From assembly GCA_040754315.1 (NCBI GenBank), contig JBFMCS010000051.1:1-64000 (forward strand): a stretch of 64,000 nt of DNA, read 5' to 3'. This DNA comes from Bacillota bacterium. Lineage in GTDB: Bacteria; Bacillota; Sulfobacillia; DUSP01; JBFMCS01. A model generated the notes under the pieces. It had not been told where the DNA came from, did no database searches, and worked only from the letters and a program-made list of their open reading frames with translations. Shown piece by piece: positions 1 through 64,000 of this stretch. Positions within the stretch are counted from its first letter, which is position 1. The number at the start of each line of letters is the position of its first letter. Position numbers and translations under genes: made by a program.

Positions 1-1
1 G

Positions 2-373
2 GCAAAAGAACTGGCTGAAAAGTACTCGCTGATCTGCGTCGAGGATCTGAACCTCAAGGCGATGCAAAGACTCTGGGGTAGAAAGATCTCCGATCTTGGC
101 CACGGCCAATTCGTGAATATCCTCAAGCACCAGTGCGCCAAGACTGGAGCGGGGGTAGTCGAAATTCCCAGATTCTATCCATCGTCTAAGACCTACTTCG
201 ATTGCGGCCACGTATTGGATGATCTGTCTTCCAATATGAGAGAGTGGACCTGCCCGGTATGTGGCGCAAAACATGATCGGGATCTGAATGCTGCCCGGAA
301 TATTTTAAGGGTGGGGGCATCCGACCCTTGGGGAGAAGGAGTAAGACCTGCTTCGGCGGGCGTCCCTCAATGA
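2..373 (+). CDS. tnpB: TnpB (IS605 OrfB) family RNA-guided nuclease/transposase-associated protein, C-terminal part only
   Basis: The reading frame is already open at the left window edge, so only the C-terminal ~123 residues are visible. Near the start lies ICVEDLNLKAM, which fits the RuvC-like motif with the catalytic Glu. Further on is a zinc-ribbon-like stretch (FDCGHVLDDL, then CPVCGAKHDRDLNAARNIL) whose DRDLNAARNI part carries the last RuvC Asp. One zinc-site Cys is changed: the first pair reads S-K-T-Y-F-D-C instead of the usual C-S-x-C. The family (OrfB of IS200/IS605) is an RNA-guided DNA nuclease whose guide RNA normally overlaps the 3' end of the gene. The gene ends with TGA at 371-373, directly before the element's right-end hairpin. 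Whether the N-terminal part is intact cannot be seen. Confidence 0.88.
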   Translation, partial: AKELAEKYSLICVEDLNLKAMQRLWGRKISDLGHGQFVNILKHQCAKTGAGVVEIPRFYPSSKTYFDCGHVLDDLSSNMREWTCPVCGAKHDRDLNAARNILRVGASDPWGEGVRPASAGVPQ

Positions 374-380
374 ACCGGAA

Positions 381-411
381 TCCCTCGAATTCATTCGTGG
401 GAGTATGTCAA
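381..411 (+). mobile_element. Right end of IS200/IS605-type element (terminal hairpin and TCAA boundary)
   Basis: Just after the tnpB stop, 381-390 and 393-402 form an imperfect hairpin (arms TCCCTCGAAT and ATTCGTGGGA, one mismatch, two-base loop). It is followed by TATGTCAA ending at 411. A subterminal hairpin followed by a short cleavage tetranucleotide such as TCAA is the usual layout of IS200/IS605 right ends (known for IS608). The host gene reading frame resumes at 412 (TGG GAG TTC), so I place the junction at 411/412. The exact boundary is an inference. Confidence 0.55.
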
Positions 412-966
412 TGGGAGTTCAGGCTTAGCGGCTCCGGGGGGCAGGGCCTGGTGCTGGCAGGGCTCATCCTGGCCGAGGCGGCGGGGGTCCACGAGGGCAG
501 GCATGTTGTGCAGGCACGCTCCTACGGTCCTGAGGCCAGGGGGGGTGCTTCCCGCTCAGAGGTGATCATCAGCGGGGATCCCATCGACCTCCCGGAGGTC
601 ACCGCCCCCGACCTTGTGCTGGCCATGACCCAGGAGGCTTTTGACCGTTACCAAGAGGGCATGAAGGCTGGGGCCACCCTCATGGTGGATCCCAGGTTTG
701 TCCGGGACACCTCCCGGGTGCGGCCTGGCGTGCGGCTCATGGAGGTTCCCCTTACGGGGATTGCCGAGGGGGAGGCGGGGCACGCCATTGCCGCCAACAT
801 CGTGGCCCTGGGGGTGGTGGCAGGTCTCACCCGGGCGGTGTCCGAGGAGGCCCTGGCCAGAGCCATCTCCCATCGTGTCCCCCAGGCCGCTGTCCAGATG
901 AACCTCAAGGCCTTCAAGGCGGGGTTCAGGTACATCCAGGAGCACGCGATAAGAGGCGGAGGCTAA
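397..966 (+). CDS. 2-oxoacid:acceptor oxidoreductase gamma subunit, 5' end displaced by TnpB element
   Basis: The protein reads RLSGSGGQGLVLAGLILAEA near its start and SYGPEARGGASRSEVIIS further on, both hallmarks of the gamma (POR/KOR gamma) subunit that carries part of the ferredoxin-linked 2-oxoacid decarboxylation complex. About 185 residues are native, close to the usual length. The native start codon is missing: homology begins at about position 412, immediately after the TnpB right end at 411. The first possible in-frame start is GTG at 397, inside the element, without a convincing ribosome site. It ends (TAA 964-966) one base before the CoA-transferase gene. A second, intact gamma gene occurs at 8178, so this copy belonged to a separate complex whose other subunits may lie left of the window. 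It may be a pseudogene. Confidence 0.8.
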   Translation: MGVCQWEFRLSGSGGQGLVLAGLILAEAAGVHEGRHVVQARSYGPEARGGASRSEVIISGDPIDLPEVTAPDLVLAMTQEAFDRYQEGMKAGATLMVDPRFVRDTSRVRPGVRLMEVPLTGIAEGEAGHAIAANIVALGVVAGLTRAVSEEALARAISHRVPQAAVQMNLKAFKAGFRYIQEHAIRGGG

Positions 967-967
967 G

Positions 968-2461
968 ATGTCCCTCAGGGAATGCATCAGGAACCGAGCG
1001 ATAAGAAGGCGCCTTTCCAGCCCGGAGCGCGCGGCATCCCTCATCAAGAGGGGCATGACCGTTGCCGTAGGGGGCTACACTCAGGCGGGATACCCCAAGG
1101 TGGTGCCCATGGCCCTGGCCAGGCGTGCCCGGGAAGAGCCCGGGCTTAACCTCACCCTGATCTCCGGGGCCAGCGTGGGCCCGGAGATAGACTCAGCCCT
1201 GGCCCAGGCTGGGGTGATATCCCGGAGACTCCCCCTGCAGGCGGACCCCGTTGTCCGCCGCCAGGCCAACGAGGGGAGCCTCCGCTACATCGACCTCAGG
1301 CTGGGCAGGTTCCCTACCATGGTGAGGGCGGGCTGGCTCGGCCAGGTAGACGTGGCCATAGTGGAAGCCCTGGCCGTGACCGCCCAGGGGTTCCTGGTGC
1401 CCACCACATCCGTTGGGGCTACCCCAGCACTACTCTCCAAGGCCCAGGCAATCATTGTGGAGATCAACCTCGCCCAGCCCCTGGCCCTGGAGGGCATGCA
1501 CGATGTCTACCAGCAGGCCTATCCCCCTGACGGGAGCCCGGTGCCCGCCAGGGGGGTCCTTGATAGGCTAGGTAAGCCCTGGATTGAGGTGGACCCCGAG
1601 AGGATCCTGGCGGTGGTGGAGTCCCAGGTGCCTGACCCAGATCCTGCCTTCCCCGAGCCTGGGGAGGATCCCCGGGCAATGGCTGCTGCCTTCGGGGCGT
1701 TTCTCCGGAGGGAGGCGGCCCGGGGCAGGCTTCCGGATCCCCTGCCTCCCCTGCAGCCCGGGCTGGGAACCCTGGCCAACGGGCTCATGGCGGGCCTCTC
1801 TGAATCCTTGCCAGGTCCCCTGTCCCTCTTCTCTGGGGTCCTCCAGGAAGGAGGCGCCAGGCTACTAGTCTCCGGGAAGGCCCGGGAGGCATCAACCGGG
1901 GCGCTACTGGTCTCCCCGGCCACCCTCCGGGGGCTACTGGAGTGCCCCAGGTGCCGCCAGTCCCTCATCATCCGTTCATCAGACGTCAGCAACAACCCGG
2001 AGGTCATCCGCAGGCTGGGCATCCTGGCTACGAACACTGCCATAGAGGTGGATATATACGGGCACGTGAACGTGTCCCACATCCTGGGCACCCAGGTGGT
2101 GAGCGGGATAGGAGGGGGAGCGGAGTTCGCCCGGGAGGGGCTAGTCTCCGCCTTCTTCCTTAGGTCATCGTCCAGGAAGGGCCAGGTCTCAGGGGTCGTG
2201 CCCATGGCTTCCCACGTGGACCACACGGAGCATGATGTGGATGTCATAGTCACGGAGCAGGGCCTGGCGGACCTGAGGGGACTTGACCCCAGGGAACGGG
2301 CAGCGGCCATCATCGAACACTGCGCCCACCCAGGCTTTAGGCCTGGACTACTGGAGTACCTGGAGGAGGCCGGGAGGGAGGGCGGCCACGAGCCGCATCT
2401 CCTGGGGAGGGCCCTGTCCTGGCATGCCAGGCTGAAGGATACCGGCTCCATGAAGACTTGA
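968..2461 (+). CDS. Acetyl-CoA hydrolase/succinyl-CoA:acetate CoA-transferase family protein (Cat1/AarC-like), catalytic Glu replaced
   Basis: This 497-residue protein has the two-domain layout and length of Cat1/AarC-type CoA-transferases, which move CoA between succinyl-CoA or propionyl-CoA and acetate. Family stretches are EVDIYGHVNVSHILGT (written here with I-E-V at its start), VVSGIGGGAEFAR and DVIVTEQGLADLRGL. The segment that normally reads Y-T/S-E-V-L-Q-D, where the Glu forms the glutamyl-CoA thioester, reads F-S-G-V-L-Q-E, so residue 290 is Gly (codon GGG instead of GAG). If the sequence is correct the ping-pong transferase mechanism should be lost, although thioester hydrolysis or CoA binding might remain. 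The ATG at 968 follows AGAGGCGGAGGC. It lies between the gamma-subunit gene and the mutase gene and points to handling of succinyl- or propionyl-type CoA esters. Confidence 0.85.
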   Translation: MSLRECIRNRAIRRRLSSPERAASLIKRGMTVAVGGYTQAGYPKVVPMALARRAREEPGLNLTLISGASVGPEIDSALAQAGVISRRLPLQADPVVRRQANEGSLRYIDLRLGRFPTMVRAGWLGQVDVAIVEALAVTAQGFLVPTTSVGATPALLSKAQAIIVEINLAQPLALEGMHDVYQQAYPPDGSPVPARGVLDRLGKPWIEVDPERILAVVESQVPDPDPAFPEPGEDPRAMAAAFGAFLRREAARGRLPDPLPPLQPGLGTLANGLMAGLSESLPGPLSLFSGVLQEGGARLLVSGKAREASTGALLVSPATLRGLLECPRCRQSLIIRSSDVSNNPEVIRRLGILATNTAIEVDIYGHVNVSHILGTQVVSGIGGGAEFAREGLVSAFFLRSSSRKGQVSGVVPMASHVDHTEHDVDVIVTEQGLADLRGLDPRERAAAIIEHCAHPGFRPGLLEYLEEAGREGGHEPHLLGRALSWHARLKDTGSMKT

Positions 2462-2479
2462 GAGGGGGGAGGGCTTGGG

Positions 2480-4177
2480 GTGTTCGACCCAGAGAGGATG
2501 GCAAGTCTCAGTAAGGCCATGGCCCAGTGGGACCGGAACACTGCGAGGCTCCTGGAGAAGGCGCCGGAAGCCCGGGAGGAGTTTCTCACGGACTCCCTGA
2601 TCAGGGTTGACCGGCTCTACACGCCCCTGGACCTCGGGGGGATGGACTACGAGGAGGCCGTGGGTTTCCCCGGTGAGTACCCCTACACAAGGGGGGTCTA
2701 CCCCACGATGTACAGGGGAAGGGCCTGGACGCCAAGGCAGTACTCGGGATACGCTACTGCCCAGGAGTCCAACAGGCGCTACAAGCACCTCCTGGAGCAG
2801 GGGCAGCGAGGCCTGAGCGTTGCCTTCGACCTGCCCACACAGATGGGGTACGATTCAGACCACCCCCTTGCCCTGGGGGAGGTGGGCAGGGTGGGGGTGG
2901 CCATTGACTCCGTGGAGGACATGGAGGCGCTCTTTGAGGGGATCCCCATGGACCAGGTAACCGTATCCATGACCATAAACGCCCCGGCGGCGGTGCTCCT
3001 GGCGATGTACCTGGTGGCTGCGGAGAGAAAAGGCATTCCCCCCGGGGCCCTGGACGGCACCATACAGAACGACATACTCAAGGAGTACCTGGCCCGGGGT
3101 ACCTACATATTCCCCGTGGGGCCCTCCATGAGGCTCCTGACGGACACCTTCGCCTACTGCTTTCGTCACGTGCCTAAGTGGAATGTGATAAGCATAGGCG
3201 CCTATCACATCAGGGAGGCTGGCTCCACCGCCGTGCAGGAGGTGGCCTTCGCCTTCGCCAACGCCATCGCCTACATCGAGGCAGCCCTGGCGGCGGGCCT
3301 GGACATCGACGACTTTGGCCCAAGGATATCGTGGATCTTCAACACCACCAGCAACTTCTTCGAGGAGGTCTCAAAGTACCGGGCCGCCCGGAGGCTTTGG
3401 GCCCGGATCATGAGGGAACGCTTCGGTGCCAGGGACCCTCGCTCCATGATGCTCCGGATCCACATCCAGACCGGGGGCTCCATGCTCACCGCCCAGCAGC
3501 CCCTGGTGAACCTGATCAGGGGGACCATCCAGGCCCTCGCCTCAGTCCTGGGGGGGACCCAGTCCCTGGCGGTGTCCTCCTATGACGAGGCCCTGTGCAT
3601 CCCCACGGAGGAGTCCGCAACCCTTTCCCTCAGGGTGCAGCAGGTAATCGCCCATGAGAGCGGCGTGGCGGACACCGTGGATCCCCTGGGCGGCTCCTAC
3701 TACGTAGAGGCCCTCACCAACCGCATAGAGGAAGAGGCCATGCAGTACATAGAGAGGATCGACAGGATGGGGGGGGCCCCCAGGGCCATCGAGCTTGGCT
3801 ACATGCAGGGGGAGATCGAGGCATCCGCCTACCGCTACCAGAAGGAGGTTGAGGCGGGCACCAGGGTCATCGTGGGCCTCAACCGGTTCAGGGTGGAGGA
3901 AGAGCCCAGGGAGAACATGCCCCGCGTGGACCCGGACGTCAGGGGACTCCAGGTCCTACGGCTCACAGACCTCAAGCGTAGGAGAGACGGGGCCAGGGTG
4001 GAACGGGTCCTCCTGGCCCTTGGGGATGCCGCAAGGGGCTACTCTAACCTCATGGGCCCGGTCATGGAGGCCGTCAGGTCCAGCGCAACCCTGGGGGAAA
4101 TATGTGGGGTGTTCAGGGAGGTATTCGGAGAATACAGGCCATCGAACCCGGCCAGCTCTTTGGGGGGTGCCAAGTAG
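2480..4177 (+). CDS. mcmA: Methylmalonyl-CoA mutase-type large subunit (catalytic TIM barrel)
   Basis: This 565-residue protein matches the N-terminal catalytic part of adenosylcobalamin-dependent acyl-CoA mutases: [78 protein letters not shown] and [18 protein letters not shown]. The catalytic His of the G/AYHI motif is present. Some normally fixed stretches differ: SIGAYH instead of SISGYH, and [13 protein letters not shown] instead of FFFNAHNNFFEE. The substrate may therefore be a relative of methylmalonyl-CoA (isobutyryl-, ethylmalonyl- or another branched acyl-CoA). No B12-binding domain is fused, and no ~140-residue B12-binding subunit gene is visible in the window. The start is GTG at 2480 after AGAGGGGGGAGGG. 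A methylmalonyl-CoA epimerase lies in the same cluster at 12920, which favours a succinyl-CoA/propionyl-CoA role. Confidence 0.9.
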
Positions 4178-5355
4178 TGAGGGAGGCCCTGGAGGGCATC
4201 AGGGTTTTGGACTTCACCAGGCTCCTGCCGGGACCCTACTCGACCATGCTCCTGGGGGACTTCGGCGCAGAGGTCATAAAGGTGGAGGAGCCTGGGAGGG
4301 GGGACTACTACCGCTGGCTGGAGCCCATGATGGGGGAGTACGGGGCGAGTTTCCAGTTCCTCAACCGGAACAAGAAGAGCATCGCCCTGGACCTGAAGAA
4401 CCCAAGGGCCAGGGAGGTCGTGGCAAGGCTTGCCCAGGCTGCCGACGTCCTGGTGGAGGGCTTCAGGCCCGGGGTGGCACAGCGCCTGGGCATAGGTTAC
4501 CAGGCAATAAAGGAGGCAAATCCCCGTCTCATTTACTGTTCAATAACGGGTTTCGGCCCGGCCGGGCCCTACGCGGGCAGGCCCGGCCATGACCTGAACT
4601 ACGCAGCACTAGGAGGGGCGGTGGGCCTTACCGGGCCCACTGGCCAAGGGCCTGTGATCCCCAGCATCCAGGTAGCGGACCTGGGTTCGGCCCTCTTCGC
4701 CGCTGTGGGGATCCTGGTGGCGCTGGCCGCCAGGGAGCACACGGGCCAGGGACAACGGGTGGACGTGGCAATGCTTGACAGTGTTGTGGCCCTCCTGGCA
4801 GGATCCGCCGCCTACTACCTGGCCACCGGGGTGTCGCCATGCCCAGGGGGGATCAGGCTCACAGGGGCACTCCCCTGGTACCGCCTGTATGAGGCCCAAG
4901 ACGGCCGGTACCTGGCCGTGGGAGCCCTGGAGAGGAAGTTCTGGGAGGAACTCTGCCTGGGCATCGGCCGGGAGGACCTCATCCCCTGCTTCGACTGGCC
5001 CCAGGAGAAACACCCTGGGGTGATTGCCCAGCTGGATGCCCACTTCAGGACAAGACCCCTCGAGGACTGGATAAAGACCTTGGAGCGCCGCGATACCTGC
5101 GTATCCCCGGTGAACAGGCTGGACGAGGTGTTCTCCGACCCCCAGGTGCTCCACAACGAAGTGGTGACACAGGTCAAGTCCCTCTACGGCATGCTCTCGC
5201 TGGTGAACTCCCCCGTGAAGGCGTCAGGGACGCCCCCCAGGGTCAAGACGAGGGGGCCCCACCTGGGGGAGCACACCGAGGAGGTCCTCATGAAGGGGGG
5301 CTTCTCCGCCCAGGAGGTCCAGGAACTGAGATCGGCGGGTGCCACCGGGCCCTAG
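4177..5355 (+). CDS. CaiB/BaiF (class III) CoA-transferase, alpha-methylacyl-CoA racemase-like
   Basis: The product is 392 residues, the common length of the family. It opens with LEGIRVLDFTRLLPGPYSTM and has GDFGAEVIKVEEPG and FLNRNKKSIALDLK, all typical of class III CoA-transferases, which transfer CoA through an aspartyl-CoA intermediate. The candidate catalytic Asp lies in GHDLNYAALGGAV; the GHD-N-Y form is the one seen in alpha-methylacyl-CoA racemases, so racemisation of a 2-methylacyl-CoA is a second possibility. I place the start at GTG 4177, which overlaps the TAG stop of the mutase gene; GGGGGGTG upstream serves as ribosome site. The tight coupling to the mutase suggests action on the same acyl-CoA. 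Confidence 0.85.
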   Translation: MREALEGIRVLDFTRLLPGPYSTMLLGDFGAEVIKVEEPGRGDYYRWLEPMMGEYGASFQFLNRNKKSIALDLKNPRAREVVARLAQAADVLVEGFRPGVAQRLGIGYQAIKEANPRLIYCSITGFGPAGPYAGRPGHDLNYAALGGAVGLTGPTGQGPVIPSIQVADLGSALFAAVGILVALAAREHTGQGQRVDVAMLDSVVALLAGSAAYYLATGVSPCPGGIRLTGALPWYRLYEAQDGRYLAVGALERKFWEELCLGIGREDLIPCFDWPQEKHPGVIAQLDAHFRTRPLEDWIKTLERRDTCVSPVNRLDEVFSDPQVLHNEVVTQVKSLYGMLSLVNSPVKASGTPPRVKTRGPHLGEHTEEVLMKGGFSAQEVQELRSAGATGP

Positions 5356-5412
5356 CTTGCGGGCCTGGAGGCATCCCCCGGGGGAACAGTTTTCCTCCTG
5401 GCGGTACAGGCC

Positions 5413-5442
5413 TGGAAGGATTTATCAGACACGCCGTACAAT
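5413..5442 (+). promoter_or_regulatory. Possible sigma-A promoter before the IclR gene
   Basis: TACAAT at 5437-5442 is a good -10 box. Eighteen bases upstream, TGGAAG (5413-5418) is only a weak -35 match. It lies about 55 bases ahead of the IclR start, in the 141-base gap after the CoA-transferase gene, the only clear break in this part of the cluster. Confidence 0.3.
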
Positions 5443-5496
5443 TCTCCCCTTTAGGAGTGACTGGGGATCCCTTCACCTAGACAGGGGGGTAGACTC

Positions 5497-6294
5497 GTGA
5501 AATCGAAGCCCCAAGGGTCACTGCAATCTGTCGCCAAGGCCTTTGAGATCATGGAGCACCTAGCCTCCTCCAGGGAGTGCGGTATCACCGATATGGCCAA
5601 CAGGACCAAAGTGGCCAAGAGCACGGCCCACAGGCTCATCAGGACACTGGAGCAGCTGGGTTACGCCATGCAGAACGAGCAGACGGGCAAGTACTACCTG
5701 ACCTTCAAGGTGTTCCATCTGGGCACGGAGATGATCCGGGGCATGGGTTTTGGACAGCAGGTGGCCTGCCTCCTGGAGGAACTCGCCGTGAAGTGCGGGC
5801 TTGTGGTCAAGCTGGGGGTGTATGACTCCGGGCAGGTGCTGTGCGTCTACCGCTCGGAGACCGCCCGGGGACTGAGGATGGAGATCGGCGTGGGCTCCCG
5901 CATTGCCGCCCACAGCAGCGCCCTGGGCAAGGCCATCCTGGCCTACTCGCCGGAGTCCAGGATCAAGAGATTCCTCAGGGAGAACACCCTCACAGCCTTC
6001 ACCAGGAACACCATCACTGACCCCCAGGTGTTCCTGAAGGACCTGGCCTCCACCAGGAAGAGGGGCTACTCCCTCGACAGGGGGGAGAACGTCATAGAGA
6101 TGCGTTGCGTTGGCGCCCCTGTCTTTGACCACCTGGGACTGGTCATAGCTGGCGTCAGCGTCTCGGGCCCCGTTTCCTGGCTCAGGCAGGACCGCATCCT
6201 GGATCTGGGTCCCGAGGTGATCCAGGCGGCCAGGGCAGTCTCGGAGCACCTGGGGTGGTCCCCCCAGTGCCTGGCGGCGACAACCCACCGGTAG
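5497..6294 (+). CDS. IclR family transcriptional regulator
   Basis: This 265-residue protein has an N-terminal winged helix-turn-helix (about residues 6-65, with GITDMANRTKVAKSTAHRLI and LEQLGYA) followed by the IclR effector-binding domain (GSRIAAHSSALGKAILAYSP and KRGYSLDRGENVIEMRCVGA). Such proteins usually control adjacent catabolic genes in response to a small carboxylate or aromatic effector. The start is GTG 5497 with AGGGGGGT upstream. It sits between the mutase/CoA-transferase genes and the oxidoreductase operon on the same strand, so it is the likely local regulator of the catabolic cluster; its ligand cannot be read from sequence. Confidence 0.92.
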   Translation: MKSKPQGSLQSVAKAFEIMEHLASSRECGITDMANRTKVAKSTAHRLIRTLEQLGYAMQNEQTGKYYLTFKVFHLGTEMIRGMGFGQQVACLLEELAVKCGLVVKLGVYDSGQVLCVYRSETARGLRMEIGVGSRIAAHSSALGKAILAYSPESRIKRFLRENTLTAFTRNTITDPQVFLKDLASTRKRGYSLDRGENVIEMRCVGAPVFDHLGLVIAGVSVSGPVSWLRQDRILDLGPEVIQAARAVSEHLGWSPQCLAATTHR

Positions 6295-6326
6295 TTCATG
6301 TAGTTCATGAGGAGGGCGGTTTCTAG

Positions 6327-7415
6327 TTGAAGGGTCCTGAGATTGCGCCGAGGACGATGATGAAGGGCAACGAGGCCCTGGCGGAGGGGGCCCTAAGGGG
6401 GGGCTGCCGCTTCTACTTTGGCTACCCCATCACCCCGCAGAACGAGCTCCTGGAGTACATGGCGGTACACCTCCCCCGGTGTGGCGGCGTTTTCCTGCAG
6501 ACGGAGAGCGAGCTGGCGGCCATCAGCATGGTCTACGGTGTGGCCTCAACAGGGAGGAGGGCAATGACCTCCTCCTCGAGCCCGGGGATAAGCCTCATGC
6601 AGGAAGGCATATCCTACCTGGCCTCTGCTGAGCTGCCCTGTCTCATCGTTAACATAACCCGGGGCAGTCCCGGCCTGGGACGCATAACCCCGGCCCAGTC
6701 CGACTACTTCCAGGCGGTAAAGGGAGGGGGTCACGGGGACTACCGCCTCATCGTCCTGGCCCCTGTGGGTGTGCAGGAGATGGCGGACTTCGCCTGCGAG
6801 GCCTTCGAGCTGGCTGAGAGGTACCGTGCCCCCGTGATGATCCTGGGGGACGGCATAGTGGGCCAGATGATGGAGCCGGTGAGGCTGCCTTGCCCGGTAG
6901 ACCCCGGGGAGACCCCTGTGGCCAGGTGGGCGGTGGGGGAGTGGTCAAGGCCCCGGGCAAGGAGGAACCTGGTGCTCTCGGCACCCCTAACTGACCCCGA
7001 GCTCAGGCAGATGAACCTGGACCTCCAGGAGAAGTACCACAGGATCGCCCAGGCCGAGACCCGTTACGAGGCATACAGGACAGAAGACGCCGAGATGGTC
7101 ATAGTGGCCTTCGGCATCGCGGCCCGCCTATCCATGGAGGCGGTGGATTCCCTGAGAGATCAGGGGGTGAGGGCGGGCTTGCTCCGCCCCATAACCCTAT
7201 GGCCCTTCCCCTCCAGGGCCCTGGAGGACCTGTCAGGGAGGGTCCTGGGCTTCCTGGTCGTGGAGATGAACGAGGGCCAGATGGTGGAGGACGTGTGCGC
7301 CTGCTCCCTGGGGCGGGCGCCCGTGGGGTTCCTGGGAGGAGGCGGGGGTTTCGTGCCCACACCCGCCCAGATAGCAAAGAGGGCCCTCTCCATGCTGGGG
7401 GGTGTCCCCGCGTGA
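6327..7415 (+). CDS. korA: 2-oxoacid:ferredoxin oxidoreductase alpha subunit
   Basis: This 362-residue protein matches the KorA/VorB alpha subunit: KGNEALAEGALRGGCRFYFG, YPITPQNELLEYM, and ESELAAISMVYGVASTGRRA followed by SSSSPGISLMQEGISYLA. The complex oxidatively decarboxylates a 2-oxoacid to its acyl-CoA with reduction of ferredoxin. The start is TTG 6327, with GGAGGG about ten bases upstream. It overlaps korB by four bases, and the order alpha-beta-gamma-delta is complete to 8944. The substrate (2-oxoglutarate or a branched-chain 2-oxoacid) is not decided by sequence; the nearby glutamate-forming PxpABC and the mutase/epimerase pair make 2-oxoglutarate to succinyl-CoA an attractive guess. 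Confidence 0.9.
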   Translation: MKGPEIAPRTMMKGNEALAEGALRGGCRFYFGYPITPQNELLEYMAVHLPRCGGVFLQTESELAAISMVYGVASTGRRAMTSSSSPGISLMQEGISYLASAELPCLIVNITRGSPGLGRITPAQSDYFQAVKGGGHGDYRLIVLAPVGVQEMADFACEAFELAERYRAPVMILGDGIVGQMMEPVRLPCPVDPGETPVARWAVGEWSRPRARRNLVLSAPLTDPELRQMNLDLQEKYHRIAQAETRYEAYRTEDAEMVIVAFGIAARLSMEAVDSLRDQGVRAGLLRPITLWPFPSRALEDLSGRVLGFLVVEMNEGQMVEDVCACSLGRAPVGFLGGGGGFVPTPAQIAKRALSMLGGVPA

Positions 7416-8146
7416 GGCTGGTGAAGGGCAGGCCCAGGTGCCTGACAGGCGCTGGCTTCCTCTACTGCCCGGGCTGCCACCACGGGATAGTGCTGCGCCT
7501 GGTGGCCGAGACCATTGATGAACTGGGCATCGCCGCAAAGGCGGTGATGGTGACATCCATAGGGTGCTCCGTGCGGTGCTGGACCAACCTGGACATCGAT
7601 GCATGCCAGGGGGCTCACGGCCGGGGCCTCGCGGTGGCCACCGGGATAAAGAGGGCCTCGCCTGGGAGCGTTGTCTTCACCTACCAGGGAGACGGGGACC
7701 TGGCGGCCATAGGAATGGCTGAGACCCTGCACGCGGCGGCCAGGGGTGAGGCGGTCACCGTCATCTTCGTAAACAATGCGGTGTTTGGCGCCACAGGCGG
7801 GCAGATGGCCCCCACTACACTCCTGGGCATGAAGACCAGCACGTACCCGGAGGGCCGGGACGCCAGGCACACCGGTTACCCCATCAGGGTGGCGGAGCTC
7901 CTGGCATCCCTGGAGGGGGTCACCTACAGCGCCAGGGTGGCAGTGAACAGCCCGGCCCGGGTGCGGGAGGCATCCAGGGCGGTCCGGAAGGCCTTCCTGG
8001 CGCAGATGGATAAGGAGGGGTTCGGCATCGTGGAGGTGCTCTCGGCCTGCCCTGTCAACCTGAAGCTCAGCCCGGTTGAGGCCCTCAAGTGGATTGACGA
8101 CGCCATGATTCCCTGTTTCCCCCTGGGGGTGTTCCAGGAACGGTAG
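7412..8146 (+). CDS. korB: 2-oxoacid:ferredoxin oxidoreductase beta subunit (TPP-binding)
   Basis: The beta subunit binds thiamine diphosphate and the catalytic [4Fe-4S] cluster. Visible motifs are LYCPGCHHGIVLRLV, SIGCSVRCW (cluster cysteines) and the TPP/Mg motif GDGDLAAIGMAE with NNAVFGATGGQMAPTT downstream. The product is 244 residues, at the short end for the family. GTG 7412 overlaps the TGA stop of korA, so translation is probably coupled; the in-frame codons further upstream lie inside korA and show no homology. It is followed by the gamma gene after a short gap. Confidence 0.9.
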   Translation: MRLVKGRPRCLTGAGFLYCPGCHHGIVLRLVAETIDELGIAAKAVMVTSIGCSVRCWTNLDIDACQGAHGRGLAVATGIKRASPGSVVFTYQGDGDLAAIGMAETLHAAARGEAVTVIFVNNAVFGATGGQMAPTTLLGMKTSTYPEGRDARHTGYPIRVAELLASLEGVTYSARVAVNSPARVREASRAVRKAFLAQMDKEGFGIVEVLSACPVNLKLSPVEALKWIDDAMIPCFPLGVFQER

Positions 8147-8177
8147 GAGGCAAAAACCATGCCAGGAGGCGGCACCA

Positions 8178-8729
8178 TTGAAAGAGGAAGTGATCACGGC
8201 CGGGTTTGGTGGACAGGGCATTCTTTTTGCCGGGCAAGTCCTTGCCTATTCTGCCATGCTGGAGGGCAGGGAGGTCACCTGGCTGCCCTCCTACGGGCCC
8301 GAGATGAGAGGGGGCACCGCCAACTGCATGGTTGTGATATCTGGCGGCCCAATACGTTCGCCCCTGGTCTACCAACCCACAACAGCTCTGGTATTCAACC
8401 TTCCCTCCATGGACAGGTTCGAGGGCTCCGTGGTCCCCGGGGGGCTCTTGCTGGTGAACACCGGTCTCGTACCCAGGCCCCCCTCCCGGAGGGACCTGAG
8501 GGTGCTGGGGGTGCCTGCCGAGGGCATAGCCCTGGAAGTGGCGGGCCGGCAGGTGGTGAACATGGTGATGCTGGGCGCCGCGATAGTAGCGGGCTCCCTG
8601 GTGAGCCTCGAATCAGCCCTGGCGGCCCTGGAGGATGTTACACCCCCCCACAGGAGGGACAATCTGGAGCCCAACCGCCAGGCCATCCTCAGGGGTGCCC
8701 AGGTAGCCCGGGGAGGGGTTTCGCTTTGA
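8178..8729 (+). CDS. korC: 2-oxoacid:ferredoxin oxidoreductase gamma subunit
   Basis: At 183 residues it has the family length. AGFGGQGILFAGQVLA and SYGPEMRGGTANCMVVIS are the expected gamma-subunit motifs. The TTG start at 8178 has AGGAGGCGG upstream (8164-8172). It is homologous to the disrupted copy at 397-966, but clearly a different paralogue. Its stop overlaps the start of the ferredoxin gene. Confidence 0.9.
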   Translation: MKEEVITAGFGGQGILFAGQVLAYSAMLEGREVTWLPSYGPEMRGGTANCMVVISGGPIRSPLVYQPTTALVFNLPSMDRFEGSVVPGGLLLVNTGLVPRPPSRRDLRVLGVPAEGIALEVAGRQVVNMVMLGAAIVAGSLVSLESALAALEDVTPPHRRDNLEPNRQAILRGAQVARGGVSL

Positions 8730-8944
8730 ACCTGGAGACCAAGAGAGTAGTGGTGGAGGCCGGGAGATGCAAGGGCTGTGAGATCTGCCTTGCGGTATGT
8801 CCCAGGAACGCCCTGGCCATGAGCCAGAAACTGAACCCGAAGGGCTACTTCGTTGTGGAACTAAGGGCAGGGGATGACTGCACCAGTTGCGGGCTGTGTG
8901 CCTTGATGTGCCCCGATGTGGCCCTCGGGGTCTACACGCCCTAG
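8726..8944 (+). CDS. korD: 2-oxoacid:ferredoxin oxidoreductase delta subunit, 2[4Fe-4S] ferredoxin
   Basis: This 72-residue protein has two ferredoxin-type cysteine sets, CKGCEICLAVCP and CTSCGLCALMCP, and so should carry two [4Fe-4S] clusters passing electrons from the korB cluster to a soluble ferredoxin. I place the start at TTG 8726, overlapping the korC TGA by the T-T-G-A arrangement, with GGGAGGGG upstream. Upstream in-frame codons lie inside korC and are not conserved in kind. Confidence 0.88.
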   Translation: MNLETKRVVVEAGRCKGCEICLAVCPRNALAMSQKLNPKGYFVVELRAGDDCTSCGLCALMCPDVALGVYTP

Positions 8945-9007
8945 ACCGCCCGGTAGTGACATGCAGGCGTCTTTCCCCAGGGAGGGCGCGGGATGGGAGG
9001 GTGTCTC

Positions 9008-10144
9008 ATGGATTTTGGGCTTACCAGGACACAGCAGCTATGGCAGAAGGCAGTCAGGGAGTTCGCGGAGCGCCGTCTTGCCCCCAGGGCCGTGGCCCTG
9101 GACGATGGGGGCCAGCTCCCCCGCGAGCTGGTCAAGGAGATGGGGTCCATGGGCTACCTGGGGGTGGTCACCCCGGAGGAGCATGGGGGAACCGCTCTGG
9201 GCCATGTGGCCAGGATGCTGATGATCGAGGAGATCTCCCGGGTCTACCCTCCCTTCGGCTTCTTCTACCAGGCGGCCCACCTTGGGATCTACGCCCTCGA
9301 GCAGTACGGGAGCGACCGGCAAAAGGAAAGGTACCTTGCCTCCCTGGTCAGCGGGGACACCGTCTCCTGCATGGCTGTGACGGAGCAGACCGGGGGCTCT
9401 GACCCTGCGAACATGAGGACCAGGGCCAGGCCCAGCGGGGGCGACTGGGTGCTCAGCGGGAGGAAGGCGTTCATCACCCTGGGAAAGGAGGCCGAGGTCT
9501 GCCTGGTCCTGGCCAGGACAGGCCAGGAAGGCTTCAGCGTGTTCCTGGTGGAGAAGGGCACGCCCGGTTTTAACGTGACCCGGCGGGAGGCTCACATGGG
9601 CATGAGGTCTGTCCCGGTCTATGAGATGGAGTTCGATGGCTGCCGTGTCCCTGGGGAGAACCTGGTGGGCACTGAGGGCAGGGGGCTGGGCGCAGCCCTG
9701 TCTGTCATAGCCGAGATCGGCCGCACCGGCGCGGTCGCAGTAGCCCTGGGCATCGCCCGGGGCGCCCTGGACATGGCCCTGGGCTTCGCCAGGCAGCGGG
9801 AGCTCTACGGGAAACCCATAGCCAGCTTCCAGGGCATCCAGTTCATGCTGGCAGACATGGACACCCAGTACCACGCCGCCCGCCTCCTGGGCTACCTGGC
9901 TGCCTCCCTGCTGGACCAGGGCAAGAAGAGCAAGGAGATCGCCCTGGAGATATCCAGGGCCAAGGTCTTTGGTTGCGAGGCAGCAATGGCCAACGCCACC
10001 CGGGCCATCCAGATCCACGGCGCCTGCGCCACCACCCCCGAGTATGGGCTGGGGAGGCGCATGGCGGACGCCCTGGAACTCCTGGCGGCCGGGGGAACCC
10101 AGGAGATCATGCGGGTGACTATAGCCAAGGGGTTGGTGGGATGA
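9008..10144 (+). CDS. Acyl-CoA dehydrogenase family flavoprotein
   Basis: This 378-residue protein has the full acyl-CoA dehydrogenase fold: N-terminal helices, the FAD/substrate segment CMAVTEQTGGSDPANMRTRA, KAFITLGKEAEVCLVLART, and the C-terminal GIARGALDMALGFARQRELY and IQIHGACATTPEYGLGRRM. The position of the usual catalytic Glu (I-Y-E-G-T) reads A-A-G-G-T (Gly362). The alternative Glu used by isovaleryl- and long-chain enzymes, just before an Arg on an earlier helix, is also not present (E-I-G-R). A different base, or a different reaction, must therefore be considered. The ATG at 9008 has GGGAGGGTG directly upstream and is preferred to the ATG at 8993. The stop overlaps etfB by ATGA, which strongly suggests that it hands electrons to this ETF. 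Confidence 0.88.
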   Translation: MDFGLTRTQQLWQKAVREFAERRLAPRAVALDDGGQLPRELVKEMGSMGYLGVVTPEEHGGTALGHVARMLMIEEISRVYPPFGFFYQAAHLGIYALEQYGSDRQKERYLASLVSGDTVSCMAVTEQTGGSDPANMRTRARPSGGDWVLSGRKAFITLGKEAEVCLVLARTGQEGFSVFLVEKGTPGFNVTRREAHMGMRSVPVYEMEFDGCRVPGENLVGTEGRGLGAALSVIAEIGRTGAVAVALGIARGALDMALGFARQRELYGKPIASFQGIQFMLADMDTQYHAARLLGYLAASLLDQGKKSKEIALEISRAKVFGCEAAMANATRAIQIHGACATTPEYGLGRRMADALELLAAGGTQEIMRVTIAKGLVG

Positions 10145-10944
10145 AGCCGCCGAGAATAGCGGTCCTGGTGAAACAGGTGCTCGACCCCGGGCACTTCCAC
10201 AGGGTTTGCATTGACCTGGAGACCAACTCCATACAGCGCCAGGGCATGCCCAGCATCATGAACCCCCATGACAGGGTGGCCCTGGAGGTGGCGCTCGGCC
10301 TCAAGCCATCCCTCCAGGGTGCCAGCGTTGCCGCGGTGAGCATGGGCCCGCCCTCCGCCATGGAGGTGCTGGAGGAGGCCCTGGTCATGGGGGCTGACCA
10401 AGCCTACCTTCTTTCGGACAGGGCCTTCGCGGGGGCGGACACCCTGGCGACGGCACGCTGCCTGGCCAGGTTTCTTGAGAAACACGGCCCCTACCTCCTG
10501 GTCCTGGCAGGATCCGAGACGCTGGACGGCGCCACGGCCCAGGTGCCTCCCCAGGTTGCCGAGTTCCTGGGGGTTCCCCACGTCACCCTTGCCCAGAGGC
10601 TAATGATGCAGGAGGGCTGCCTCCTGGTGGAGAGGAGATCAGGGAAGGCCAGGATAAGCCTGAGGATGGTCCTGCCCGGCCTGGTCTCAGTGCTGAGGCA
10701 GGCGGCGGAACCCCGCATACCCTCAGCCCTGGACATCCTCAGGGGATCCCAAAAGAGCGTGGTATCCCTGGATTCGGCATCCCTGGACCTAGCGCCGGGG
10801 GAGACGGGGCTCGCGGGCTCTCCCACACGGGTGAGGGGTGTGCGCCCTGGGACCCACCGGAAGGGGGGCCAGGTCTACTCGGGGGATGCCTGGGAGGCCG
10901 TGGGCAGGGCCTTGGAGCGACTGAAGGAGCTGGGCGCGCTGTGA
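10141..10944 (+). CDS. etfB: Electron transfer flavoprotein beta subunit
   Basis: At 267 residues it has EtfB length. It begins with IAVLVKQVLDPG and has IMNPHDRVALEVAL and MGADQAYLLSDRAFAGADTLATA, matching the AMP/FAD-binding beta subunit (the N-P-x-D-x-x-A-L-E motif). Together with EtfA it accepts electrons from the acyl-CoA dehydrogenase encoded just upstream. ATG 10141 overlaps that gene's TGA (ATGA), and the end overlaps etfA by four bases. No FixC/FixX-type partners or quinone oxidoreductase are visible in the window. Confidence 0.9.
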   Translation: MKPPRIAVLVKQVLDPGHFHRVCIDLETNSIQRQGMPSIMNPHDRVALEVALGLKPSLQGASVAAVSMGPPSAMEVLEEALVMGADQAYLLSDRAFAGADTLATARCLARFLEKHGPYLLVLAGSETLDGATAQVPPQVAEFLGVPHVTLAQRLMMQEGCLLVERRSGKARISLRMVLPGLVSVLRQAAEPRIPSALDILRGSQKSVVSLDSASLDLAPGETGLAGSPTRVRGVRPGTHRKGGQVYSGDAWEAVGRALERLKELGAL

Positions 10945-11963
10945 ACGATGGGAAAATGGGCGGGATATGGCACTGGGTTGAGGTGGAATCAGGAAGGCCC
11001 ACCAGGGCCTCCCTGGAGGTGGCCGGGAAGGCGCGCCAGCTGGCGGCCTCACCGGGCATCCAGTCCGAGGCGGTGCTGGTGAGCCCCCGGGGGGAAAGCC
11101 TGGATGGCGCCATGGAGAGCCTGGCCTCCCATGGTGTCTCCCATGCGCTGGTCCTGAGGGCACCGGGGCCCTTCCCCGGTTACAGTTCCGCCCTCTTCAC
11201 CAGGGCCCTGTGCGAGGCCACCCGGCGCCACAGCCCGGAGGTGCTGCTCCTCCCGGCCTCCGGCGACGGCATGGACCTGGCACCCCGGGTTGCGGCAAGG
11301 CTAGGCACGGGACTCACGGCCCACTGTACGGACCTGGCCCTGGAACCCGCAGGGGAATCCTGGCATCTTATCCAGGTGGTACCGGGCTTCGGTGAGAACC
11401 TGATGGTGGAGATCGTGTGCCCAGAAAGAAGGCCCCAGATGGCTACGGTGAGGCCCGGGGTATTTCCCGTGCCTGAACCCGTAGAGGACGCCTCCCTCTC
11501 CCTCCTGGAAGAGGCGGTGACCGCTGCCCCGGAGGATGGCCTGGTGGAGGTCCTGGAGGTCCTCCCCGGGGAGGACGAGGGGGCAGACCTGGAGGAGGCC
11601 GAGGTGGTGGTGGCGGGAGGCTGGGGCATGGGCTGCCTGGGGGGCCTTTGGCCCCTGGAGGAGCTGGCCCGCCTCGTGGGGGGCGTGACTGGGGGCACCA
11701 GGCCTGCGGTGGACAAGGGCTGGATACCCCAGGATCGCATGATCGGCCAGAGCGGGAGGAGCGTGAGGCCCCATCTCTTCATGAGCCTGGGGGCCTCCGG
11801 CGCCATGCACTTCGTCACGGGTTTTTCCGGCTCCCGCTTCATCTTCTCCGTTACTGACGACCCCCGGGCGCCCATCCTGCGGGTGTCCGATGTTGCAGTG
11901 GTGGCAGACATCAGGGAGGTCCTCCCTGCCCTCCTGGCGGGGCTCAGGGGGCTTCAGGGGTAA
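10941..11963 (+). CDS. etfA: Electron transfer flavoprotein alpha subunit
   Basis: This 340-residue protein shows the C-terminal FAD-binding signature of EtfA, here GQSGRSVRPHLFMSLGASGA followed by TGFSGSRFIFSVTDDPRAPI. The N-terminal half is less conserved. GTG 10941 overlaps the etfB TGA stop. It forms the heterodimeric ETF with EtfB; the conserved Gln/Ser FAD contacts are in the first motif. It is followed by a short gap and the hydroxyacyl-CoA dehydrogenase. Confidence 0.9.
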   Translation: MNDGKMGGIWHWVEVESGRPTRASLEVAGKARQLAASPGIQSEAVLVSPRGESLDGAMESLASHGVSHALVLRAPGPFPGYSSALFTRALCEATRRHSPEVLLLPASGDGMDLAPRVAARLGTGLTAHCTDLALEPAGESWHLIQVVPGFGENLMVEIVCPERRPQMATVRPGVFPVPEPVEDASLSLLEEAVTAAPEDGLVEVLEVLPGEDEGADLEEAEVVVAGGWGMGCLGGLWPLEELARLVGGVTGGTRPAVDKGWIPQDRMIGQSGRSVRPHLFMSLGASGAMHFVTGFSGSRFIFSVTDDPRAPILRVSDVAVVADIREVLPALLAGLRGLQG

Positions 11964-12017
11964 CATGACAAAAGGGAGGGGGGGAAACCTGGCGGGCAAT
12001 GACCGCGCAGGGTCTTG

Positions 12018-12878
12018 ATGGGTGTACATGGTTTCAAGACGGTGTTCGTGGCAGGGGCCGGGCAGATGGGATCCGGCATAGCTCAGGTGCTGGCCCAGTC
12101 CGGCCTGGATGTGATCCTTTACGATGTGAACGAGGCGCAGGTCCAGCGGGGCCTGGGGGCCATGGAACGTTCCCTGGCTCGCCTGGAGAACAAGGGCCTC
12201 CTGGCCCAGGGGGAGTCCTCCCAGGTGCTCTCCAGGGTAAGACCCGTCCAGGGCCTAGAGGGGGCAGCCGGGGCGGGGATGGTCATTGAGGCCATTGTGG
12301 AAGACAGGCCAAGGAAACGGGAACTCTTCACCCAGCTTCACGGGGCCTGCAGTCCTGGGACCATCTTTGCCTCCAACACGTCCTCCATCAGTATAACGGA
12401 GCTGGGGGCTCTCTCGGGACGCCCGGAGATGTTCATAGGGCTCCACTTCATGAACCCTGCCCCCGTCATGAGACTCGTGGAGGTTATAAGGGGACTAAAG
12501 ACGAGCGACGCCACCTTCCATGCGGCTTGGGGGCTGGTGGAGTCCCTGGGAAAGACCCCCGTCAAGGTGGAGGACTTCCCGGGTTTCGCCGTAAACCGGG
12601 TGCTCATTCCCATGCTGAACGAGGCCATCTACTGCGTCATGGAGGGGGTGGCCCCCCCTAGGGACCTGGATGCCGCCATGAAGCTGGGGGCCAGCCATCC
12701 AATGGGGCCGCTGGAACTGGCGGACCTCATAGGCCTGGACACGGTGCTTTACATCATGGAGGTGCTCCACAGGGAGATGGGGGACCCCAAGTTCAGGCCG
12801 TGCCCCCTCCTGAGGAAGATGGTGGCAGCCGGCACCCTGGGCAGGAAGACAGGCCAGGGGTTCTATGACTACCAGTGA
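12018..12878 (+). CDS. hbd: 3-hydroxyacyl-CoA (3-hydroxybutyryl-CoA) dehydrogenase
   Basis: At 286 residues it has the length of single-function 3-hydroxybutyryl-CoA dehydrogenases. An N-terminal Rossmann motif, [19 protein letters not shown], is followed by [14 protein letters not shown], the active-site stretch [17 protein letters not shown] and [16 protein letters not shown]. It oxidises 3-hydroxyacyl-CoA with NAD(P). Its presence beside an acyl-CoA dehydrogenase and an AbfD-type dehydratase fits a crotonyl-CoA/beta-oxidation branch, though no enoyl-CoA hydratase or thiolase is seen in the window. I chose ATG 12018; TTG 12015 directly before it is an alternative. Confidence 0.9.
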
Positions 12879-12919
12879 CAGGTCTGGGGGCGCCTGTAGC
12901 GGAGGGGGGGAGATAGACT

Positions 12920-13327
12920 GTGCCCGAGATCGACCACGTTGGCATCGCCGTGGAGGACCTGGCCAAGGCTGTCAGGGAGTGGCAATGCCTTGGCTTCGAG
13001 CTCCTGGGGATGGAGGAAGCCCCTGAGCACGGGGTTCGAGTGGCCCTGTTCCGGGCGGGCCATAGCCGCGTCGAGCTTATGGAGCCCATGGGCCCGGAGA
13101 GCCCTGTAGCTAGGTTCCTCTCCAAGAGGGGACCGGGCATCCACCACATAGCCTTCAGTGTAGAAGGGGTCAAGGCCACGCTGGATGAGTTGAAGGCCAA
13201 GGGGGTTCCCCTGGTGGACCAGGTGCCCAGGAGGGGAGCCGGCGGGACCGAGGTGGCCTTCCTTCACCCAAGGGGAGCCTCGGGATGTCTTGTGGAGCTG
13301 TGCGAAGGCCATGAGGAGCAGCCCTGA
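12920..13327 (+). CDS. mce: Methylmalonyl-CoA epimerase
   Basis: This 135-residue glyoxalase/bleomycin-resistance-fold protein shows the metal ligands of methylmalonyl-CoA epimerase: His in DHVGIAVEDL, His in GIHHIAFSVE and Glu in CLVELCE, plus RVELMEPMGPESPVARFL. It interconverts the 2R and 2S forms of methylmalonyl-CoA and therefore works with a methylmalonyl-CoA mutase such as the one at 2480. GTG 12920 has GGAGGGGGGAGA upstream. It precedes the pxpBCA genes with a 47-base gap. Confidence 0.9.
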   Translation: MPEIDHVGIAVEDLAKAVREWQCLGFELLGMEEAPEHGVRVALFRAGHSRVELMEPMGPESPVARFLSKRGPGIHHIAFSVEGVKATLDELKAKGVPLVDQVPRRGAGGTEVAFLHPRGASGCLVELCEGHEEQP

Positions 13328-13374
13328 AGACGGGCAGTCTCCTGGGATCACGCACTAAGAGGGAGGTGGGACGT

Positions 13375-14121
13375 TTGGGCCTTTATCGCGAGGCACGCTA
13401 CCGGACAGCAGGAGACCGGGCGGTTGTGGCCCAGTTTGGAGATGAGATAGGCCTTGAGGTGAACCACCGGGTACGCGCCATGGCCCAGGAAATCGAGAGC
13501 GGCAGGCTTGAGGGGGTCACGGAGACGCTTCCCAGCTACAGTGTGCTCTACGTGTTCTACGACCCCCTCAAGGTGTCCTACGGCCAGGTGCTGGAAGGCC
13601 TGAGGGGCATCGAGGGCCGCCTGGAGCAGGTGGTGCTATCTCCCCCCAGGGTGTTCATCATTCCCACCCTCTACGGGGGAGAGATGGGACCGGACCTGGA
13701 GGACGTTGCGAGTCACGCCGGGCTGGGAGTGGAGGAGGTTGTGTCCATCCACTCCTCCGTGGACTACCACGTCTACTTCACTGGATTTACCCCGGGTTTC
13801 CTGTTCCTGGGGGGCATGTCCTCCAGGATCGCCACCCCAAGGCTGGAGAACCCCAGGACCAGGGTTCCCGCGGGATCCGTGGGGATCGCCGGCAACCAGA
13901 CAGGAGTCTATCCCATCCAGAGCCCCGGGGGCTGGAGGCTGATAGGGCGCACCCCAGTGAGGCTCTACGACCCCGCCCGGCCCGAGCCCGTGCTCATCAG
14001 GGCCGGGGACAAGGTGAGGTTTCGTCCCATGAGCGACCAGGAGTACCAGGAGATCAGCCGGAGGGTAAAGTCCGGCGAGTATATCATGGAGACCCTCACG
14101 GAAGGCGGTGAGGTGTCATGA
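13375..14121 (+). CDS. pxpB: 5-oxoprolinase subunit PxpB (KipI family)
   Basis: This 248-residue protein carries the KipI/PxpB signatures FTPGFLFLGGMSSRIATPRL, RTRVPAGSVGIAGNQTGVYP and SPGGWRLIGRTPVRLYDP. PxpA, PxpB and PxpC together hydrolyse 5-oxoproline to glutamate with ATP. The start is probably TTG 13375, because GGGAGG lies eight bases before it; the in-frame GTG at 13366 is inside this ribosome site. It overlaps pxpC by ATGA. Relatives have been called lactam-utilisation or allophanate-hydrolase-like proteins, so another cyclic amide is possible. Confidence 0.9.
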   Translation: MGLYREARYRTAGDRAVVAQFGDEIGLEVNHRVRAMAQEIESGRLEGVTETLPSYSVLYVFYDPLKVSYGQVLEGLRGIEGRLEQVVLSPPRVFIIPTLYGGEMGPDLEDVASHAGLGVEEVVSIHSSVDYHVYFTGFTPGFLFLGGMSSRIATPRLENPRTRVPAGSVGIAGNQTGVYPIQSPGGWRLIGRTPVRLYDPARPEPVLIRAGDKVRFRPMSDQEYQEISRRVKSGEYIMETLTEGGEVS

Positions 14122-15068
14122 CAGGGCTGAGGGTTGTTCACCCGGGGGCGCTCACCACCGTTCAGGACCTGGGGCGCTACGGGTACCAGGGCATGGGGCT
14201 CTCTCCCTCGGGGGTGCTGGATGACTACTCCTTCCGCATGGGCAACATTGTGCTGGGGAATGACCCAAGATCTGCTGCCGTGGAGATGGTTCTCTGGGCT
14301 CCCACCCTGGAGGTTACGGTAAAGACCGCCGTCGCGCTGGTGGGGGGGGAGGTCAGGGCCTTCATCAACGGCGAGGAGGCCCCCATGTGGGAGGCCCTCG
14401 TTGTGGAGCCCGGGGACCTCATCGAGGTCAAGGAGTTCAAGACGGGCTTTGCCTCCTACATCTGCGTGGCCGGGGGGGTTGCCGTTCCCCCTGTCCTTGG
14501 GTCGAGGTCCACGGACATCCTGGGCATGATGGGAGGGCTTGAAGGTGGTCTCGTGAAGAAGGACAGCGTTCTCCCGGTGGGTACGCCCTTGGTGCCCCTC
14601 AGGGAAATGGCGGGGCGGCGGCTCGGGCCTGCCTACATACCGGATTTCTCTGGGGAGGCCACGGTCAGGGTGATAATGGGACCGCAGGATGACTACTTCA
14701 CGGACAACGGCATCCAGACGCTGCTTACAACCCCCTACACCGTGAGCATGAAGTCAGACCGCATGGGCCTTAGGCTTGAGGGCGAGGTCATAGAGCACGG
14801 CAAGGGTGCTGACATCTTTTCCGAGGGGATTACTGTGGGGGCGATACAGGTGCCCAAGAACGGCCTGCCCATTGTGCTCCTGGCCGGCCGGCAGACCGTG
14901 GGCGGCTACACCAAGATAGCTGTGGTTGCGTCGGTTGACATTCACAGGGCGGCCCAGAGAAGGCCTGGCGATACCCTGAGGTTCTCGGCCACCGGCGTGG
15001 ATGAGGCCAGGGGGCTCCTCCTGGAGAGGGAGGCCCTCTTCCAGAAGGGCTCAGCCTTGCTGGAATAA
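14118..15068 (+). CDS. pxpC: 5-oxoprolinase subunit PxpC (KipA family)
   Basis: This 316-residue protein begins with VVHPGALTTVQDLGRYGYQG, the almost invariant start of PxpC/KipA, and contains GPQDDYFTDNGIQTLL, SDRMGLRLEG and GAIQVPKNGLPIVLLAGRQT. It is the biotin-carboxylase-like partner that forms the heteromer with PxpB. The ATG overlaps the pxpB stop. The order B-C-A matches the frequent bacterial arrangement. Confidence 0.92.
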   Translation: MTGLRVVHPGALTTVQDLGRYGYQGMGLSPSGVLDDYSFRMGNIVLGNDPRSAAVEMVLWAPTLEVTVKTAVALVGGEVRAFINGEEAPMWEALVVEPGDLIEVKEFKTGFASYICVAGGVAVPPVLGSRSTDILGMMGGLEGGLVKKDSVLPVGTPLVPLREMAGRRLGPAYIPDFSGEATVRVIMGPQDDYFTDNGIQTLLTTPYTVSMKSDRMGLRLEGEVIEHGKGADIFSEGITVGAIQVPKNGLPIVLLAGRQTVGGYTKIAVVASVDIHRAAQRRPGDTLRFSATGVDEARGLLLEREALFQKGSALLE

Positions 15069-15092
15069 ACAAGGTGCGAGGGGGGAGTTAAG

Positions 15093-15881
15093 GTGGCCAG
15101 TTTCGTGATGGACGTCAACAGTGACCTTGGTGAGAGCTACGGCAGGTACACTCTGGGTAATGACCAGGTACTCATGAAGTACATCAGCTCGGCCAACATA
15201 GCCTGTGGCTTTCACGCGGGTGACCCGTCTGTGATGAGGCACACCATACAGTGGGCCAAGGAGAACGACGTGGGTGTGGGGGCCCACCCGGGCTACCTGG
15301 ACCTGCAGGGCTTCGGCCGCAGGAGCATGGACATGACCCCCCAGGAGCTGGAGGACTTCATACTCTACCAGCTGGGGGCCATCGCCGGCTTCGCAAAGGC
15401 GGCTGGTGTCAGGGTAAGGCACCTGAAGTGCCACGGTGCCCTGGGCAACGACCTTCACCGCTTCCCCAGGGAAGGCAAGGAGGAAATCGTGAAGGCCGTG
15501 GGCCGGGCGGTGCTGGAGTTCGACCCGGATATAGTCCTGGTGGGCTTCGCGGCCTCGGACATGGTGGCCATATGGCGGGAGATGGGGCTGAAGGCGGCGG
15601 ACGAGATCTTCGCGGACAGGGCCTACAACCCCGACCTCACCCTGGTGTCCCGGAGGGTGCCCGGCGCGGTCATCACCGACCCCGGCGAGGTTGTGGCCCG
15701 GGTTTTAGCCATGGTGAAGACCAAGAGCATAATGGCTGTAGACGGCCGAGTGGTCAAGGACGTCCCCATGGACACCATCTGCATCCACGGGGATACGCCC
15801 ACAGCGGTGGACCTTGCCAGGCAGCTGAAGGAGCGGTTTGACCAGGAGGGCATCGAGGTGAGGGCATTCGAGGGACGCTAG
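15093..15881 (+). CDS. pxpA: 5-oxoprolinase subunit PxpA (LamB/YcsF family)
   Basis: At 262 residues it has the normal length of the LamB/YcsF family. It opens with MDVNSDLGESYGRYTLGND and has SSANIACGFHAGDPSVM, GVGAHPGYLDLQGFGRR, VRHLKCHGALGND and MDTICIHGDTPTAVDLA, all strongly conserved. This subunit is thought to hold the ring-opening site for 5-oxoproline. GTG 15093 has GAGGGGGGA upstream. It completes pxpBCA and is followed by a DUF1445 gene, a common genomic neighbour. Confidence 0.93.
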   Translation: MASFVMDVNSDLGESYGRYTLGNDQVLMKYISSANIACGFHAGDPSVMRHTIQWAKENDVGVGAHPGYLDLQGFGRRSMDMTPQELEDFILYQLGAIAGFAKAAGVRVRHLKCHGALGNDLHRFPREGKEEIVKAVGRAVLEFDPDIVLVGFAASDMVAIWREMGLKAADEIFADRAYNPDLTLVSRRVPGAVITDPGEVVARVLAMVKTKSIMAVDGRVVKDVPMDTICIHGDTPTAVDLARQLKERFDQEGIEVRAFEGR

Positions 15882-15905
15882 GAGGCCCAAGAGCCTGGGG
15901 AGGTG

Positions 15906-16700
15906 ATGAGGGTGGACATTGGCGGCGTGAGGCCGCCTGAGGCGAGGCGGCTCTTCCGTGAGGGCAAGGCCCAGGGCCCCACGGCGGGATGGTGCCGTGG
16001 CTATGCCCAGGCGAACCTGGCGGTCATGCCCAGGAAGGACGCCTATGACTTCCTGCTGTTCTGCGTGAGGAACCCCAAGCCCTGCCCCGTGCTGGATGTC
16101 ACCGAGGCGGGGTCCGCGGAGCCCAGGCGGGCGGCTCCGGGCGCTGACATCCGCTACGACCTGTCCCAGTACAGGGTGTACAGGAAGGGCGAGTTCGTGG
16201 AGGAGCCGGGGGACATCGCGGCCTACTGGGGGCCCGACATGGTGGGCTTCCTCCTGGGCTGCAGCTTCTCCTTCGAGGACGCCCTCCTGGAGGCGAAAAT
16301 ACCCATGAAGCACATAGAGCATGGCGAGAATGTGGCCATCTACAACACCACCATACAGTGCGAGCCCGCCGGGCGGTTCTCCGGAACCATGGTGGTGAGC
16401 ATGAGGCCCATACCGGGACGCCTGGTGCCCCGGGCCGTCACCGTGACGAGCCGGTTCCCCGGTGTGCATGGCATTCCGGTGCACGTGGGAGACCCGGAGG
16501 CTATCGGCATCAAGGACGTGTTCAAGGTTGACTGGGGGGATCCCCCCAGGATGGAGCCCGGGGACGTGCCTGTGTTCTGGGCCTGCGGGGTCACGCCCCA
16601 GGCGGTGGCCTTGAACAGCAAGCCTGACCTGATGCTCACCCACTCGCCTGGGCGAATGTTCATCACCGACATCTTAAACGAATCCCTGTCAGTCCTGTAA
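15906..16700 (+). CDS. DUF1445 / YcsI family protein (D-glutamate cyclase-like, putative hydro-lyase)
   Basis: This ~264-residue protein matches the YcsI/DUF1445 family: GPTAGWCRGYAQANLAVMP near the start, YWGPDMVGFLLGCSFSFEDA, IYNTTIQCEPAGRFSGTMVV and THSPGRMFITDI. Members are annotated as putative hydro-lyases; the mammalian relative DGLUCY is a D-glutamate cyclase giving 5-oxo-D-proline. Placement next to pxpBCA therefore suggests handling of D-glutamate/5-oxoproline or of a related lactam. The start is uncertain among GTG 15903, ATG 15906 and GTG 15912; GGGGAGG ends at 15902. Confidence 0.85.
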   Translation: MRVDIGGVRPPEARRLFREGKAQGPTAGWCRGYAQANLAVMPRKDAYDFLLFCVRNPKPCPVLDVTEAGSAEPRRAAPGADIRYDLSQYRVYRKGEFVEEPGDIAAYWGPDMVGFLLGCSFSFEDALLEAKIPMKHIEHGENVAIYNTTIQCEPAGRFSGTMVVSMRPIPGRLVPRAVTVTSRFPGVHGIPVHVGDPEAIGIKDVFKVDWGDPPRMEPGDVPVFWACGVTPQAVALNSKPDLMLTHSPGRMFITDILNESLSVL

Positions 16701-16731
16701 TGGAGCGGGAGCCCGGCAAGGGGGGGTACCT

Positions 16732-18405
16732 GTGGACTGGGAGTGCGTGGACACCGACGTCCTGGTGGTGGGGTCTGGCGGGGCAGGGCTATGTGCGGCA
16801 CTAGCTGCCCGGGAAGCGGGCGCCAGGGTGGTCCTAATGGACAAGAGCAGGACCGGGCGGGGCGGTGCCACGGTGATGGCCCTGTGCCAGGTGGCGGCGG
16901 CCCTGGGGGAGGCGGGACCCGATGACTGGACAATTCACATGGAGGATACCGTCAGGAGCGGCCACGGCCTGAACGACAGGGACATGGCCGAGGTCTTAGC
17001 CAGGGAGGCCCCGGATGCCCTTCGCTGGCTGGACGAGATCGGGACGGGCTTTGACAGGGAAGACGGGAGGATCCAGCAGGGCCCCGGCCCTGGGCATACC
17101 AGGCCCAGGGCCGCCCATGTCAACTTCCACACGGGACGCTCCATGATAAGGGCCCTTCTTGGGCAGGTGAAGAGGGACCCCGGGATACTCCTGGTAGAGA
17201 ACGCCGTAGCCTGGCGCCTGGTCAAGGCGGGCCAGCAGGTTAGGGGCTGCCTCGCCTATGACTACAGGAGAAACCTCGGCCTTCGATTGAGGGCCTCCAG
17301 CGTTATCCTGGCCACCGGGGGCGGCATGGAGGTCTACCCGTTGAGTACCGGGTCCGCCTGCCTCACGGGGGACGGCTACTCCCTGGGCCTCCAGGCCGGT
17401 GCTGGCCTGGTAGACATGGAGTTCGTGCAGTTCCTGCCCACATGCACGCTGGCCCCCCGGCTCCCGGGCATATCCTTGGCAATATGGGCGCCGGTGCGCT
17501 ACACCCTGGGGGGCAGGCTTCGCAACGGCCTTGGCCAGGAGTTCCTGGAGAGGTACGCCCAGGGCGCCGCGGCTACCCGGGACATGTTGTGCTTGGCAAT
17601 AACCCGGGAGGTGGAGGAGGGCAGGGGCTCCCCCCACGGAGGGGTCAACCTTGACTTTACCCAGGAACCCAGGGGAAAGGTCCTGGCGGGACTGGGGGAT
17701 CTCTACCGGCAGATCTTGGAAGCAGGCCTGGATGTTCTCAGGGAGCCCGTGGAGGTTTGCCCCATGCCCCATCACTTCATGGGTGGCCTGAGTGTGGACC
17801 CCTGTGGCGCCACCGGGGTGCCCGGGCTCTACGCTGCGGGAGAGGTTACAGGCGGGATCCACGGTGCCAACCGGCTCACCGGTAACGCCCTCTCCGACGT
17901 CACCGTATTTGGCCGCAGGGCGGGCAGGACCGCCGCAGCCTTCGCCAGGGAAGACCCTAGGAGGGAGGACTGGCTTGGAGAATGGAGGGCCCTGGAGGGG
18001 CTCTTGGAACCCAGGCCTGGGGAATCCCCAGCCCGGGCCAGGGAGGAACTCAGGGCGCTCATGCTGGACTGCGCAGGGCCTGTAAGGGACGGAGGGGGGC
18101 TGGCCAGGGGGCTTCGAGCCCTGGAGGAGATGAGGGAGAGACTCCTCGCCAGGGTCGCCCCGGGTGGCCAGCCCCCCTGGAACCTGGAAGCCCTGGAGAC
18201 CATAGAGTTCGGCCACATGCTCAACGTGGCTCTGGCGGTGGTCCTCTCCGCCCTCGAAAGAAGGGAGAGCCGCGGGGCCCACGTGCGCAGGGACCATCCC
18301 AACAGGGATGTGGCCTGGGAAAAGCACGTCAGGGTTCGCATGGACGGCAAGGGCCGCATGGTTAGGGACCACGTCCCCGTCAGGATGACCACGGAGGTGG
18401 GCTGA
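16732..18405 (+). CDS. FAD-dependent succinate dehydrogenase/fumarate reductase-type flavoprotein
   Basis: This 557-residue protein has the N-terminal FAD motif VLVVGSGGAGLCAALAAREA and SRTGRGGATVMALCQVAA, and the capping/active-site region PMPHHFMGGLSVDPCGATGV, PGLYAAGEVTGGIHGANRL and NALSDVTVFGRRAG, as in SdhA/FrdA and L-aspartate oxidase. It should oxidise or reduce a dicarboxylate-like substrate. The usual H-T-G-H before the substrate pocket reads H-T-G-R. GTG 16732 is the start. The next gene, without any gap, is a small [2Fe-2S] protein; no membrane anchor or full SdhB is present. The pair may be a soluble dehydrogenase rather than complex II. Confidence 0.88.
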   Translation: MDWECVDTDVLVVGSGGAGLCAALAAREAGARVVLMDKSRTGRGGATVMALCQVAAALGEAGPDDWTIHMEDTVRSGHGLNDRDMAEVLAREAPDALRWLDEIGTGFDREDGRIQQGPGPGHTRPRAAHVNFHTGRSMIRALLGQVKRDPGILLVENAVAWRLVKAGQQVRGCLAYDYRRNLGLRLRASSVILATGGGMEVYPLSTGSACLTGDGYSLGLQAGAGLVDMEFVQFLPTCTLAPRLPGISLAIWAPVRYTLGGRLRNGLGQEFLERYAQGAAATRDMLCLAITREVEEGRGSPHGGVNLDFTQEPRGKVLAGLGDLYRQILEAGLDVLREPVEVCPMPHHFMGGLSVDPCGATGVPGLYAAGEVTGGIHGANRLTGNALSDVTVFGRRAGRTAAAFAREDPRREDWLGEWRALEGLLEPRPGESPARAREELRALMLDCAGPVRDGGGLARGLRALEEMRERLLARVAPGGQPPWNLEALETIEFGHMLNVALAVVLSALERRESRGAHVRRDHPNRDVAWEKHVRVRMDGKGRMVRDHVPVRMTTEVG

Positions 18406-18723
18406 ATGGACAAAAGGGTCCGCTTCTTCGTGATGAGGGGGGCAAGAGGGCGGCTATCGCCCCAGGAGGTTATGGGCAAAGAGGGGATGACTGTCCTGGA
18501 CGCTCTGATCAAGGCGAGACTAACCACCCCTGACCTGGGTTTGGAGTATGCGTGCCGTAACGGGATGGCCTGCAGGCTGTGCCTGGCCTCCATAGACGGT
18601 GAGCCCAGGTACATGTGTGCCACCATGCTCGAGGAAGGGATGGTGGTGGCTCCCGTGTCAGGTGCCAGGGCCATCAGGGACCTGGTCACGGGCCGCGGGG
18701 GCCCCGCGCCTGGGGAGGTGTGA
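18406..18723 (+). CDS. Small SdhB-like [2Fe-2S] ferredoxin-domain protein
   Basis: The 105-residue product resembles only the N-terminal plant-ferredoxin domain of succinate dehydrogenase iron-sulfur subunits: VLDALIKARLTTPDLGLEYA, then cysteines in ACRNGMACRLCLASIDGE and YMCAT. The spacing of the first two Cys is C-x5-C instead of the usual C-x4-C, followed by C-x2-C and one more Cys 11 residues on. The C-terminal [4Fe-4S]/[3Fe-4S] half of SdhB is absent. It starts at ATG 18406 right after the flavoprotein stop, so it is probably its dedicated electron acceptor. Confidence 0.75.
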   Translation: MDKRVRFFVMRGARGRLSPQEVMGKEGMTVLDALIKARLTTPDLGLEYACRNGMACRLCLASIDGEPRYMCATMLEEGMVVAPVSGARAIRDLVTGRGGPAPGEV

Positions 18724-18732
18724 CCCTTGGTC

Positions 18733-19971
18733 ATGTCCTTGGAGTGCCCAAGGTGCGGCCGGGTGTATCCTTTTAGCAGCGGCCACGGCGATTGTGGTGC
18801 CTGCCGGGCCCAAGGTGCGCCCTCGAACCTCACGGTACTGTATGACTACCCGAGCGTCCCCTGGACCAGGGAGACCTTCCGGGACCGGGAGCACAGCATG
18901 TGGAGGTACCAGGAGCTCCTACCGGTGGCTGCCCAGGACCGGGTGAGCCTGGGGGAGGGAATGACCCCCCTATTGCACTGCGGGAACCTGGGCGCCCTGG
19001 TGGGCCTGGACCACCTATACGTGAAGGATGAATCCCAGAACCCCACATGGTCATTCAAGGATCGGCTGTGTTCCGTGGCGGTGTCCAGGGCCAAGGGTAC
19101 GGGGGCCTCACTGGTGGTGGTGTCATCCACAGGAAACCACGGTATCTCCGCTGCAGCCTACTCAGCCAGGGCGGGGCTTTCCTGCCTAGTGCTCACCCTG
19201 GAGGGGGCTCCCCCCGCCGTGAAGGGCCTAATGCGGGCCTGCGGGGCGATGGTTGTGTCCACCAGGGCCCCCGCGGAGCGCTGGGCGCTGGTGGAAACCG
19301 GCGTGAGGCTCCACGGGTGGTTTCCCGCCAGCAACTACCTTGACCCTCCCGTGGGTTCTCCCTGCTTTGGGGTTGAGGGGCACAAGACCATCGCCTACGA
19401 GATAGCGGAGGCACTCTCCTGGGACTGCCCCGAGTTCGTGGCGGTTCCCGTGGCCTACGGTGACGGGCTGGCTGGTATCGGAAAGGGGTTTTGGGAACTA
19501 GAGCGACTGGGCCTGGTGGAGAGGGTGCCCAGGCTGGTGGCGGTGGAGGTGTCTGGCTCCCTGGGTGTGGCCCTGGGGAGGGGGTGCGACCGGGTGGAGG
19601 AGGCGCCCTGGGCTGATCCCGTCGCCTACTCCATAGCGGTGAAGGCAAGCACCTACCAGGCCCTGGCCGCCATCCGGCAGTCAGGTGGGCTGGCAGTGAG
19701 GGTTACCGGACCAGAAATCCTCGCAGCCCAGGAGGCACTGGCCTCCCGGGAGGGCCTCTATGCTGAGGCCTCCTCCGCCGCTTCCCTGGCTGGGGTGGCC
19801 AGGCTCCGGGAGGCAGGGGAGATCAGGGGTGCAGACCGGGTGGCCTGCCTACTCACATCAGGAGGCCTGAAGCAGCCCCCGGAGGGAGGCTCTCCTCCCG
19901 TCCCCCTGGTTTCCGGCTGGCATGGCTTGCAGGAGGCCCTCAGGGATGCCTATGGTTTCCCGGTGCACTGA
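18733..19971 (+). CDS. Threonine synthase-like PLP-dependent enzyme (fold type II)
   Basis: This ~412-residue protein has an N-terminal zinc ribbon (CPRCGRVYP and CGAC) as in many threonine synthases, then the PLP lysine motif NPTWSFKDRL and the phosphate-binding SSTGNHGISAAAYSARAGL, and a C-terminal LLTSGGLKQP. Substrates of fold-II relatives include O-phosphohomoserine, serine/threonine and diaminopropionate; the catabolic context makes an elimination or deamination as likely as threonine synthesis. The start is ATG 18733, with TTG 18727 as an alternative. It is in line with the flavoprotein genes. Confidence 0.8.
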   Translation: MSLECPRCGRVYPFSSGHGDCGACRAQGAPSNLTVLYDYPSVPWTRETFRDREHSMWRYQELLPVAAQDRVSLGEGMTPLLHCGNLGALVGLDHLYVKDESQNPTWSFKDRLCSVAVSRAKGTGASLVVVSSTGNHGISAAAYSARAGLSCLVLTLEGAPPAVKGLMRACGAMVVSTRAPAERWALVETGVRLHGWFPASNYLDPPVGSPCFGVEGHKTIAYEIAEALSWDCPEFVAVPVAYGDGLAGIGKGFWELERLGLVERVPRLVAVEVSGSLGVALGRGCDRVEEAPWADPVAYSIAVKASTYQALAAIRQSGGLAVRVTGPEILAAQEALASREGLYAEASSAASLAGVARLREAGEIRGADRVACLLTSGGLKQPPEGGSPPVPLVSGWHGLQEALRDAYGFPVH

Positions 19972-20024
19972 TCCAAGGGCTTGGAGAATGGGGTTTGCAG
20001 CGAGAACGGGAAGGGGTTGATGGG

Positions 20025-20990
20025 GTGAAGAGGATCGCCATGATGGAGGGGGCCAGGCGTCTCCTGGAGGTGTGTGCCGGCACCAGGCCTGGCGAGAGGG
20101 TGCTGGTGGCTACGGATGTTAGCATGCCCTTGAGCGTAAGCCAGGCGCTGTTCTCCGCAGCCCTGAACCTCGGCGCCATTCCGGTCTTGGCGGTGATGGG
20201 CTTCCCCATGGGGGAGGAACCGCCGGAGCCGGTGGCCGCGGCCATGCTATCCAGCGATGTGATCCTGGCGCCCACCTCAAGGAGTCTCTATCACACCAAG
20301 GCGTGCAGGGAGGCGTGCGAGAGGGGGGCAAGGCTCCTGGCCATAACGGAGTGCCTGGAGGACACCCTGATGAAGGGCGGCATAATGGCGGACTTCCGGG
20401 GGCTTGAGCCTGTTGTGCAGAGGGCTGCCGGGATACTGGCCAAGGGCAGCTGGATCAGGATAACGACACCCGCGGGCACGGACATCAGTGCCAGCATTGA
20501 GGGGAGACCGGGGAACGCCAACACCGGTGTGTGCCAAAGGCCCGGGATGAGGATGGGGGTTCCCGACATCGAGGTGAACTCCCCTCCCATTGAGACCACC
20601 ACCCAGGGCCAACTCGTGATAGACGCGAGCATCGGCCAGATCGGTCTCCTGAGCCAGCCAGTGGTGGTCGAGATCGATGGGGGCCGGGCTGTGTCCATCC
20701 AGGGCGGCCCTGAGGCTAAGGCCATGAAGGAAGTGCTGGACAAGACTGGGGACCCGGCCTCTTACGTTGTGGCGGAGCTGGCGGTGGGGCTCAACCCCGA
20801 GGCCTCTGTGGTGGGTCGTATCATAGAGGACGAGGGCGCCTACCTCACAGGCCATGTGGGGTTCGGAGACAATATAGGGCATGGTGGGGCCAGTAAGGCC
20901 CCCATCCACCTGGACGTGGTATTCTGGCACCCCACCGTGGAGGTGGACGGCCAGGTGATCTTCAAGGAGGGGTTAATAGCCTTCCAGTGA
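20025..20990 (+). CDS. M29-like aminopeptidase/AmpS-related metalloenzyme
   Basis: The 321-residue product resembles the COG2309 (thermophilic aminopeptidase T/AmpS; also NicX-type dioxygenase) group, with VAELAVGLNPEASVVGRIIE, GAYLTGHVGFGDNIGHGG and PIHLDVVFWHPTVEVDGQVI, where Glu and His/Asp residues are candidate metal ligands. Proteins of this type are common next to amino-acid and heterocycle degradation genes; peptidase activity is not assured. I prefer GTG 20025 (GAAGGGG upstream) over TTG 19995, since homology begins after 20025. A G+C-rich hairpin follows the gene. Confidence 0.65.
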   Translation: MKRIAMMEGARRLLEVCAGTRPGERVLVATDVSMPLSVSQALFSAALNLGAIPVLAVMGFPMGEEPPEPVAAAMLSSDVILAPTSRSLYHTKACREACERGARLLAITECLEDTLMKGGIMADFRGLEPVVQRAAGILAKGSWIRITTPAGTDISASIEGRPGNANTGVCQRPGMRMGVPDIEVNSPPIETTTQGQLVIDASIGQIGLLSQPVVVEIDGGRAVSIQGGPEAKAMKEVLDKTGDPASYVVAELAVGLNPEASVVGRIIEDEGAYLTGHVGFGDNIGHGGASKAPIHLDVVFWHPTVEVDGQVIFKEGLIAFQ

Positions 20991-20996
20991 GAGAAG

Positions 20997-21025
20997 GCCC
21001 TCCCCTTTCCCGGGGGGGAGGGTGG
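20997..21025 (+). terminator. G+C-rich hairpin after the AmpS-like gene, possible terminator or attenuator
   Basis: CCCTCCCC and GGGGAGGG arms around 20998-21020 form a stable stem just after the stop at 20990. There is no T-run behind it, so it is not a textbook intrinsic terminator; it may slow transcription or protect mRNA between the AmpS-like and AbfD-type genes. Confidence 0.35.
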
Positions 21026-21114
21026 CAAAGCACACTACGGCCAATCCATGGTCCAAGAACCCCTGGGGTGACGATGCAAGGTCCCGGGGGAAACACGCAG
21101 GGGAGGAGTACCCC

Positions 21115-22587
21115 ATGCCTCTCATGACCGCTGGTGAGTACCTGGATAGCCTGCGGCGGATGAAGCCCACTGTCTACATCCTGGGTGAGAGGGTTGACAG
21201 TCCCACGGAGGACCCTCACATAAGGGCCTCCATCAACGCCACCGCCGCCACCTACGAGCTGGCCTTTGACCAGGAGTACAGGCACATAGCCTTGGTGGAG
21301 TCTCCCCTAACGGGGGGGATGATAAACAGGTTCAACCACGTGGCCTCATCCATCGAGGACCTGGTGGCCCGGGTCAAGATCAACAGGGTCCTGGGGCAGA
21401 GGGTGGGAACCTGTTTCCAGCGGTGCACGGGGCTGGATGGCCTGAGCGCCCTCTCCATTACCACATACAACATGGACAGGAGGTATGGCACCCAGTACCA
21501 CCAGCGCTTCCTCGGGTTCCTTCGCTACATGCAGGAGAACGACTACTCGGGCCACATAGCCGTTACCGACGTCAAGGGTGACAGGAGTAAGAGGCCACAC
21601 CAGCAGGCGGACCCCGACCTCTATCTGCGGGTGGTGGAGCGCAATGAGGATGGCATTGTTGTGCGGGGCGCCAAGGCTCACCAGACAGGCTCCCTGAACT
21701 CCCACGAGACGATAGTGCTGCCCACAACAGCCCTCCAGGAGGCTGACACGGACTATGCGGTGGCCTTCAGCATCCCCGTGGACACGCCAGGGCTGGTCCA
21801 CATCTACGGCCGGGGTACCCTTGACAGCAGGGAAGTTGAAGGGGTGGACCTGGGGAACTGCTTCTACGGCAAGTACTGCACCCTTGTGGTTTTCGATGAC
21901 GTCTTCGTACCATGGGACAGGGTCTTCATGTGCGGGGAGTGGGAGTTCGCCGGGGAGATGGTGTCTCGTTTCTCCTCCTACCACCGCCAGTCCCACGGGG
22001 GGTGCAAGAGCGGGCTCCTGGACGTGGTGTCCGGCGCCGCCTACACCATGGCGGAGTACAATGGTACCGCCAAGGTGTCCCACATCAGGGAGAAGCTCAC
22101 CGACATCATCCACAGGGCTGAGACCATCTACGCCTGTACCCTGGCCTCCTCCTACGAGGGGCACCGGGAACCCTCGGGCACCTACGCGGTTAACAGCGTG
22201 CTGGCCAACGCCGCCAAGATACACGAGGGGCGCGATCTGGTGGAGGCCATGCGGCTTCTCCTGGATATAGCAGGGGGACTCGTTGGTACGATGCCTTCGG
22301 AACTTGACCTCCAGAACCCCGCCACCGGGGCTTTCTTAGAGAAGTACCTGAAAGGGGTGGAGGGGGTGCAGACTCGAGACCGCATGAGAATGTTCAGGCT
22401 GGTTGAGAAACTGGCCATGGAGAGCCGGGACCTTGTGTCGGCGGTCCACGGAGGGGGCTCGCCCCAGGCCCACCGCCTAACCATCCTCAGGGAAACGGAC
22501 CTCGAGGCGAAGGCGAGGCTTGCCCGGAGGCTGGCAGGGATCCAAGATGGCCCAAGCCCAGGGTTAGCACCTGGGGTGCGCCCTTGA
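21115..22587 (+). CDS. abfD: 4-hydroxybutyryl-CoA dehydratase/vinylacetyl-CoA isomerase-type enzyme (HpaB/AbfD family)
   Basis: This 490-residue protein has the same length as the characterised clostridial AbfD and the same opening (MTAGEYLDSLRRMKPTVYIL). The four [4Fe-4S] ligands of AbfD are matched: Cys100 and Cys104 in GTCFQRCTG, and His290 and Cys297 in YHRQSHGGCKSG. The Lys that follows the last Cys is also present. AbfD converts 4-hydroxybutyryl-CoA to crotonyl-CoA by a radical FAD/[4Fe-4S] mechanism in fermenters of 4-aminobutyrate. The start is ATG 21115 with GGGGAGGAG just upstream; upstream in-frame ATG 21022 lies in non-homologous sequence. The substrate could be a relative of 4-hydroxybutyryl-CoA, since no 4-hydroxybutyrate dehydrogenase is seen in the window. 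Confidence 0.85.
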   Translation: MPLMTAGEYLDSLRRMKPTVYILGERVDSPTEDPHIRASINATAATYELAFDQEYRHIALVESPLTGGMINRFNHVASSIEDLVARVKINRVLGQRVGTCFQRCTGLDGLSALSITTYNMDRRYGTQYHQRFLGFLRYMQENDYSGHIAVTDVKGDRSKRPHQQADPDLYLRVVERNEDGIVVRGAKAHQTGSLNSHETIVLPTTALQEADTDYAVAFSIPVDTPGLVHIYGRGTLDSREVEGVDLGNCFYGKYCTLVVFDDVFVPWDRVFMCGEWEFAGEMVSRFSSYHRQSHGGCKSGLLDVVSGAAYTMAEYNGTAKVSHIREKLTDIIHRAETIYACTLASSYEGHREPSGTYAVNSVLANAAKIHEGRDLVEAMRLLLDIAGGLVGTMPSELDLQNPATGAFLEKYLKGVEGVQTRDRMRMFRLVEKLAMESRDLVSAVHGGGSPQAHRLTILRETDLEAKARLARRLAGIQDGPSPGLAPGVRP

Positions 22588-22606
22588 ACCCTGATCCGGG
22601 ACAGGC

Positions 22607-22852
22607 CTACTTCCGCGAGGACATGAGGGCCAGGTGCCGGGGGGCCTCACCGCCTGGCCTTGCCCGCTTCAGCCTGTGGTAGACGGTGTGAAGCCTGTCG
22701 AAGTGCCCCGATAGACATAACACTTCGGGGTGCCTTAGGTTCCCGCCCACCCTCTCCACAGCGGCGGTGATTTCCCGCCTCACGCGTTCCATCTCCTCCA
22801 GCAAGGCTCCCACCTCAAGTAGTCCCAGCCCCTCTTCTGCCAGAGAACCCAT
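22607..22852 (-). CDS. Spo0E-like sporulation regulatory (aspartyl-phosphate phosphatase) protein
   Basis: This 81-residue protein has the two-helix pattern of Spo0E-type phosphatases: LLEEMERVRREITAAVERVG, then PEVLCLSGHFDRLHTVYHRL, where L-S-x-x-F-D-R-L corresponds to the usual S-Q-x-L-D motif. These small proteins dephosphorylate Spo0A-P and are restricted to endospore-forming Firmicutes, so this gene is the best taxonomic marker in the window. ATG 22852 has GGAGAGAG nine bases upstream and is preferred to the ATG at 22942. The first motif residue is Gly-His-Phe rather than Gln-x-Leu, so it is divergent. Confidence 0.7.
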   Translation of the reverse strand: MGSLAEEGLGLLEVGALLEEMERVRREITAAVERVGGNLRHPEVLCLSGHFDRLHTVYHRLKRARPGGEAPRHLALMSSRK

Positions 22853-23004
22853 TGAGTTTCTCTCTCCTGTCTGCCTGCGGGGGAATAGGGGTATGCTTCC
22901 GCTAAGGAACAGCATCGCTTCTTCAAGTCTATTCGCTGGCATCCGGGCATGTCAATGGGCAAATGACAGTGGCGGCTAGGAACGTGCCTTAAGGTGGGGT
23001 TCCG

Positions 23005-23013
23005 TGCTACACT
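23005..23013 (+). promoter_or_regulatory. Extended -10 element before the XRE gene
   Basis: TGCTACACT gives an extended -10 (TG-n-TACACT) 31 bases before the XRE start; no good -35 is seen. GGAGG follows at 23035-23039. Confidence 0.35.
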
Positions 23014-23043
23014 GGAATTGACGAAAGAGGCATTGGAGGCCCA

Positions 23044-23391
23044 ATGAGCAGGTTCGCTGAACGGTTAAGACAGACCAGGATATCTCGAGGCCTCACCCAG
23101 GAACGCCTGGCATCCTTTCTGGGCGTGTCTAGGTCTACCGTGGCCGGTTACGAGGCGCCCAGCAAGGAACGGGAACCGGACTTCGCCTTCCTGTCAAAGC
23201 TTGCCGAGATCTTGGATGTTACCTCGGACTACCTCCTCGGCTTGAGTGATGACCCAGCTGCCGGGAAGAAGAGGGCTTCGATGGCGGCGGACCGCCCGGA
23301 CCCCCTGTCAGACCTGCCTGAAGAGGCAAGGAAGTCCGTGGAGGACTTCATAGAGTACACTAAGAGGAAGTACGGGAGGAAGAAGGACTAG
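23044..23391 (+). CDS. XRE family helix-turn-helix transcriptional regulator
   Basis: This 115-residue protein has a complete N-terminal HTH_3 domain: RLRQTRISRGLTQERLASFL, GVSRSTVAGYEAPSKEREP and LAEILDVTSDYLLGLSDDP. A short charged tail (EDFIEYTKRKYGRKKD) follows. It resembles the small SinR/phage-repressor-like regulators with C-terminal linker found in Firmicutes. The start ATG 23044 follows TTGGAGGCCCA. It stands alone between the divergent Spo0E-like gene and the convergent export operon; its target is not evident. Confidence 0.92.
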   Translation: MSRFAERLRQTRISRGLTQERLASFLGVSRSTVAGYEAPSKEREPDFAFLSKLAEILDVTSDYLLGLSDDPAAGKKRASMAADRPDPLSDLPEEARKSVEDFIEYTKRKYGRKKD

Positions 23392-23525
23392 GATCTCTGC
23401 TCCTTCCTTTCCCTCTTTCAGTGGCCTCCAGGTTGCAGAGGTACACCTTTTCCCATTCCAGGCTGGCCATCAATGTCACCGTCTGGTGAGCCCACTCGAC
23501 CTGCAGGCCAGGACCTCCCACCAGG

Positions 23526-24749
23526 CTACTTCAGGGTGACCCTGGCTCCCGGTGCGATCTCCGAAGGCCAGGATACGAGGACAGCCGTTCCCTCTGATAG
23601 GCCCGAGATCACCTCCACATAGTCTCCTCCCTCGGCCCCAGCCTCCACTGGAGCCAGCTGGGCGCGGTCGTTAACCACGACGAAGACATGCTTGGTGCCA
23701 TCTATCTCAAATACCGCGCGCTTTGGCACCCTGAGGGATGTGGAGCTGTGGACCACAATGTCCACGTCTACCGGGTAGCCGGGGAGCGCCCCTCGGTCAC
23801 TGGGCGCATTCAGCAGTATCTCCACAGGCACCCGCCGTTGCCTCAGGCCTAGTTCTGAAAGGGATTCCACCGCCTGGGGGTAGATCTTGGATATCCTACC
23901 TGGGATCACCTGCCCTCCCAGGGCATCCCCGGAGACCACCACCTCCTGGCCCAGCCTGATCTGGGGCATATCCCGGGCCAGGACCTCACACCTTACCATA
24001 AGCTCGCCCGAGTAAACGCTGGCCAGGGGGGCCCCCGGCAACACCAGGCTCCCCTCGTCTACCTCCAGGCTGGCCACCACACAGTCGAAGGGCGCCTGGA
24101 TTACACACTTGTCCATCTCCGCACGGAGGCTCTCCATTTCCAGGGAAATAGCGTCCATCTCAGCTTGGTACCGCTCCAGCCCCTCAGGGGAGGCCTGGCC
24201 CACCGCCCGGCGGAGAGCGGCCTCGGCTCCCTTGAGCCTGGCCGCGGCTATGTTGTAGCGGTCCCGGGTGAGGTTCCACTCCTCCTCCTTGACCAGCCCG
24301 ATGTGGTTGACCTCCAGGAGTTCGTTGTAGTCCTCCAGGGCCCGCTCGTACTCCACCTTGGCTGCCTCCAGCTCCGCCTCGGCGCTCCTTATCTCGAGCG
24401 GCACGTCGAACTCAGATGCCGTGAGAAACCTGGCCCTGGCGGCATGGAACCGCGCGTCGGCCATGGCCAGCTCGAGCCTGAGGTCTTCGGTATCACCCAC
24501 GAGGATGAGGCTGCCTTCGGGCAGCCGGTCGCCCTCTTCCACTGCTACCTGCTTCACCAGGAACTGCGTCTCGGCAAAGAGGGTTTGCTCGCGGACTGGA
24601 GCCAGGTAGCCTGTCTCGGAGATGGACTTGACCACCGGCCCGGTCTCAGCCATGGCTACCTCCACCTCCAGGGCCTTGGGCCTGGAGAGTTGGAAGAGCA
24701 CAGCCCCCACCACAAGGACCAGCACAACGATGTAGAGTCTCTTTCTCAC
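23526..24749 (-). CDS. HlyD/RND-type periplasmic adaptor (membrane fusion) subunit
   Basis: This ~407-residue protein has an N-terminal membrane anchor (RLYIVVLVLVVGAVLFQL), a lipoyl/biotinyl half-motif (GYLAPVREQTLFAETQF), a long coiled coil (about residues 110-210, rich in Ala/Glu), the second lipoyl half (VIQAPFDCVVASLEVDEGSL) and beta-barrel domains. It links an ABC exporter to extracytoplasmic space. GTG 24749 lies just after the permease stop, with AAGGGG upstream; longer in-frame starts fall inside the permease gene. It is third in an operon ATPase-permease-adaptor, an arrangement like MacAB/DevBCA exporters. Confidence 0.88.
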   Translation of the reverse strand: MRKRLYIVVLVLVVGAVLFQLSRPKALEVEVAMAETGPVVKSISETGYLAPVREQTLFAETQFLVKQVAVEEGDRLPEGSLILVGDTEDLRLELAMADARFHAARARFLTASEFDVPLEIRSAEAELEAAKVEYERALEDYNELLEVNHIGLVKEEEWNLTRDRYNIAAARLKGAEAALRRAVGQASPEGLERYQAEMDAISLEMESLRAEMDKCVIQAPFDCVVASLEVDEGSLVLPGAPLASVYSGELMVRCEVLARDMPQIRLGQEVVVSGDALGGQVIPGRISKIYPQAVESLSELGLRQRRVPVEILLNAPSDRGALPGYPVDVDIVVHSSTSLRVPKRAVFEIDGTKHVFVVVNDRAQLAPVEAGAEGGDYVEVISGLSEGTAVLVSWPSEIAPGARVTLK

Positions 24750-24763
24750 GGCCTTCTCACCCC

Positions 24764-27109
24764 TTATGTGAGCCTGATCTTCAGCGCGTCCAGGAAGCGA
24801 ACCTTCCTCACCTTTAGCCACATGGCCACCATAACGCTGGCGAAGAACCCCAGGGTTATGCCCAGGGTCCAGACATGGGGCCAGAAGAGTGCATCCTGGG
24901 GAAGGTAGTAGATCTCCGTGCTGAATGAACGTGCCAGGAGTATCCAGAAGAGGTGGCCCAGGGGCACACCCAGGATTATACCGCCCACCAGCGCCGTGAG
25001 GTTCTCCTTCAAGACGATGGAGAAGACCTCGGCCTTGGAGAAGCCCAGAACCCTCAGGGTGGAGAACTCCCTGAGACGCTCCGAGAGGCTGATGGAAGCG
25101 GTGCTGAAGAGTGTGGCGAACCCGAACACGCTGCCCAAGAGCACCATGATGCTGAGGGAGTAGATGCCCATCTCCATCATGCTGCGGTAGGATTCTATGA
25201 GGTCCGCGGGGGAGTGCACAGCCTCCACCCGGGGCACGTCATCCAGGGAGAGCCTGAAGTCTTGGTGGGTCTTCACTGCTACGCCTGTGAGGATCTCCTT
25301 CTCTCCGAGGATCTCCTCCATCTGCTCCAGGGACATGTAGATGGTCGAGCCCAGGTACTGCCGGACGATGCCAGTCACCGGCACATCGTGCTCCCGGTCA
25401 CGGTCGGTGAAGGAGGTGATGCGCAACACAGACCCGGGAGACGCGCCAAGCCTGCCGGCGAGGTACTCCGGGATGAGTATGCCCCGGGTGGGTATGGGGA
25501 GGTTCCTTCCCCCCGCATCCTCCAGCCTGAAGAGCTCCGTGTCCACCGGGATTGCCCTGGCCAGCGCGAACCCCTCCCTCCACCCGTAGTTGATCCTCAG
25601 GTACTGTTCGGCATAGGGTTCAACCCTGGATGCACCCGCCGCCGATTCCACCTCCGCAAGCACGCTGTACCCGGCGGGGGAGGTAAGGCTGACCGAGTAG
25701 TCGTAGGCCTCGAGCTCCCCGAATTGCTTCTCCAGAAGTGAGGTGAAGATGATGGTGGAGTGAAGGGGCACCAGTATGCAGGCGTAGGTAAGGCCGATCC
25801 CTACTACGGCGAAGGCTAGCCGCCTCCGGTTTCGCATAAGACTCCTGAGCATCATCTTGGAGGTGCTCGCCAGGCGCCTCCACACGGCCGTGAAGGCCTC
25901 TAGGAAGATGGCTCGCCCCACCTGGGGCACCGGAGGCCTCATGGCCTCAGTCGGGGAGATACTGGTGGTCTTCAGAGCCGCCAGGAGGCCGGCACACCCT
26001 GAGACCAGGCAGGATGCTATGAGTCCGGCCAGGTAGAGCCCAGGCCGGGGGGACGACTGCATCAGCGGGATGCGGTAGAACTGGGTGAAAAAGGGCAGCA
26101 TCAGGAGGGCAAGGAGGTAGCCGGTGATTATGCCGGAAAGGGAGCCTGAGAACCCGATGAGAATGGAGTACTTCACGTAGTGGGCGATGACTGCCACTTT
26201 GGAGTATCCCAGGGCCATCAGGATCCCGATGGGGATGCGCTCTGCCTCCACCATCCGGGACACCATGAGGTATACCACGACCACCCCTATCCCCAGGAAC
26301 ATGGTGGGCAGCAGCGTGGAGAACTGCCCGATGCCGTTGAGTTCCTCCATGGTCACGGCGTGGCTCAGCTGGTTGTCTCTCTCGGTGACCCGCATGCCAA
26401 GGTCACTCCAGTCCTCCTCCATGGACGTTCGGAGATCGGCCGCCCTTCCCTCATCATCCAGGGTGGCCACGAGGCTGTTGATCCGGCCCTCCATGCCCAG
26501 GAGGTTCTGGGCTGTCTTAAGGGGCATGAAGGCTATCCCGAACCTCTCAAAGTCCGGGAACATGTCCCTTGCGTCCTTGATGGCATACACGAACTCGGGA
26601 CTCTCCACCACGCCTGTCACGGTGGCTCTCACGGGTTCCCCATGCATGAAGAGGGTAAGGGGGTCCCCGGGCGCAAGATTGTTGGCGTCGGCGTACTGCT
26701 TCAAGAGGGCCAGTTCCACGCCTCCCACGGGGTCCGGCAGGGAACCGGAGATGATGTGGAGAGTGTTTATCCTGTGGTCGGCGGGGTAGGAGACCACCCG
26801 GACGGTGGCGCGGACGCCCGGTGAGGGTTCAGCACGGGTATCGAAGATCAGGCGTCCCTCGGCCCGGCTCACCCCAGGCAGGGAGGCCACGTCCCGGGTG
26901 ATGGTCTCAGGCGACGAGTTTAGGTCCGCGAAGAGGTGCGCGAACCCATACTGCCTGTAGTATTCTGACAGCGCCGTCTCCATGTTGTAGTGTGTGGTCC
27001 TCATCGCCACGAAGATCATCAGGCCCACCAGGAGCGTGAGGGCCGCAGCGGCGAACTGGGAGCGCGTGGCCCCCACGGTGCGTATGAGGAGACGGTCCAG
27101 TGTCTTCAA
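24764..27109 (-). CDS. FtsX-like ABC transporter permease (two-module)
   Basis: This 781-residue membrane protein has an N-terminal transmembrane helix, a large extracytoplasmic domain, a three-helix FtsX core (about residues 260-390, including IGVVVVYLMVSRMVEAERIP and GILMALGYSKVAVIAHYV), a second N-terminal-type helix near 440, a second extracytoplasmic domain, and a final FtsX core (LLGSVFGFATLFSTASISLS, LREFSTLRVLGFSKAEVF). Such permeases work as mechanotransmitters with a LolD/MacB-like ATPase. It lies between the ATPase (27120) and the adaptor (24749). Substrate unknown; lipids, peptides or toxic small molecules are usual. Confidence 0.88.
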   Translation of the reverse strand: MKTLDRLLIRTVGATRSQFAAAALTLLVGLMIFVAMRTTHYNMETALSEYYRQYGFAHLFADLNSSPETITRDVASLPGVSRAEGRLIFDTRAEPSPGVRATVRVVSYPADHRINTLHIISGSLPDPVGGVELALLKQYADANNLAPGDPLTLFMHGEPVRATVTGVVESPEFVYAIKDARDMFPDFERFGIAFMPLKTAQNLLGMEGRINSLVATLDDEGRAADLRTSMEEDWSDLGMRVTERDNQLSHAVTMEELNGIGQFSTLLPTMFLGIGVVVVYLMVSRMVEAERIPIGILMALGYSKVAVIAHYVKYSILIGFSGSLSGIITGYLLALLMLPFFTQFYRIPLMQSSPRPGLYLAGLIASCLVSGCAGLLAALKTTSISPTEAMRPPVPQVGRAIFLEAFTAVWRRLASTSKMMLRSLMRNRRRLAFAVVGIGLTYACILVPLHSTIIFTSLLEKQFGELEAYDYSVSLTSPAGYSVLAEVESAAGASRVEPYAEQYLRINYGWREGFALARAIPVDTELFRLEDAGGRNLPIPTRGILIPEYLAGRLGASPGSVLRITSFTDRDREHDVPVTGIVRQYLGSTIYMSLEQMEEILGEKEILTGVAVKTHQDFRLSLDDVPRVEAVHSPADLIESYRSMMEMGIYSLSIMVLLGSVFGFATLFSTASISLSERLREFSTLRVLGFSKAEVFSIVLKENLTALVGGIILGVPLGHLFWILLARSFSTEIYYLPQDALFWPHVWTLGITLGFFASVMVAMWLKVRKVRFLDALKIRLT

Positions 27110-27119
27110 GACTGTCCAC

Positions 27120-27884
27120 CTACCACTCTATCTCTTCAGCTGTGGCGGGGTGGGGGTTCTCAATGATCTCCACCGCCTTGCCGCTTCGCATCCTAATCAC
27201 CCTGTCTCCCATGCGGCCGATGGCCACGTTGTGGGTAATCAAGACAACAGTGGTGCCGTACTGGGTGTTCAGGTTTCTCAGGAGCGCCAGGATGCCCTTG
27301 CCCGTCTCGTAGTCCAGCGCCCCAGTGGGCTCGTCGCACAGGAGTATCCCTGGGCGCTTTGCGATGACCCTGGCAATGGCGACGCGCTGCTGTTCCCCCC
27401 CGGAGAGCTGGGAGGGGAAGTGGCTGGCGCGGTCTGACAGTCCAACGCTGGCCAGGGCCTCGTCTGCCGGGAGCGCCCGGTCATGAACCATCTCCGTGGC
27501 CAGTTCCACGTTTTCCCGGGCAGTGAGGAAGGACATGAGGTTGTAGATCTGGAACACGAACCCTACCTCCCTCCGCCGGTAGGCGGTGAGCCCGGCATCG
27601 GTCAATGCGGTGATCTCCTGGTCTTTGTATATGACCCGGCCTGACGTGGGGAAGTCCATGCCGCCCATGATGTTCAAGAGCGTGCTCTTGCCCGAACCGC
27701 TGGGGCCGGTGATTACCAGGAACTCTCGCTGGGCAATACTAAGGTCAATACCGCGCAGCGCCTTTACGGTGACATCCCCCAGCTGGTAGTGCTTCCGGAC
27801 ATCCTCCACGACCATGATGGCGGGCACAGAAGATTCCTCCTTCGCCGGCTGTCCTGGGGGCCCCTCGGGCCCTGGTTGAATCAT
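27120..27884 (-). CDS. ABC transporter ATP-binding protein (LolD/MacB-type)
   Basis: This 254-residue protein has Walker [19 protein letters not shown], the Q-loop [12 protein letters not shown], signature [14 protein letters not shown], Walker [13 protein letters not shown] and the H-loop VVLITHN. The sequence pattern with GGMD and the short C-terminus is that of exporters working with FtsX-like permeases. The N-terminal ~20 residues ([18 protein letters not shown]) are an extension; a later start cannot be excluded. First gene of the minus-strand export operon. Confidence 0.93.
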
Positions 27885-28318
27885 GACACTTGGAGTGTAT
27901 TCACCCCCTCATCCCTGTTCCCTTCCCGGGGGGATGAAGTTGTTGCCCAGGGCACGGTGACTCAAGGGACTTGCTGGATGCCCCAGACCGGTAGGCAAGG
28001 GAGGGTCGGGGGAACTTCCCCGGGGCGATGGCCGTCAAAAAAAGGGGAATCATGACCGTCCCCCTTTGAAGTCTACGTCGCGTGGCCGTGCACAAGCGAC
28101 CTGTATCCCGGCGTTGACCCGCGGGCATCACAGGGGGTTCGACTCGAGGAAGGCCTCAATGTGCCGTGACTCCAGGTGCCTGTTGCCCCGGGGTTGCTCG
28201 GGTGATACCATAATGGGGGGCTGGCCCTAGCCCTCCGCCTCTTACATGGGCTGGTGTTCAACGCTCTACAGATCAACCCCTGTGCAGGTGCCCTGCCCGG
28301 GTGAAGGGAGGAAGCAGC
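27885..28318. other. Divergent intergenic region with poly-A-led hairpin
   Basis: This 434-base stretch separates two divergent export operons and must hold both promoters, though I see no strong -35/-10 pair. At 28035-28068, A7-GGGG and CCCC-TTT form a hairpin that could end transcription on either strand. Ahead of the right-hand gene, GGGAGGAAG at 28306-28314 is a strong ribosome site. No coding sequence or known RNA recognised. Confidence 0.4.
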
Positions 28319-29053
28319 ATGAACTGGGGCGATCCCCTGTCCCTCCTGGCGACGATGGAGGTCCGCGGCTTTGTTGCCATGGCCACCATGGCCGCCCTTA
28401 CGCTGGGACTGCTCTTCGGGACCCACCGGAGTAGGAGACCGGGAGGCAGGACAGGTGCACTGGCCCTCTTCGTCCCAGCGGTCCTCGGGGCCGTGACCTT
28501 CGTGCCATCCATCGCATACATCCAGATACCTCTGCAAGTCCAGGTGTCCTACCTGGCCATGGCCACCCTTTCCACGGCGAACCCACTAATCCTGTCCATA
28601 CCCCCCATCCTGCTGTCCGGTCTTATCCAGGAGAGTGTCAAGCTGGGGACCGCCGGTCTCTCCCGAGCCCTTGGCCCGAGGGCCGTGTCCCGCTGGATGG
28701 TGGGGGCCCTCACCGGGCTCGGCTACGGCGGCCTGGAGGCATGGGTGGTACTTTCCCCCGTCCTTGCCTCAGGGATTCCCGGGCTCCAGGTACTCCCGGC
28801 CCTCCTAGAGCGTCTCGCCGTGATGCCCCTCCACGCTGCCCTGGGTGCCATTGTGTACGCATTCTGGGACAGAGGGGCGGGACCGGGCCTGGCAGGCCTA
28901 TTCCTGGGCGGCCTCATCCACTCCATGGTGAACTACAGTGCTGTGCTCTTCCAGGCAGGCACCATTAGCCTAGCAACGGTATACATCTACCTTTTCTTGA
29001 CCGCAGGCGCGACGACGGCCTATGCAAGATACGTGGGGAGGGAGATAAGGTGA
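28319..29053 (+). CDS. PrsW-like polytopic membrane protein (putative intramembrane protease)
   Basis: This 244-residue, roughly eight-helix membrane protein has three spaced polar motifs inside membrane segments: Gln104-Glu105-x-x-Lys108 (IQESVKLG), His172 (PLHAALGAIVYAFWDRG) and His201-x-x-x-Asn205 (GLIHSMVNY). This resembles the E-x-x-K / H / H-x-x-x-N layout of PrsW/CPBP-type intramembrane proteins, with Gln instead of the first Glu. Function is inferred only. ATG 28319 follows GGGAGGAAGC. The stop overlaps the start of the lipoprotein gene, making the first gene pair of a four-gene operon with an ABC exporter. Confidence 0.5.
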   Translation: MNWGDPLSLLATMEVRGFVAMATMAALTLGLLFGTHRSRRPGGRTGALALFVPAVLGAVTFVPSIAYIQIPLQVQVSYLAMATLSTANPLILSIPPILLSGLIQESVKLGTAGLSRALGPRAVSRWMVGALTGLGYGGLEAWVVLSPVLASGIPGLQVLPALLERLAVMPLHAALGAIVYAFWDRGAGPGLAGLFLGGLIHSMVNYSAVLFQAGTISLATVYIYLFLTAGATTAYARYVGREIR

Positions 29054-29757
29054 GGCTCTCATGGCTCATAGGAGGTGTTTTCCTCCTTGCCGCTCTGACC
29101 CTGCTGGGGTGTGGTAAACCTGCAGAGGTGGACCTCTCCGTCCCCTGGACGGACGGGGAGATTAGTGCCTACCAGCTGAGCCAGAGGGGCGAGGCAGTGG
29201 GGACCATCAGGCTCTCCCTGGAAGAGAAGGACGGAGCGTGGGAGTACAGAAGCGTGACCGAAGTGAGTGGCTTCATTGAGGAGGTAAGGGTGCTGGCGGG
29301 CAAGGAGAGCCTGGTGCCATTCCGGGTGGATTTCCTGGCAAAGACCCAGGATACGGAGATTTCCTATCAGGCAGTCTACCAGGAGGGGAAGGCGGTCATC
29401 AACGCCAGGAAGGCCGGTGGCGCACAGTCGGCCCAGGTGAAACTGCCCTCGCCCCCCTACTTCGAAAATGAACAGTTCCTCATGCTGGTAAGGGCTCTCC
29501 CGCTTCAGGCTGGTTGGGAGGGCCGGCTGAACATCATAGTCACCCGCACCGCCAGCAAGACCGAGCTGGCCTTGGAGGTAGTGGACCGGGAGACCGTGGA
29601 AACCCCGGTGGGAGCCCTCCAGGCGTGGAAGGTGGAACTGGAGGGTGCAAACCAGTTTGCCTGGGTGGAGGTGGAACCGCCCCACCGGCTGGTGAAGTAC
29701 GTGAACGGTAATGCGGAAACCGTGAGCCTCCTGGCTGAGTATCGCAGCGGGGGCTGA
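29050..29757 (+). CDS. Lipoprotein, DUF3108-like
   Basis: This 235-residue protein starts with a lipoprotein signal peptide (SWLIGGVFLLAALTLLGC, lipobox Cys21). The remainder is beta-rich (GEAVGTIRLSLEEKDGAWEY, VTEVSGFIEEVRVLAGKESL, LVPFRVDFLAK) and resembles DUF3108-type envelope proteins, with low confidence. GTG 29050 overlaps the upstream stop by four bases. Likely anchored on the outer face of the cytoplasmic membrane and connected with the ABC system next to it. Confidence 0.65.
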   Translation: MRLSWLIGGVFLLAALTLLGCGKPAEVDLSVPWTDGEISAYQLSQRGEAVGTIRLSLEEKDGAWEYRSVTEVSGFIEEVRVLAGKESLVPFRVDFLAKTQDTEISYQAVYQEGKAVINARKAGGAQSAQVKLPSPPYFENEQFLMLVRALPLQAGWEGRLNIIVTRTASKTELALEVVDRETVETPVGALQAWKVELEGANQFAWVEVEPPHRLVKYVNGNAETVSLLAEYRSGG

Positions 29758-29782
29758 ACAAACCCCGGAAGGGATGTGGGTC

Positions 29783-30508
29783 ATGATCAGGCTGTCCAGA
29801 GTATCCAAGAGCTATAGCAGGGGAGCCGTGAAAGCCGTGGACGCCCTTGACCTGGAGGTGAGGTCCGGCGAGATCTTCGGGTTCATAGGACCCAACGGCG
29901 CCGGCAAGACCACCACCATCAAGATGATGGTGGGCCTCCTGGAACCGGATGAGGGCATCATTGAGGTGAACGGACACGATATCTCCAGAGAACCCCTGGA
30001 GGTCAAGAGGTCCCTTAGCTTCGTGCCGGATAACCCCGTGGTGTACGAGAAGCTCACTGGCATCGAGTACCTGAACTTCATGGCAGACGTGTACGGGGTT
30101 CCTGCCGGTGTGCGAAGGGAGAAGGCATCCCACCTCCTGGAGATGTTCGGACTAGGAGGGGCCGTGAACGATCTCATCCAGAGCTACTCCCATGGGATGC
30201 GCCAGAAGATAGTGCTAACGGCCGCCCTCCTCCACGACCCTGCAGTGTTCGTCATGGATGAGCCCATGGTGGGGCTTGATCCCCGGTCCTCCGCCAGGCT
30301 CAAGGATCTCATGCACGACCAGGCCTCCCGGGGTGGCACTGTCTTCTTTTCCACCCACATCTTGGAGGTGGCTGAGCGCCTGTGTGACCGTGTGGGCATC
30401 ATACACCAGGGCCGCCTGATAGCCTGCGGCACGCTGGATGAGCTCAGGCAGCAGGCCCAGAACAAGGAGTCCCTTGAAAAGATATTCCTGGAGATGACTG
30501 AGGAATGA
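29783..30508 (+). CDS. ABC transporter ATP-binding protein (EcsA/CcmA-like)
   Basis: At 241 residues it has Walker A GPNGAGKTTTIKMMVGLL, signature YSHGMRQKIVLTAALL, Walker B VFVMDEPMVGLDPRS and the H-loop FFSTHILEVAERL. The pattern is that of ATPases from two-component exporters of the ABC-2 or EcsAB type. ATG 29783 fits better with GGAAGGGA upstream than the in-frame ATG at 29774. It overlaps the permease gene by four bases. Confidence 0.92.
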   Translation: MIRLSRVSKSYSRGAVKAVDALDLEVRSGEIFGFIGPNGAGKTTTIKMMVGLLEPDEGIIEVNGHDISREPLEVKRSLSFVPDNPVVYEKLTGIEYLNFMADVYGVPAGVRREKASHLLEMFGLGGAVNDLIQSYSHGMRQKIVLTAALLHDPAVFVMDEPMVGLDPRSSARLKDLMHDQASRGGTVFFSTHILEVAERLCDRVGIIHQGRLIACGTLDELRQQAQNKESLEKIFLEMTEE

Positions 30509-32181
30509 TGGACAGCACATTCTGGACCCTGGCCAAGCTTCAGATGAAAATGGGGTTTGGGCTTTCGGCCCTCAGGTACTACTGGGTAAAGAGAGACCGG
30601 AAGATCTGGTCATCCCTGGGGATCATCGCCCTCATAGTCCTGGGCATCTTGCCCATATTTAGCTTGTATATCGTGGTGCTGAACGCAACCTTTGATGTCG
30701 CCGTTGTCCTTGGCCAGCAGCAGGTGGTGCTTACTATGGCAGTGGTGTTTTCCACCGTCCTGGTGTTCTTCCTGGGCATCGTGTTCGTGGCGTCGACCTT
30801 CTTTTTCTCGGATGACCTTCCCTTCCTGATGTCCCTGCCTGTCAAGCCCCAAGTGGTGCTGGGCGCCAAGTTCGTCCCGGTGCTGGCCAGCGAGTACCTG
30901 ACCATGGTGCCCTTCATCGTGCCGGCCCTCTGGGTGTACGGCACCAGGAGTCAGGTGGGCCCTGGTTTCTGGCTGGCAGGGGTTGCCGTGTACGCGCTCT
31001 TGCCGGTGGTGCCCCTTACCGTTGCCGCCGTAGCTGTGCTCTTCATCATGACAGCCACCGGCGCCGCCCGGAAGCGGGACGCCCTGAGGCTTGCAGGCAT
31101 GATACTGCTGGTCGCCTTCGCGCTGGGGCTCAACTACTTCCTCACCAGGATACCCCAGGGACAAGAGGCGTCCTTCCTCCAGGAGGTCCTCCGCGACCCG
31201 GACGGCCTCTCCCGGAGGGTATCCGTGATCTACCCACCGGCCCTCTGGGCCACCCGGGCGATGGTCGGGGGGGGAGGGGTCGCTGCCCTGTCAAATCTCC
31301 TGGGATTAGCCTCCGTGGCTGTCTTCGGGGTGTGGGTCATGATGGCGGTGGCCCACCGCGTCTACTTCCGGTCCTGGGTGAGAGGCCAGGAGGTCCAGCG
31401 CTCCCGCCAGCTGTCCCAGACCCAGGTGGACCGGCGCCTGTCCCGCTCCTCCAACCCCGTGTGGGCGATTGCCGCCAGGGAGATCAAGATCCTTGTCAGG
31501 ACCCCGGTTTTCCTCTTCAACAGCCTGGCAGTGCTCGTCATCGCACCCGCAGCCCTGATCCTCCCCTTGATCTCCGGTGACTCCCTGGGCACCCTCCTGC
31601 CCTTGCTTGCCAACCCCGAAGTCCGGCCCACGGTGGTCGTGGCTGCAGCGGGGTTCGTGGCCTTCATGTCCATCTTCACTCCAGCGCTGTCCAGCTCGGT
31701 ATCCCGCGAGGGCCGTACCTTTTGGATATCCAAGGTTGTGCCCCTTGACCCTGTGATGCAACTCCAGGGAAAGCTCCTCTCGGGCTGCCTCATATCCTCC
31801 CTGACGATTGCCCTGGTCGTGCTTACCGCCCTGGTATTCCCGTGGACGCTGGCGGACATCATCATCATATCCGTGGTGGGCACGGTGGCCTCCTTTCCTA
31901 CCCTGGTGGTGAGTCTCCTCCTGGACCTTCTCAGGCCCTACATGGACTGGGACAATCCCCAGCGTGCCATTAAGCAGAACATCAACGTTCTCCTGGGCAT
32001 GGTGGCCAGTGTGGCGATACTGGTGCCGCCTGGCCTGGCGGCCTACTGGGGGCTCAGGAACGACTGGCCCGGGATGGGGATACACGCAGCCATTGTGGTT
32101 GTATCAGTGATTACCGGCGGAGTGCTGTACAAGGCCATGACCTCCATAGCTGGCCGCATGTACCTGAAGGTCCGGGTCTAG
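30505..32181 (+). CDS. ABC transporter permease (exporter type, 12 or more membrane segments)
   Basis: This 558-residue hydrophobic protein has a cytoplasmic N-terminus (about 35 residues), then helices such as IWSSLGIIALIVLGILPIFS and VVFSTVLVFFLGIVFVASTF, a central cytoplasmic loop with SRQLSQTQVDRRLSRSSN, and a second membrane half. The motif FFFSDDLPFLMSLPVKPQ is common in putative Firmicutes ABC exporters. ATG 30505 overlaps the ATPase stop. Substrate unknown; last gene of the operon 28319-32181. Confidence 0.85.
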   Translation: MMDSTFWTLAKLQMKMGFGLSALRYYWVKRDRKIWSSLGIIALIVLGILPIFSLYIVVLNATFDVAVVLGQQQVVLTMAVVFSTVLVFFLGIVFVASTFFFSDDLPFLMSLPVKPQVVLGAKFVPVLASEYLTMVPFIVPALWVYGTRSQVGPGFWLAGVAVYALLPVVPLTVAAVAVLFIMTATGAARKRDALRLAGMILLVAFALGLNYFLTRIPQGQEASFLQEVLRDPDGLSRRVSVIYPPALWATRAMVGGGGVAALSNLLGLASVAVFGVWVMMAVAHRVYFRSWVRGQEVQRSRQLSQTQVDRRLSRSSNPVWAIAAREIKILVRTPVFLFNSLAVLVIAPAALILPLISGDSLGTLLPLLANPEVRPTVVVAAAGFVAFMSIFTPALSSSVSREGRTFWISKVVPLDPVMQLQGKLLSGCLISSLTIALVVLTALVFPWTLADIIIISVVGTVASFPTLVVSLLLDLLRPYMDWDNPQRAIKQNINVLLGMVASVAILVPPGLAAYWGLRNDWPGMGIHAAIVVVSVITGGVLYKAMTSIAGRMYLKVRV

Positions 32182-32478
32182 ACCGCCGGGAATTGTGAAG
32201 ACCGCGAAGGGATTCTGAGGCGGGGAACCCGTGCCCTCAGTGGCGTGGCTTCCCCGCAAAGCCGCGCCCCATCTAGGTTCCTCGCCTAGACTGAGATCGC
32301 CAGGCGCCAAGACCCGGGAAAATGTCCCGCCTTCCAGCAAAAAACCTCTCCCAACGGCAGGATTCCTTTCTTCTGAGTGGAAACTTATCTAAACCACAAG
32401 AAGCATGTTTCCCTAAGAATAGAGGGTGCCCTGGGGCGCCGGAGCGGATAAGCCTTCCACTGCGGGAGGTGCAAATCG
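32182..32478. other. Intergenic region between the exporter operon and a zinc-binding protein gene
   Basis: The first half is G+C rich, with several short inverted repeats (for example GGCGGGGAA at 32219-32227 against TTCCCCGC at 32251-32258) that could form a terminator-like stem without a T-run. The second half is A+T richer and presumably holds the promoter of the next gene; GGGAGGTG at 32464-32471 is its ribosome site. Confidence 0.35.
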
Positions 32479-32979
32479 ATGGCGTGTTACCTGTGTGGTG
32501 AAGAGGCTGTGGTGGAATGCCCTATATGCCACCGGAAGGTATGTACCGAACACCTGGCCTGCACGAACTGCAGTGACTGGGCGAAAACCAAGAGCATTCG
32601 GATGCGCCAGAAGTGGTGTGATTTCTGTGAGAAGGAGACCGAGGAGACCACCTACAGGTGCGCCAAGTGCAGAAAGAGGTTTTGCCCAGAACACGGCCAG
32701 CTGGTGCACGGGACCTTGCCAGGCACTGAGATCAAACCCGGTGGCATGGCCAAGAAGGACAACCTGTACTGCCGCTGTGCCGAACACCTCAAGGCCCCTG
32801 ACCAGCTGGGCGCCGGTGTTGAGTACATACCCACGTGGAAGGAGATCTTTCGAAAAAAGCTGGACGAGGCTCCAGAGGTCTTCGAGTGCGAGGTATCCGA
32901 TGACGAGCTCATGGAGTGGGAGAGCACCATGTCCTGGGAGCCCGTCCTCAAGAAGAAGTCTGACGCCAAATGCGACTAA
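32479..32979 (+). CDS. Cysteine-rich zinc-binding protein of unknown function
   Basis: This 166-residue cytoplasmic protein has at least three zinc-finger-like sets: CYLCGEEAVVECPICHRKVC followed by H and CTNC; CDFC with CAKCRKRFC and PEHGQLVH; and CRCAEH. The pattern recalls treble-clef/B-box-like or AN1-like fingers. The C-terminal 50 residues are acidic and unstructured-looking. I do not recognise a function. Start ATG 32479 with GGGAGGTG upstream. Stands alone. Confidence 0.7.
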   Translation: MACYLCGEEAVVECPICHRKVCTEHLACTNCSDWAKTKSIRMRQKWCDFCEKETEETTYRCAKCRKRFCPEHGQLVHGTLPGTEIKPGGMAKKDNLYCRCAEHLKAPDQLGAGVEYIPTWKEIFRKKLDEAPEVFECEVSDDELMEWESTMSWEPVLKKKSDAKCD

Positions 32980-34134
32980 CTGAGTCCGGCCTCCCGAAAC
33001 GAACCCAGCTGTGAGGGTCTTGTCATGCCCTCCAGGGTCTACGATAGAGACCACATGGAGAAATGGAAGGCATAGAAGGCATAGCTGAGATGCACGCGCT
33101 CAGGTTCGGGTACCTATCCTTCCGTTCGCGTAGCGAAGCCGGTTTTCCTTCGCGCTCGTCCTATGGCGCCCCAGGCATTCCGTTACCTCCGACTCCAAGA
33201 GTTCCAGGACTAACTTTTGCGCTCCTACCCGCATTAATTCGCCCGTCAGATCCCCTGCCTCTTTTCCTTGCCTGAGTGCTTCATCCTGAAAGGTCTCTCG
33301 CTGCGTTATCGCCCTACGGTGGTTTGGTCACCGTCGATGGTAGCCCAGACCTACCTCTTTTCCAGGCATTCAGCACATCTACGGATCCTTTACGGAAAAC
33401 TGCATGGGATTATGGGATTGACTCAATTTGGTGAAACGAGGACCAATGGAAAGGCTTAGTCCCTGGAATGGGGGAAACGCTGGGTGCGATAGGTCCTGGC
33501 GCTTCCCGTATTATGTTGATTAGGGTCTTCAGCCTTGGCTTGGTAATCGCGATGATTCCAGCTAAGAGGCCCGAGTATCTGTGTGTGTCCTAAGGTGGAC
33601 GGTGCAGGCTGGTAGACAGGAATAGGAAGGGGTCGCTCTTCTTGAACTAATTGATTTGTCTATAAAATGGCAGCCAGTTTGGGTGATCCAGCGGGTAGGA
33701 GCCCGCCAGGCGACATAACTCAGAGGCACTCACGACGGCAAGGGATGCATCGCTGGCTGTCCATATCATTCTACGCCGGGAAAGACCTGTGGCGTTTTCC
33801 CGTTCTGGGGCGAGCCTCCTTGATGAGCTGGTCAAGATTGGGCTGAGTCTTAATAGGGACGGCGCAGTACAGTGTCCCGGGGAGCGGAACCTAGGAGGGA
33901 GGAGTCTCGCGTGATAGTCGCCGCGAAGGGGGTGAGTGGGAAACCCTATCGTGTAACGGAGATGGGTGTATCGGAGACGGCACCGGTAAGCAGTCTTGGC
34001 GGCTAGTATAAAATCTACTTAGGTTACTCCTAAGCAAAAAAGTGGAGAACCTGGGAGAGAATAGTTAAACGGCTGGGGGTGGCATAGGTTCCTGGTTGTT
34101 ACTGGGTTAGACCTTGAATAAGGAGGAACGAGCA
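32980..34134. other. 1.15-kb region without a recognised gene, upstream of the pilin gene
   Basis: Base use is more A+T rich than around, and all frames are short. Weak open stretches at 33063-33275 and 33268-33459 (plus) do not resemble families I know and are frame-linked, so this may be a decayed gene. The last 300 bases (about 33830-34020) are rich in short repeats of GGAG/GGGA and small inverted repeats, like a structured leader RNA. TATAAA at 34007-34012 is a fair -10 box for the pilin gene. No c-di-GMP riboswitch consensus was found. Confidence 0.4.
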
Positions 34135-34521
34135 GTGAAGATATTCCGGAGGAAGAAGAAGGGTTTCACCCTTATCGAGCTGATGATTGTCATTGCGATT
34201 ATCGCCGTTTTGGCGGCAATACTGATCGTGCAGTGGGTAGGGGCGAGGCAGGCGGCCTATGACTCTGAAGCGTTGACGGTGGCGAGGAACTGCGTGCTGG
34301 CGGCCCAGGTGTACTACGCTCAGAATAAATTAAGCTATCTGAATTTAGACAAGACAGACCTTGCGAATATTGAACCTAGCCTGGGCACAACCCCGGTCTC
34401 AATTACCGTGAACAGCGCAACAGCTAATGGGTTCGAAATTCGGGTCGACGGCCAAGGTAGTACCCCAAAGACATACTGGGCAACAGAGGCGGGAGTTACT
34501 GATGTAGATCCCAGTCCTTGA
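34135..34521 (+). CDS. pilA: Type IV pilin (major pilin-like)
   Basis: The 128-residue precursor has a short basic leader MKIFRRKKKG ending in Gly10, followed by FTLIELMIVIAIIAVLAAIL, the class III prepilin signature with Glu at mature position 5 and the hydrophobic assembly helix. The globular part is small (about 95 residues), Thr/Ala rich. PilD-type peptidase would cut after Gly10; no pilD gene is in the window. GTG 34135 has AAGGAGG 8-14 bases upstream; the TTG at 34114 precedes this ribosome site and is rejected. It is monocistronic, separated from the assembly genes by IS debris and rubrerythrin. Confidence 0.92.
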   Translation: MKIFRRKKKGFTLIELMIVIAIIAVLAAILIVQWVGARQAAYDSEALTVARNCVLAAQVYYAQNKLSYLNLDKTDLANIEPSLGTTPVSITVNSATANGFEIRVDGQGSTPKTYWATEAGVTDVDPSP

Positions 34522-34529
34522 TCTTTTTT

Positions 34530-34810
34530 ACAGTAACGGGGTGGCTCCATCCGGGGCCGCCTCGTTCTTCCGTGTGTCTCGCAGTTCGGTAGACCAGCAG
34601 GTTAAAGTCCTGCCGCCGCTTTGCCCCGGTTGAAGCGGCATAGCCAAGAACAAGAGGTTCTCGCTTCAGTAGAAGGAGAGAGGTAGGGTAGGTAGAGTGA
34701 GGCACCCCTCGAAAGAGGGGGAACGGACTGGGACCAAGGCGTAGACCACTCCCGGTGCGATGTTGTCTTGCACAAATGTCCGCTGATTTTGCAGTGAAGA
34801 TGGGGTGGGG
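34530..34810 (+). other. Non-coding, structured-looking sequence of uncertain identity
   Basis: After the pilin gene, this stretch shows many local stems, such as AGCAGG-TTAAAG-TCCTGC (34598-34615) and CCCCTC-GAAA-GAGGGG (34706-34721). Its phrasing, with GCGGCATAGCCAAGAAC and CTGGGACCAAGGCG, recalls domain I of bacterial group II introns, but no reverse transcriptase gene follows. It could be an intron fragment, a pilin 3' region or another RNA. Low certainty. Confidence 0.25.
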
Positions 34811-34869
34811 TGAACGTGCAAACCTATTCGATGTTGTTGGCCAAGGATCTTAGGTCAATTGGAGGGTAG

Positions 34870-35290
34870 GTGACTTGCAGGATGTCACGTTTTGGTGGAG
34901 GGGGCGGCGCTACGGGCCGCCCCCCGGTGAGTCTTACATACCCATTTTCGTTCGACCGTTGTTTCTTAGATGGCTTTTCCTCAGGGGTACCGCTTGGGTT
35001 TTGCAGGATCACCATGGGTACCAGTCCCTTTGAAGCGGCTCTTCGTTATCGGGTTCGTTATCAGCCCATATCCGGTTCACATACTCATCGCGACTGTAGT
35101 CCAGTTGCTGCCAAGAAGACCGGCTACAAAGAGATGACATGGCAGCATTGGCTCTTATCAGGCTGGCATCCAAAAACAACTGGTCACCGTCGATAATCCC
35201 CGCTCGTGTGAACCACAGGATGCTCCTCCAAAAATGTCCCTTTCCCGGAATTGACCTGGGAACGAACAAAGAGAGAATGCCGTTTTCAGG
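34870..35290 (-). pseudogene. Remnant of an IS1182-like transposase
   Basis: On the minus strand 35009-35269 reads AGIIDGDQLFLDASLIRANA, matching the G-L-I-x-G-x-x-L-F-x-D-x-T/S-L-x-x-A-N-A segment with the DDE Asp of IS1182/IS5-like transposases. The neighbouring frame (up to 34870) gives GTPEEKPSKKQRSNENGYVR, the basic linker that often follows. The N-terminus and the C-terminal catalytic part are missing and the frame is shifted, so it is inactive debris. Confidence 0.55.
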
Positions 35291-35314
35291 CTCTCTCCTC
35301 GTTCGTGCTGGGTA

Positions 35315-35884
35315 TCACCAATTCTCGCAGAGCATCTCAAAGTGGGCGCGAGGATGGTCACACGAGGGGCATACCTCAGGTGCCTCCTTGCCTTGTGTCA
35401 CGTACCCACAGTTCAAGCAACGCCAGGTAACTGGGGTGGGCTTCCGAAATACCCTGCCGTTTTCTACATTCTCAAGCAGTCCCAAAAAACGCCTCTCGTG
35501 CTGTGTCTCTGCCACCGCAATGGCTTCGAAGGTGTTGGCGATCTCGCTAAAGCCCTCTTCCCGGGCAACCTTGGCAAAGCCGGGGTACATCTCGTTCCAC
35601 TCGTAGTTCTCTCCCCTTGCGGATTCCCTCAGGTTTTCTGCTGTGGTGCCGATGACTCCGGCGGGGAAGGATGTGCGGATCTCCACCTCACCACCTTCCA
35701 GGTACTTGAAGAGCTTCTTGGCATGCTCCTTTTCCTGGGCGGCCGTCTCTTCAAATACATTGGAGATTTGTACGAACCCATCTCTCTTGGCCTGGCTCGC
35801 ATAGTAGGTATACCTGTTCCGGGCCTGTGACTCCCCGGCAAAAGCGGCGAGCAGGTTCTTCTCAGTCCTGCTTCCCTTAGGCAA
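35315..35884 (-). CDS. rbr: Rubrerythrin
   Basis: This 189-residue protein has the ferritin-like di-iron domain (ESQARNRYTYYASQAKRDGF, FEETAAQEKEHAKKLFKYL, AIAVAETQHERRFLGLLE) and a C-terminal rubredoxin domain (WRCLNCGYV and CPSCDHPRAHFE). It reduces hydrogen peroxide in the cytoplasm of anaerobes. The start is TTG 35884 with AAGGAGTG upstream; a good promoter precedes it. It is a single-gene unit between IS debris and the minor-pilin operon. Confidence 0.96.
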   Translation of the reverse strand: MPKGSRTEKNLLAAFAGESQARNRYTYYASQAKRDGFVQISNVFEETAAQEKEHAKKLFKYLEGGEVEIRTSFPAGVIGTTAENLRESARGENYEWNEMYPGFAKVAREEGFSEIANTFEAIAVAETQHERRFLGLLENVENGRVFRKPTPVTWRCLNCGYVTQGKEAPEVCPSCDHPRAHFEMLCENW

Positions 35885-35909
35885 AACTAATCACTCCTTT
35901 CTCTTGCCA

Positions 35910-35939
35910 ATTATACGGTAGGAACTGCCTGCCCCTCAA
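35910..35939 (-). promoter_or_regulatory. Sigma-A promoter of rubrerythrin
   Basis: On the minus strand TTGAGG (35934-35939) and TATAAT (35910-35915) are separated by 18 bases. The -10 box ends about 25 bases before the TTG start. No PerR box is evident. Confidence 0.65.
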
Positions 35940-36352
35940 GGAGAACCGCGCTGTAGAGAGGGCCAACAGTCGTCTTGACGTGAGTTCCGGCGTCCAGCGG
36001 CACTTCATACGGGGCCTTGGAAAGATGAAGTTAGATGCGGCTTGGCCTTATGCGTCATGCTGGCCATGGCTCTCGGGAAAGTAAAGGAAGAACGGGGCAT
36101 CAGACTCCGAAGCTGACTCAGACTGCATGAGGGAACACCCATATTCCCTCTCTGTAACGTGGCTGTAAGACTCCGTCGTTTCTCCTACCGTAGAGCACCT
36201 GAGCCTTGCGATAACCTTAACCCCACAAGGTATCTCCCCGGGGCACAGCCTGCGGAGTAGTGCTGCGGTGACAGGTCCTGTGGTCTGGCGAAGGCCTATG
36301 GTCCCCGAACCCAGATCCCCCTCCTTTCAATGAGGGGACGATGTCACGAGTT
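35940..36352. other. Intergenic region between rubrerythrin and the minor-pilin operon
   Basis: This 413-base stretch lies between the rubrerythrin promoter and the end of the PilX-like gene. It has no reading frame of note. CCCCTCCTTTCAATGAGGGG at 36318-36337 forms an 18-base hairpin-like palindrome (arms CCCCTC and GAGGGG) 15 bases after the PilX-like stop and may act as its terminator. Confidence 0.4.
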
Positions 36353-37384
36353 CTACCCGATCTCCTCCCAGGTATGTCTAGTCCACCTCCGCGGAAGCAG
36401 ATTCTCATCCGCCTCTTTCGGGCTTCCCGCTCCTATGGCGCCGCTCAGCTTGATACTCCCATTGGACAAGAGCGCCCCGGTTATCTGCGTGTTGCCGGTC
36501 ACGGTTATGCTACGATTGCTGGGGTGTCTGTAGGTGGAGTAGAAGAAGCCATGCACGTACCCACTGTTCCTAAATTCAATGGTTCCTGTGACCACCCATA
36601 TAGCATAGCCCGAGACGTTTAGGCCGCCCTGGAATTTGAGGTTTCCATCAACAAAGATCAGCCCCTCATACACCCTGGGGTCATTGCCAGGTGGCTTCAC
36701 CGTCAGGCCAGTAGGGTAGTACCTTCCATCGGCAATGGCCTTTTCCTTGAGGGCTTCGATGTCAGCCTGGGTGGGAGCATCCCAGGGATGTGAGTAGTGC
36801 CCGCCCAGAAGGGGAGATATGGAACCCGATGCCGTAATGGTGCCGGTAACATCCAGTGCCTGCGAGTTTCCCGAAGTGTTGATATCACCGTTGGCATGAA
36901 GTCCCCCGGAAAGTACCACACCTCCATCCAATTCGATCCTGCCGTCGTTATCGTAGGAAACCGCGGTCCTGGAGAATGACAATGCCGGTGCGTAGAAAAA
37001 GCTTGCCTTAACAGTCCGTCTGTACTCGGGTGCTTCGATGATGCCCTGGGACGTCATCACCACCACATTCGTTCCGGGGGCAGGGCTATCCACCACGACC
37101 TCGGTCCGCCCCTTTGTCCAGTCGTCGTGCAGGATCACCGGCTCGCTGAAAACGTTCTTAACCTTGTCTATCTTGATGTTTTCACCCACAAGGCGGGCGT
37201 AGACGTATTCGACCCCTGCGTCAGCCAGGGCCAAGGCCTGAGCGGAAGACACCTGGCGGGAGGAAGACCTGCTTTCCCCGCCCATCGCCGCAACGAGGGT
37301 TGTGCACAGGAGGGCCAGGGCCAAGGCCATGGCCAGAACGCCCAGGAGGACAGACCCCCTTTGACTAGCCAGCCTGTTCAACAC
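36353..37384 (-). CDS. PilX-like type IV pilus accessory/minor pilin-like protein
   Basis: This 343-residue protein starts with a PilX-like N-terminus: basic leader MLNRLASQRG, then SVLLGVLAMALALALLCTTL, in which mature position 5 is Gly instead of Glu. A long beta-rich domain follows, with repeated short turns (GGVVLSGGLHANGDINTSGN, VTGTITASGSISPLLGG, LIFVDGNLKFQGGLNVSGY), similar to polymer-forming or pilus tip adhesin-like domains. It is last in the minus-strand trio pilV-pilW-pilX-like, the usual minor-pilin order. A role in priming pilus assembly or adhesion is inferred. Confidence 0.75.
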   Translation of the reverse strand: MLNRLASQRGSVLLGVLAMALALALLCTTLVAAMGGESRSSSRQVSSAQALALADAGVEYVYARLVGENIKIDKVKNVFSEPVILHDDWTKGRTEVVVDSPAPGTNVVVMTSQGIIEAPEYRRTVKASFFYAPALSFSRTAVSYDNDGRIELDGGVVLSGGLHANGDINTSGNSQALDVTGTITASGSISPLLGGHYSHPWDAPTQADIEALKEKAIADGRYYPTGLTVKPPGNDPRVYEGLIFVDGNLKFQGGLNVSGYAIWVVTGTIEFRNSGYVHGFFYSTYRHPSNRSITVTGNTQITGALLSNGSIKLSGAIGAGSPKEADENLLPRRWTRHTWEEIG

Positions 37385-37387
37385 CGG

Positions 37388-37831
37388 TCACCCCTGACTC
37401 CCTTTGTTTCTCAGCTTGATCCGCTGTTCTAACACGTATGACTGGTCTCCCTGTTCGGCCTGGATCTTAACTCTCAGGACATCTTTGGCCTCTAACTCAA
37501 CCTCGAAACCAGTCACTGCGGAGGCCAGGGACTTGTTATTCCTGAAGATCTCTCCGCGGTTCAGCTCGTAGCTGATGGGTTCGTTCTCAAAGCTCACCAG
37601 GTCCACCTTGCCTGCGGCGGGAACCGTGACTGACTTGGCCATGCGGACCTCCTGCACTATGTGGTTCATGGTCCGGCGAGTGTCCTGGTTCAGGTCCAGC
37701 CGGTCCTCAATGGCAAACCACGTGTTTGTGATCCCCGTGTAGACTATGGCTATCAAGAGCACTATCGTGGAGGTCAGCGTAATCGCCACCACGACCTCAA
37801 CGAGGCTTAGCCCAGAACGTCCCTTGGCTAT
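37388..37831 (-). CDS. PilW-like minor pilin (prepilin-type cleavage site, start uncertain)
   Basis: The frame contains a prepilin motif at IAKGRSG followed by LSLVEVVVAITLTSTIVLLI, with cleavage after Gly and Glu at mature position 5. If translation began at the first in-frame ATG-type codon (37792), this motif would be lost, so the true start is upstream. The only candidate right at the pilV end is ATA at 37831-37829, overlapping the pilV TAG; further in-frame codons inside pilV offer no ATG, GTG or TTG. A sequencing error or rare start is possible. About 147 residues. Confidence 0.7.
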   Translation of the reverse strand: MAKGRSGLSLVEVVVAITLTSTIVLLIAIVYTGITNTWFAIEDRLDLNQDTRRTMNHIVQEVRMAKSVTVPAAGKVDLVSFENEPISYELNRGEIFRNNKSLASAVTGFEVELEAKDVLRVKIQAEQGDQSYVLEQRIKLRNKGSQG

Positions 37832-38217
37832 TCTGGTCCAATGAAACTTTCCAGTACTAGCGATTGTGGTTTCCCCCTGTTCTCCCAGGTGACTTCCACG
37901 GTTACTACCAGCAACCGGTTGGGCCCTTTGTGGTAGGCGGTTTGAACCTGAACGTTGAAGGGTCCATCAGCCCACTCGTTCTTGTAGAGAGCAGGGTCTG
38001 TCAAGGCCGTGAAACCTTGCGACCTGAGGTTCTCCATGCTGCCTTCGGCCACAGCGGTGGCCTGGTTCATCAGGCTGGCGCCTGCCGCCACATTGACACC
38101 AAGGGCAAAAGTGAGGGCCAGGGGCAACAAGACCAGGCCGAAGATGACGAGGGCCAGCACCACCTCAAGAAGCGTGAACCCAGTCTTTCCCTTGGTTAGG
38201 CGCTTGAGCCTTAGCAC
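37828..38217 (-). CDS. PilV-like minor pilin
   Basis: This 129-residue prepilin has leader MLRLKRLTKGKTG and FTLLEVVLALVIFGLVLLPL, with Glu at mature position 5. The length and the start of the mature part fit PilV/GspI-like minor pilins. GTG 38217 has GGGAGGG about 11 bases upstream. First gene of the minus-strand minor-pilin operon, divergent from pilB; all three genes overlap or nearly touch. Confidence 0.85.
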   Translation of the reverse strand: MLRLKRLTKGKTGFTLLEVVLALVIFGLVLLPLALTFALGVNVAAGASLMNQATAVAEGSMENLRSQGFTALTDPALYKNEWADGPFNVQVQTAYHKGPNRLLVVTVEVTWENRGKPQSLVLESFIGPE

Positions 38218-38600
38218 CAGGGCGGGTCCCTCCCTGAAGACACTCTATACCCTATTTATCGAGGATTCTGAGTCCCCCTAGTAGTGCTCCTGTTAACGAA
38301 TTCTCCTTCCGGAACTGGCCAAGGGATCGATTCTGGGCAGGCGTTTTTTTGCGGTGAAGAAGCAAGAAAATGGACGTCTCTAGCCAATAGATGGCATTCC
38401 TGGGCGGGGTTTTCGCAAAGAGACGCCTTGGCATCACCAAGACCCGTTAACAGGAAGAGATGCCTCGACGATTGTAACTGATAGAGGCTCGGTTTTTCTC
38501 CAGTAGAGTGTAGAATTGACCAGCTGGGCCTGTTTTGTGTATCCAACGAGGGGCAGCTGGTTCAGGGTGTAACACTAATTGCCAAGGTGGAATCCATGCC
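38218..38600. other. Divergent promoter region between minor pilins and pilB
   Basis: The 383-base, A+T-richer region between pilV and pilB probably contains both promoters. TAGAAT at 38511-38516 is a plausible -10 for pilB. ACCAGCTG (38519-38526) and CAGCTGGT (38554-38561) form an inverted repeat in the pilB leader that could be an operator or a hairpin. AAGGTGG at 38584-38590 is the pilB ribosome site. No c-di-GMP riboswitch core found. Confidence 0.4.
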
Positions 38601-40283
38601 GTGAAAAAGGTCGCTGTGGGACAGATCTATGTGAACGGCGGAGTCATCGACGAAAATGGTCCAAATCACGCCCCGAGGTACTTCTCCACCACGGGCAAGC
38701 AGGTTGGCGAGGCCTTTGTTGACAGTGGCCTCGCCAATGACGTGACTGTGGCTAAGGCCGTCGCCCAGCAGATGGGGCTGCACTACATAGACCTCATGGA
38801 GGTACAGTGCGACGACGATGTGGCCACGCTCATTCCCGAGGAGATGGCCCGCCGCTACCGCGCAATTGCCGTGGAGAGGGCGGGCTCGAGGTTAAGGGTG
38901 GCAATGGCGGATCCCTTGAACGTAGTAGCCATCGACGACCTCAGGATGGCAACAAACCTGGAGATAGAACCCTTGATGGCCCTCGAGAGCCAGGTTCTCG
39001 AAATAGTCAACCAGACCTACCGCCTGGAAGAGGTCGTGGAGAAGACTCTCCGGGAGGTTAGCACTGAGAAGATAGCAGAGACGATAGGACCGGTGTCAAG
39101 ACCGGTGGAGGCCGAGGCCCCCATCGTGAGGCTGGTGAATACCATCATCACGCAGGCGGTGAGGCAGCAGGCCAGCGACGTCCATATCGACCCCCAGGAG
39201 ACCGAGGTCCGGGTAAGGTTTCGAGTAGACGGGGTGCTCTCTGACTTCATGAGACTGCCCAAGCGTGTAGTGGGCTCCGTCATCTCCCGCATTAAGGTCA
39301 TGGCAGGCATGGACATCGGGGAGCGGCGCCTCCCCCAGGATGGCCGCTGCACAATGCTGGTAGAGGGGCGCGATGTGGACCTCCGGGTTGCTACCATGCC
39401 AACGGTCCACGGGGAGAAGGCCACCATACGGATCCTGGACAAGAGTGCTGCCCTCCTCAGGATAACTTCCCTGGGGATGGATCAAAAGGACCTGGAGCGT
39501 TTCAGGGGCATGACCCACCAGCCCTATGGCATGGTCCTGGTCACGGGTCCAACGGGAAGTGGCAAGACCACCACGCTGTACGCAGCACTCGTCGACATAA
39601 CGGACACGGAGAAGCACATAATCACCATGGAGGACCCGGTGGAGTACCACCTGAAGGGGATTAACCAGATCTCAGTGAACAGGAAGGCGGGACTGGTCTT
39701 TGCCGCCGGGCTCCGTTCCATATTACGCCTGGATCCCGATATCATTCTAGTGGGGGAGATCAGGGACGGCGAGACCGCTGAGATCGCCGTGCAGTCTGCC
39801 CTTACGGGCCACCTGGTCTTGAGTACCCTCCACACCAATGACGCCTCCGGGGCCCTCACCCGACTTGTGGAGATGGGTATTGAGCCCTTCCTTGTGGCAT
39901 CGTCGGTCATCGGAGTGATGGCTCAGCGATTGGTGAGGAAGGTGTGTTCCCACTGCGCTGAGCCGCAGGCATTAGCCGAGCAGTTCGTGGAGGCTATCCT
40001 TAACAACTCAGCCTCCATGGCCAACATCAAGGATGGCAGGTTTGTCAAGGCCAAGGGCTGTATCAGGTGTTCCAACACGGGCTACAAGGGGAGACTTGCC
40101 ATAACCGAGGTCCTGACCGTATCCGCTGAGGTTCATACAGCAGTGTTGCAGAGGAAGTCCTCTTCTGAAATAGAGGCCATAGCTCGTTCACAGGGGATGG
40201 CCACGCTCCTGGAATCCGGTGTGATGAAGGCCATGGAGTCCCTGACCACCATCGATGAGGTACTGAGGGTCGCGAGACTCTGA
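38601..40283 (+). CDS. pilB: Type IV pilus assembly ATPase PilB (GspE family)
   Basis: This 560-residue extension ATPase has an N-terminal MshEN-like domain (VGEAFVDSGLANDVTVAKAV and MGLHYIDL), then Walker A GPTGSGKTTTLYAALV, Asp box VGEIRDGETAEIAV, His box TGHLVLSTLHTNDA and a tetracysteine zinc motif (CSHC and CIRC). It powers pilus polymerisation from the cytoplasmic side. GTG 38601 has AAGGTGG ten bases upstream; the in-frame TTG at 38535 is in non-homologous leader. First gene of the long pilBTCMNO operon. Confidence 0.95.
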   Translation: MKKVAVGQIYVNGGVIDENGPNHAPRYFSTTGKQVGEAFVDSGLANDVTVAKAVAQQMGLHYIDLMEVQCDDDVATLIPEEMARRYRAIAVERAGSRLRVAMADPLNVVAIDDLRMATNLEIEPLMALESQVLEIVNQTYRLEEVVEKTLREVSTEKIAETIGPVSRPVEAEAPIVRLVNTIITQAVRQQASDVHIDPQETEVRVRFRVDGVLSDFMRLPKRVVGSVISRIKVMAGMDIGERRLPQDGRCTMLVEGRDVDLRVATMPTVHGEKATIRILDKSAALLRITSLGMDQKDLERFRGMTHQPYGMVLVTGPTGSGKTTTLYAALVDITDTEKHIITMEDPVEYHLKGINQISVNRKAGLVFAAGLRSILRLDPDIILVGEIRDGETAEIAVQSALTGHLVLSTLHTNDASGALTRLVEMGIEPFLVASSVIGVMAQRLVRKVCSHCAEPQALAEQFVEAILNNSASMANIKDGRFVKAKGCIRCSNTGYKGRLAITEVLTVSAEVHTAVLQRKSSSEIEAIARSQGMATLLESGVMKAMESLTTIDEVLRVARL

Positions 40284-40297
40284 CGGAGGTGAGGAGG

Positions 40298-41365
40298 ATG
40301 GATAGCCTGAGCGTTGAAGACCTGATGCGGATGACCATCAAAGAGGGAGCGTCCGACCTGCACCTTACCGTGGGTTGCCCGCCTGCCCTGAGGATCGATG
40401 GGCAGCTTCGGTTCCTCACGGCCCTGCCTGTGCTGAAGCCCGAGGACACCCTTGGGTTCCTGAGGAGCCTCCTCACCCAGGAGCAGATGGACAGGCTGGA
40501 CGAGGAAAGGGACCTGGACTTCCCTCATACCATACCCGGTGTCTCCCGGTTCAGGATCAATGCCTATCACCAGCGCGGATGCCACGCCATCGCCTTCAGG
40601 ACGATTCCCAAGGATGTGCCCACCATCGAGCAGTTGGGGCTCCCCAGCACCCTAAAGGGCTTGGCCCTGAGGCCTAGGGGCCTTGTGCTTGTGACGGGCC
40701 CCACGGGTGTGGGCAAGACCACAACCCTGGCATCCATGGTGAAGGAAGTCAACAGGAGCAAGTGCATCCACATTGTCACTGTCGAAGACCCCATCGAGTA
40801 CCTTCACCCCCATGAAAGAAGCATCGTCAACCAGCGAGAGCTGGGCACAGACGTCAAGACCTTCGCTTCAGGGCTCAGAAGCGCCCTGCGCGAAGACCCT
40901 GACGTTATAATGGTGGGTGAAATGCGAGACCTGGAGACCACCACCACTGCGCTGACCGCGGCAGAGACTGGGCATCTGGTCATGGCTTCCATGCACACGA
41001 GGGACGCCGCATCCACTGTTGACAGGGTCATCGACCAGTTCCCCTCTTACCAGCAGCAGCAGATCCGCACCATGCTCTCCGTCACCCTGGAGGCTGTCAT
41101 CTCCCAGCAGCTCCTGGTGAGACGGGGCGGCAATGGCAGGGTCGCTGCCCTGGAAATCATGATTGCCACCCCAGCAGTGAGGAACCTGATCAGGGAGGGT
41201 AAGACCCACATGATCCCCAATGTGATACAGACAAGCACTCGATACGGCATGCAGACCATGGATCAGGCCCTTAAGGACTTGTGCCTCCATGGCATCATCA
41301 CGTACGAGGAGGCCATGAGTCACGCCTTCAATCCCGACGAACTGGCGAAGCTCTTGGCGTCATAG
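40298..41365 (+). CDS. pilT: Twitching motility/retraction ATPase PilT
   Basis: At 355 residues it has PilT length and motifs: SDLHLTVGCPPALRIDG, Walker A GPTGVGKTTTLASMV, Walker B DPDVIMVGEMRDLETTTTAL, AETGHLVMASMHTRDA and RVIDQFP. It depolymerises pili for retraction and DNA uptake. ATG 40298 with GGAGGTGAGG upstream; 14 bases after pilB. Presence of pilT implies retractable, functional pili. Confidence 0.95.
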   Translation: MDSLSVEDLMRMTIKEGASDLHLTVGCPPALRIDGQLRFLTALPVLKPEDTLGFLRSLLTQEQMDRLDEERDLDFPHTIPGVSRFRINAYHQRGCHAIAFRTIPKDVPTIEQLGLPSTLKGLALRPRGLVLVTGPTGVGKTTTLASMVKEVNRSKCIHIVTVEDPIEYLHPHERSIVNQRELGTDVKTFASGLRSALREDPDVIMVGEMRDLETTTTALTAAETGHLVMASMHTRDAASTVDRVIDQFPSYQQQQIRTMLSVTLEAVISQQLLVRRGGNGRVAALEIMIATPAVRNLIREGKTHMIPNVIQTSTRYGMQTMDQALKDLCLHGIITYEEAMSHAFNPDELAKLLAS

Positions 41366-41375
41366 GGGGATAGCC

Positions 41376-42593
41376 GTGACCGAGTTCGCGTACCGGGTGC
41401 GAGATAAGCAAGGGAGGCCTTCTACAGGCTCCATCCAGGCCAGCACCGAGAAGGAGGCTGTACAGCAGCTCCGGACGATGGGTTACACCGTCACAGCGCT
41501 GACCGCCAAGAGGATGGGGGCATCTGAGTCCCTGTCCCGCCTGAAGGGGACCAAGCTGGGCGGTGTTCGGCTAAAGGATCTGGCGGTCCTGACGCGCCAG
41601 CTCAGCGCGGTGCTATCAGCCGGCCTTACCCTGGCCGTAGCCCTGGACAGCCTCTCGAAGCAGACCGGCAACATGGCCCTGAAGCAGGTCCTGGAGGACG
41701 TGCGGCTGGGTGTGAGCCGGGGCTCTTCCTTCTCAGAGGCTTTGTCCAAGCACCCAAGGGTCTTTTCGGCTCTATACATCAACTCTGTTCTCTCGGGCGA
41801 AGCCGGAGGCTCCCTGGACAGTGTCCTGGACCAGCTGGCCAAGTCCCTGGAGAGTGACCTCGAACTGACAAACAAGGTAAGGTCTGCCCTGTACTACCCG
41901 GCCACCGTGATAGTGGTCGCCATCATCCTTGTAGTAGTCATGAGCATATTCATTCTCCCCACCTTCGTGGACATGTTCGTATCCTCCGGCATGGAGCTGC
42001 CGTTTCTCACAAGAATCCTGGTCAAGGGAGTCCAGGGCTTCAGGGTGTGGGGGCCCTTGATCTTCGCGGTCCTCCTTCTTATGGGAGTGCTGGCTCGCCT
42101 CATACTCAAGGATCCCAGGGCCAGGCGCTACCTGGATAGGCTGTTCCTGCGCCTTCCGCTGTTAGGCATCCTGATCCGCCAGGTTCTGGTGGCCAGGATG
42201 AGCAGAACCCTGGCTATGCTCCTGTCCGCCGGCGTCCCGCTGATGAGCTCCCTCCGGATCACCGCAGAGGTGGTCCGGAACTCCCGGTGCCAGGAGGCCC
42301 TGGCCGAGGTGGCTGAGGCGGTGCAGAGGGGAGAGGGGCTTGGCCCTGCCCTCTCCCGGCACGACGTGTTCCCGGCTCTCCTTGGGCAGATGGTGACCAT
42401 TGGCGAGGAGACCGGGGCGGTGGAGGACATGCTCAACAGGCTGGGGGACATGTACGAAATTGAGGTTGAGGCCACAGTAAGAGGCATGACCTCCCTTATT
42501 GAACCCGCTATCATCATCGTCTTAGGCGTCGGCATCGGCTTCATCGTGGCCGCCATATTCCTGCCCCTGGTGAACATGATAAACACCCTCTAA
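41376..42593 (+). CDS. pilC: Type IV pilus inner-membrane platform protein PilC (GspF family)
   Basis: This 405-residue protein has two GspF domains, each with the pattern LTRQLSAVLSAGLTLAVALD (here with Ala-Val-Leu at its start) and MSRTLAMLLSAGVPLMSSLR, and three membrane segments (VIVVAIILVVVMSIFILP, LIFAVLLLMGVLARLIL and IIIVLGVGIGFIVAAIFLP). It couples the ATPases to pilin insertion. It follows pilT with a short gap; GTG start at 41376 after GGGGGA. Confidence 0.95.
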   Translation: MTEFAYRVRDKQGRPSTGSIQASTEKEAVQQLRTMGYTVTALTAKRMGASESLSRLKGTKLGGVRLKDLAVLTRQLSAVLSAGLTLAVALDSLSKQTGNMALKQVLEDVRLGVSRGSSFSEALSKHPRVFSALYINSVLSGEAGGSLDSVLDQLAKSLESDLELTNKVRSALYYPATVIVVAIILVVVMSIFILPTFVDMFVSSGMELPFLTRILVKGVQGFRVWGPLIFAVLLLMGVLARLILKDPRARRYLDRLFLRLPLLGILIRQVLVARMSRTLAMLLSAGVPLMSSLRITAEVVRNSRCQEALAEVAEAVQRGEGLGPALSRHDVFPALLGQMVTIGEETGAVEDMLNRLGDMYEIEVEATVRGMTSLIEPAIIIVLGVGIGFIVAAIFLPLVNMINTL

Positions 42594-42635
42594 AGTACCA
42601 GGCAGGGCTCTCGGCAGGCAACCGCGTTCTTAGGG

Positions 42636-42653
42636 CCGGCACACCGGCCAGCT
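42636..42653 (+). other. Hairpin between pilC and pilM
   Basis: GGCCGG-CACA-CCGGCC forms a six-base-pair stem in the 77-base gap between pilC and pilM. It lacks a T-run; it could be an mRNA processing or stability element inside the operon. Confidence 0.35.
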
Positions 42654-42670
42654 GAGACAGGGGTGAAGAG

Positions 42671-43699
42671 ATGAACGGTCATAACTGGAAGTCTGGACCC
42701 ATCGGGCTAGACTTGGGGGCACACACCTTCAAGGCGGTCCAGCTCATGGAGGCGGGAGGCAACATCTCCCTGGGGGCCGTGGCCACCGTTAGGGCCCCCA
42801 TCTTCGGCGAGGGGCCGCTCAAGATCAACGAGATGTCCCGGGCTATTAGCCGCCTGTTACAGCTAGGGAGCTTTTCCAAGAAGGAGGTGATGGTGGCAGC
42901 CTCCAATGAGGACTGCGTCGTTAGGATACTCTACCTTCCCAAGATACCCTCATCCGAGATTGAGCAGGCTGTGCACTGGGAAATGGAGAAGTTCGTCCCC
43001 TTTGGTGCCAACGACTATGTTACGCAGCACAGGGTGATCAAGGAGGTTGAGGCTGACGGGACGAAGCTGGAGACCCTGGTGGTGGCCGCGCGGAAGTCCC
43101 CGATCGTCACGGTTCTGGACTCCCTGTCCCAGTCCAGGCTCACGTCGCTGGGAGTTGACATGGAGGCCCTAGCGGCGGGCAGGGTCATCGCTGGTGCGAG
43201 TGATGAGGCCTTCTGCCTCCTGGACATCGGTCACTCCCACACCGCAATCAGCCTCTTCGAGGGCCCGTACCTCAGGATCCACCGGTCCATCAACATGGCT
43301 GGCTTCCACCTGATGGACCGGATCGACAGGGCGCTGGGCACAGGTACCGCCGAATTCCAGCAGGTGATGTCCGAGGCTATGCACCGGAAGGAAGTTGTGG
43401 CCGAAGCCATTGAGCCTATCCTGTCTGAGATATGCGTGGAGATAAACCGATCCCTGAACTACTTCCGCAGCCAGCTCCGGCGGGACATTGATGGCGTCTA
43501 CCTTACAGGCGGGGGGGCTGCCATCGTTGGTGTGCAGGACTTCATAGAGATGAACGTAGTGGGGGACATCCAGAGAGCTAATCCCCTTTCGGAGATCAGA
43601 GTGGATGAGGCAAACATCGCCAATGAGGCGTTGGATGTCCTGGCTCCGCGGCTTGCTGTGGCTGTAGGCCTGGCCATGAGGGGGTTGAAGCAGGCATGA
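42671..43699 (+). CDS. pilM: Type IV pilus assembly protein PilM (actin-like ATPase)
   Basis: This 342-residue cytoplasmic protein has the actin/FtsA-like fold signs of PilM: IGLDLGAHTFKAVQLMEAGG, EIEQAVHWEMEKFVPFGAND, a phosphate motif LLDIGHSHTAISLFEG and YLTGGGAAIVGVQDFIE. It binds the N-terminus of PilN and links the ATPase complex to the membrane. GGGGTGAAG precedes the ATG. The last bases overlap pilN. Confidence 0.93.
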   Translation: MNGHNWKSGPIGLDLGAHTFKAVQLMEAGGNISLGAVATVRAPIFGEGPLKINEMSRAISRLLQLGSFSKKEVMVAASNEDCVVRILYLPKIPSSEIEQAVHWEMEKFVPFGANDYVTQHRVIKEVEADGTKLETLVVAARKSPIVTVLDSLSQSRLTSLGVDMEALAAGRVIAGASDEAFCLLDIGHSHTAISLFEGPYLRIHRSINMAGFHLMDRIDRALGTGTAEFQQVMSEAMHRKEVVAEAIEPILSEICVEINRSLNYFRSQLRRDIDGVYLTGGGAAIVGVQDFIEMNVVGDIQRANPLSEIRVDEANIANEALDVLAPRLAVAVGLAMRGLKQA

Positions 43700-44253
43700 T
43701 CTACATAGATCTTACCCCCCGGGAACGACGGGCAAAGAAGCACCTGAGCACGCTCCAGTTCGCTGTGGTCACCGCACTGGTAGCCGGGGTACTCTACATG
43801 GGTGCCCAGGCCTACCTGATGTACACGAAGACCCAAGAAGTGAGAGCGCAGCTCAAGGCAACCGAGGCTACCATTGCCAGCATGAGCCAGCACGAGGCTG
43901 AGGCCAAGGCCCTGGAACGGGAGATACAGACGATAACGCGCGAGATGGAGGTATTCCAGAGTCTTTTTCTCGCCCAGATACCCTGGCACGATGTCTTGAG
44001 CGAGGTGGCTACCCAGATTCCGCAAAACGCCTGGGTATCCAGCCTGACGGCCAGTGCTGACGGGAGCATACTCATGGACGGCGCGGCCTTCACCTACGAG
44101 GATGCGGCGCAGGTGGTCGTAGAGATGGAACGGTCTTCGCTGTTCGTGGACGCCGATCTCCTTTCTGCCAGCCAGGAAGAAGCACTGGTGAGTTTCCGCA
44201 TCGCGCTGAGACTGCTCGGCGTTCCCTCCGAGCAGAAGGAGGTAGTGCGATGA
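43696..44253 (+). CDS. pilN: Type IV pilus assembly protein PilN
   Basis: This 185-residue bitopic protein has a short cytoplasmic N-terminus with IDLTPRERRAKKHL (corresponding to the conserved I-N-L-L-P PilM-binding motif), one transmembrane segment (FAVVTALVAGVLYMGAQAYL), a coiled coil (ATEATIASMSQHEAEAKALE) and a small alpha/beta domain (VATQIPQNAWVSSLTASADG). Overlaps pilM and pilO by four bases each. Confidence 0.88.
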   Translation: MIYIDLTPRERRAKKHLSTLQFAVVTALVAGVLYMGAQAYLMYTKTQEVRAQLKATEATIASMSQHEAEAKALEREIQTITREMEVFQSLFLAQIPWHDVLSEVATQIPQNAWVSSLTASADGSILMDGAAFTYEDAAQVVVEMERSSLFVDADLLSASQEEALVSFRIALRLLGVPSEQKEVVR

Positions 44254-44825
44254 GCCTTTCGCGCCTGACAGTCCGAGAACGCTTCATGATCGCCGTCCTG
44301 GTCCCGTGCCTCCTCGGCGGACTTCTGTACTTCTTCGTTATGGTGCCGCAGCGTAATGCGGTAGTAGAAGCCGTGGCTGAGCTGGAGGATGCGGAGGCGA
44401 GGCTGGCGCAGGGCGAGGCCACCGTGGCTGCGCTACCGGGCCTCCGGGCACGACGGGACGCCCTGGCGGCCGTGGCTCCCAACCTGCGCAAGGCGGTGGC
44501 TCTTGATGCGGAGACCGGAGAAGTGCTGGCACAGATTAACGGCTTCTGCCGCACCCACGGGGCGGAGCTGGCCCAATTCAGCGCCATGCCGCCGGTAACC
44601 GTTCCAGATCCCAAGATGACGGAGACACCGCCCTACTTCGAGATGCTGGTGAATGCCAGCATCTCGGGCTCCTACAGCGCGGTGCACCAGGTAATAGCAG
44701 ACCTGCAGTCCTGGGGCCGGTTGCTTACAATAGACCACCTGTCTCTGGCCTCGGATGACTTAGCCAACCTGACTGTGGGGATCAGTATGAGAGCATTCGT
44801 GTTTCCTGAGGGGGTTGACGAATGA
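44250..44825 (+). CDS. pilO: Type IV pilus assembly protein PilO
   Basis: This 191-residue protein has one N-terminal membrane helix (FMIAVLVPCLLGGLLYFFVM), a coiled coil and a C-terminal ferredoxin-like domain with PYFEMLVNASISGSYSAVHQ and VIADLQSWGRLLTIDHLSL, the PilO pattern. It forms a heterodimer with PilN. Overlaps both neighbours by ATGA. Confidence 0.88.
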   Translation: MSLSRLTVRERFMIAVLVPCLLGGLLYFFVMVPQRNAVVEAVAELEDAEARLAQGEATVAALPGLRARRDALAAVAPNLRKAVALDAETGEVLAQINGFCRTHGAELAQFSAMPPVTVPDPKMTETPPYFEMLVNASISGSYSAVHQVIADLQSWGRLLTIDHLSLASDDLANLTVGISMRAFVFPEGVDE

Positions 44826-45514
44826 GTAGGGGCGAGGAGAAGAGTGGGCCCGGCCGCTTGGTGGGATGGCTGGTGTTCCTGCTCCTGGCGACTTCGGCAG
44901 CGGGTGCCTTGTGGTTCCTGAAACCCTTTGCCGCTCCACCTCTTGAAGCCATCCTTCCTCAGAAGACCGTAGAACCTCCAGCATCAGCAAATGACCTGCA
45001 GGAGATCACCGTTCTGCTCAACCAGCGGCTCGCCGTGAACCTGGGGGTTCCGGCCAATGCGCCTCAGGGCCGGCCCGACCCCTTTGCTGTGGCTCCCTAT
45101 CGGGCTCCTGACCGTGGAAGGTCTCTAGAGGAACCCGAGGAAGAGGAGGAAGGGGAAGGCGCGCAGGTAATGGGGCCAGTTGAAGGCGGGTTTGAGCTAT
45201 CCGTGAGGACAACCGATCGATGCTGGCTCGAGGTCTGGGTTGATGGTGTACGTATAACCCGGACCAACGTGGAGGGTGGCACAACGCTGGTCTGGTCAGC
45301 GGAGCGAGAGATTACCGTGGAACAGGTAGGACGAGAGTGGGCGCTGGAGATCTTCCTCAACGGCCAGCCCTTAGGCTTGGCTCAGGATGTGGCTGCCAGC
45401 CTCGAGGAGGGAAAGCGTACCATAGAGACATCACCCGGCCCGATAGATGTGACTCTGGGGCAGCGGTTTGAGAGCCGGGTGCTGGTGGGCCTAAAGTTTG
45501 CTATGAGCGGGTAG
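44822..45514 (+). CDS. Membrane protein with RodZ-type C-terminal domain at the end of the pil operon
   Basis: This 230-residue protein has one N-terminal transmembrane segment (LVGWLVFLLLATSAAGALWF), a Pro-rich/acidic linker (EEPEEEEEGEGAQ) and a C-terminal beta domain with SVRTTDRCWLEVWVDGVRI, LVWSAEREITVEQVG and IFLNGQPLG. This last part closely follows the DUF4115 domain of RodZ. The ATG overlaps pilO by four bases, the place where pilP is found in Gram-negative operons. The residues RPDPFAVAPYR are similar to the PilP N-terminal motif R-D-P-F. A PilP-like scaffold role is therefore inferred. Confidence 0.65.
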   Translation: MSRGEEKSGPGRLVGWLVFLLLATSAAGALWFLKPFAAPPLEAILPQKTVEPPASANDLQEITVLLNQRLAVNLGVPANAPQGRPDPFAVAPYRAPDRGRSLEEPEEEEEGEGAQVMGPVEGGFELSVRTTDRCWLEVWVDGVRITRTNVEGGTTLVWSAEREITVEQVGREWALEIFLNGQPLGLAQDVAASLEEGKRTIETSPGPIDVTLGQRFESRVLVGLKFAMSG

Positions 45515-45624
45515 ACAGGGTTCAGATCATGTCTCGATGACGATTAGTTGGCTGAAGCCTCTGAAACGCTGGAAAACCTGGCAGGTCGTTTCGTGCTTCA
45601 GGGTTCTCCGACCCGAAACTGCGG

Positions 45625-45662
45625 CGGCATAAGCCTCGCGCTTTAGCGCTGGGGTTATGCCG
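45625..45662 (+). repeat. Long imperfect hairpin after the pil operon (IS200/IS605-like end or terminator)
   Basis: CGGCATAAGCC-T-CGCGCT-TT-AGCGC-T-GG-GG-TTATGCCG folds as a long stem with small bulges. The core CGCGCTTTAGCGC is the kind of hairpin seen at IS200/IS605 ends. No T-run follows and no transposase is nearby, so it may be a solo end or MITE-like remnant; it may also stop transcription of the pil operon. Confidence 0.4.
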
Positions 45663-45769
45663 TCCCATTGGGTTCCCTTGCACCACCTCGTGTTGCATGA
45701 TATGGGTAAGGAGCAGCAGAAAAGAGTAACAGCTACGTCGAATTCGTGCAAGCACCTCGTGGTTTGGTG

Positions 45770-47100
45770 CTAGAAGCACCGGCGGAAGGTGTTGGCGCAG
45801 GGGGTCGATCGTTTGCGGTTAATATGGGGGTCTGGAATCAAATAGGCAGAACAGCACGAGGAAGAATGGTCTTCTGTGATGCCTGGTTTGAGGGTATTTT
45901 CTAGCAGCCGGCCTGCGCTGAAGTGGAACATCTCCGCCCACCGCCGTTTGTGAGGCAAGAGGCTTTATCGGGAGCGACTTGCCTTAAGAAGTTTAGTATG
46001 CCGGAGGCTTACCACCAGGGCAAGCATGGCCACCAGTACCAGGGCCTCTACCATCTCTCTTTTCCCGCTATGGATAACGTCCAGTTTGTAGACGCGTTTT
46101 AGTTCCTTGAATGCCCAGTTCGGTGCTCCATCGCTCCAGAGGGCCACATCCTCCGCGCCCAACTCGTCCGGGGAAACTTGTGAAGTACAGGTGGTATTCT
46201 CCGGTTTCCTTGATCAATACCCCCACAAGGCGATAGGTCTCAGTGGCCAAAGAGGCAATCTCGTTGCAGGAACAGCGTTTGAAGGAGATTTCCACCAGCG
46301 AGGTCGACCTGTCGCTTCAACTGAGGCAGTATCTCCTTGAGGCTCTTACCGGCCCAGGTCAACGGCACGCCCGCGATATCTTTGGAGTACAGAGATAACG
46401 GTGGGTTGGCGGTCTTCTTCAAGAACTCACAAAGTGGCCCCCATTACGCGTGATACGGCTGAACAGCTGGTACTTGAAGTAGCCCAGGTCAAATAGGGGG
46501 TTATATCCTTGACCCATGGCCCTGTTCGCATGGTCTTTACCTCTGGGCCTCACTCGTGGCACCAGGAAACGGGGCGCAAGGTTCTTATGAAGCCTGATCA
46601 GTGTCCCACCAGCTATCACCGGGTCTTTAAACCCCTGCAGCTTACTGGACAGGGCCAGGCTCCTGCTCTTGGCCAACTCGGCCATGTCATGGGTCAGGCA
46701 CTCCTTTAAGAAGGCCACCAGCTGCGGCAAAAACGGTCGTAAAGACCGAAGGCGCGATGGACTTCACAGGCGCCGTTTTATAGGCCTGGTGCAAAGAAGC
46801 CAAGGTCCTTTCCACTCCAGTCACAAAACGCAGCACCCAGAAAAACGCAACCGGATCGATCTCGTGTTTGCATTTGACACCTTGGAAGCTGTCTCCCGCA
46901 GCCGCTCGGGGCTGGACATCTTACTGGACATCTCTTCTATTGCGTGGGGAATCTCGATTACATACTCTTTCACACATCCCACTTCTCCGCCTGAGGACAG
47001 ACATGGGTTGCCCAAATCCCCCTGGTTGCCAATTCCCGTGCATAATATGGCACCACTACCACGTACTGGGGCTTTCGGGGCTTGACCGAATTTCCATGTA
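45770..47100 (-). pseudogene. Decayed IS4-family transposase
   Basis: Minus-strand fragments in different frames, in order from 47100 down, give SSPERLRETASK, TLASLHQAYKTAPVKSIAPS, SLYSKDIAGVPLTWAGKSLK, LIKETGEYHLYFTS, FKELKRVYKLDVIHSGKREM and RRWAEMFHFSAGRLLENTL. The last three align with the better preserved copy at 63522-64000 (KDTGEYHLYLTS, FKELKRVYQLDVLNSAKSEV, GRWAEMFHFTSGRLMENTL). The E-x-x-F-K-E-L-K-R-x-Y area corresponds to the Y-(2)-R-(3)-E-(6)-K motif of IS4-type DDE transposases. Several frameshifts and stops make it inactive. Confidence 0.75.
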
Positions 47101-47300
47101 GGGCAACTGCTGACCAGGTGTCGCATCGTGTTCATCTAGGGACTGGCCGGGTGACATGTTCCCATAGCCTGATGGCAAGGTGCAGGAGGAAGCAGGAATC
47201 TGTATCATCCAGGTCAGAATGGAGTATTGTGCTGATACGTTCCAGACGATAACGGAGACTGTTTACATGGAGGTGTAGTTTTCGAGCGGTCTCCGCTCGG

Positions 47301-47309
47301 TTGCATCCA
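47301..47309. repeat. Target-site duplication, left copy
   Basis: TTGCATCCA directly flanks the left inverted repeat of the IS at 47310; the same nine bases follow the right inverted repeat at 48339-48347. Confidence 0.85.
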
Positions 47310-48338
47310 AGGGGGTATTCCCTTCACTCAAGTACCTACTACCGGTAGTGGTGGTCGCTTCCTTTTCCGGCCGCGCACGCCCTTGACCATCGCGGCATAG
47401 GGTGCCGGGTCCACGGCTACCGCTTGCTCGAGGAGCCGGTAGAACAGTTTGCCGCGGTGACGCGAAGTCCGACGGTTGAACCGGAAGGTGTACTCATCCA
47501 GGTAGTAGTCGAGATGCTCACGGCTGACAGCGCCTTGATGAGTACCCAGTAGCCAGCGCTTCAGGAGCGAGGCCACCCGGTGAACACGAGGCAGCACCGC
47601 AGCTGCCGTTTCTCCGCTGCCGAGAAGAACCCGGCGATCGTGCACGTAGCCAAGGCTGGGAAGGGCGCGATAGCTTTGCAGCCCGTCAGTGATTACAACT
47701 GTACCGGGCTCCACGGCTTCCTCTACGAAGGGCAGCAAACTCTCTCCGGAGGAGTCCGGCACCCGGCGCATGCGAATACGGCCGACGGCCCGGCCGCGTA
47801 CCTCGGCGGCAATGGCGACCAATGCTTTGTTCCCCACTCGTCGGCGTCCAGTCCCCGGCTCTACGCCTCCAACGAAGGTTTCGTCCACCTCCACCACTTG
47901 CGACAGCCGCTCGCGGCCGGGCCGGACCACCGCGCGGCGCAGCCTGTGCAACCACGTCCAGGCGGTTCGATAGCTGCCCAGACCGAGCACTTGCTGGAGT
48001 CCAAGGGCACTGACACCCTTCTTTTGGCTCACGACCCACCAGATCGCCCGGAACCAGACCGTCAACGGCGTGCGGGTGTCCTGGAAGATGGTCCCCGCCG
48101 TCACCGACGTCTGGTGCCCGCAGCTTGCACACATCCAAAGCCCACGGCTGGTCAGCCAGGACTCTCCCGCCCCACACGCGGGACAAACAAAGCCCTGTGG
48201 CCACCGCAACTGCGCCAGATAGTCACGGCAGGCCTGTTCCGTGGCGAAACGCTGTTCCAGCTCCCGCAGAGTTCGGGGGTAGTCCTCCATACCACACCAC
48301 TACATGTTGGGGTTACTGGAGTCAAGGGAATACCCCCT
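47310..48338 (-). mobile_element. IS1595-like insertion sequence, 1029 bp, with near-perfect inverted repeats
   Basis: The ends read AGGGGGTATTCCCTT-C-ACTC-A-AGTA on the left and AGGGGGTATTCCCTT-G-ACTC-C-AGTA as complement on the right: 25 bases with two mismatches. A 9-bp direct repeat (TTGCATCCA) flanks it. One transposase gene fills the element. The exact, mismatch-free duplication and intact gene indicate a recent insertion. Confidence 0.88.
47328..48290 (-). CDS. IS1595-like family transposase
   Basis: This 320-residue transposase has an N-terminal zinc ribbon (FVCPACGAGESWLTSRGLWM then CASCGHQTSVTAGTIFQDTR) as in IS1595/ISXO2-type proteins, the first catalytic Asp in VEVDETFVGGVEPG, the second in VVITDGLQSYRALPSLGYVH and a third region HLDYYLDEYTFRFNRR. 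Length and motifs appear complete, so the element may be active. The ATG at 48290 lies 48 bases inside the right end. Confidence 0.9.
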   Translation of the reverse strand: MEDYPRTLRELEQRFATEQACRDYLAQLRWPQGFVCPACGAGESWLTSRGLWMCASCGHQTSVTAGTIFQDTRTPLTVWFRAIWWVVSQKKGVSALGLQQVLGLGSYRTAWTWLHRLRRAVVRPGRERLSQVVEVDETFVGGVEPGTGRRRVGNKALVAIAAEVRGRAVGRIRMRRVPDSSGESLLPFVEEAVEPGTVVITDGLQSYRALPSLGYVHDRRVLLGSGETAAAVLPRVHRVASLLKRWLLGTHQGAVSREHLDYYLDEYTFRFNRRTSRHRGKLFYRLLEQAVAVDPAPYAAMVKGVRGRKRKRPPLPVVGT

Positions 48339-48347
48339 TTGCATCCA
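48339..48347. repeat. Target-site duplication, right copy
   Basis: TTGCATCCA, identical to 47301-47309. Confidence 0.85.
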
Positions 48348-48934
48348 AGACTCAGGTAGCAAGATAACGTTTCCATGAGGGAAGCGCCATGCTGCGTATC
48401 GTATTCTATGAGATCCCCGAGCACATCTTGGCAGAATGCGACCAGCTCTACATCGTCCGGGATGAAAGACAGCAGTCTATGTAGGCCCATTTCACTGAAC
48501 GCAAGTACGCTCTTACCCATGCTTGCAGCCACTGATAGTGCCCGCTTGGCCTCGGCGTAACTCTCCTTGAGCTTGCGCACGCCTTCATACGACCGGCCAA
48601 CCCCTACCCTGCAGGTGCATCCTTCTGATTGCGCCATGGAGACTGTTGATTGCCCCAACCGGGTTGCCTGGAGTACCGGGACCTTAGGCCCATTCGCTGA
48701 GTGAAGAAAGATAACAATTTCGTTCGTCCGGCTGATCAGCGCTGCCTGCGAATCGTACTGCTTTACCAGTGCTTCGATTTTAAAGTGGATCTGGGGGGCG
48801 ATGTCCGAGTCAAAACTTGCGATCAGTACGACGATTGGCAGGGATGCGTTGATACCCAAGAGCGCCGTGCGCCTTTGGAGCTCATGATCCGACAGATAGT
48901 CTTGTTCCAGCATATCCCTAAGGTAATCGCTTTT

Positions 48935-49932
48935 CATGACTATCCAGTCAACTCAGCACAAGTCAGTGCTGGGCACGCGGTGCAGGCAGACAGCAGTCGT
49001 GAGAACAGCTGGTCTGGCCGGGCACGGCGGTTGAACCGATAGCAGAACTCGGCCAAGTACGCTGCCAAGTGGTCCTCTGACAGCCCATGGTAGGTCCCGG
49101 CCACAAAAGCCTTCAGGTTGGAGACGATGGTATGTACCCAGTGTAGATGCTCTTGGGCTTGGCTGCTCCCCACGTGCCGTTCATGCGTGTAGCCTGCGGC
49201 TGTAAGCGTGGAGTAGACGCTAAGCCCGTCGGTTATCAGGTGGCTGCCGGGTAAGACTGCTTCAAGCAGGAAGTCATGTGCATGCTGGCAGTTGACGGTG
49301 TCGACCACGGCCATCTTGGCGTACAGGGGTTTTGCATCGGGAGTAACGGACACAGGCACCAAGATCGGCGTCTTCTCCGTGCCTCTCCCTTGTTTCCCGT
49401 TCGGACCGCCGACGAAGGCATCGTCCAGTTGCACCAATCCTCCCAGTCGATAGCGTCCATCCCGCGCCGCCATAGCATGGCGGACCTTGTGCAGCATGTG
49501 CCAGGCCGTTTGGTAGCTGACACGAAGATGTCGCTTGAGTGACAGGGCCGAGCAACCGCGCTTGTCACTGGCGACCAGGTAGATGGCCCAAAACCACTTC
49601 TGCAACAGGGTCCGGGTGCGGTACATCACCGTACCGGCAGTGACGGAGGCCTGATATCTGCAGGTGGTACACTGGTAGAGGTCCCGCTTGCTGATGTGGT
49701 AGTACCGGCTATTCTGACCCACTGGGCAACAGAATCCGTTGGGCCACCTGACCTCGAAAAGGTATCTCTCACCTGCCGGTTCGTCTGGGAAACGTTGCTG
49801 GAAATCCAACAGAGTCAAGGATTCTTGCCGGGCCATCAACAATTCCCCCCTCAGCGAACGGGCGTTCTCCCCTCATGATAGCACATATGTTCGCTTCGGG
49901 GAAGGACTTCCTGAGCTAGCTGGATAGTCATG
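48935..49932 (-). mobile_element. Second IS1595-like insertion sequence, about 1.0 kb
   Basis: The left end reads CATGACTATCCAGTCAACTCAG (48935-48956 minus two at the far side) and the complement of the right end (49911-49932) reads CATGACTATCCAG-CTAG-CTCAG, i.e. about 19 of 22 bases match. No direct repeat is found outside: TCGCTTTT on the left, TCAGCGGA on the right. This suggests a deletion or recombination next to the element after insertion. Confidence 0.75.
48940..49842 (-). CDS. IS1595-like family transposase (second type)
   Basis: This 300-residue transposase has the same layout as the one at 47328 but only distant identity. The zinc ribbon is incomplete: F-C-C-P-V-G-Q-N lacks the second Cys of the first pair, while YQCTTCRYQASVTAGTVMYR is normal. 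Catalytic regions are LVQLDDAFVGGPNGKQGRGT, SHLITDGLSVYSTLTAAGYT and HLAAYLAEFCYRFNRRARPD. The ATG is at 49842, with GGGGGAA upstream. It fills its element almost end to end. Confidence 0.88.
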   Translation of the reverse strand: MLMARQESLTLLDFQQRFPDEPAGERYLFEVRWPNGFCCPVGQNSRYYHISKRDLYQCTTCRYQASVTAGTVMYRTRTLLQKWFWAIYLVASDKRGCSALSLKRHLRVSYQTAWHMLHKVRHAMAARDGRYRLGGLVQLDDAFVGGPNGKQGRGTEKTPILVPVSVTPDAKPLYAKMAVVDTVNCQHAHDFLLEAVLPGSHLITDGLSVYSTLTAAGYTHERHVGSSQAQEHLHWVHTIVSNLKAFVAGTYHGLSEDHLAAYLAEFCYRFNRRARPDQLFSRLLSACTACPALTCAELTG

Positions 49933-50140
49933 TCAGCGGATAGGGCCGGTGGGGAACCCTCGGGGGTCCAGCAGCGAAACTCTTTACCCGGGGGTTCCGC
50001 TCATTCTCACACGCAAACAAAAACCGGGGTCACCTGATTCTGGTTCCGCCAACCCTTCACCCACACCTTGTCACTGAGCGTGACCATATCTCCCCTTACG
50101 AGCGCCAAAGAGCGTTAGCAGCATCTGCCGGGTGACGTGT
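49933..50140. other. Short region between IS and drmC without recognised gene
   Basis: This 208-base gap lies downstream of drmC on the minus strand. It shows no family signature. The stretch 50030-50105 has a short minus-strand frame (MVTLSDKVWVKGWRNQNQVT) that I do not recognise. No clear terminator for the DISARM-like operon is visible. Confidence 0.35.
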
Positions 50141-50689
50141 TCACGGACGGCACTCCACCAAGTAGTCGGATTCCGTCAACGCGCGAACAAGGTCCCAAAT
50201 CTGCCGCGCCGGCTTCCCGTGCAGCAACACCCCGATCTCCAGGTGGCCCGAGATTCCTTTCTGGGTGATATTGGCGCTCCCGATGTACGCGTGCTCGGAG
50301 TCGCACAGGCAAAACTTCGCGTGGGACCCGAGCATCCGGGGATCTTCGACATTTCCACGGGGTTGGAAGGTGCGGAAGCGTGTCCCCGCCATCTCCCGAA
50401 GACTCCCAAGAGCCAGTCCGGCGAGGCTTGTCCCCGTAGTGATCAGGTCGACGTTTACGCCTCTCTTCAGAGCGGCCATCAGCGCCATGCCCAACGGCCC
50501 AGCCTGTAGTCCCTCCGCTCCCTGGATGAACGGCGCAGCGATCACGACATGCTTCCGCGCTGAAGCCAACAGCTCAGTCAGCACGCCTAACGTGGTCCTG
50601 GCGCCGATTCGGGAAGCGAGTTCGGCCCCGAACGGTTCCGGCACGGTCACGACGACTTCAACCACCAGCTCGGGGCGGCGGACGGCCAC
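50141..50689 (-). CDS. drmC: DISARM protein DrmC (phospholipase D-like), short form
   Basis: This 182-residue protein has one complete HKD motif in GSHAKFCLCDSEHAYIGSAN (about residues 120-140: H-x-K-x4-D followed by GSAN), a hydrophobic HVVIAAPFIQG strand before it, and EIGVLLHGKPARQIWD after. DrmC is the PLD-fold member of DISARM anti-phage systems; it is dispensable for some activities. The protein is shorter than the roughly 240 residues I would expect, mainly at the N-terminus. GTG 50689 is preceded by GGGAGGTGA, where the ribosome site includes the drmB stop, so translation is coupled. Last gene of the operon. Confidence 0.82.
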   Translation of the reverse strand: MAVRRPELVVEVVVTVPEPFGAELASRIGARTTLGVLTELLASARKHVVIAAPFIQGAEGLQAGPLGMALMAALKRGVNVDLITTGTSLAGLALGSLREMAGTRFRTFQPRGNVEDPRMLGSHAKFCLCDSEHAYIGSANITQKGISGHLEIGVLLHGKPARQIWDLVRALTESDYLVECRP

Positions 50690-50695
50690 TTTCGG

Positions 50696-52561
50696 TCACC
50701 TCCCCACCACGAAATCGAGAAAGCCAGTTCGGATCTCCCCCACAACAGAGTCGCGGCCGCCGAACAAGAAGGACCTACTGAGATTCAGATTGAAGAATCG
50801 ACAACTCGTCTCGGCGAGATGCGAGCAGGCATGGCAGCTGCCCCCTCTGTCGATGCAGACCGGATCGTACACGCATCTCCGGCTAGAGCGGATCTCTGCA
50901 AGCCATTCGGCCAGGGACTGTTCGAACAGGGCAGATAGGGCGCCGATCGTCGCGCCGTATCGATGGTTGCAGTAGATGGCGCACGTGAGGGTCCGGGGAA
51001 GCACATATTCGGAAAGGCTTGTTCCCTCTAGGCCGCACAGGAGCGAGGCACGCCTGAGCGCGAGATGACTAAGAGTGTGAAGCAGACCGAAGACGAGCCG
51101 TGCCTCCGGCACCTGGACCGTATGACGGAGTGGGACTCCGTCGAGAAGTTCAACGAAGTAGGCCCTGGCGCTCACGGTAGGCTCCTCGCCTCGAGGGATT
51201 CGAGGCACGAGACCATTCGCTGACATCCACCGCAGCACCGCGTCGTGGTTCAACCGAAGCAAAATGGCGTCCGCCTGTACGACGTCCACGAAGATCGGGA
51301 ACTTTCCTCCATGGTCTCGCTCGGCGGGGAAAGGATTGAGCCTGCATTCATCAGGTTGGTAGCCAGCGCGGCTATATCCGAACGTTGCAGTAGTAATGGG
51401 GAAATCCGTTGCGAGGGTCACGCCACTCATACCAAGACGGTGCGCAACCTCACGTGCGCGGGTGCGATCCTCAGCCTCCGCCTCCTGCTCTGCGAATAGC
51501 TCTACGACGTTACCTGACTCGAGTAGCATGACAGCTTCCAGCATCTCTTGCCCAGATCTTGCCCAGACGTCCCCTGGGACTCCGGACCGTCGGACCAGCG
51601 CAGCCGCGAGGTCCTGTGGCGATCCAGCGACCTCGGCCTCAGTTCGGTATGCTTGGAGGTCGGCCTGCATCTTTTCGAACTGCGCGATCATCTCCTCGCT
51701 TCTCCCCTGTGCTCGGAGACGAGCCCGCTCCGCTTCGCTAAGAGTGAATGGAGCAACTGCTGGGGCGGCTGTCGATGCGGCAAAGTCGACCAAGCGGCGC
51801 CCTCGGGATTCCGGTATTCCAAGGAATACCGACGCCGCCACCGCCTGCCACTGTGAGATCCTCAGGAACGCACTCCATTCCCTGCCAGGCTGGTTGAGCA
51901 GGACGGTGTAGTGGGGATAGAAGGTTCGCCCGGCGCGATGAACCTCCACGCTCATATTCTTCAGCGATGGATCACCGCCTGGCCAGTTGCACGACGAGCA
52001 TCGGCCCGCGAAGACGGACGCGGTTGCGCCGCAGGATCTGCAGACCCATTGGAAATCGGAGACGCGCTCGCTTCCTCGAGTGTCCAGGGCCATCCTCTGT
52101 CGGGCGTTACAGTTCTTGCAGTGCTGACTTGAGAGAGGCTCCAGAGCGCCGCAGCGGTGAACCCTTACGAAGCGCAGTTGCACGAGCCGCCCGACGCGAC
52201 AAACGCTGCAGCCCTCGGAGTTCGGCACGCCGTCTCGCGGCTCAACGATGACGCCGCAGCAAGGATTCTGGCACCAGAACACGAGGGGGAACATGGCCGC
52301 CTCTGCGCCCCGAGGTTCCAAGAGTACGAAGCGATCGGCAGTTTGCTCGAGGTCGCGAAATACGGGGCGATGCTCTTCGGACCATGCGCGAGCCTGCTCC
52401 TCGACCGCTCGCAAGATCAGGCGCGTGTTGAGGTCTGTCCGCGGAACGCCGCGAATCCGGTCCACTCGGGCGATAGTGCCGATCTTCTCGAAGTCAAAGG
52501 TCTTCCCCGGAAGGTAGTTCAGGAGGACCTGCTGCTTCCCACGGTTCATCCGGCGCCCCAT
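50696..52561 (-). CDS. drmB: DISARM protein DrmB (DUF1998 domain)
   Basis: This 621-residue protein has several cysteine clusters typical of DrmB: CQNPCCGVIV, CSVCRVG, HRCGALEPLSSQHCKNCNAR, CRSCGA with CSSCNWPGGDP, and the C-terminal DUF1998 region with VFGLLHTLSHLALRRASLLC, EYVLPRTLTCAIYCNHRYGA and CHACSHLAETSCRFFN. DrmA and DrmB form the core DNA-binding/translocating complex of DISARM. ATG 52561 lies 15 bases after the drmA stop, with GGCGGGGGG before it; ATG 52549 is an alternative. Low-G+C codon use compared with the catabolic cluster. Confidence 0.93.
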   Translation of the reverse strand: MGRRMNRGKQQVLLNYLPGKTFDFEKIGTIARVDRIRGVPRTDLNTRLILRAVEEQARAWSEEHRPVFRDLEQTADRFVLLEPRGAEAAMFPLVFWCQNPCCGVIVEPRDGVPNSEGCSVCRVGRLVQLRFVRVHRCGALEPLSSQHCKNCNARQRMALDTRGSERVSDFQWVCRSCGATASVFAGRCSSCNWPGGDPSLKNMSVEVHRAGRTFYPHYTVLLNQPGREWSAFLRISQWQAVAASVFLGIPESRGRRLVDFAASTAAPAVAPFTLSEAERARLRAQGRSEEMIAQFEKMQADLQAYRTEAEVAGSPQDLAAALVRRSGVPGDVWARSGQEMLEAVMLLESGNVVELFAEQEAEAEDRTRAREVAHRLGMSGVTLATDFPITTATFGYSRAGYQPDECRLNPFPAERDHGGKFPIFVDVVQADAILLRLNHDAVLRWMSANGLVPRIPRGEEPTVSARAYFVELLDGVPLRHTVQVPEARLVFGLLHTLSHLALRRASLLCGLEGTSLSEYVLPRTLTCAIYCNHRYGATIGALSALFEQSLAEWLAEIRSSRRCVYDPVCIDRGGSCHACSHLAETSCRFFNLNLSRSFLFGGRDSVVGEIRTGFLDFVVGR

Positions 52562-52576
52562 CGCTAAGCCCCCCGC

Positions 52577-55500
52577 CTATCGCCCCGCTCTTGAGGCCCA
52601 CGCACTGCCGTTCGGATCCAGCTCAATCTCGATCTGCTCGTCGACATCTCGAAGGTTACGCATAGGCTGAGGAACCAATGCCTCGGAAACGAATTTGGCA
52701 TGGTCCCCAGCACCAAGGATCTGATCCAGGAACTGGCGCACACGTCTACCGATCTCCTCCTGAAACGCCGCAGTGCCCGGCCCCGGCCAGCGGTCTATCA
52801 GGTAAGCTTCGTCGAGCATTCCCAGGAAGTTCTCCGCGCGAAGGGTTCCCTCGCTAATCAGTCTCTTCACGAAATTAACCATGTAGTAGCGATTGGGATT
52901 GTCCTGGCCGGAGTTGTTGGCAATTCGTTGTAAGAGGACCGCCATGAAGAGGCCTGGCAATGTACGTTGAATGCTGAACTTCGACCACCGGTTGATGGCA
53001 ACCGGTTCGACGAGTTGGCCGAGGAACTCATGGTACTTCTGAAAATACGCGAAGTGACTCTGATCTCGTTCGCGAGCCGGCTTGAGACACGTGAAGACGA
53101 TGCCAACGTGGGATCGACCGACTCGGCTCGAGGATTGAATGTACTCGGCGTTCTGCTTGGGCATACCATAGAGGATCATACAATTGAGTCTGTCGATGTC
53201 GACACCATGAGCGATCATGCTGGTGGCTAAGATCGCGTTCGGTGCCGTGGGGTGACCGGGCTGAGCGGTCTCGAGGAGTTCCAAGGTTCGCGTAACATTG
53301 TCAGTGCTCGTACTCCCGGAGAGTTCCGCGATCCTCAAAGGCGAAAACCCGGCCCTTTCGAGCTCATTGTTCACGTGAGCATCGAGATCTGTGCGGATGG
53401 AGCTCAGCTCTCGTGTTGCAGAAAAGTAGCAGAGGGAGGTGGCGTATGAGTCGACCAGGCTGCGCCAGAGTGGAGTGGCGGGCCTGCACTGCCCCCCCCC
53501 GAAGGGATTCACGGCAGCTGCCGGTAAGCGAACCAGCGTTTCGGTCTCCTCATGGTAATACTGCACGAGTTCCAAGACAGCGTTGAAGATCGTCTTGTTG
53601 TGCGGCAGCAAGCCGACGAAGAGCCGCTGTGGGTAGTCGAGGGTCCTGGCATAGAATGACGAACTCAATGTCGGGCCGAGGCCAGGGTAAACTCGGGCTT
53701 CTCTGCCGTAGAGATGGCGGACCTGACGATCGAACGCCTCGATTGTTGCCGAGGACGCGATGATCTTGACCGGTGCATGTTGACCGTAGGTTTGGAGAAG
53801 AGTTTGAAGAAAGGTTTCGTAGTGTCCATCGAATGTCCCCAGCCCCTCCTTCAGAAGATGCAGCTCATCCTGAATGAACAGGGTGGGTCCGCTCACGCCG
53901 GGGGGAGATCCGGGGCGAAGCCGGCTCACATCCGAACAGTCCTTCTGACAGCACTTGCCGTTGTAGTACCCGTGCTGTACACAACGCCCCGTAACTTGAC
54001 CGAGGACGAGAGACAGTTTTCGTTGATTGCCAAGGCCGGCGAGCTTGTCGATTGTTCCCACGAGCACCGCTGGTAGGAAACGGTAGATCTCATTATCAAC
54101 CACATAGACAGGAAGAATTCCGCCTGGAAATCTGCATCCTGGGTTGCAGCACCTGTGGGTCAACCGGACCCGATCCGGGTCGAATTCCACTACCACACTC
54201 GAGGTCCGACATGCGGGACACTTGACAATCTTCTTCCAACGTTGGCGAGCGTCCGGATCGTTGGCAGTGCTCCAGTTGAGGTCCGGCGGCTCCCCTCGAC
54301 GGGGAGGAGTCAATTCATTCGGCGTGGCCTCTTGGCCAACGAAGTACCCTACGGCGAAACCATCGACTTCACGTCCAGAGAGCCGAGGATCAGAGTGCGC
54401 CCGGCGGATTAGTTCCGCGGCGCCGATAACATCTGCGACACGCTGTGTCTGCTGCAGTGTAAGCAACCGGAGCGGGAAGCGCGTCCATGTAGTGATGCCG
54501 GATGCCTTCCCTCGGAGGCGGTCAAAAAAGCAGTGAAAGACAATGACGCCGAGGTAGGCTTCCGTCTTACCACCGCCCGTCGGGAAATAGATGATGTCCA
54601 CCACGCTTCGGTCGAGCATGGCTGATTGCTCACTAGACTTCAGTGCATGAATGCCCGGAATCTGAGACACGATGAAGATGACTTGGAAGAGACGCCATTC
54701 AGTCTTCTGGCCGCCGAGCGCGAAGGACTGATTCGCCAGCTGGAAGGCGAGCCGAGCGTCTGCGTCCTGTTCGATGAGACGACACCCTTGCGCGAATCGC
54801 TCGATTTCAGCACGGAACAAGCGGTGGTCGCGCTCGTACTCGTCACCGTGCCGAGCTTTCCAGGCTGGGTCCTCGGCAACATACCGGTCCCGCTGGGCAA
54901 TCCACTCGCGATTGTACTCCTGCATCGCGTCGAGAACGCGTTGGAGTACGGGGACGGGATTGGTGCTCAAGTCTTGGAAAGATGCGCGTGGCTTGGTATT
55001 GGTGCTGTAGCGAGCCTGCGAATAGACCGGCACGTTTGTTGTTTCGAAAGCGCACTGCGTGCTGTCGGGCTGGGTCCTCACGACCGCACAGTTAAAGCCG
55101 CGCCCCCAGAGTTGGCGATCGTATCGGAAGCTCCGCGGAGCTACGTCGAGTTCGAAGGGCAGGACGTTTGCATGCTCGAAGGTCAGGGTGGCCCTCACAT
55201 CGAAGAAGAAACCCTCGCTGTGCCAAGCGCGGGTGTCGATCGGCGACGAGTTGGTCGCCTCAAGCGAGAAGATAACCTCATCCGGCTCGTCTGCGGGCCG
55301 GAGTTGTGAGCCAATGGCCCAGCGCCATGGTGGCGCGAGATCCGTCGATAGGTGCTCTTTAAACTCAGCATAGGCAGATCCTGATTCAAGAGCTTCGGGT
55401 GGCACCCGCACTCGTTCTTCGGGGTTCGGTCCTGTCCGAAGGTGATCAGGGTCGGCCAGGATGACGTCACGTACGCCCGCAACCTCGCGCTCAGTTGCTC

Positions 55501-56161
55501 TTTGAAGGTCAGCGACGTCGATGGACCATGACTCGTCCGCGGCGCTGGCTTTCCGGAGCGCTATGCAACCCTGAGCAGAGCATCGGATCTTGCGGTACTT
55601 CGGAAAGAGCACGTCCGTCGGCCGACGGCCTCTGCGGCCAGGGGGCGTGGGAGCAGGTCCCGAAGGACTCTGCACGGGGTCATCAGAATCCCCGTCGGCC
55701 TCCTCTTCAACGTCAGTCGAACGTCCCTCTGATACCTCTGTCGGCTGACTTGATTCTCCGGACGCCGTGGAGCCCGCGACCGCTGAGGCGTGCCGCTGGT
55801 GCTCGCGCTGTTCGTCTAGGGCTGGAAACACTCGATAGTAGCAACTCCACTCGAGTCGGATGCGGCTCAGAAAGTCGGATCCCTCCGGTTTCACTCGGAA
55901 CTCGGCGCCAATGGCCATGGGGGCCAGCTTCGTGAGGAGTTCGTCGGGGAACCCCGCACGGTAAACCGCAGCGCCAGGTTCCCGCTCAGGATCAGGGGGA
56001 CACGGCCTCAACGAACCAATGAAGTACTTGTCCCTTGGTGCACTGTGAGTGCACTCCGCCTCGAAGGTTCCTGCAGCGCGGCCGCACACCCGCTTCACGA
56101 GGTACTCTGCGAGGCGGGGTTCCTCATCACGCGTCACCCAGTCGGGACTCACGAACGTCAT
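52577..56161 (-). CDS. drmA: DISARM protein DrmA (SF2 helicase)
   Basis: This 1194-residue protein has helicase motif I FPTGGGKTEAYLG (about residue 525), motif II LFIQDELHLLKEGLGTFDGH (about 765, D-E-L-H), motif III ASSATIEA, and in the second RecA domain ATSMIAHGVDIDRLNCMILY and QSSSRVGRSHVGIVF (about 980-1015). The long N-terminal region (about residues 1-480), with an acidic, Ser/Glu-rich linker near 130-170, is the part found in DrmA. ATG 56161 overlaps the drmE stop by ATGA. It is the motor of the system and the reason for the DISARM assignment. Confidence 0.95.
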   Translation of the reverse strand: MTFVSPDWVTRDEEPRLAEYLVKRVCGRAAGTFEAECTHSAPRDKYFIGSLRPCPPDPEREPGAAVYRAGFPDELLTKLAPMAIGAEFRVKPEGSDFLSRIRLEWSCYYRVFPALDEQREHQRHASAVAGSTASGESSQPTEVSEGRSTDVEEEADGDSDDPVQSPSGPAPTPPGRRGRRPTDVLFPKYRKIRCSAQGCIALRKASAADESWSIDVADLQRATEREVAGVRDVILADPDHLRTGPNPEERVRVPPEALESGSAYAEFKEHLSTDLAPPWRWAIGSQLRPADEPDEVIFSLEATNSSPIDTRAWHSEGFFFDVRATLTFEHANVLPFELDVAPRSFRYDRQLWGRGFNCAVVRTQPDSTQCAFETTNVPVYSQARYSTNTKPRASFQDLSTNPVPVLQRVLDAMQEYNREWIAQRDRYVAEDPAWKARHGDEYERDHRLFRAEIERFAQGCRLIEQDADARLAFQLANQSFALGGQKTEWRLFQVIFIVSQIPGIHALKSSEQSAMLDRSVVDIIYFPTGGGKTEAYLGVIVFHCFFDRLRGKASGITTWTRFPLRLLTLQQTQRVADVIGAAELIRRAHSDPRLSGREVDGFAVGYFVGQEATPNELTPPRRGEPPDLNWSTANDPDARQRWKKIVKCPACRTSSVVVEFDPDRVRLTHRCCNPGCRFPGGILPVYVVDNEIYRFLPAVLVGTIDKLAGLGNQRKLSLVLGQVTGRCVQHGYYNGKCCQKDCSDVSRLRPGSPPGVSGPTLFIQDELHLLKEGLGTFDGHYETFLQTLLQTYGQHAPVKIIASSATIEAFDRQVRHLYGREARVYPGLGPTLSSSFYARTLDYPQRLFVGLLPHNKTIFNAVLELVQYYHEETETLVRLPAAAVNPFGGGQCRPATPLWRSLVDSYATSLCYFSATRELSSIRTDLDAHVNNELERAGFSPLRIAELSGSTSTDNVTRTLELLETAQPGHPTAPNAILATSMIAHGVDIDRLNCMILYGMPKQNAEYIQSSSRVGRSHVGIVFTCLKPARERDQSHFAYFQKYHEFLGQLVEPVAINRWSKFSIQRTLPGLFMAVLLQRIANNSGQDNPNRYYMVNFVKRLISEGTLRAENFLGMLDEAYLIDRWPGPGTAAFQEEIGRRVRQFLDQILGAGDHAKFVSEALVPQPMRNLRDVDEQIEIELDPNGSAWASRAGR

Positions 56162-58695
56162 GACCTTCCTCCCTCGAGGCGACCCAAGTGCGGTCGGTAG
56201 AACGGCCCACTCTGCTGCCTGACTTCGAGAACTCGGGCACGGAGCAAAGAGTGTCGGAAATCTTCTACAGTCAGTCCGAGCTCAACGTCGATCACTTCGT
56301 CGGCCGTGCCAACGGCTACTGTGCCTGCACCGCTGGACGTGAGCCAACGATTAAGGCGCGCTGCGAGACTGATGTGTAGCCCCCTAAGGCGTTTAGCAGC
56401 GGTATTGATCTGCCTGCAATAGCTCTTCACGAATCCGAGGGAGAGAACCTCGGCAATGCGTTTCAGGTCTTCCGGATCGCTGGGTGCTAGGACGAGCCGA
56501 CGCGACCACGAGCGAACTGTATGAGGCGAAGTCAGCCGGCTACCCTTCGCCTGCAGATCCTGGAGCAGGCCTTCCGGGGTGGTTCGGCCTAGACGCTCGG
56601 CCTCCGTGAAAGCACGCACGAAGTCATCTTGCCACCGTCGAACAAGGGCAAGGTACTGTGCAATCACCGGGTCACGATGAACCCTCGAGACGAGAAGTTC
56701 GTACAGGCTCTGCCGACGCTGCCCTGAAATGAGCAGAATCTCATCTCCGACCCGCAATGAGCGCACGTACCTTTCCTCGATCTGAGCGCTTCCCTGAACG
56801 CGAACAATGACGTTGACTGTCTCGTCAGTGGGAAGGAGGACGTGCAAGCCACCTTCCAGCCATATCTCAAGCGCTTCTTGGACCCATGGGTTTTCGGGAG
56901 ATGCCCAGGTTTCAGAACCCGCAGCAGCTTCGGGGAGCACAGCTTGAGGCACATAGCCTTCGTCGTCCTCAACCGGCGGTGCCGTTCCGAACAGATCTGC
57001 AATCGCTTCTGCTGCATCTGGGCGCTTCCAGAGGCTCACCGTTTCCGCCTTGCGACGAAGCTCCTCGCCAAGAGCGCCTGCGGTTGCGCTATGCCGTCCG
57101 CCAAGTCGTAGGGCGCGTCTCGCAGACGTGGGCGGTTCAAGCGTGCGCTGCTCGGGCTCGTCCAAAATCGGAAGCCAGTGGCCGAGATTGCGAGAGGAGA
57201 GACTCAGCTTTGAGGAAAGATGGCGTATGCGGCGTTCGAGGATTGGTTCCTGGTGCGGCCAGAGGAGAACTTCGAGCTGCCCTGAGTCTAGGAGCCCGTC
57301 GAGGTGTCTTTCTGCAAATCGGCTCGGCATGCCGACCAACAAGGGCGACGGGTTGTTGGCCGCGTGCTGGCCACGGGGCTGCTCCCCGAGAGTATCAACA
57401 TCAACCTCAGTGAGTTCCTTCAAGTAAGCCAGCTCGACCCCGACGTCTCTCAAATCGTCCTCGCTGATATTGAAGCGTGCCAGTAGGCAGAGGGCGAACA
57501 TCTCTCGCCTCGACTTGGAGGCGAACACGATCCTGCGCTGCTCTGTGGACTCGACGCAGAGATTCGCCAATCCCAGCCACAGGGGGGACCCGGACGAACC
57601 GAGTAGATCGTGGGCGGAGGCAAGCGCATCCGCCGCGTCCTGAAGCACAGCGTGAAGACTCGGCGAGTGGGGTCGAACGGCATCCATGAACCGAGCAAAG
57701 TTCTCGCGCAGCTCCGAAATTCGACGGAGCCCCCAGTACGAGTTCACCTCTCGCTCGTAGACAGCCAGTGGTACGGGAACGGACTCCATCGCCCTCAAGC
57801 ACTTCCAGCCGAGAATCACGGCATCCCTAGAGAGTCGTCCATTCTGGAATTCGCGGGCCGCCAGCATTGCCTCCGTGGCGGAGGCGAATGCCTTCGATAT
57901 CTCGATGACGTGCTCGCCGAGGAGAACTCGGGCGGTCACTTCAGCTTCGAGCGCCCTTTCCGCGAGCTGCTCCAATGCGAGGATACATGTACTGGCCCCG
58001 CGTTGAAGACGCGGCCACCGAAACACGCCGGCGCCCACCTCCAACCACTGGGCAACGGCCCCGCTGAAAGGCCTAGCCGTCCATCCCACGACTGGGATGC
58101 TCATCTTCTTTGCTTCTGCGAGAAGACCGGGGAGCCAGCCAATCTCATGGCTTTCCCCGCAATCGACGGCGACCCATTTGGCCTTGTATTGACGAAGCAG
58201 AGCGGCTGGATCTGCGGGAGCGCAGATGCAGAAAACGGATGGCAGATTCACCCCACCTGGCGAGGACACTGTCTTCAGTTCATTACCCCTTCTTCTACCA
58301 TACTGTTGAGCAAAGACGCCGTCGAGGGTGAAGGAGCCGAGCCGAATACTGGCCAAGTGCGATCGGATGCCTGCGTAGCCCGAGACGTACAGAACGCAAC
58401 GGCCCACCTCGCCGGATTCTATTTGGGCCAAGCCGTCCATGACGAGTGCCGTCGCGAACAGGAGGGGGGCTCGGCGCTCAAGTCCATCCGGAAACACGAC
58501 CAAAGTCGCATCGCTCGTACTGGAGCGAAGTGCAGAGCACATGAGCCTCGCGCTGAGTTCGTCAACAAGGTCGGGCACGCCTTCCGGACCCGTGTGGCGG
58601 AGTTTTCGCTCAGCCGCGACACGACGGAATATCGGATCGGACGCGAGGGGAAGCGCGTCGAATGCGGAACGCACCTTGCTAAGGTCCAGTGCCAT
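56158..58695 (-). CDS. drmE: DISARM class 2 protein DrmE
   Basis: This 845-residue protein precedes drmA as in class 2 DISARM loci and has the DrmE character: an N-terminal alpha/beta region (SDATLVVFPDGLERRAPLLF, RCVLYVSGYAGIRSHLASIR), a mid part with KWVAVDCGESHEIGWLPGLL, and a C-terminal helicase-like region without Walker motifs (RGLHISLAARLNRWLTSSGA near the end). I recognise it by size, gene order and general pattern rather than by a diagnostic motif. ATG 58695 lies four bases after the upstream stop with GGAGATG before it; the stop overlaps drmA. Confidence 0.78.
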   Translation of the reverse strand: MALDLSKVRSAFDALPLASDPIFRRVAAERKLRHTGPEGVPDLVDELSARLMCSALRSSTSDATLVVFPDGLERRAPLLFATALVMDGLAQIESGEVGRCVLYVSGYAGIRSHLASIRLGSFTLDGVFAQQYGRRRGNELKTVSSPGGVNLPSVFCICAPADPAALLRQYKAKWVAVDCGESHEIGWLPGLLAEAKKMSIPVVGWTARPFSGAVAQWLEVGAGVFRWPRLQRGASTCILALEQLAERALEAEVTARVLLGEHVIEISKAFASATEAMLAAREFQNGRLSRDAVILGWKCLRAMESVPVPLAVYEREVNSYWGLRRISELRENFARFMDAVRPHSPSLHAVLQDAADALASAHDLLGSSGSPLWLGLANLCVESTEQRRIVFASKSRREMFALCLLARFNISEDDLRDVGVELAYLKELTEVDVDTLGEQPRGQHAANNPSPLLVGMPSRFAERHLDGLLDSGQLEVLLWPHQEPILERRIRHLSSKLSLSSRNLGHWLPILDEPEQRTLEPPTSARRALRLGGRHSATAGALGEELRRKAETVSLWKRPDAAEAIADLFGTAPPVEDDEGYVPQAVLPEAAAGSETWASPENPWVQEALEIWLEGGLHVLLPTDETVNVIVRVQGSAQIEERYVRSLRVGDEILLISGQRRQSLYELLVSRVHRDPVIAQYLALVRRWQDDFVRAFTEAERLGRTTPEGLLQDLQAKGSRLTSPHTVRSWSRRLVLAPSDPEDLKRIAEVLSLGFVKSYCRQINTAAKRLRGLHISLAARLNRWLTSSGAGTVAVGTADEVIDVELGLTVEDFRHSLLRARVLEVRQQSGPFYRPHLGRLEGGRS

Positions 58696-58698
58696 GGC

Positions 58699-60588
58699 TC
58701 ACATCTCCGTGTCTCCCTTGGGACCGGACCGCCCTATATCGTATCCCCCGAGGGCATGGGAGCGAGAAACTGCCTGCTGGAATTCGGTCCACGAGAAGAC
58801 ACGATGGTCCCACGGTGTGCGCAAGTGGACGATCGTATCCGGCCGCAGCTCGTGTATGAACTCGGACCAGTTTGCGGCCGCGAGAATGGCGGTAACTCCA
58901 AGATTCTTCGCGCACCGCCGCAGATTCCTCGAGACGATGTTCGCCGTTATTGGGTCTAGGGTGCCGCAGAATTCATCCGCGACCCAAACCTCCGCCTGCG
59001 AGGCGATGAGTTTGGCCACCATGGCGCGGTATCGCTGACCGTTACTTAGCTCGCGGAAACGCTTCACGTAAAGATGAGCCTCTGCCAGACCGGAGACGTT
59101 CAACGCGAACAATGAGTTCTCGAATGACCGCTGCCCCAGTGAATTGATAAGGGGACGTGAGCTTGGCAGCGGGCCAAGCGTGCTGACCGTGAGCGTACGG
59201 GGAACCTCGACGGAGCCGGTCAATCCCTGCGGACTTGTGGAGGGATCAACGAGCTTCTTCGCGAGGAGCGAAAGAAGCGTTGTTTTCCCGGCACCCGAAG
59301 GACCGCAGATGAGCACGATGTCCCCGAGCCGAATCGTGAAGTTGAGACCCGCGAACAGTGTGGTCGTCAGCATGTCGCGACTGACGCCGAAGGCCTGTTG
59401 GATCTTCCTCGTCGCCTGAGTTCGTACCAGGGGCGAAGAAATCGCGAGCGTGCACTGCCTAACTTCGATCGGCCGCGAAAGAGCCGGAGAACGTTCCGGT
59501 GGCCGTTGCGCCGGGTAGCGCCCGGGAAGTCCAAGTTCGCGGATTCTCCGGTGCACAAAACACTCTGCCGCAGGTGTCAGCCCCATGAAGAATGTCGGTT
59601 TAGGCAGACGGAATATACGATGAAGCAGCGCCCAGTTCTCGTCAGAGAGGCGTTGCGGAGACCGCAAAAGGAGACGGAGCAGACGCTCGCGGGGAACGCC
59701 CTGCTCACTCTCGATTTGCTTGAGGCATGTGGCGTAGGAGACCTGCAGGTCGACGATCCCAGCGCTCTCCTCTTTCAGAATCTCACCCTTCTTGACGCGA
59801 GAGTAGTTCCTCAGGATGTAGTCCATGTCCTCGTTCACGCGGGTGAGATTGCCCTCGGTGTCGCCGATGTAGTGCATCCCGGGAGACTCAACGAACGGCA
59901 CGTACCGAAGCATATCTGCGGTGATCTCGAGGAAGAGGGGCTTGAGCTTGCCAACATGCCAGTGTTGCCGCGCGAAGCGAGCCGCGTGTTTGACGAGGAT
60001 GCGTGCGAGACCGAGTCCTCTGAATTCGGGGGAGACAACGGTTCTCGCGATGCGAACAACGAGGTTGGTGTACTCGCGTACGGCGACTTTCCTCCACGTC
60101 GTCCAAGAGATGCTCCCATTGCGATCATGAAACTCAGCGTCGAGGAGCGCGGCCCTCGGACGATTCATGATGAAGGTGGTGGAGAGTTCGATGTACCCTA
60201 ACACGCAGGGCAGCATGGGATCATCGGAACGAACGATTAGCGGCACGTGCCGTCCGTGGAGCGCCTTCCCGCGGTAGTGGCACTCCTCGAGCCGGTGGTA
60301 GCCGGCGAGCTCGTCCTGGGTCTCGACTTCCTTCACTCTAAGGGGGACACGGCGCGTGCCGATCGACAGGGAGTCCTCGACAGCGTAGACCGGAAGAATC
60401 TGCGCACGCCCATTGCGGCACTTCGCACGGGCCTCGTTCGCACTCACCACAACGACGTCGTCACCCGGCCCAAGGCAACAGTAGCGGTGCGTTTTCAGCG
60501 TCCGCTCGTTGGCGAGACGGTAGATCTTATGCAGATCCTCGTATCGAACGCTGGCTACCTGCACGCCGAATCTCTCCACCGCGTTCAC
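58699..60588 (-). CDS. GNAT-ABC ATPase fusion protein (COG2401-like), first gene of the DISARM-like operon
   Basis: Residues about 1-60 form a small N-terminal domain (RYEDLHKIYRLANERTLKTH). Residues about 85-290 look like a GNAT acyltransferase: HYRGKALHGRHVPLIV, then the acyl-CoA-binding segment ARTVVSPEFRGLGLARILVK (R-G-L-G-L-A). Residues about 385-590 form an ABC ATPase: Walker A CGPSGAGKTTLLSLL (near 429), signature LSNGQRYRAM (near 514), Walker B VWVADEFCGTLDP, and an altered H-loop (ILAAANWSEF, no His). No membrane segments, so it is not a transporter. It resembles the COG2401 group (ABC-type ATPase fused to predicted acetyltransferase). GTG 60588 has GGAGGGAAC upstream. It is translationally linked to drmE and occupies the place where a methyltransferase gene might be expected. 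Confidence 0.82.
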   Translation of the reverse strand: MNAVERFGVQVASVRYEDLHKIYRLANERTLKTHRYCCLGPGDDVVVVSANEARAKCRNGRAQILPVYAVEDSLSIGTRRVPLRVKEVETQDELAGYHRLEECHYRGKALHGRHVPLIVRSDDPMLPCVLGYIELSTTFIMNRPRAALLDAEFHDRNGSISWTTWRKVAVREYTNLVVRIARTVVSPEFRGLGLARILVKHAARFARQHWHVGKLKPLFLEITADMLRYVPFVESPGMHYIGDTEGNLTRVNEDMDYILRNYSRVKKGEILKEESAGIVDLQVSYATCLKQIESEQGVPRERLLRLLLRSPQRLSDENWALLHRIFRLPKPTFFMGLTPAAECFVHRRIRELGLPGRYPAQRPPERSPALSRPIEVRQCTLAISSPLVRTQATRKIQQAFGVSRDMLTTTLFAGLNFTIRLGDIVLICGPSGAGKTTLLSLLAKKLVDPSTSPQGLTGSVEVPRTLTVSTLGPLPSSRPLINSLGQRSFENSLFALNVSGLAEAHLYVKRFRELSNGQRYRAMVAKLIASQAEVWVADEFCGTLDPITANIVSRNLRRCAKNLGVTAILAAANWSEFIHELRPDTIVHLRTPWDHRVFSWTEFQQAVSRSHALGGYDIGRSGPKGDTEM

Positions 60589-61022
60589 CGTTCCCTCCGA
60601 CTAACACCACCTTGGCGTCCGCTCACCCGCAAATGGGTGCGCGCCCTTGCGGTGCACCATTTCTCGGGGGCTCATCCATGCGGGGTCTAACGGTCTGCGG
60701 CTGAGCGGCGCTGGCAAGTCATCGAAACCCAGCTCCACGGCATCCGCTCGAGCCGCTGGTTAGCCGCGCTGAACCGAGAATAGTGCTGCCTTGTGTCGTA
60801 ACTGTTCAGCCCGTCCTGGCAAGAACCAACATTACGTTTTTCATTTCTTCATACCCCCCGGAATTCCTCCTTCCCGAAGTGTGGATGCGCAGATTTTCTC
60901 ATTTCCGGGATGGAGTGAGCGACGGGTCCAGTGTTTGGCGACCGCCCGTGGGGAGGTAGCCCCTGGCGCGATGCCTGGGGAGACTTCCGGCATTCGCCCC
61001 CGGCTGGGAGACAATGGCCAGC
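60589..61022. other. Upstream region of the DISARM-like operon with IS debris to its right
   Basis: The 434-base region carries the presumed operon promoter (minus strand), but no clear -35/-10 pair. GGAGGG at 60594-60599 is the ribosome site. An inverted repeat is present at 60631-60662 (listed separately). From about 60840 rightward the sequence belongs to the IS66 remnant. Confidence 0.4.
60631..60662. promoter_or_regulatory. Inverted repeat upstream of the GNAT-ABC gene, possible operator
   Basis: AAATGGGTGC (60631-60640) and GCACCATTT (60654-60662) are inverted copies with one extra G, separated by 13 bases, 43-75 bases before the first start codon of the DISARM-like operon. Overlapping alternative stems (CACCC...GGGTG) exist. 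A repressor site or a 5' UTR hairpin are both possible; no matching regulator gene lies beside it. Confidence 0.35.
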
Positions 61023-61295
61023 TCAGGGGGCGCGGGGTTGCAGGAACGGCTGGCCCCGGAACCCGGCTGCGAGCACCGCCAGGACCGAGTGACCCCGCTT
61101 GCGCACGGTCGAGAGGTAGCCGCGGATGCGGCAGCAGGCCTGTGCACCGGCGAAGCTGCGGAAGGTACCGGAGAGCTTCTGCTGCACCTTGACCATGCGC
61201 AGGTCGCGCTCCGCCAGGTTGTGGTCGAAGAGCACCCGGAAGTCGTACAGGAAAGCGAGCACTGCGGGGCGGTGCTGCTTCAGCCGGTCGAGCAA
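61023..61295 (-). pseudogene. IS66-family transposase, C-terminal fragment
   Basis: The 90 residues read FRVLFDHNLAERDLRMVKVQ, QKLSGTFRSFAGAQACCRIR and GYLSTVRKRGHSVL, the characteristic C-terminus of the IS66 TnpC transposase (including the conserved N-x-A-E-R-D-L-R-M with the catalytic Glu). The upstream part of the gene is missing: homology stops before 61320, so it is a fragment left by deletion or by another insertion. Confidence 0.85.
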
Positions 61296-61383
61296 GTTTT
61301 GGGCCGACGTTTGCAGGGGTCTGCCGCGCCGGCCGGCGGGACGGGTTTACAACACCCAGACGGCCAGGCGGGTGGGCCGATAG

Positions 61384-61761
61384 GACAACGGCCACCTAGA
61401 AGGTACCGACGACTACGTCGAAGAGACGCTGTACCGATCACCCCGGCACGAATATTTCGTGCACTACCGGGGCGGGCCCAACACCATGTGGGCCCACAGG
61501 CGCGGCGGGCGCCGGGTGGGGGGCGAGCATATTCTCCCCCGCTCTGACTACGAGGCCGCGAGTGGGGCGGAGGCCCACCTCGTCCCCGAGGCCTACGCAG
61601 CGGAATTCGGGCCCGCCCCCGAGCCCGGAAGTGGCCGGGACCGGGTCAACTGGACCCTGGACGCAGATCTAGTATCGGCTCTGCGTACCCGGGCGGCGGA
61701 GACGGGCATTCCCGTCAGCCGCTTGGTGGACGATGCCCTGCGGTCGGCAGGGTACCGCTGA
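61384..61761 (+). pseudogene. 5'-truncated gene for a small protein with ribbon-helix-helix-like C-terminus
   Basis: The open frame follows a TAG at 61381 and has no normal start before GTG 61459. It reads DDYVEETLYRSPRHEYFVHY, GEHILPRSDYEAASGAE and WTLDADLVSALRTRAAETGI PVSRLVDDAL, the last resembling ribbon-helix-helix DNA-binding or antitoxin-type proteins. Homology-like phrasing already begins at about 61402, before the first start codon, suggesting a lost 5' end. Function unknown; abuts the IS66 fragment. Confidence 0.5.
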
Positions 61762-61773
61762 CGCCCGCACCAC

Positions 61774-61959
61774 CTACCCCCGGCGTCACCGGCAGGGCCG
61801 CATTAAAGCGCAGTCGGTCGTCTGTCCAGCAGCGCACAGTTAACGGCTCTATCCACGCCCACAGCAGGCGTGGCCGCATTGCAGCTCTATGCCGTGGTTG
61901 TGATTCGGCGCGGCGCGAGGCGAGTATCCACGCCGACCGCGGCGTGGCCGCATGGCAGC
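61774..61959. CRISPR. Degenerate three-repeat CRISPR-like array without cas genes
   Basis: Two good repeat units, 61850-61885 (36 nt) and 61925-61959 (35 nt), share TATCCACGCC, GGCGTGGCCGCAT and GCAGC and fold as a CCACGCC/GGCGTGG stem. The 39-nt sequence between them is unique. A third, decayed unit at 61774-61809 shares the 3' half (GGCCGCATT and AGC) and lies 40 nt from the next. The 36-nt unit, stem and regular 39-40-nt spacing are CRISPR-like. No cas gene is in the window, and a hairpin repeat of another kind is possible. Confidence 0.4.
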
Positions 61960-62114
61960 GGATTCCCCGGCACCTCCCCCGGACTAAGGCCGGGGCCGGC
62001 GGCCTAGCTGGCCGGTGATGGTAGAGGGTGGACCGCCCTTCCCTGGGCGTGTAGCCGCGATGTCACGGGGTGCTTTTCCCGCCCCCGCCGGTGGAGGGGG
62101 GTGGTGGGGCGGTC

Positions 62115-63302
62115 GTGGACGCCAAACGTGTGAACTTCTACCGGCTGAGGGAAGAGCGGCTGATCCGGGCCAAAGAGATGATGGACAAGCATGACCTGGG
62201 CGGGCTCATCCTGTTCGTGGGCGAGAACATACGCTACGTCAGCGGGGTGTGGCAGGGCAACTGGAAGAACAACATCTTCATCCGCTACGCGGTGTTGCCC
62301 CGGGGAGGAGAGCCTGTTCTCTTTGAGACAGTCGGGTCCGACATGGAATGCGCAAAGATCGATGCACCGTGGATGGGGGACAGGATACGTCCGGCGATCA
62401 CCTGGAAATGGGCGGAGCAGGCGGAAGAGTATATGGCCAAGCGGATGGCCCACAGTGTTTACGAGGTGTTAAAGGAGCATGGCGTCCAGAACGAGAGGAT
62501 CGGCATCGACATGATGGACCTGCGGGGGTACCAGGAACTTACCGGACTTGGCGTAAACATAGTCAACGCCTGGCCCGCCATGTCAGAGGCGCGCGTGATC
62601 AAGACGCGTGATGAGATCGAGTGTCTGAAGATATCCAGTGCGTACGGGGACGCGGCGATGTGGATGGCGATTAACGAGTGGGCAAAGCCCGGAGTGACCG
62701 AATCACACATCTGCGCGAAGGTGAACGAGTACCTGTATGCAAACGGGTTTGACTTCGTGTACGACATCATAGTGGCCTCGGGAGGGAACACGAGCCCGTA
62801 CCGGCGCTGGCACACTGACAAGGTGATCAGGCAGGGGGACCTTATGATCATAGACATCAACGCGATAGGGCCGGGCGGGTACTTTGTGGACTTCGTCAGG
62901 TGCTTTAAAGTGAAGGGCAAGCCCACGCAGAAGGAAAAGGACCTGTACAAAGAGTGCTTTGATTCACTGTATGCGGCGATTGAAGAGATAAAGCCGGGGG
63001 CAACGACGGCGGACGTGGCGAGCCGGTTCCCGGTGTACGCAGACGACAAGTACGGGAGCGTAAGCCTCCAGCAGTTCGCGCACAGCATAGGGTTGACGCT
63101 GTATGAGGGCATGTGGATATCCCGGGCGTACTCGTTGAACTACCCGGCGGAGATCAAACAGAACATGACGTTTGCCATCGAGACCTTCGCGGGACATCCA
63201 CAGCTTGAGCAGACAGTACGGCTTGAGGAAAACCTGGTGGTCACAGAAAGCGGAGTGGAGCTTTTCACCAGGTGCCCGTTTGAAGAAGACTTTATGGCAT
63301 AG
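62115..63302 (+). CDS. M24 family metallopeptidase (Xaa-Pro dipeptidase/creatinase-like)
   Basis: This ~395-residue protein has an N-terminal creatinase domain (about residues 1-155, with LGGLILFVGENIRYVSGVWQ) and a C-terminal pita-bread domain. Candidate metal ligands are Asp in LMIIDINAIGPGG, Asp in FVDFVRCFKV, His in FAHSIGLTLYEG, Glu in MTFAIETFAGHP and Glu in ESGVELFTR. This would give a two-metal hydrolase of a peptide or C-N bond; members also include creatinase and other non-peptidases, so the substrate is open. GTG 62115 is favoured; GTG 62070 is an upstream alternative. It precedes a truncated 2-hydroxyacid dehydrogenase, hinting at a broken catabolic operon. Confidence 0.85.
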   Translation: MDAKRVNFYRLREERLIRAKEMMDKHDLGGLILFVGENIRYVSGVWQGNWKNNIFIRYAVLPRGGEPVLFETVGSDMECAKIDAPWMGDRIRPAITWKWAEQAEEYMAKRMAHSVYEVLKEHGVQNERIGIDMMDLRGYQELTGLGVNIVNAWPAMSEARVIKTRDEIECLKISSAYGDAAMWMAINEWAKPGVTESHICAKVNEYLYANGFDFVYDIIVASGGNTSPYRRWHTDKVIRQGDLMIIDINAIGPGGYFVDFVRCFKVKGKPTQKEKDLYKECFDSLYAAIEEIKPGATTADVASRFPVYADDKYGSVSLQQFAHSIGLTLYEGMWISRAYSLNYPAEIKQNMTFAIETFAGHPQLEQTVRLEENLVVTESGVELFTRCPFEEDFMA

Positions 63303-63361
63303 ACGACTACGGCCTTAAGGCGACTTAATCAGTGATCGGAAAGAAGGAGGTGCGCCCGGGT

Positions 63362-63490
63362 TTGAAAGTGGTTATTACGGATCACGTGTATCCTTCACTG
63401 GATTATGAAAGACAGGAGTTATCTGAAATCGGAGTGGAGCTGGTTCTGGCTCCAAGCACATCTGAGAGTGCGCTTGGTCCCCATTCGTGA
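63362..63490 (+). pseudogene. D-isomer-specific 2-hydroxyacid dehydrogenase, 5' fragment cut by IS4-type element
   Basis: After AAGAAGGAGG, a TTG start at 63362 opens a frame reading KVVITDHVYPSLDYERQELS and EIGVELVLAPSTSESAL, the usual N-terminus of phosphoglycerate-dehydrogenase-like 2-hydroxyacid dehydrogenases (about 320 residues). The match ends near 63475, where the sequence leading into the IS4-type copy begins; the frame stops at 63488. The gene was therefore interrupted, and only ~38 native residues remain. Confidence 0.7.
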
Positions 63491-63521
63491 TCGGTTAACC
63501 ATTTATTGCCATCCCGGCGCC

Positions 63522-64000
63522 CTATCCTTCTGGAAAAGATGGTATTTCTACCCAAGGGTCCATCAATCGTTTACGATTGACGTGGGGATCTGGAGCTTCA
63601 AATAGGTAGAACAACATGAGTAAGAATGGGTCTTCTGTGATGCCTGAGGACCTGAGGGTATTTTCCATCAGGCGGCCGGAGGTGAAGTGAAACATCTCCG
63701 CCCACCGCCCATTTGTGAGGCGAAAGGCTTTGTCGGGAGCGACCTGGCGTAGGAAGTTCAGTATCCGGCGACTTACCACCAGGGTGAGCATGGCCACCAG
63801 TACCAGGGCCTCCACCACCTCGCTTTTTGCGCTGTTCAGCACGTCCAGCTGGTAGACACGCTTGAGTTCTTTGAACACCAGTTCGATGGCCCACCTGGCG
63901 CCATACAGCAAGGCCACATCTTCCGCGCTCAATTGCTCCGGGGAAATGCTGGTGAGGTACAGGTGGTATTCCCCAGTATCCTTGTTGAGCAGCCCCACCA
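63522..64000 (-). mobile_element. IS4-family transposase, C-terminal part, running off the window
   Basis: The minus-strand frame (open at the window edge; the C-terminal ~159 residues are visible) reads KDTGEYHLYLTSISPEQLSA, YGARWAIELVFKELKRVYQL and GRWAEMFHFTSGRLMENTLR. The Y-x-x-R-W-x-I-E-x-x-F-K-E-L-K area carries the third catalytic Glu of IS4-type DDE transposases. It is uninterrupted, unlike the decayed relative at 45770-47100, with which it shares roughly four out of five bases. Confidence 0.85.

Follow-up and report, generated by a model that had tools for sequence, protein, structure and literature searches.

A DISARM-like operon headed by a GNAT-ABC ATPase fusion, and its possible use of base acylation as a self mark

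A compact operon in the 64-kb stretch of DNA analysed here (the window) appears to belong to a class 2-like branch of DISARM (DrmE-DrmA-DrmB-DrmC) in which a GNAT-ABC module, with or without an ASCH domain, stands in place of the methyltransferase. We tentatively propose a DISARM subtype whose self mark would be an enzymatically acylated base, possibly N4-acyl-cytosine, with GNAT-ABC writing the mark and ASCH reading or erasing it, and with one and the same module exchanged between DISARM and a HerA/PLD/ORC restriction cassette; this full reading we regard as quite possible rather than probable. The narrower prediction within it, that GNAT-ABC acylates a DNA base as a self mark and thereby replaces methylation, seems to us moderately probable.

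Results

The operon occupies positions 50141-60588 and comprises five tightly packed genes on the minus strand, separated by junctions of +3, -4, +15, and +6 bases in order from GNAT-ABC to DrmC. They encode the GNAT-ABC fusion (58699-60588; 629 aa; PF00583 at 6e-6 and PF00005 at 3.5e-13), a DrmE-like protein (56158-58695; 845 aa) with a DrmE_C domain at residues 606-788 (PF24957, 8e-49), DrmA, a YprA-type SF2 helicase (52577-56161; 1194 aa; PADLOC DrmA, 1e-157), the CxxC-rich DrmB (50696-52561; 621 aa; PADLOC DrmB, 4e-53), and a PLD-family nuclease-like DrmC (50141-50689; 182 aa; PF13091, 1e-15). Open reading frames and profile searches agree in this with the first-pass annotation, which had described the same series of five close genes. 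A transposase open reading frame (48940-49842) and a transposase remnant (61023-61295), IS1595-like and IS66-like respectively as judged by eye only and likewise on the minus strand, mark the boundaries and lie outside the system. The enzymes examined have retained their catalytic motifs, including the helicase motifs of DrmA (FPTGGGKT at 526, DELH at 765, HGVD at 985, and SRVGR at 1012), the HKD motif of DrmC (HAKFCLCD), and the Walker A/B, LSxGQ, and RxxGxG/A motifs.

All four Drm proteins score below the curated NCBIfam cut-offs – DrmA with 461 bits against NF038325 (equivalog cut-off 950), DrmE with 60 bits against the full-length model NF038323 (cut-off 250), DrmB with 52 bits (cut-off 240), and DrmC with 67 bits against NF038319 (cut-off 133) – and the branch is therefore a divergent one. 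The defining features of DISARM that are present are DrmA, DrmB, and a PLD-type DrmC, together with the class 2 feature DrmE, represented by its C-terminal domain; because the search for the defining DNA methyltransferase (DrmMI or DrmMII) found none in the operon, we file it as a DISARM variant and not as a canonical member. Membership of ARMADA was considered and rejected, as DrmB is a separate protein and the operon includes neither of the two partner genes. The PF24957 model scores 157-177 bits on DrmE proteins of this branch versus about 80 or less on the other DrmE proteins here, and looks as if it had been built around the branch of the window.

A DrmA alignment scan of genome contigs yielded 79 loci with a bimodal distribution of identities to the window DrmA, eight of them lying at 49-70% and the remaining loci at 37% or less. 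Outside the clade, DISARM loci are no more than 36% identical to the window DrmA, the few matches at 37% covering part of the protein. GNAT-ABC is present in all six of the clade loci with upstream sequence, the other two of the eight contigs (L068 and L070) being cut inside drmA, and in none of the 71 more distant DISARM loci, 64 of which have at least 4.5 kb upstream (Fisher p 8e-9 for GNAT-ABC versus clade membership, with shared ancestry ignored). Among the DISARM loci fetched, GNAT-ABC is thus exclusive to the DrmA clade of the window. The genomes of L068 and L070 yielded no GNAT-ABC, which says little either way because the drmA contigs are cut there. A further full five-gene operon (L154) was found by a GNAT-region search of 350 Chloroflexota genomes. 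Ten rows of the DrmA tree form one clade with an SH-aLRT value of 100, and the GNAT-ABC label needs one change on this tree, the two cut loci being left out.

The order GNAT-ABC, DrmE, DrmA, DrmB is shared by the window and by loci in Gemmatimonadota (L059), Chloroflexota (L060, L064, and L154), KSB1 (L061), and Pseudomonadota (L062), and L061 is the only one of these in which DrmC went undetected. An acidobacteriotal operon (L063) is partly alike; an HNH-domain gene (1450-2310) lies between its ASCH gene and drmA, where DrmE would be expected. Besides the window's genome, the operon is known from at least five named phyla, and horizontal transfer is therefore likely. Artefact or chance adjacency is rejected, as the same arrangement recurs in other genomes and is therefore far from chance. 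The branch is rare but recurring: a strong GNAT-ABC match turned up once among 399 genomes from the phylum of the window and once each among 220 and 247 genomes from two other phyla, every time in the known carrier. When viral contigs were scanned with GNAT-ABC and with DrmA singly, there were no matches, a result explained by the patterns used, which are non-conserved. Gene-by-gene identity correlations within the clade (r 0.83-0.94) fall to 0.30-0.59 without the close pair formed by the window and L059, which drives them, and they are therefore no proof of co-evolution. The first-pass annotation had suggested a distinct DISARM subtype, to be checked by a survey of drmA-drmB-drmE neighbourhoods and to be doubted if no other genome had the five-gene arrangement. 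The suggestion holds up well: GNAT-ABC co-occurs with drmE-drmA-drmB in several phyla, is exclusive to a single DrmA clade among the DISARM loci fetched, and is part of the complete arrangement elsewhere, as in L154.

The window GNAT-ABC, labelled COG2401-like in the first-pass annotation, has an N-terminal small beta-barrel (residues ~9-76), a GNAT domain (~79-245), a linker, and an ABC ATPase. PF00583 scores 26.9 bits against a cut-off of 20.7, and the GNAT motifs are HYR at 104 and RGLGLA at 190; the latter is the acyl-CoA-binding motif R/QxxGxG/A, with R190 and G193 invariant (alignment A5). The ABC part has Walker A at 429, LSNGQ at 514, and DEF at 538, and is without the switch histidine, a residue lost in the defence-linked clade and kept in standalone homologues. 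AlphaFold models of GNAT-ABC (mean pLDDT 76 and 69) contain the N-terminal beta-barrel, a GNAT fold, and the ABC domain. ABC transporters dominate the Foldseek matches of the full-length model, and the matches of the GNAT part to solved structures are superfamily-level ones with low TM-scores, among them HAT1, TacT, AtaT, KacT, and NAT10. NAT10 is an RNA cytidine acetyltransferase, and TacT, AtaT, and KacT are tRNA-acetylating toxins; as the matches are generic and mixed, they do not decide the substrate. A viral fold search with the GNAT part gave no match below 1e-3, and homology of this part to the DNA modifier Mom was rejected after a profile comparison found no similarity (hhalign probability <1%).

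An ASCH partner of GNAT-ABC, fused or adjacent, is found at six of eight loci; the window and L059 are without one, and their GNAT-ABC proteins have a short tail only. A separate small ASCH gene follows GNAT-ABC in L061 and L063 (PF04266, 3e-16 and 3e-15), the C-terminal domain of GNAT-ABC in L060, L062, and L064 aligns with these ASCH proteins (hhalign 95.5%), and L154 and L155 have GNAT-ABC with a fused C-terminal ASCH domain. An ASCH gene also adjoins the distant GNAT-ABC of Thermomicrobium roseum. The pairing of ASCH with GNAT-ABC is new here and went unseen in the first-pass annotation. In Escherichia coli the ASCH protein YqfB hydrolyses N4-acylcytosines, and its residues Lys21, Thr24, and Arg26 are essential (PMC6972931). 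The free-standing ASCH proteins of L061 and L063 retain the YqfB-type K-x-x-T-x-R motif, whereas the fused copies have lost it, a pattern of residues that suggests eraser and reader versions, respectively.

The module also occurs outside DISARM. In a Chloroflexota genome (L155, 8453-15031), GNAT-ABC-ASCH heads an operon that has no Drm genes. The genes behind it encode an ATPase of HerA type, a winged-helix protein, a nuclease of the PLD family, and an ATPase resembling ORC/Cdc6, and the whole is possibly an undescribed restriction cassette. Its GNAT-ABC is nested inside the DISARM-linked clade (100/100), groups with those of L154 and L138 at 100/99, and stands apart from standalone homologues in the tree. 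The occurrence of one module with two unrelated restriction-type cassettes is as expected of a putative portable self-marking module. On a viral contig (L138, 7740-9899) GNAT-ABC lies directly downstream of what by inspection looks like a large serine recombinase, and the contig ends inside or just after it; this neighbourhood is consistent with mobility of GNAT-ABC. Standalone GNAT-ABC proteins that keep the switch histidine and have no Drm genes nearby occur in Chloroflexota/Thermomicrobia (L156-L160 and L016), the T. roseum copy among them. An ABC ATPase without GNAT, ~29-34% identical to the ABC part, is found in phages SSU5 and phiK7B1 (L017 and L018); two ParB-like genes lie beside it, on phages as well as on phage-plasmids.

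The slot before drmE that GNAT-ABC takes in this branch is the same slot as a METHYLTRANSFERASE. A C5 methyltransferase lies directly before drmE in Desulforadius (L108), and the gene before drmE in Rubrobacter (L029) encodes an N6-type methyltransferase (DPFSGGGT and DPPY), so that its candidacy as a second GNAT-ABC, which it resembles in size, was rejected. Neither a C5 nor an N6 methyltransferase was matched in the entire 64-kb window, which confirms and widens the earlier observation that there is none between the flanking IS elements. The first-pass annotation had named a functional drmM gene elsewhere in the genome as a refutation, and this objection is weakened but not removed: PF00145 (C5 methyltransferase) is absent from the whole genome of the window, but there are five Eco57I/N6-methyltransferase-like genes, three of them in tandem on contig C37 and the others on C26 and C45, none adjoining Drm genes. 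The tandem genes (C37, ~8303-14809; L143) are of Eco57I type and encode proteins of 656-784 aa.

Neither of the two methyltransferase families tested in the carriers is common to all: no C5 methyltransferase was found in six of ten carrier genomes, several of which are drafts, and the Eco57I type is absent from one carrier and below cut-off in another, several carriers again being drafts. Methyltransferases outside the operon lie within the fetched stretch at L064 (C5) and L154 (MmeI-type). Other DISARM-like loci (for example L027, L071, L073, and L074) have neither a detected methyltransferase nor GNAT-ABC; therefore, methyltransferase absence alone does not define the branch, and not every DISARM-like cassette has a marking gene of its own nearby. 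In L071, L073, and L074 (~14450-18100) DrmA-DrmB without a detected methyltransferase is followed by a P-loop gene and a B12-binding radical SAM-like gene, identified by eye, and these cassettes may represent another modification type.

Discussion

We envisage that the ABC ATPase, probably together with the N-terminal beta-barrel, would engage DNA in an ATP-dependent manner and present a base for acylation by the GNAT domain, with acyl-CoA as the donor and an exocyclic amine as the acceptor. The N4 of cytosine is our preferred site, since the ASCH partners fall within the N4-acylcytosine amidohydrolase superfamily, and the N6 of adenine is possible. Acylated host DNA would be no substrate for the DrmAB helicase, whereas incoming phage DNA without the mark would undergo loading and unwinding and be either blocked or cut, helped by DrmC or some other nuclease. 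A fused ASCH domain, with its degenerate active site, would read the mark, and a free-standing one, with the residues kept, would remove or edit it. In a class 1 DISARM system, DrmAB responds to DNA ends and methylation dampens its activity (PMC9142583); an acyl mark could damp DrmAB in the same way. According to the account in PMC7824862, which cites Iyer et al., a GNAT coupled to an ABC ATPase is predicted to acylate a DNA base. DNA as the substrate, the acyl chemistry, the self-mark role, and the response of DrmAB are what we infer for the present system. That GNAT-ABC might supply the self mark instead of methylation had been raised in the first-pass annotation, and the idea gains from the methyltransferase slot, the ASCH partner, and the reuse of the module, all of them indirect indications. 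Against it stand the missing ASCH in the window and L059, the lack of profile resemblance between the GNAT part and Mom, the generic fold matches, the N6-methyltransferase-like genes elsewhere in the window's genome, the methyltransferases near the operons of L064 and L154, and the DISARM-like loci that have neither a detected methyltransferase nor GNAT-ABC.

GNAT-ABC could instead be an effector or second-line toxin that acetylates aminoacyl-tRNA or a translation factor on infection, in the manner of TacT or AtaT, with the ABC ATPase as its trigger, ASCH as an antidote or RNA-binding targeting domain, and DrmEABC relying solely on DNA structure for self/non-self discrimination. Three such toxins (TacT, KacT, and AtaT) are among the best Foldseek matches of the GNAT part, DrmAB of a class 1 system goes in part by the structure of DNA ends (PMC9142583), and one published reading of the related GNAT-EVE/ASCH operons is that they are toxin-antitoxin systems with aminoacyl-tRNA as the target (PMC7641849). 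We consider this combination unlikely, however, as those fold matches are generic, GNAT-ABC occupies the methyltransferase position of other DISARM systems, and there is no conserved antitoxin-like gene, the window and L059 being without ASCH. The loss of the switch histidine in the defence-linked clade would suit a slow, switch-like ATPase, and this, along with the tight gene junctions, favours a sensor or regulator, an ABC clamp that would turn DrmAB on or off upon sensing replication intermediates or the ends of foreign DNA, perhaps through acetylation of a Drm subunit. Such a role nevertheless appears improbable: L155 joins the same protein to unrelated HerA/PLD/ORC genes, which makes a DrmAB-specific regulator less likely, and the ASCH pairing finds no explanation in it. 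An ordinary methylation-dependent DISARM with a methyltransferase acting in trans and GNAT-ABC as an accessory passenger could draw on the five Eco57I/N6-methyltransferase-like genes on other contigs and on the methyltransferases that L064 and L154 have beyond their operons, but is very improbable given the invariance of GNAT-ABC in the clade across phyla and, in a set of carriers that includes several drafts, the absence of C5 methyltransferases from six of ten genomes and of the Eco57I type from one, with a further one below cut-off.

If base acylation by GNAT-ABC is indeed the self mark, DISARM would rely on any base modification that its helicase senses and not on methylation as such, and an acyl mark, as opposed to a methyl one, would bring a chemistry new to bacterial DISARM-type restriction. 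Two questions become testable, namely the target of the long-predicted GNAT-ABC family and the way in which DrmAB distinguishes DNA that bears the mark from DNA that does not, and the ASCH pairing leads to a specific chemical prediction, N4-acyl-dC.

No mention of GNAT-ABC linked to DISARM was found in the open-access literature, and several known systems share parts of the arrangement. McrBC-linked DISARM-like cassettes (PMC11090510, PMC12458937) likewise place a DrmAB-type helicase in a defence context, but GNAT-ABC is unmentioned there and the McrBC association is not seen here. The (PIN)-GNAT-EVE operons with ASCH, interpreted as base-acetylating systems or as toxins (PMC7641849), also bring a GNAT and a PUA-superfamily domain near restriction systems, but with an EVE fusion and PIN or AAA_17 partners, and with neither an ABC ATPase nor DrmAB. 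In BREX-Related Capture with GNAT/TGT (PMC12839542) a GNAT is similarly a proposed modifier of self DNA, and its HerA and ORC/Cdc6 components resemble those of L155, whereas its core is of PglZ/BrxC type, without DrmAB or an ABC fusion. The system of Iyer et al. also joins a GNAT domain to an ABC ATPase and, in the account given in PMC7824862, is described in jumbo phages. From class 2 DISARM (drmE, drmA, drmB, drmC, drmMII) the window operon differs in being without a methyltransferase, in having GNAT-ABC first, and in its Drm proteins falling under the NCBIfam cut-offs, but it shares with that class the content and order DrmE-DrmA-DrmB-DrmC, the YprA-type helicase, the separate DrmB, and the PLD nuclease.
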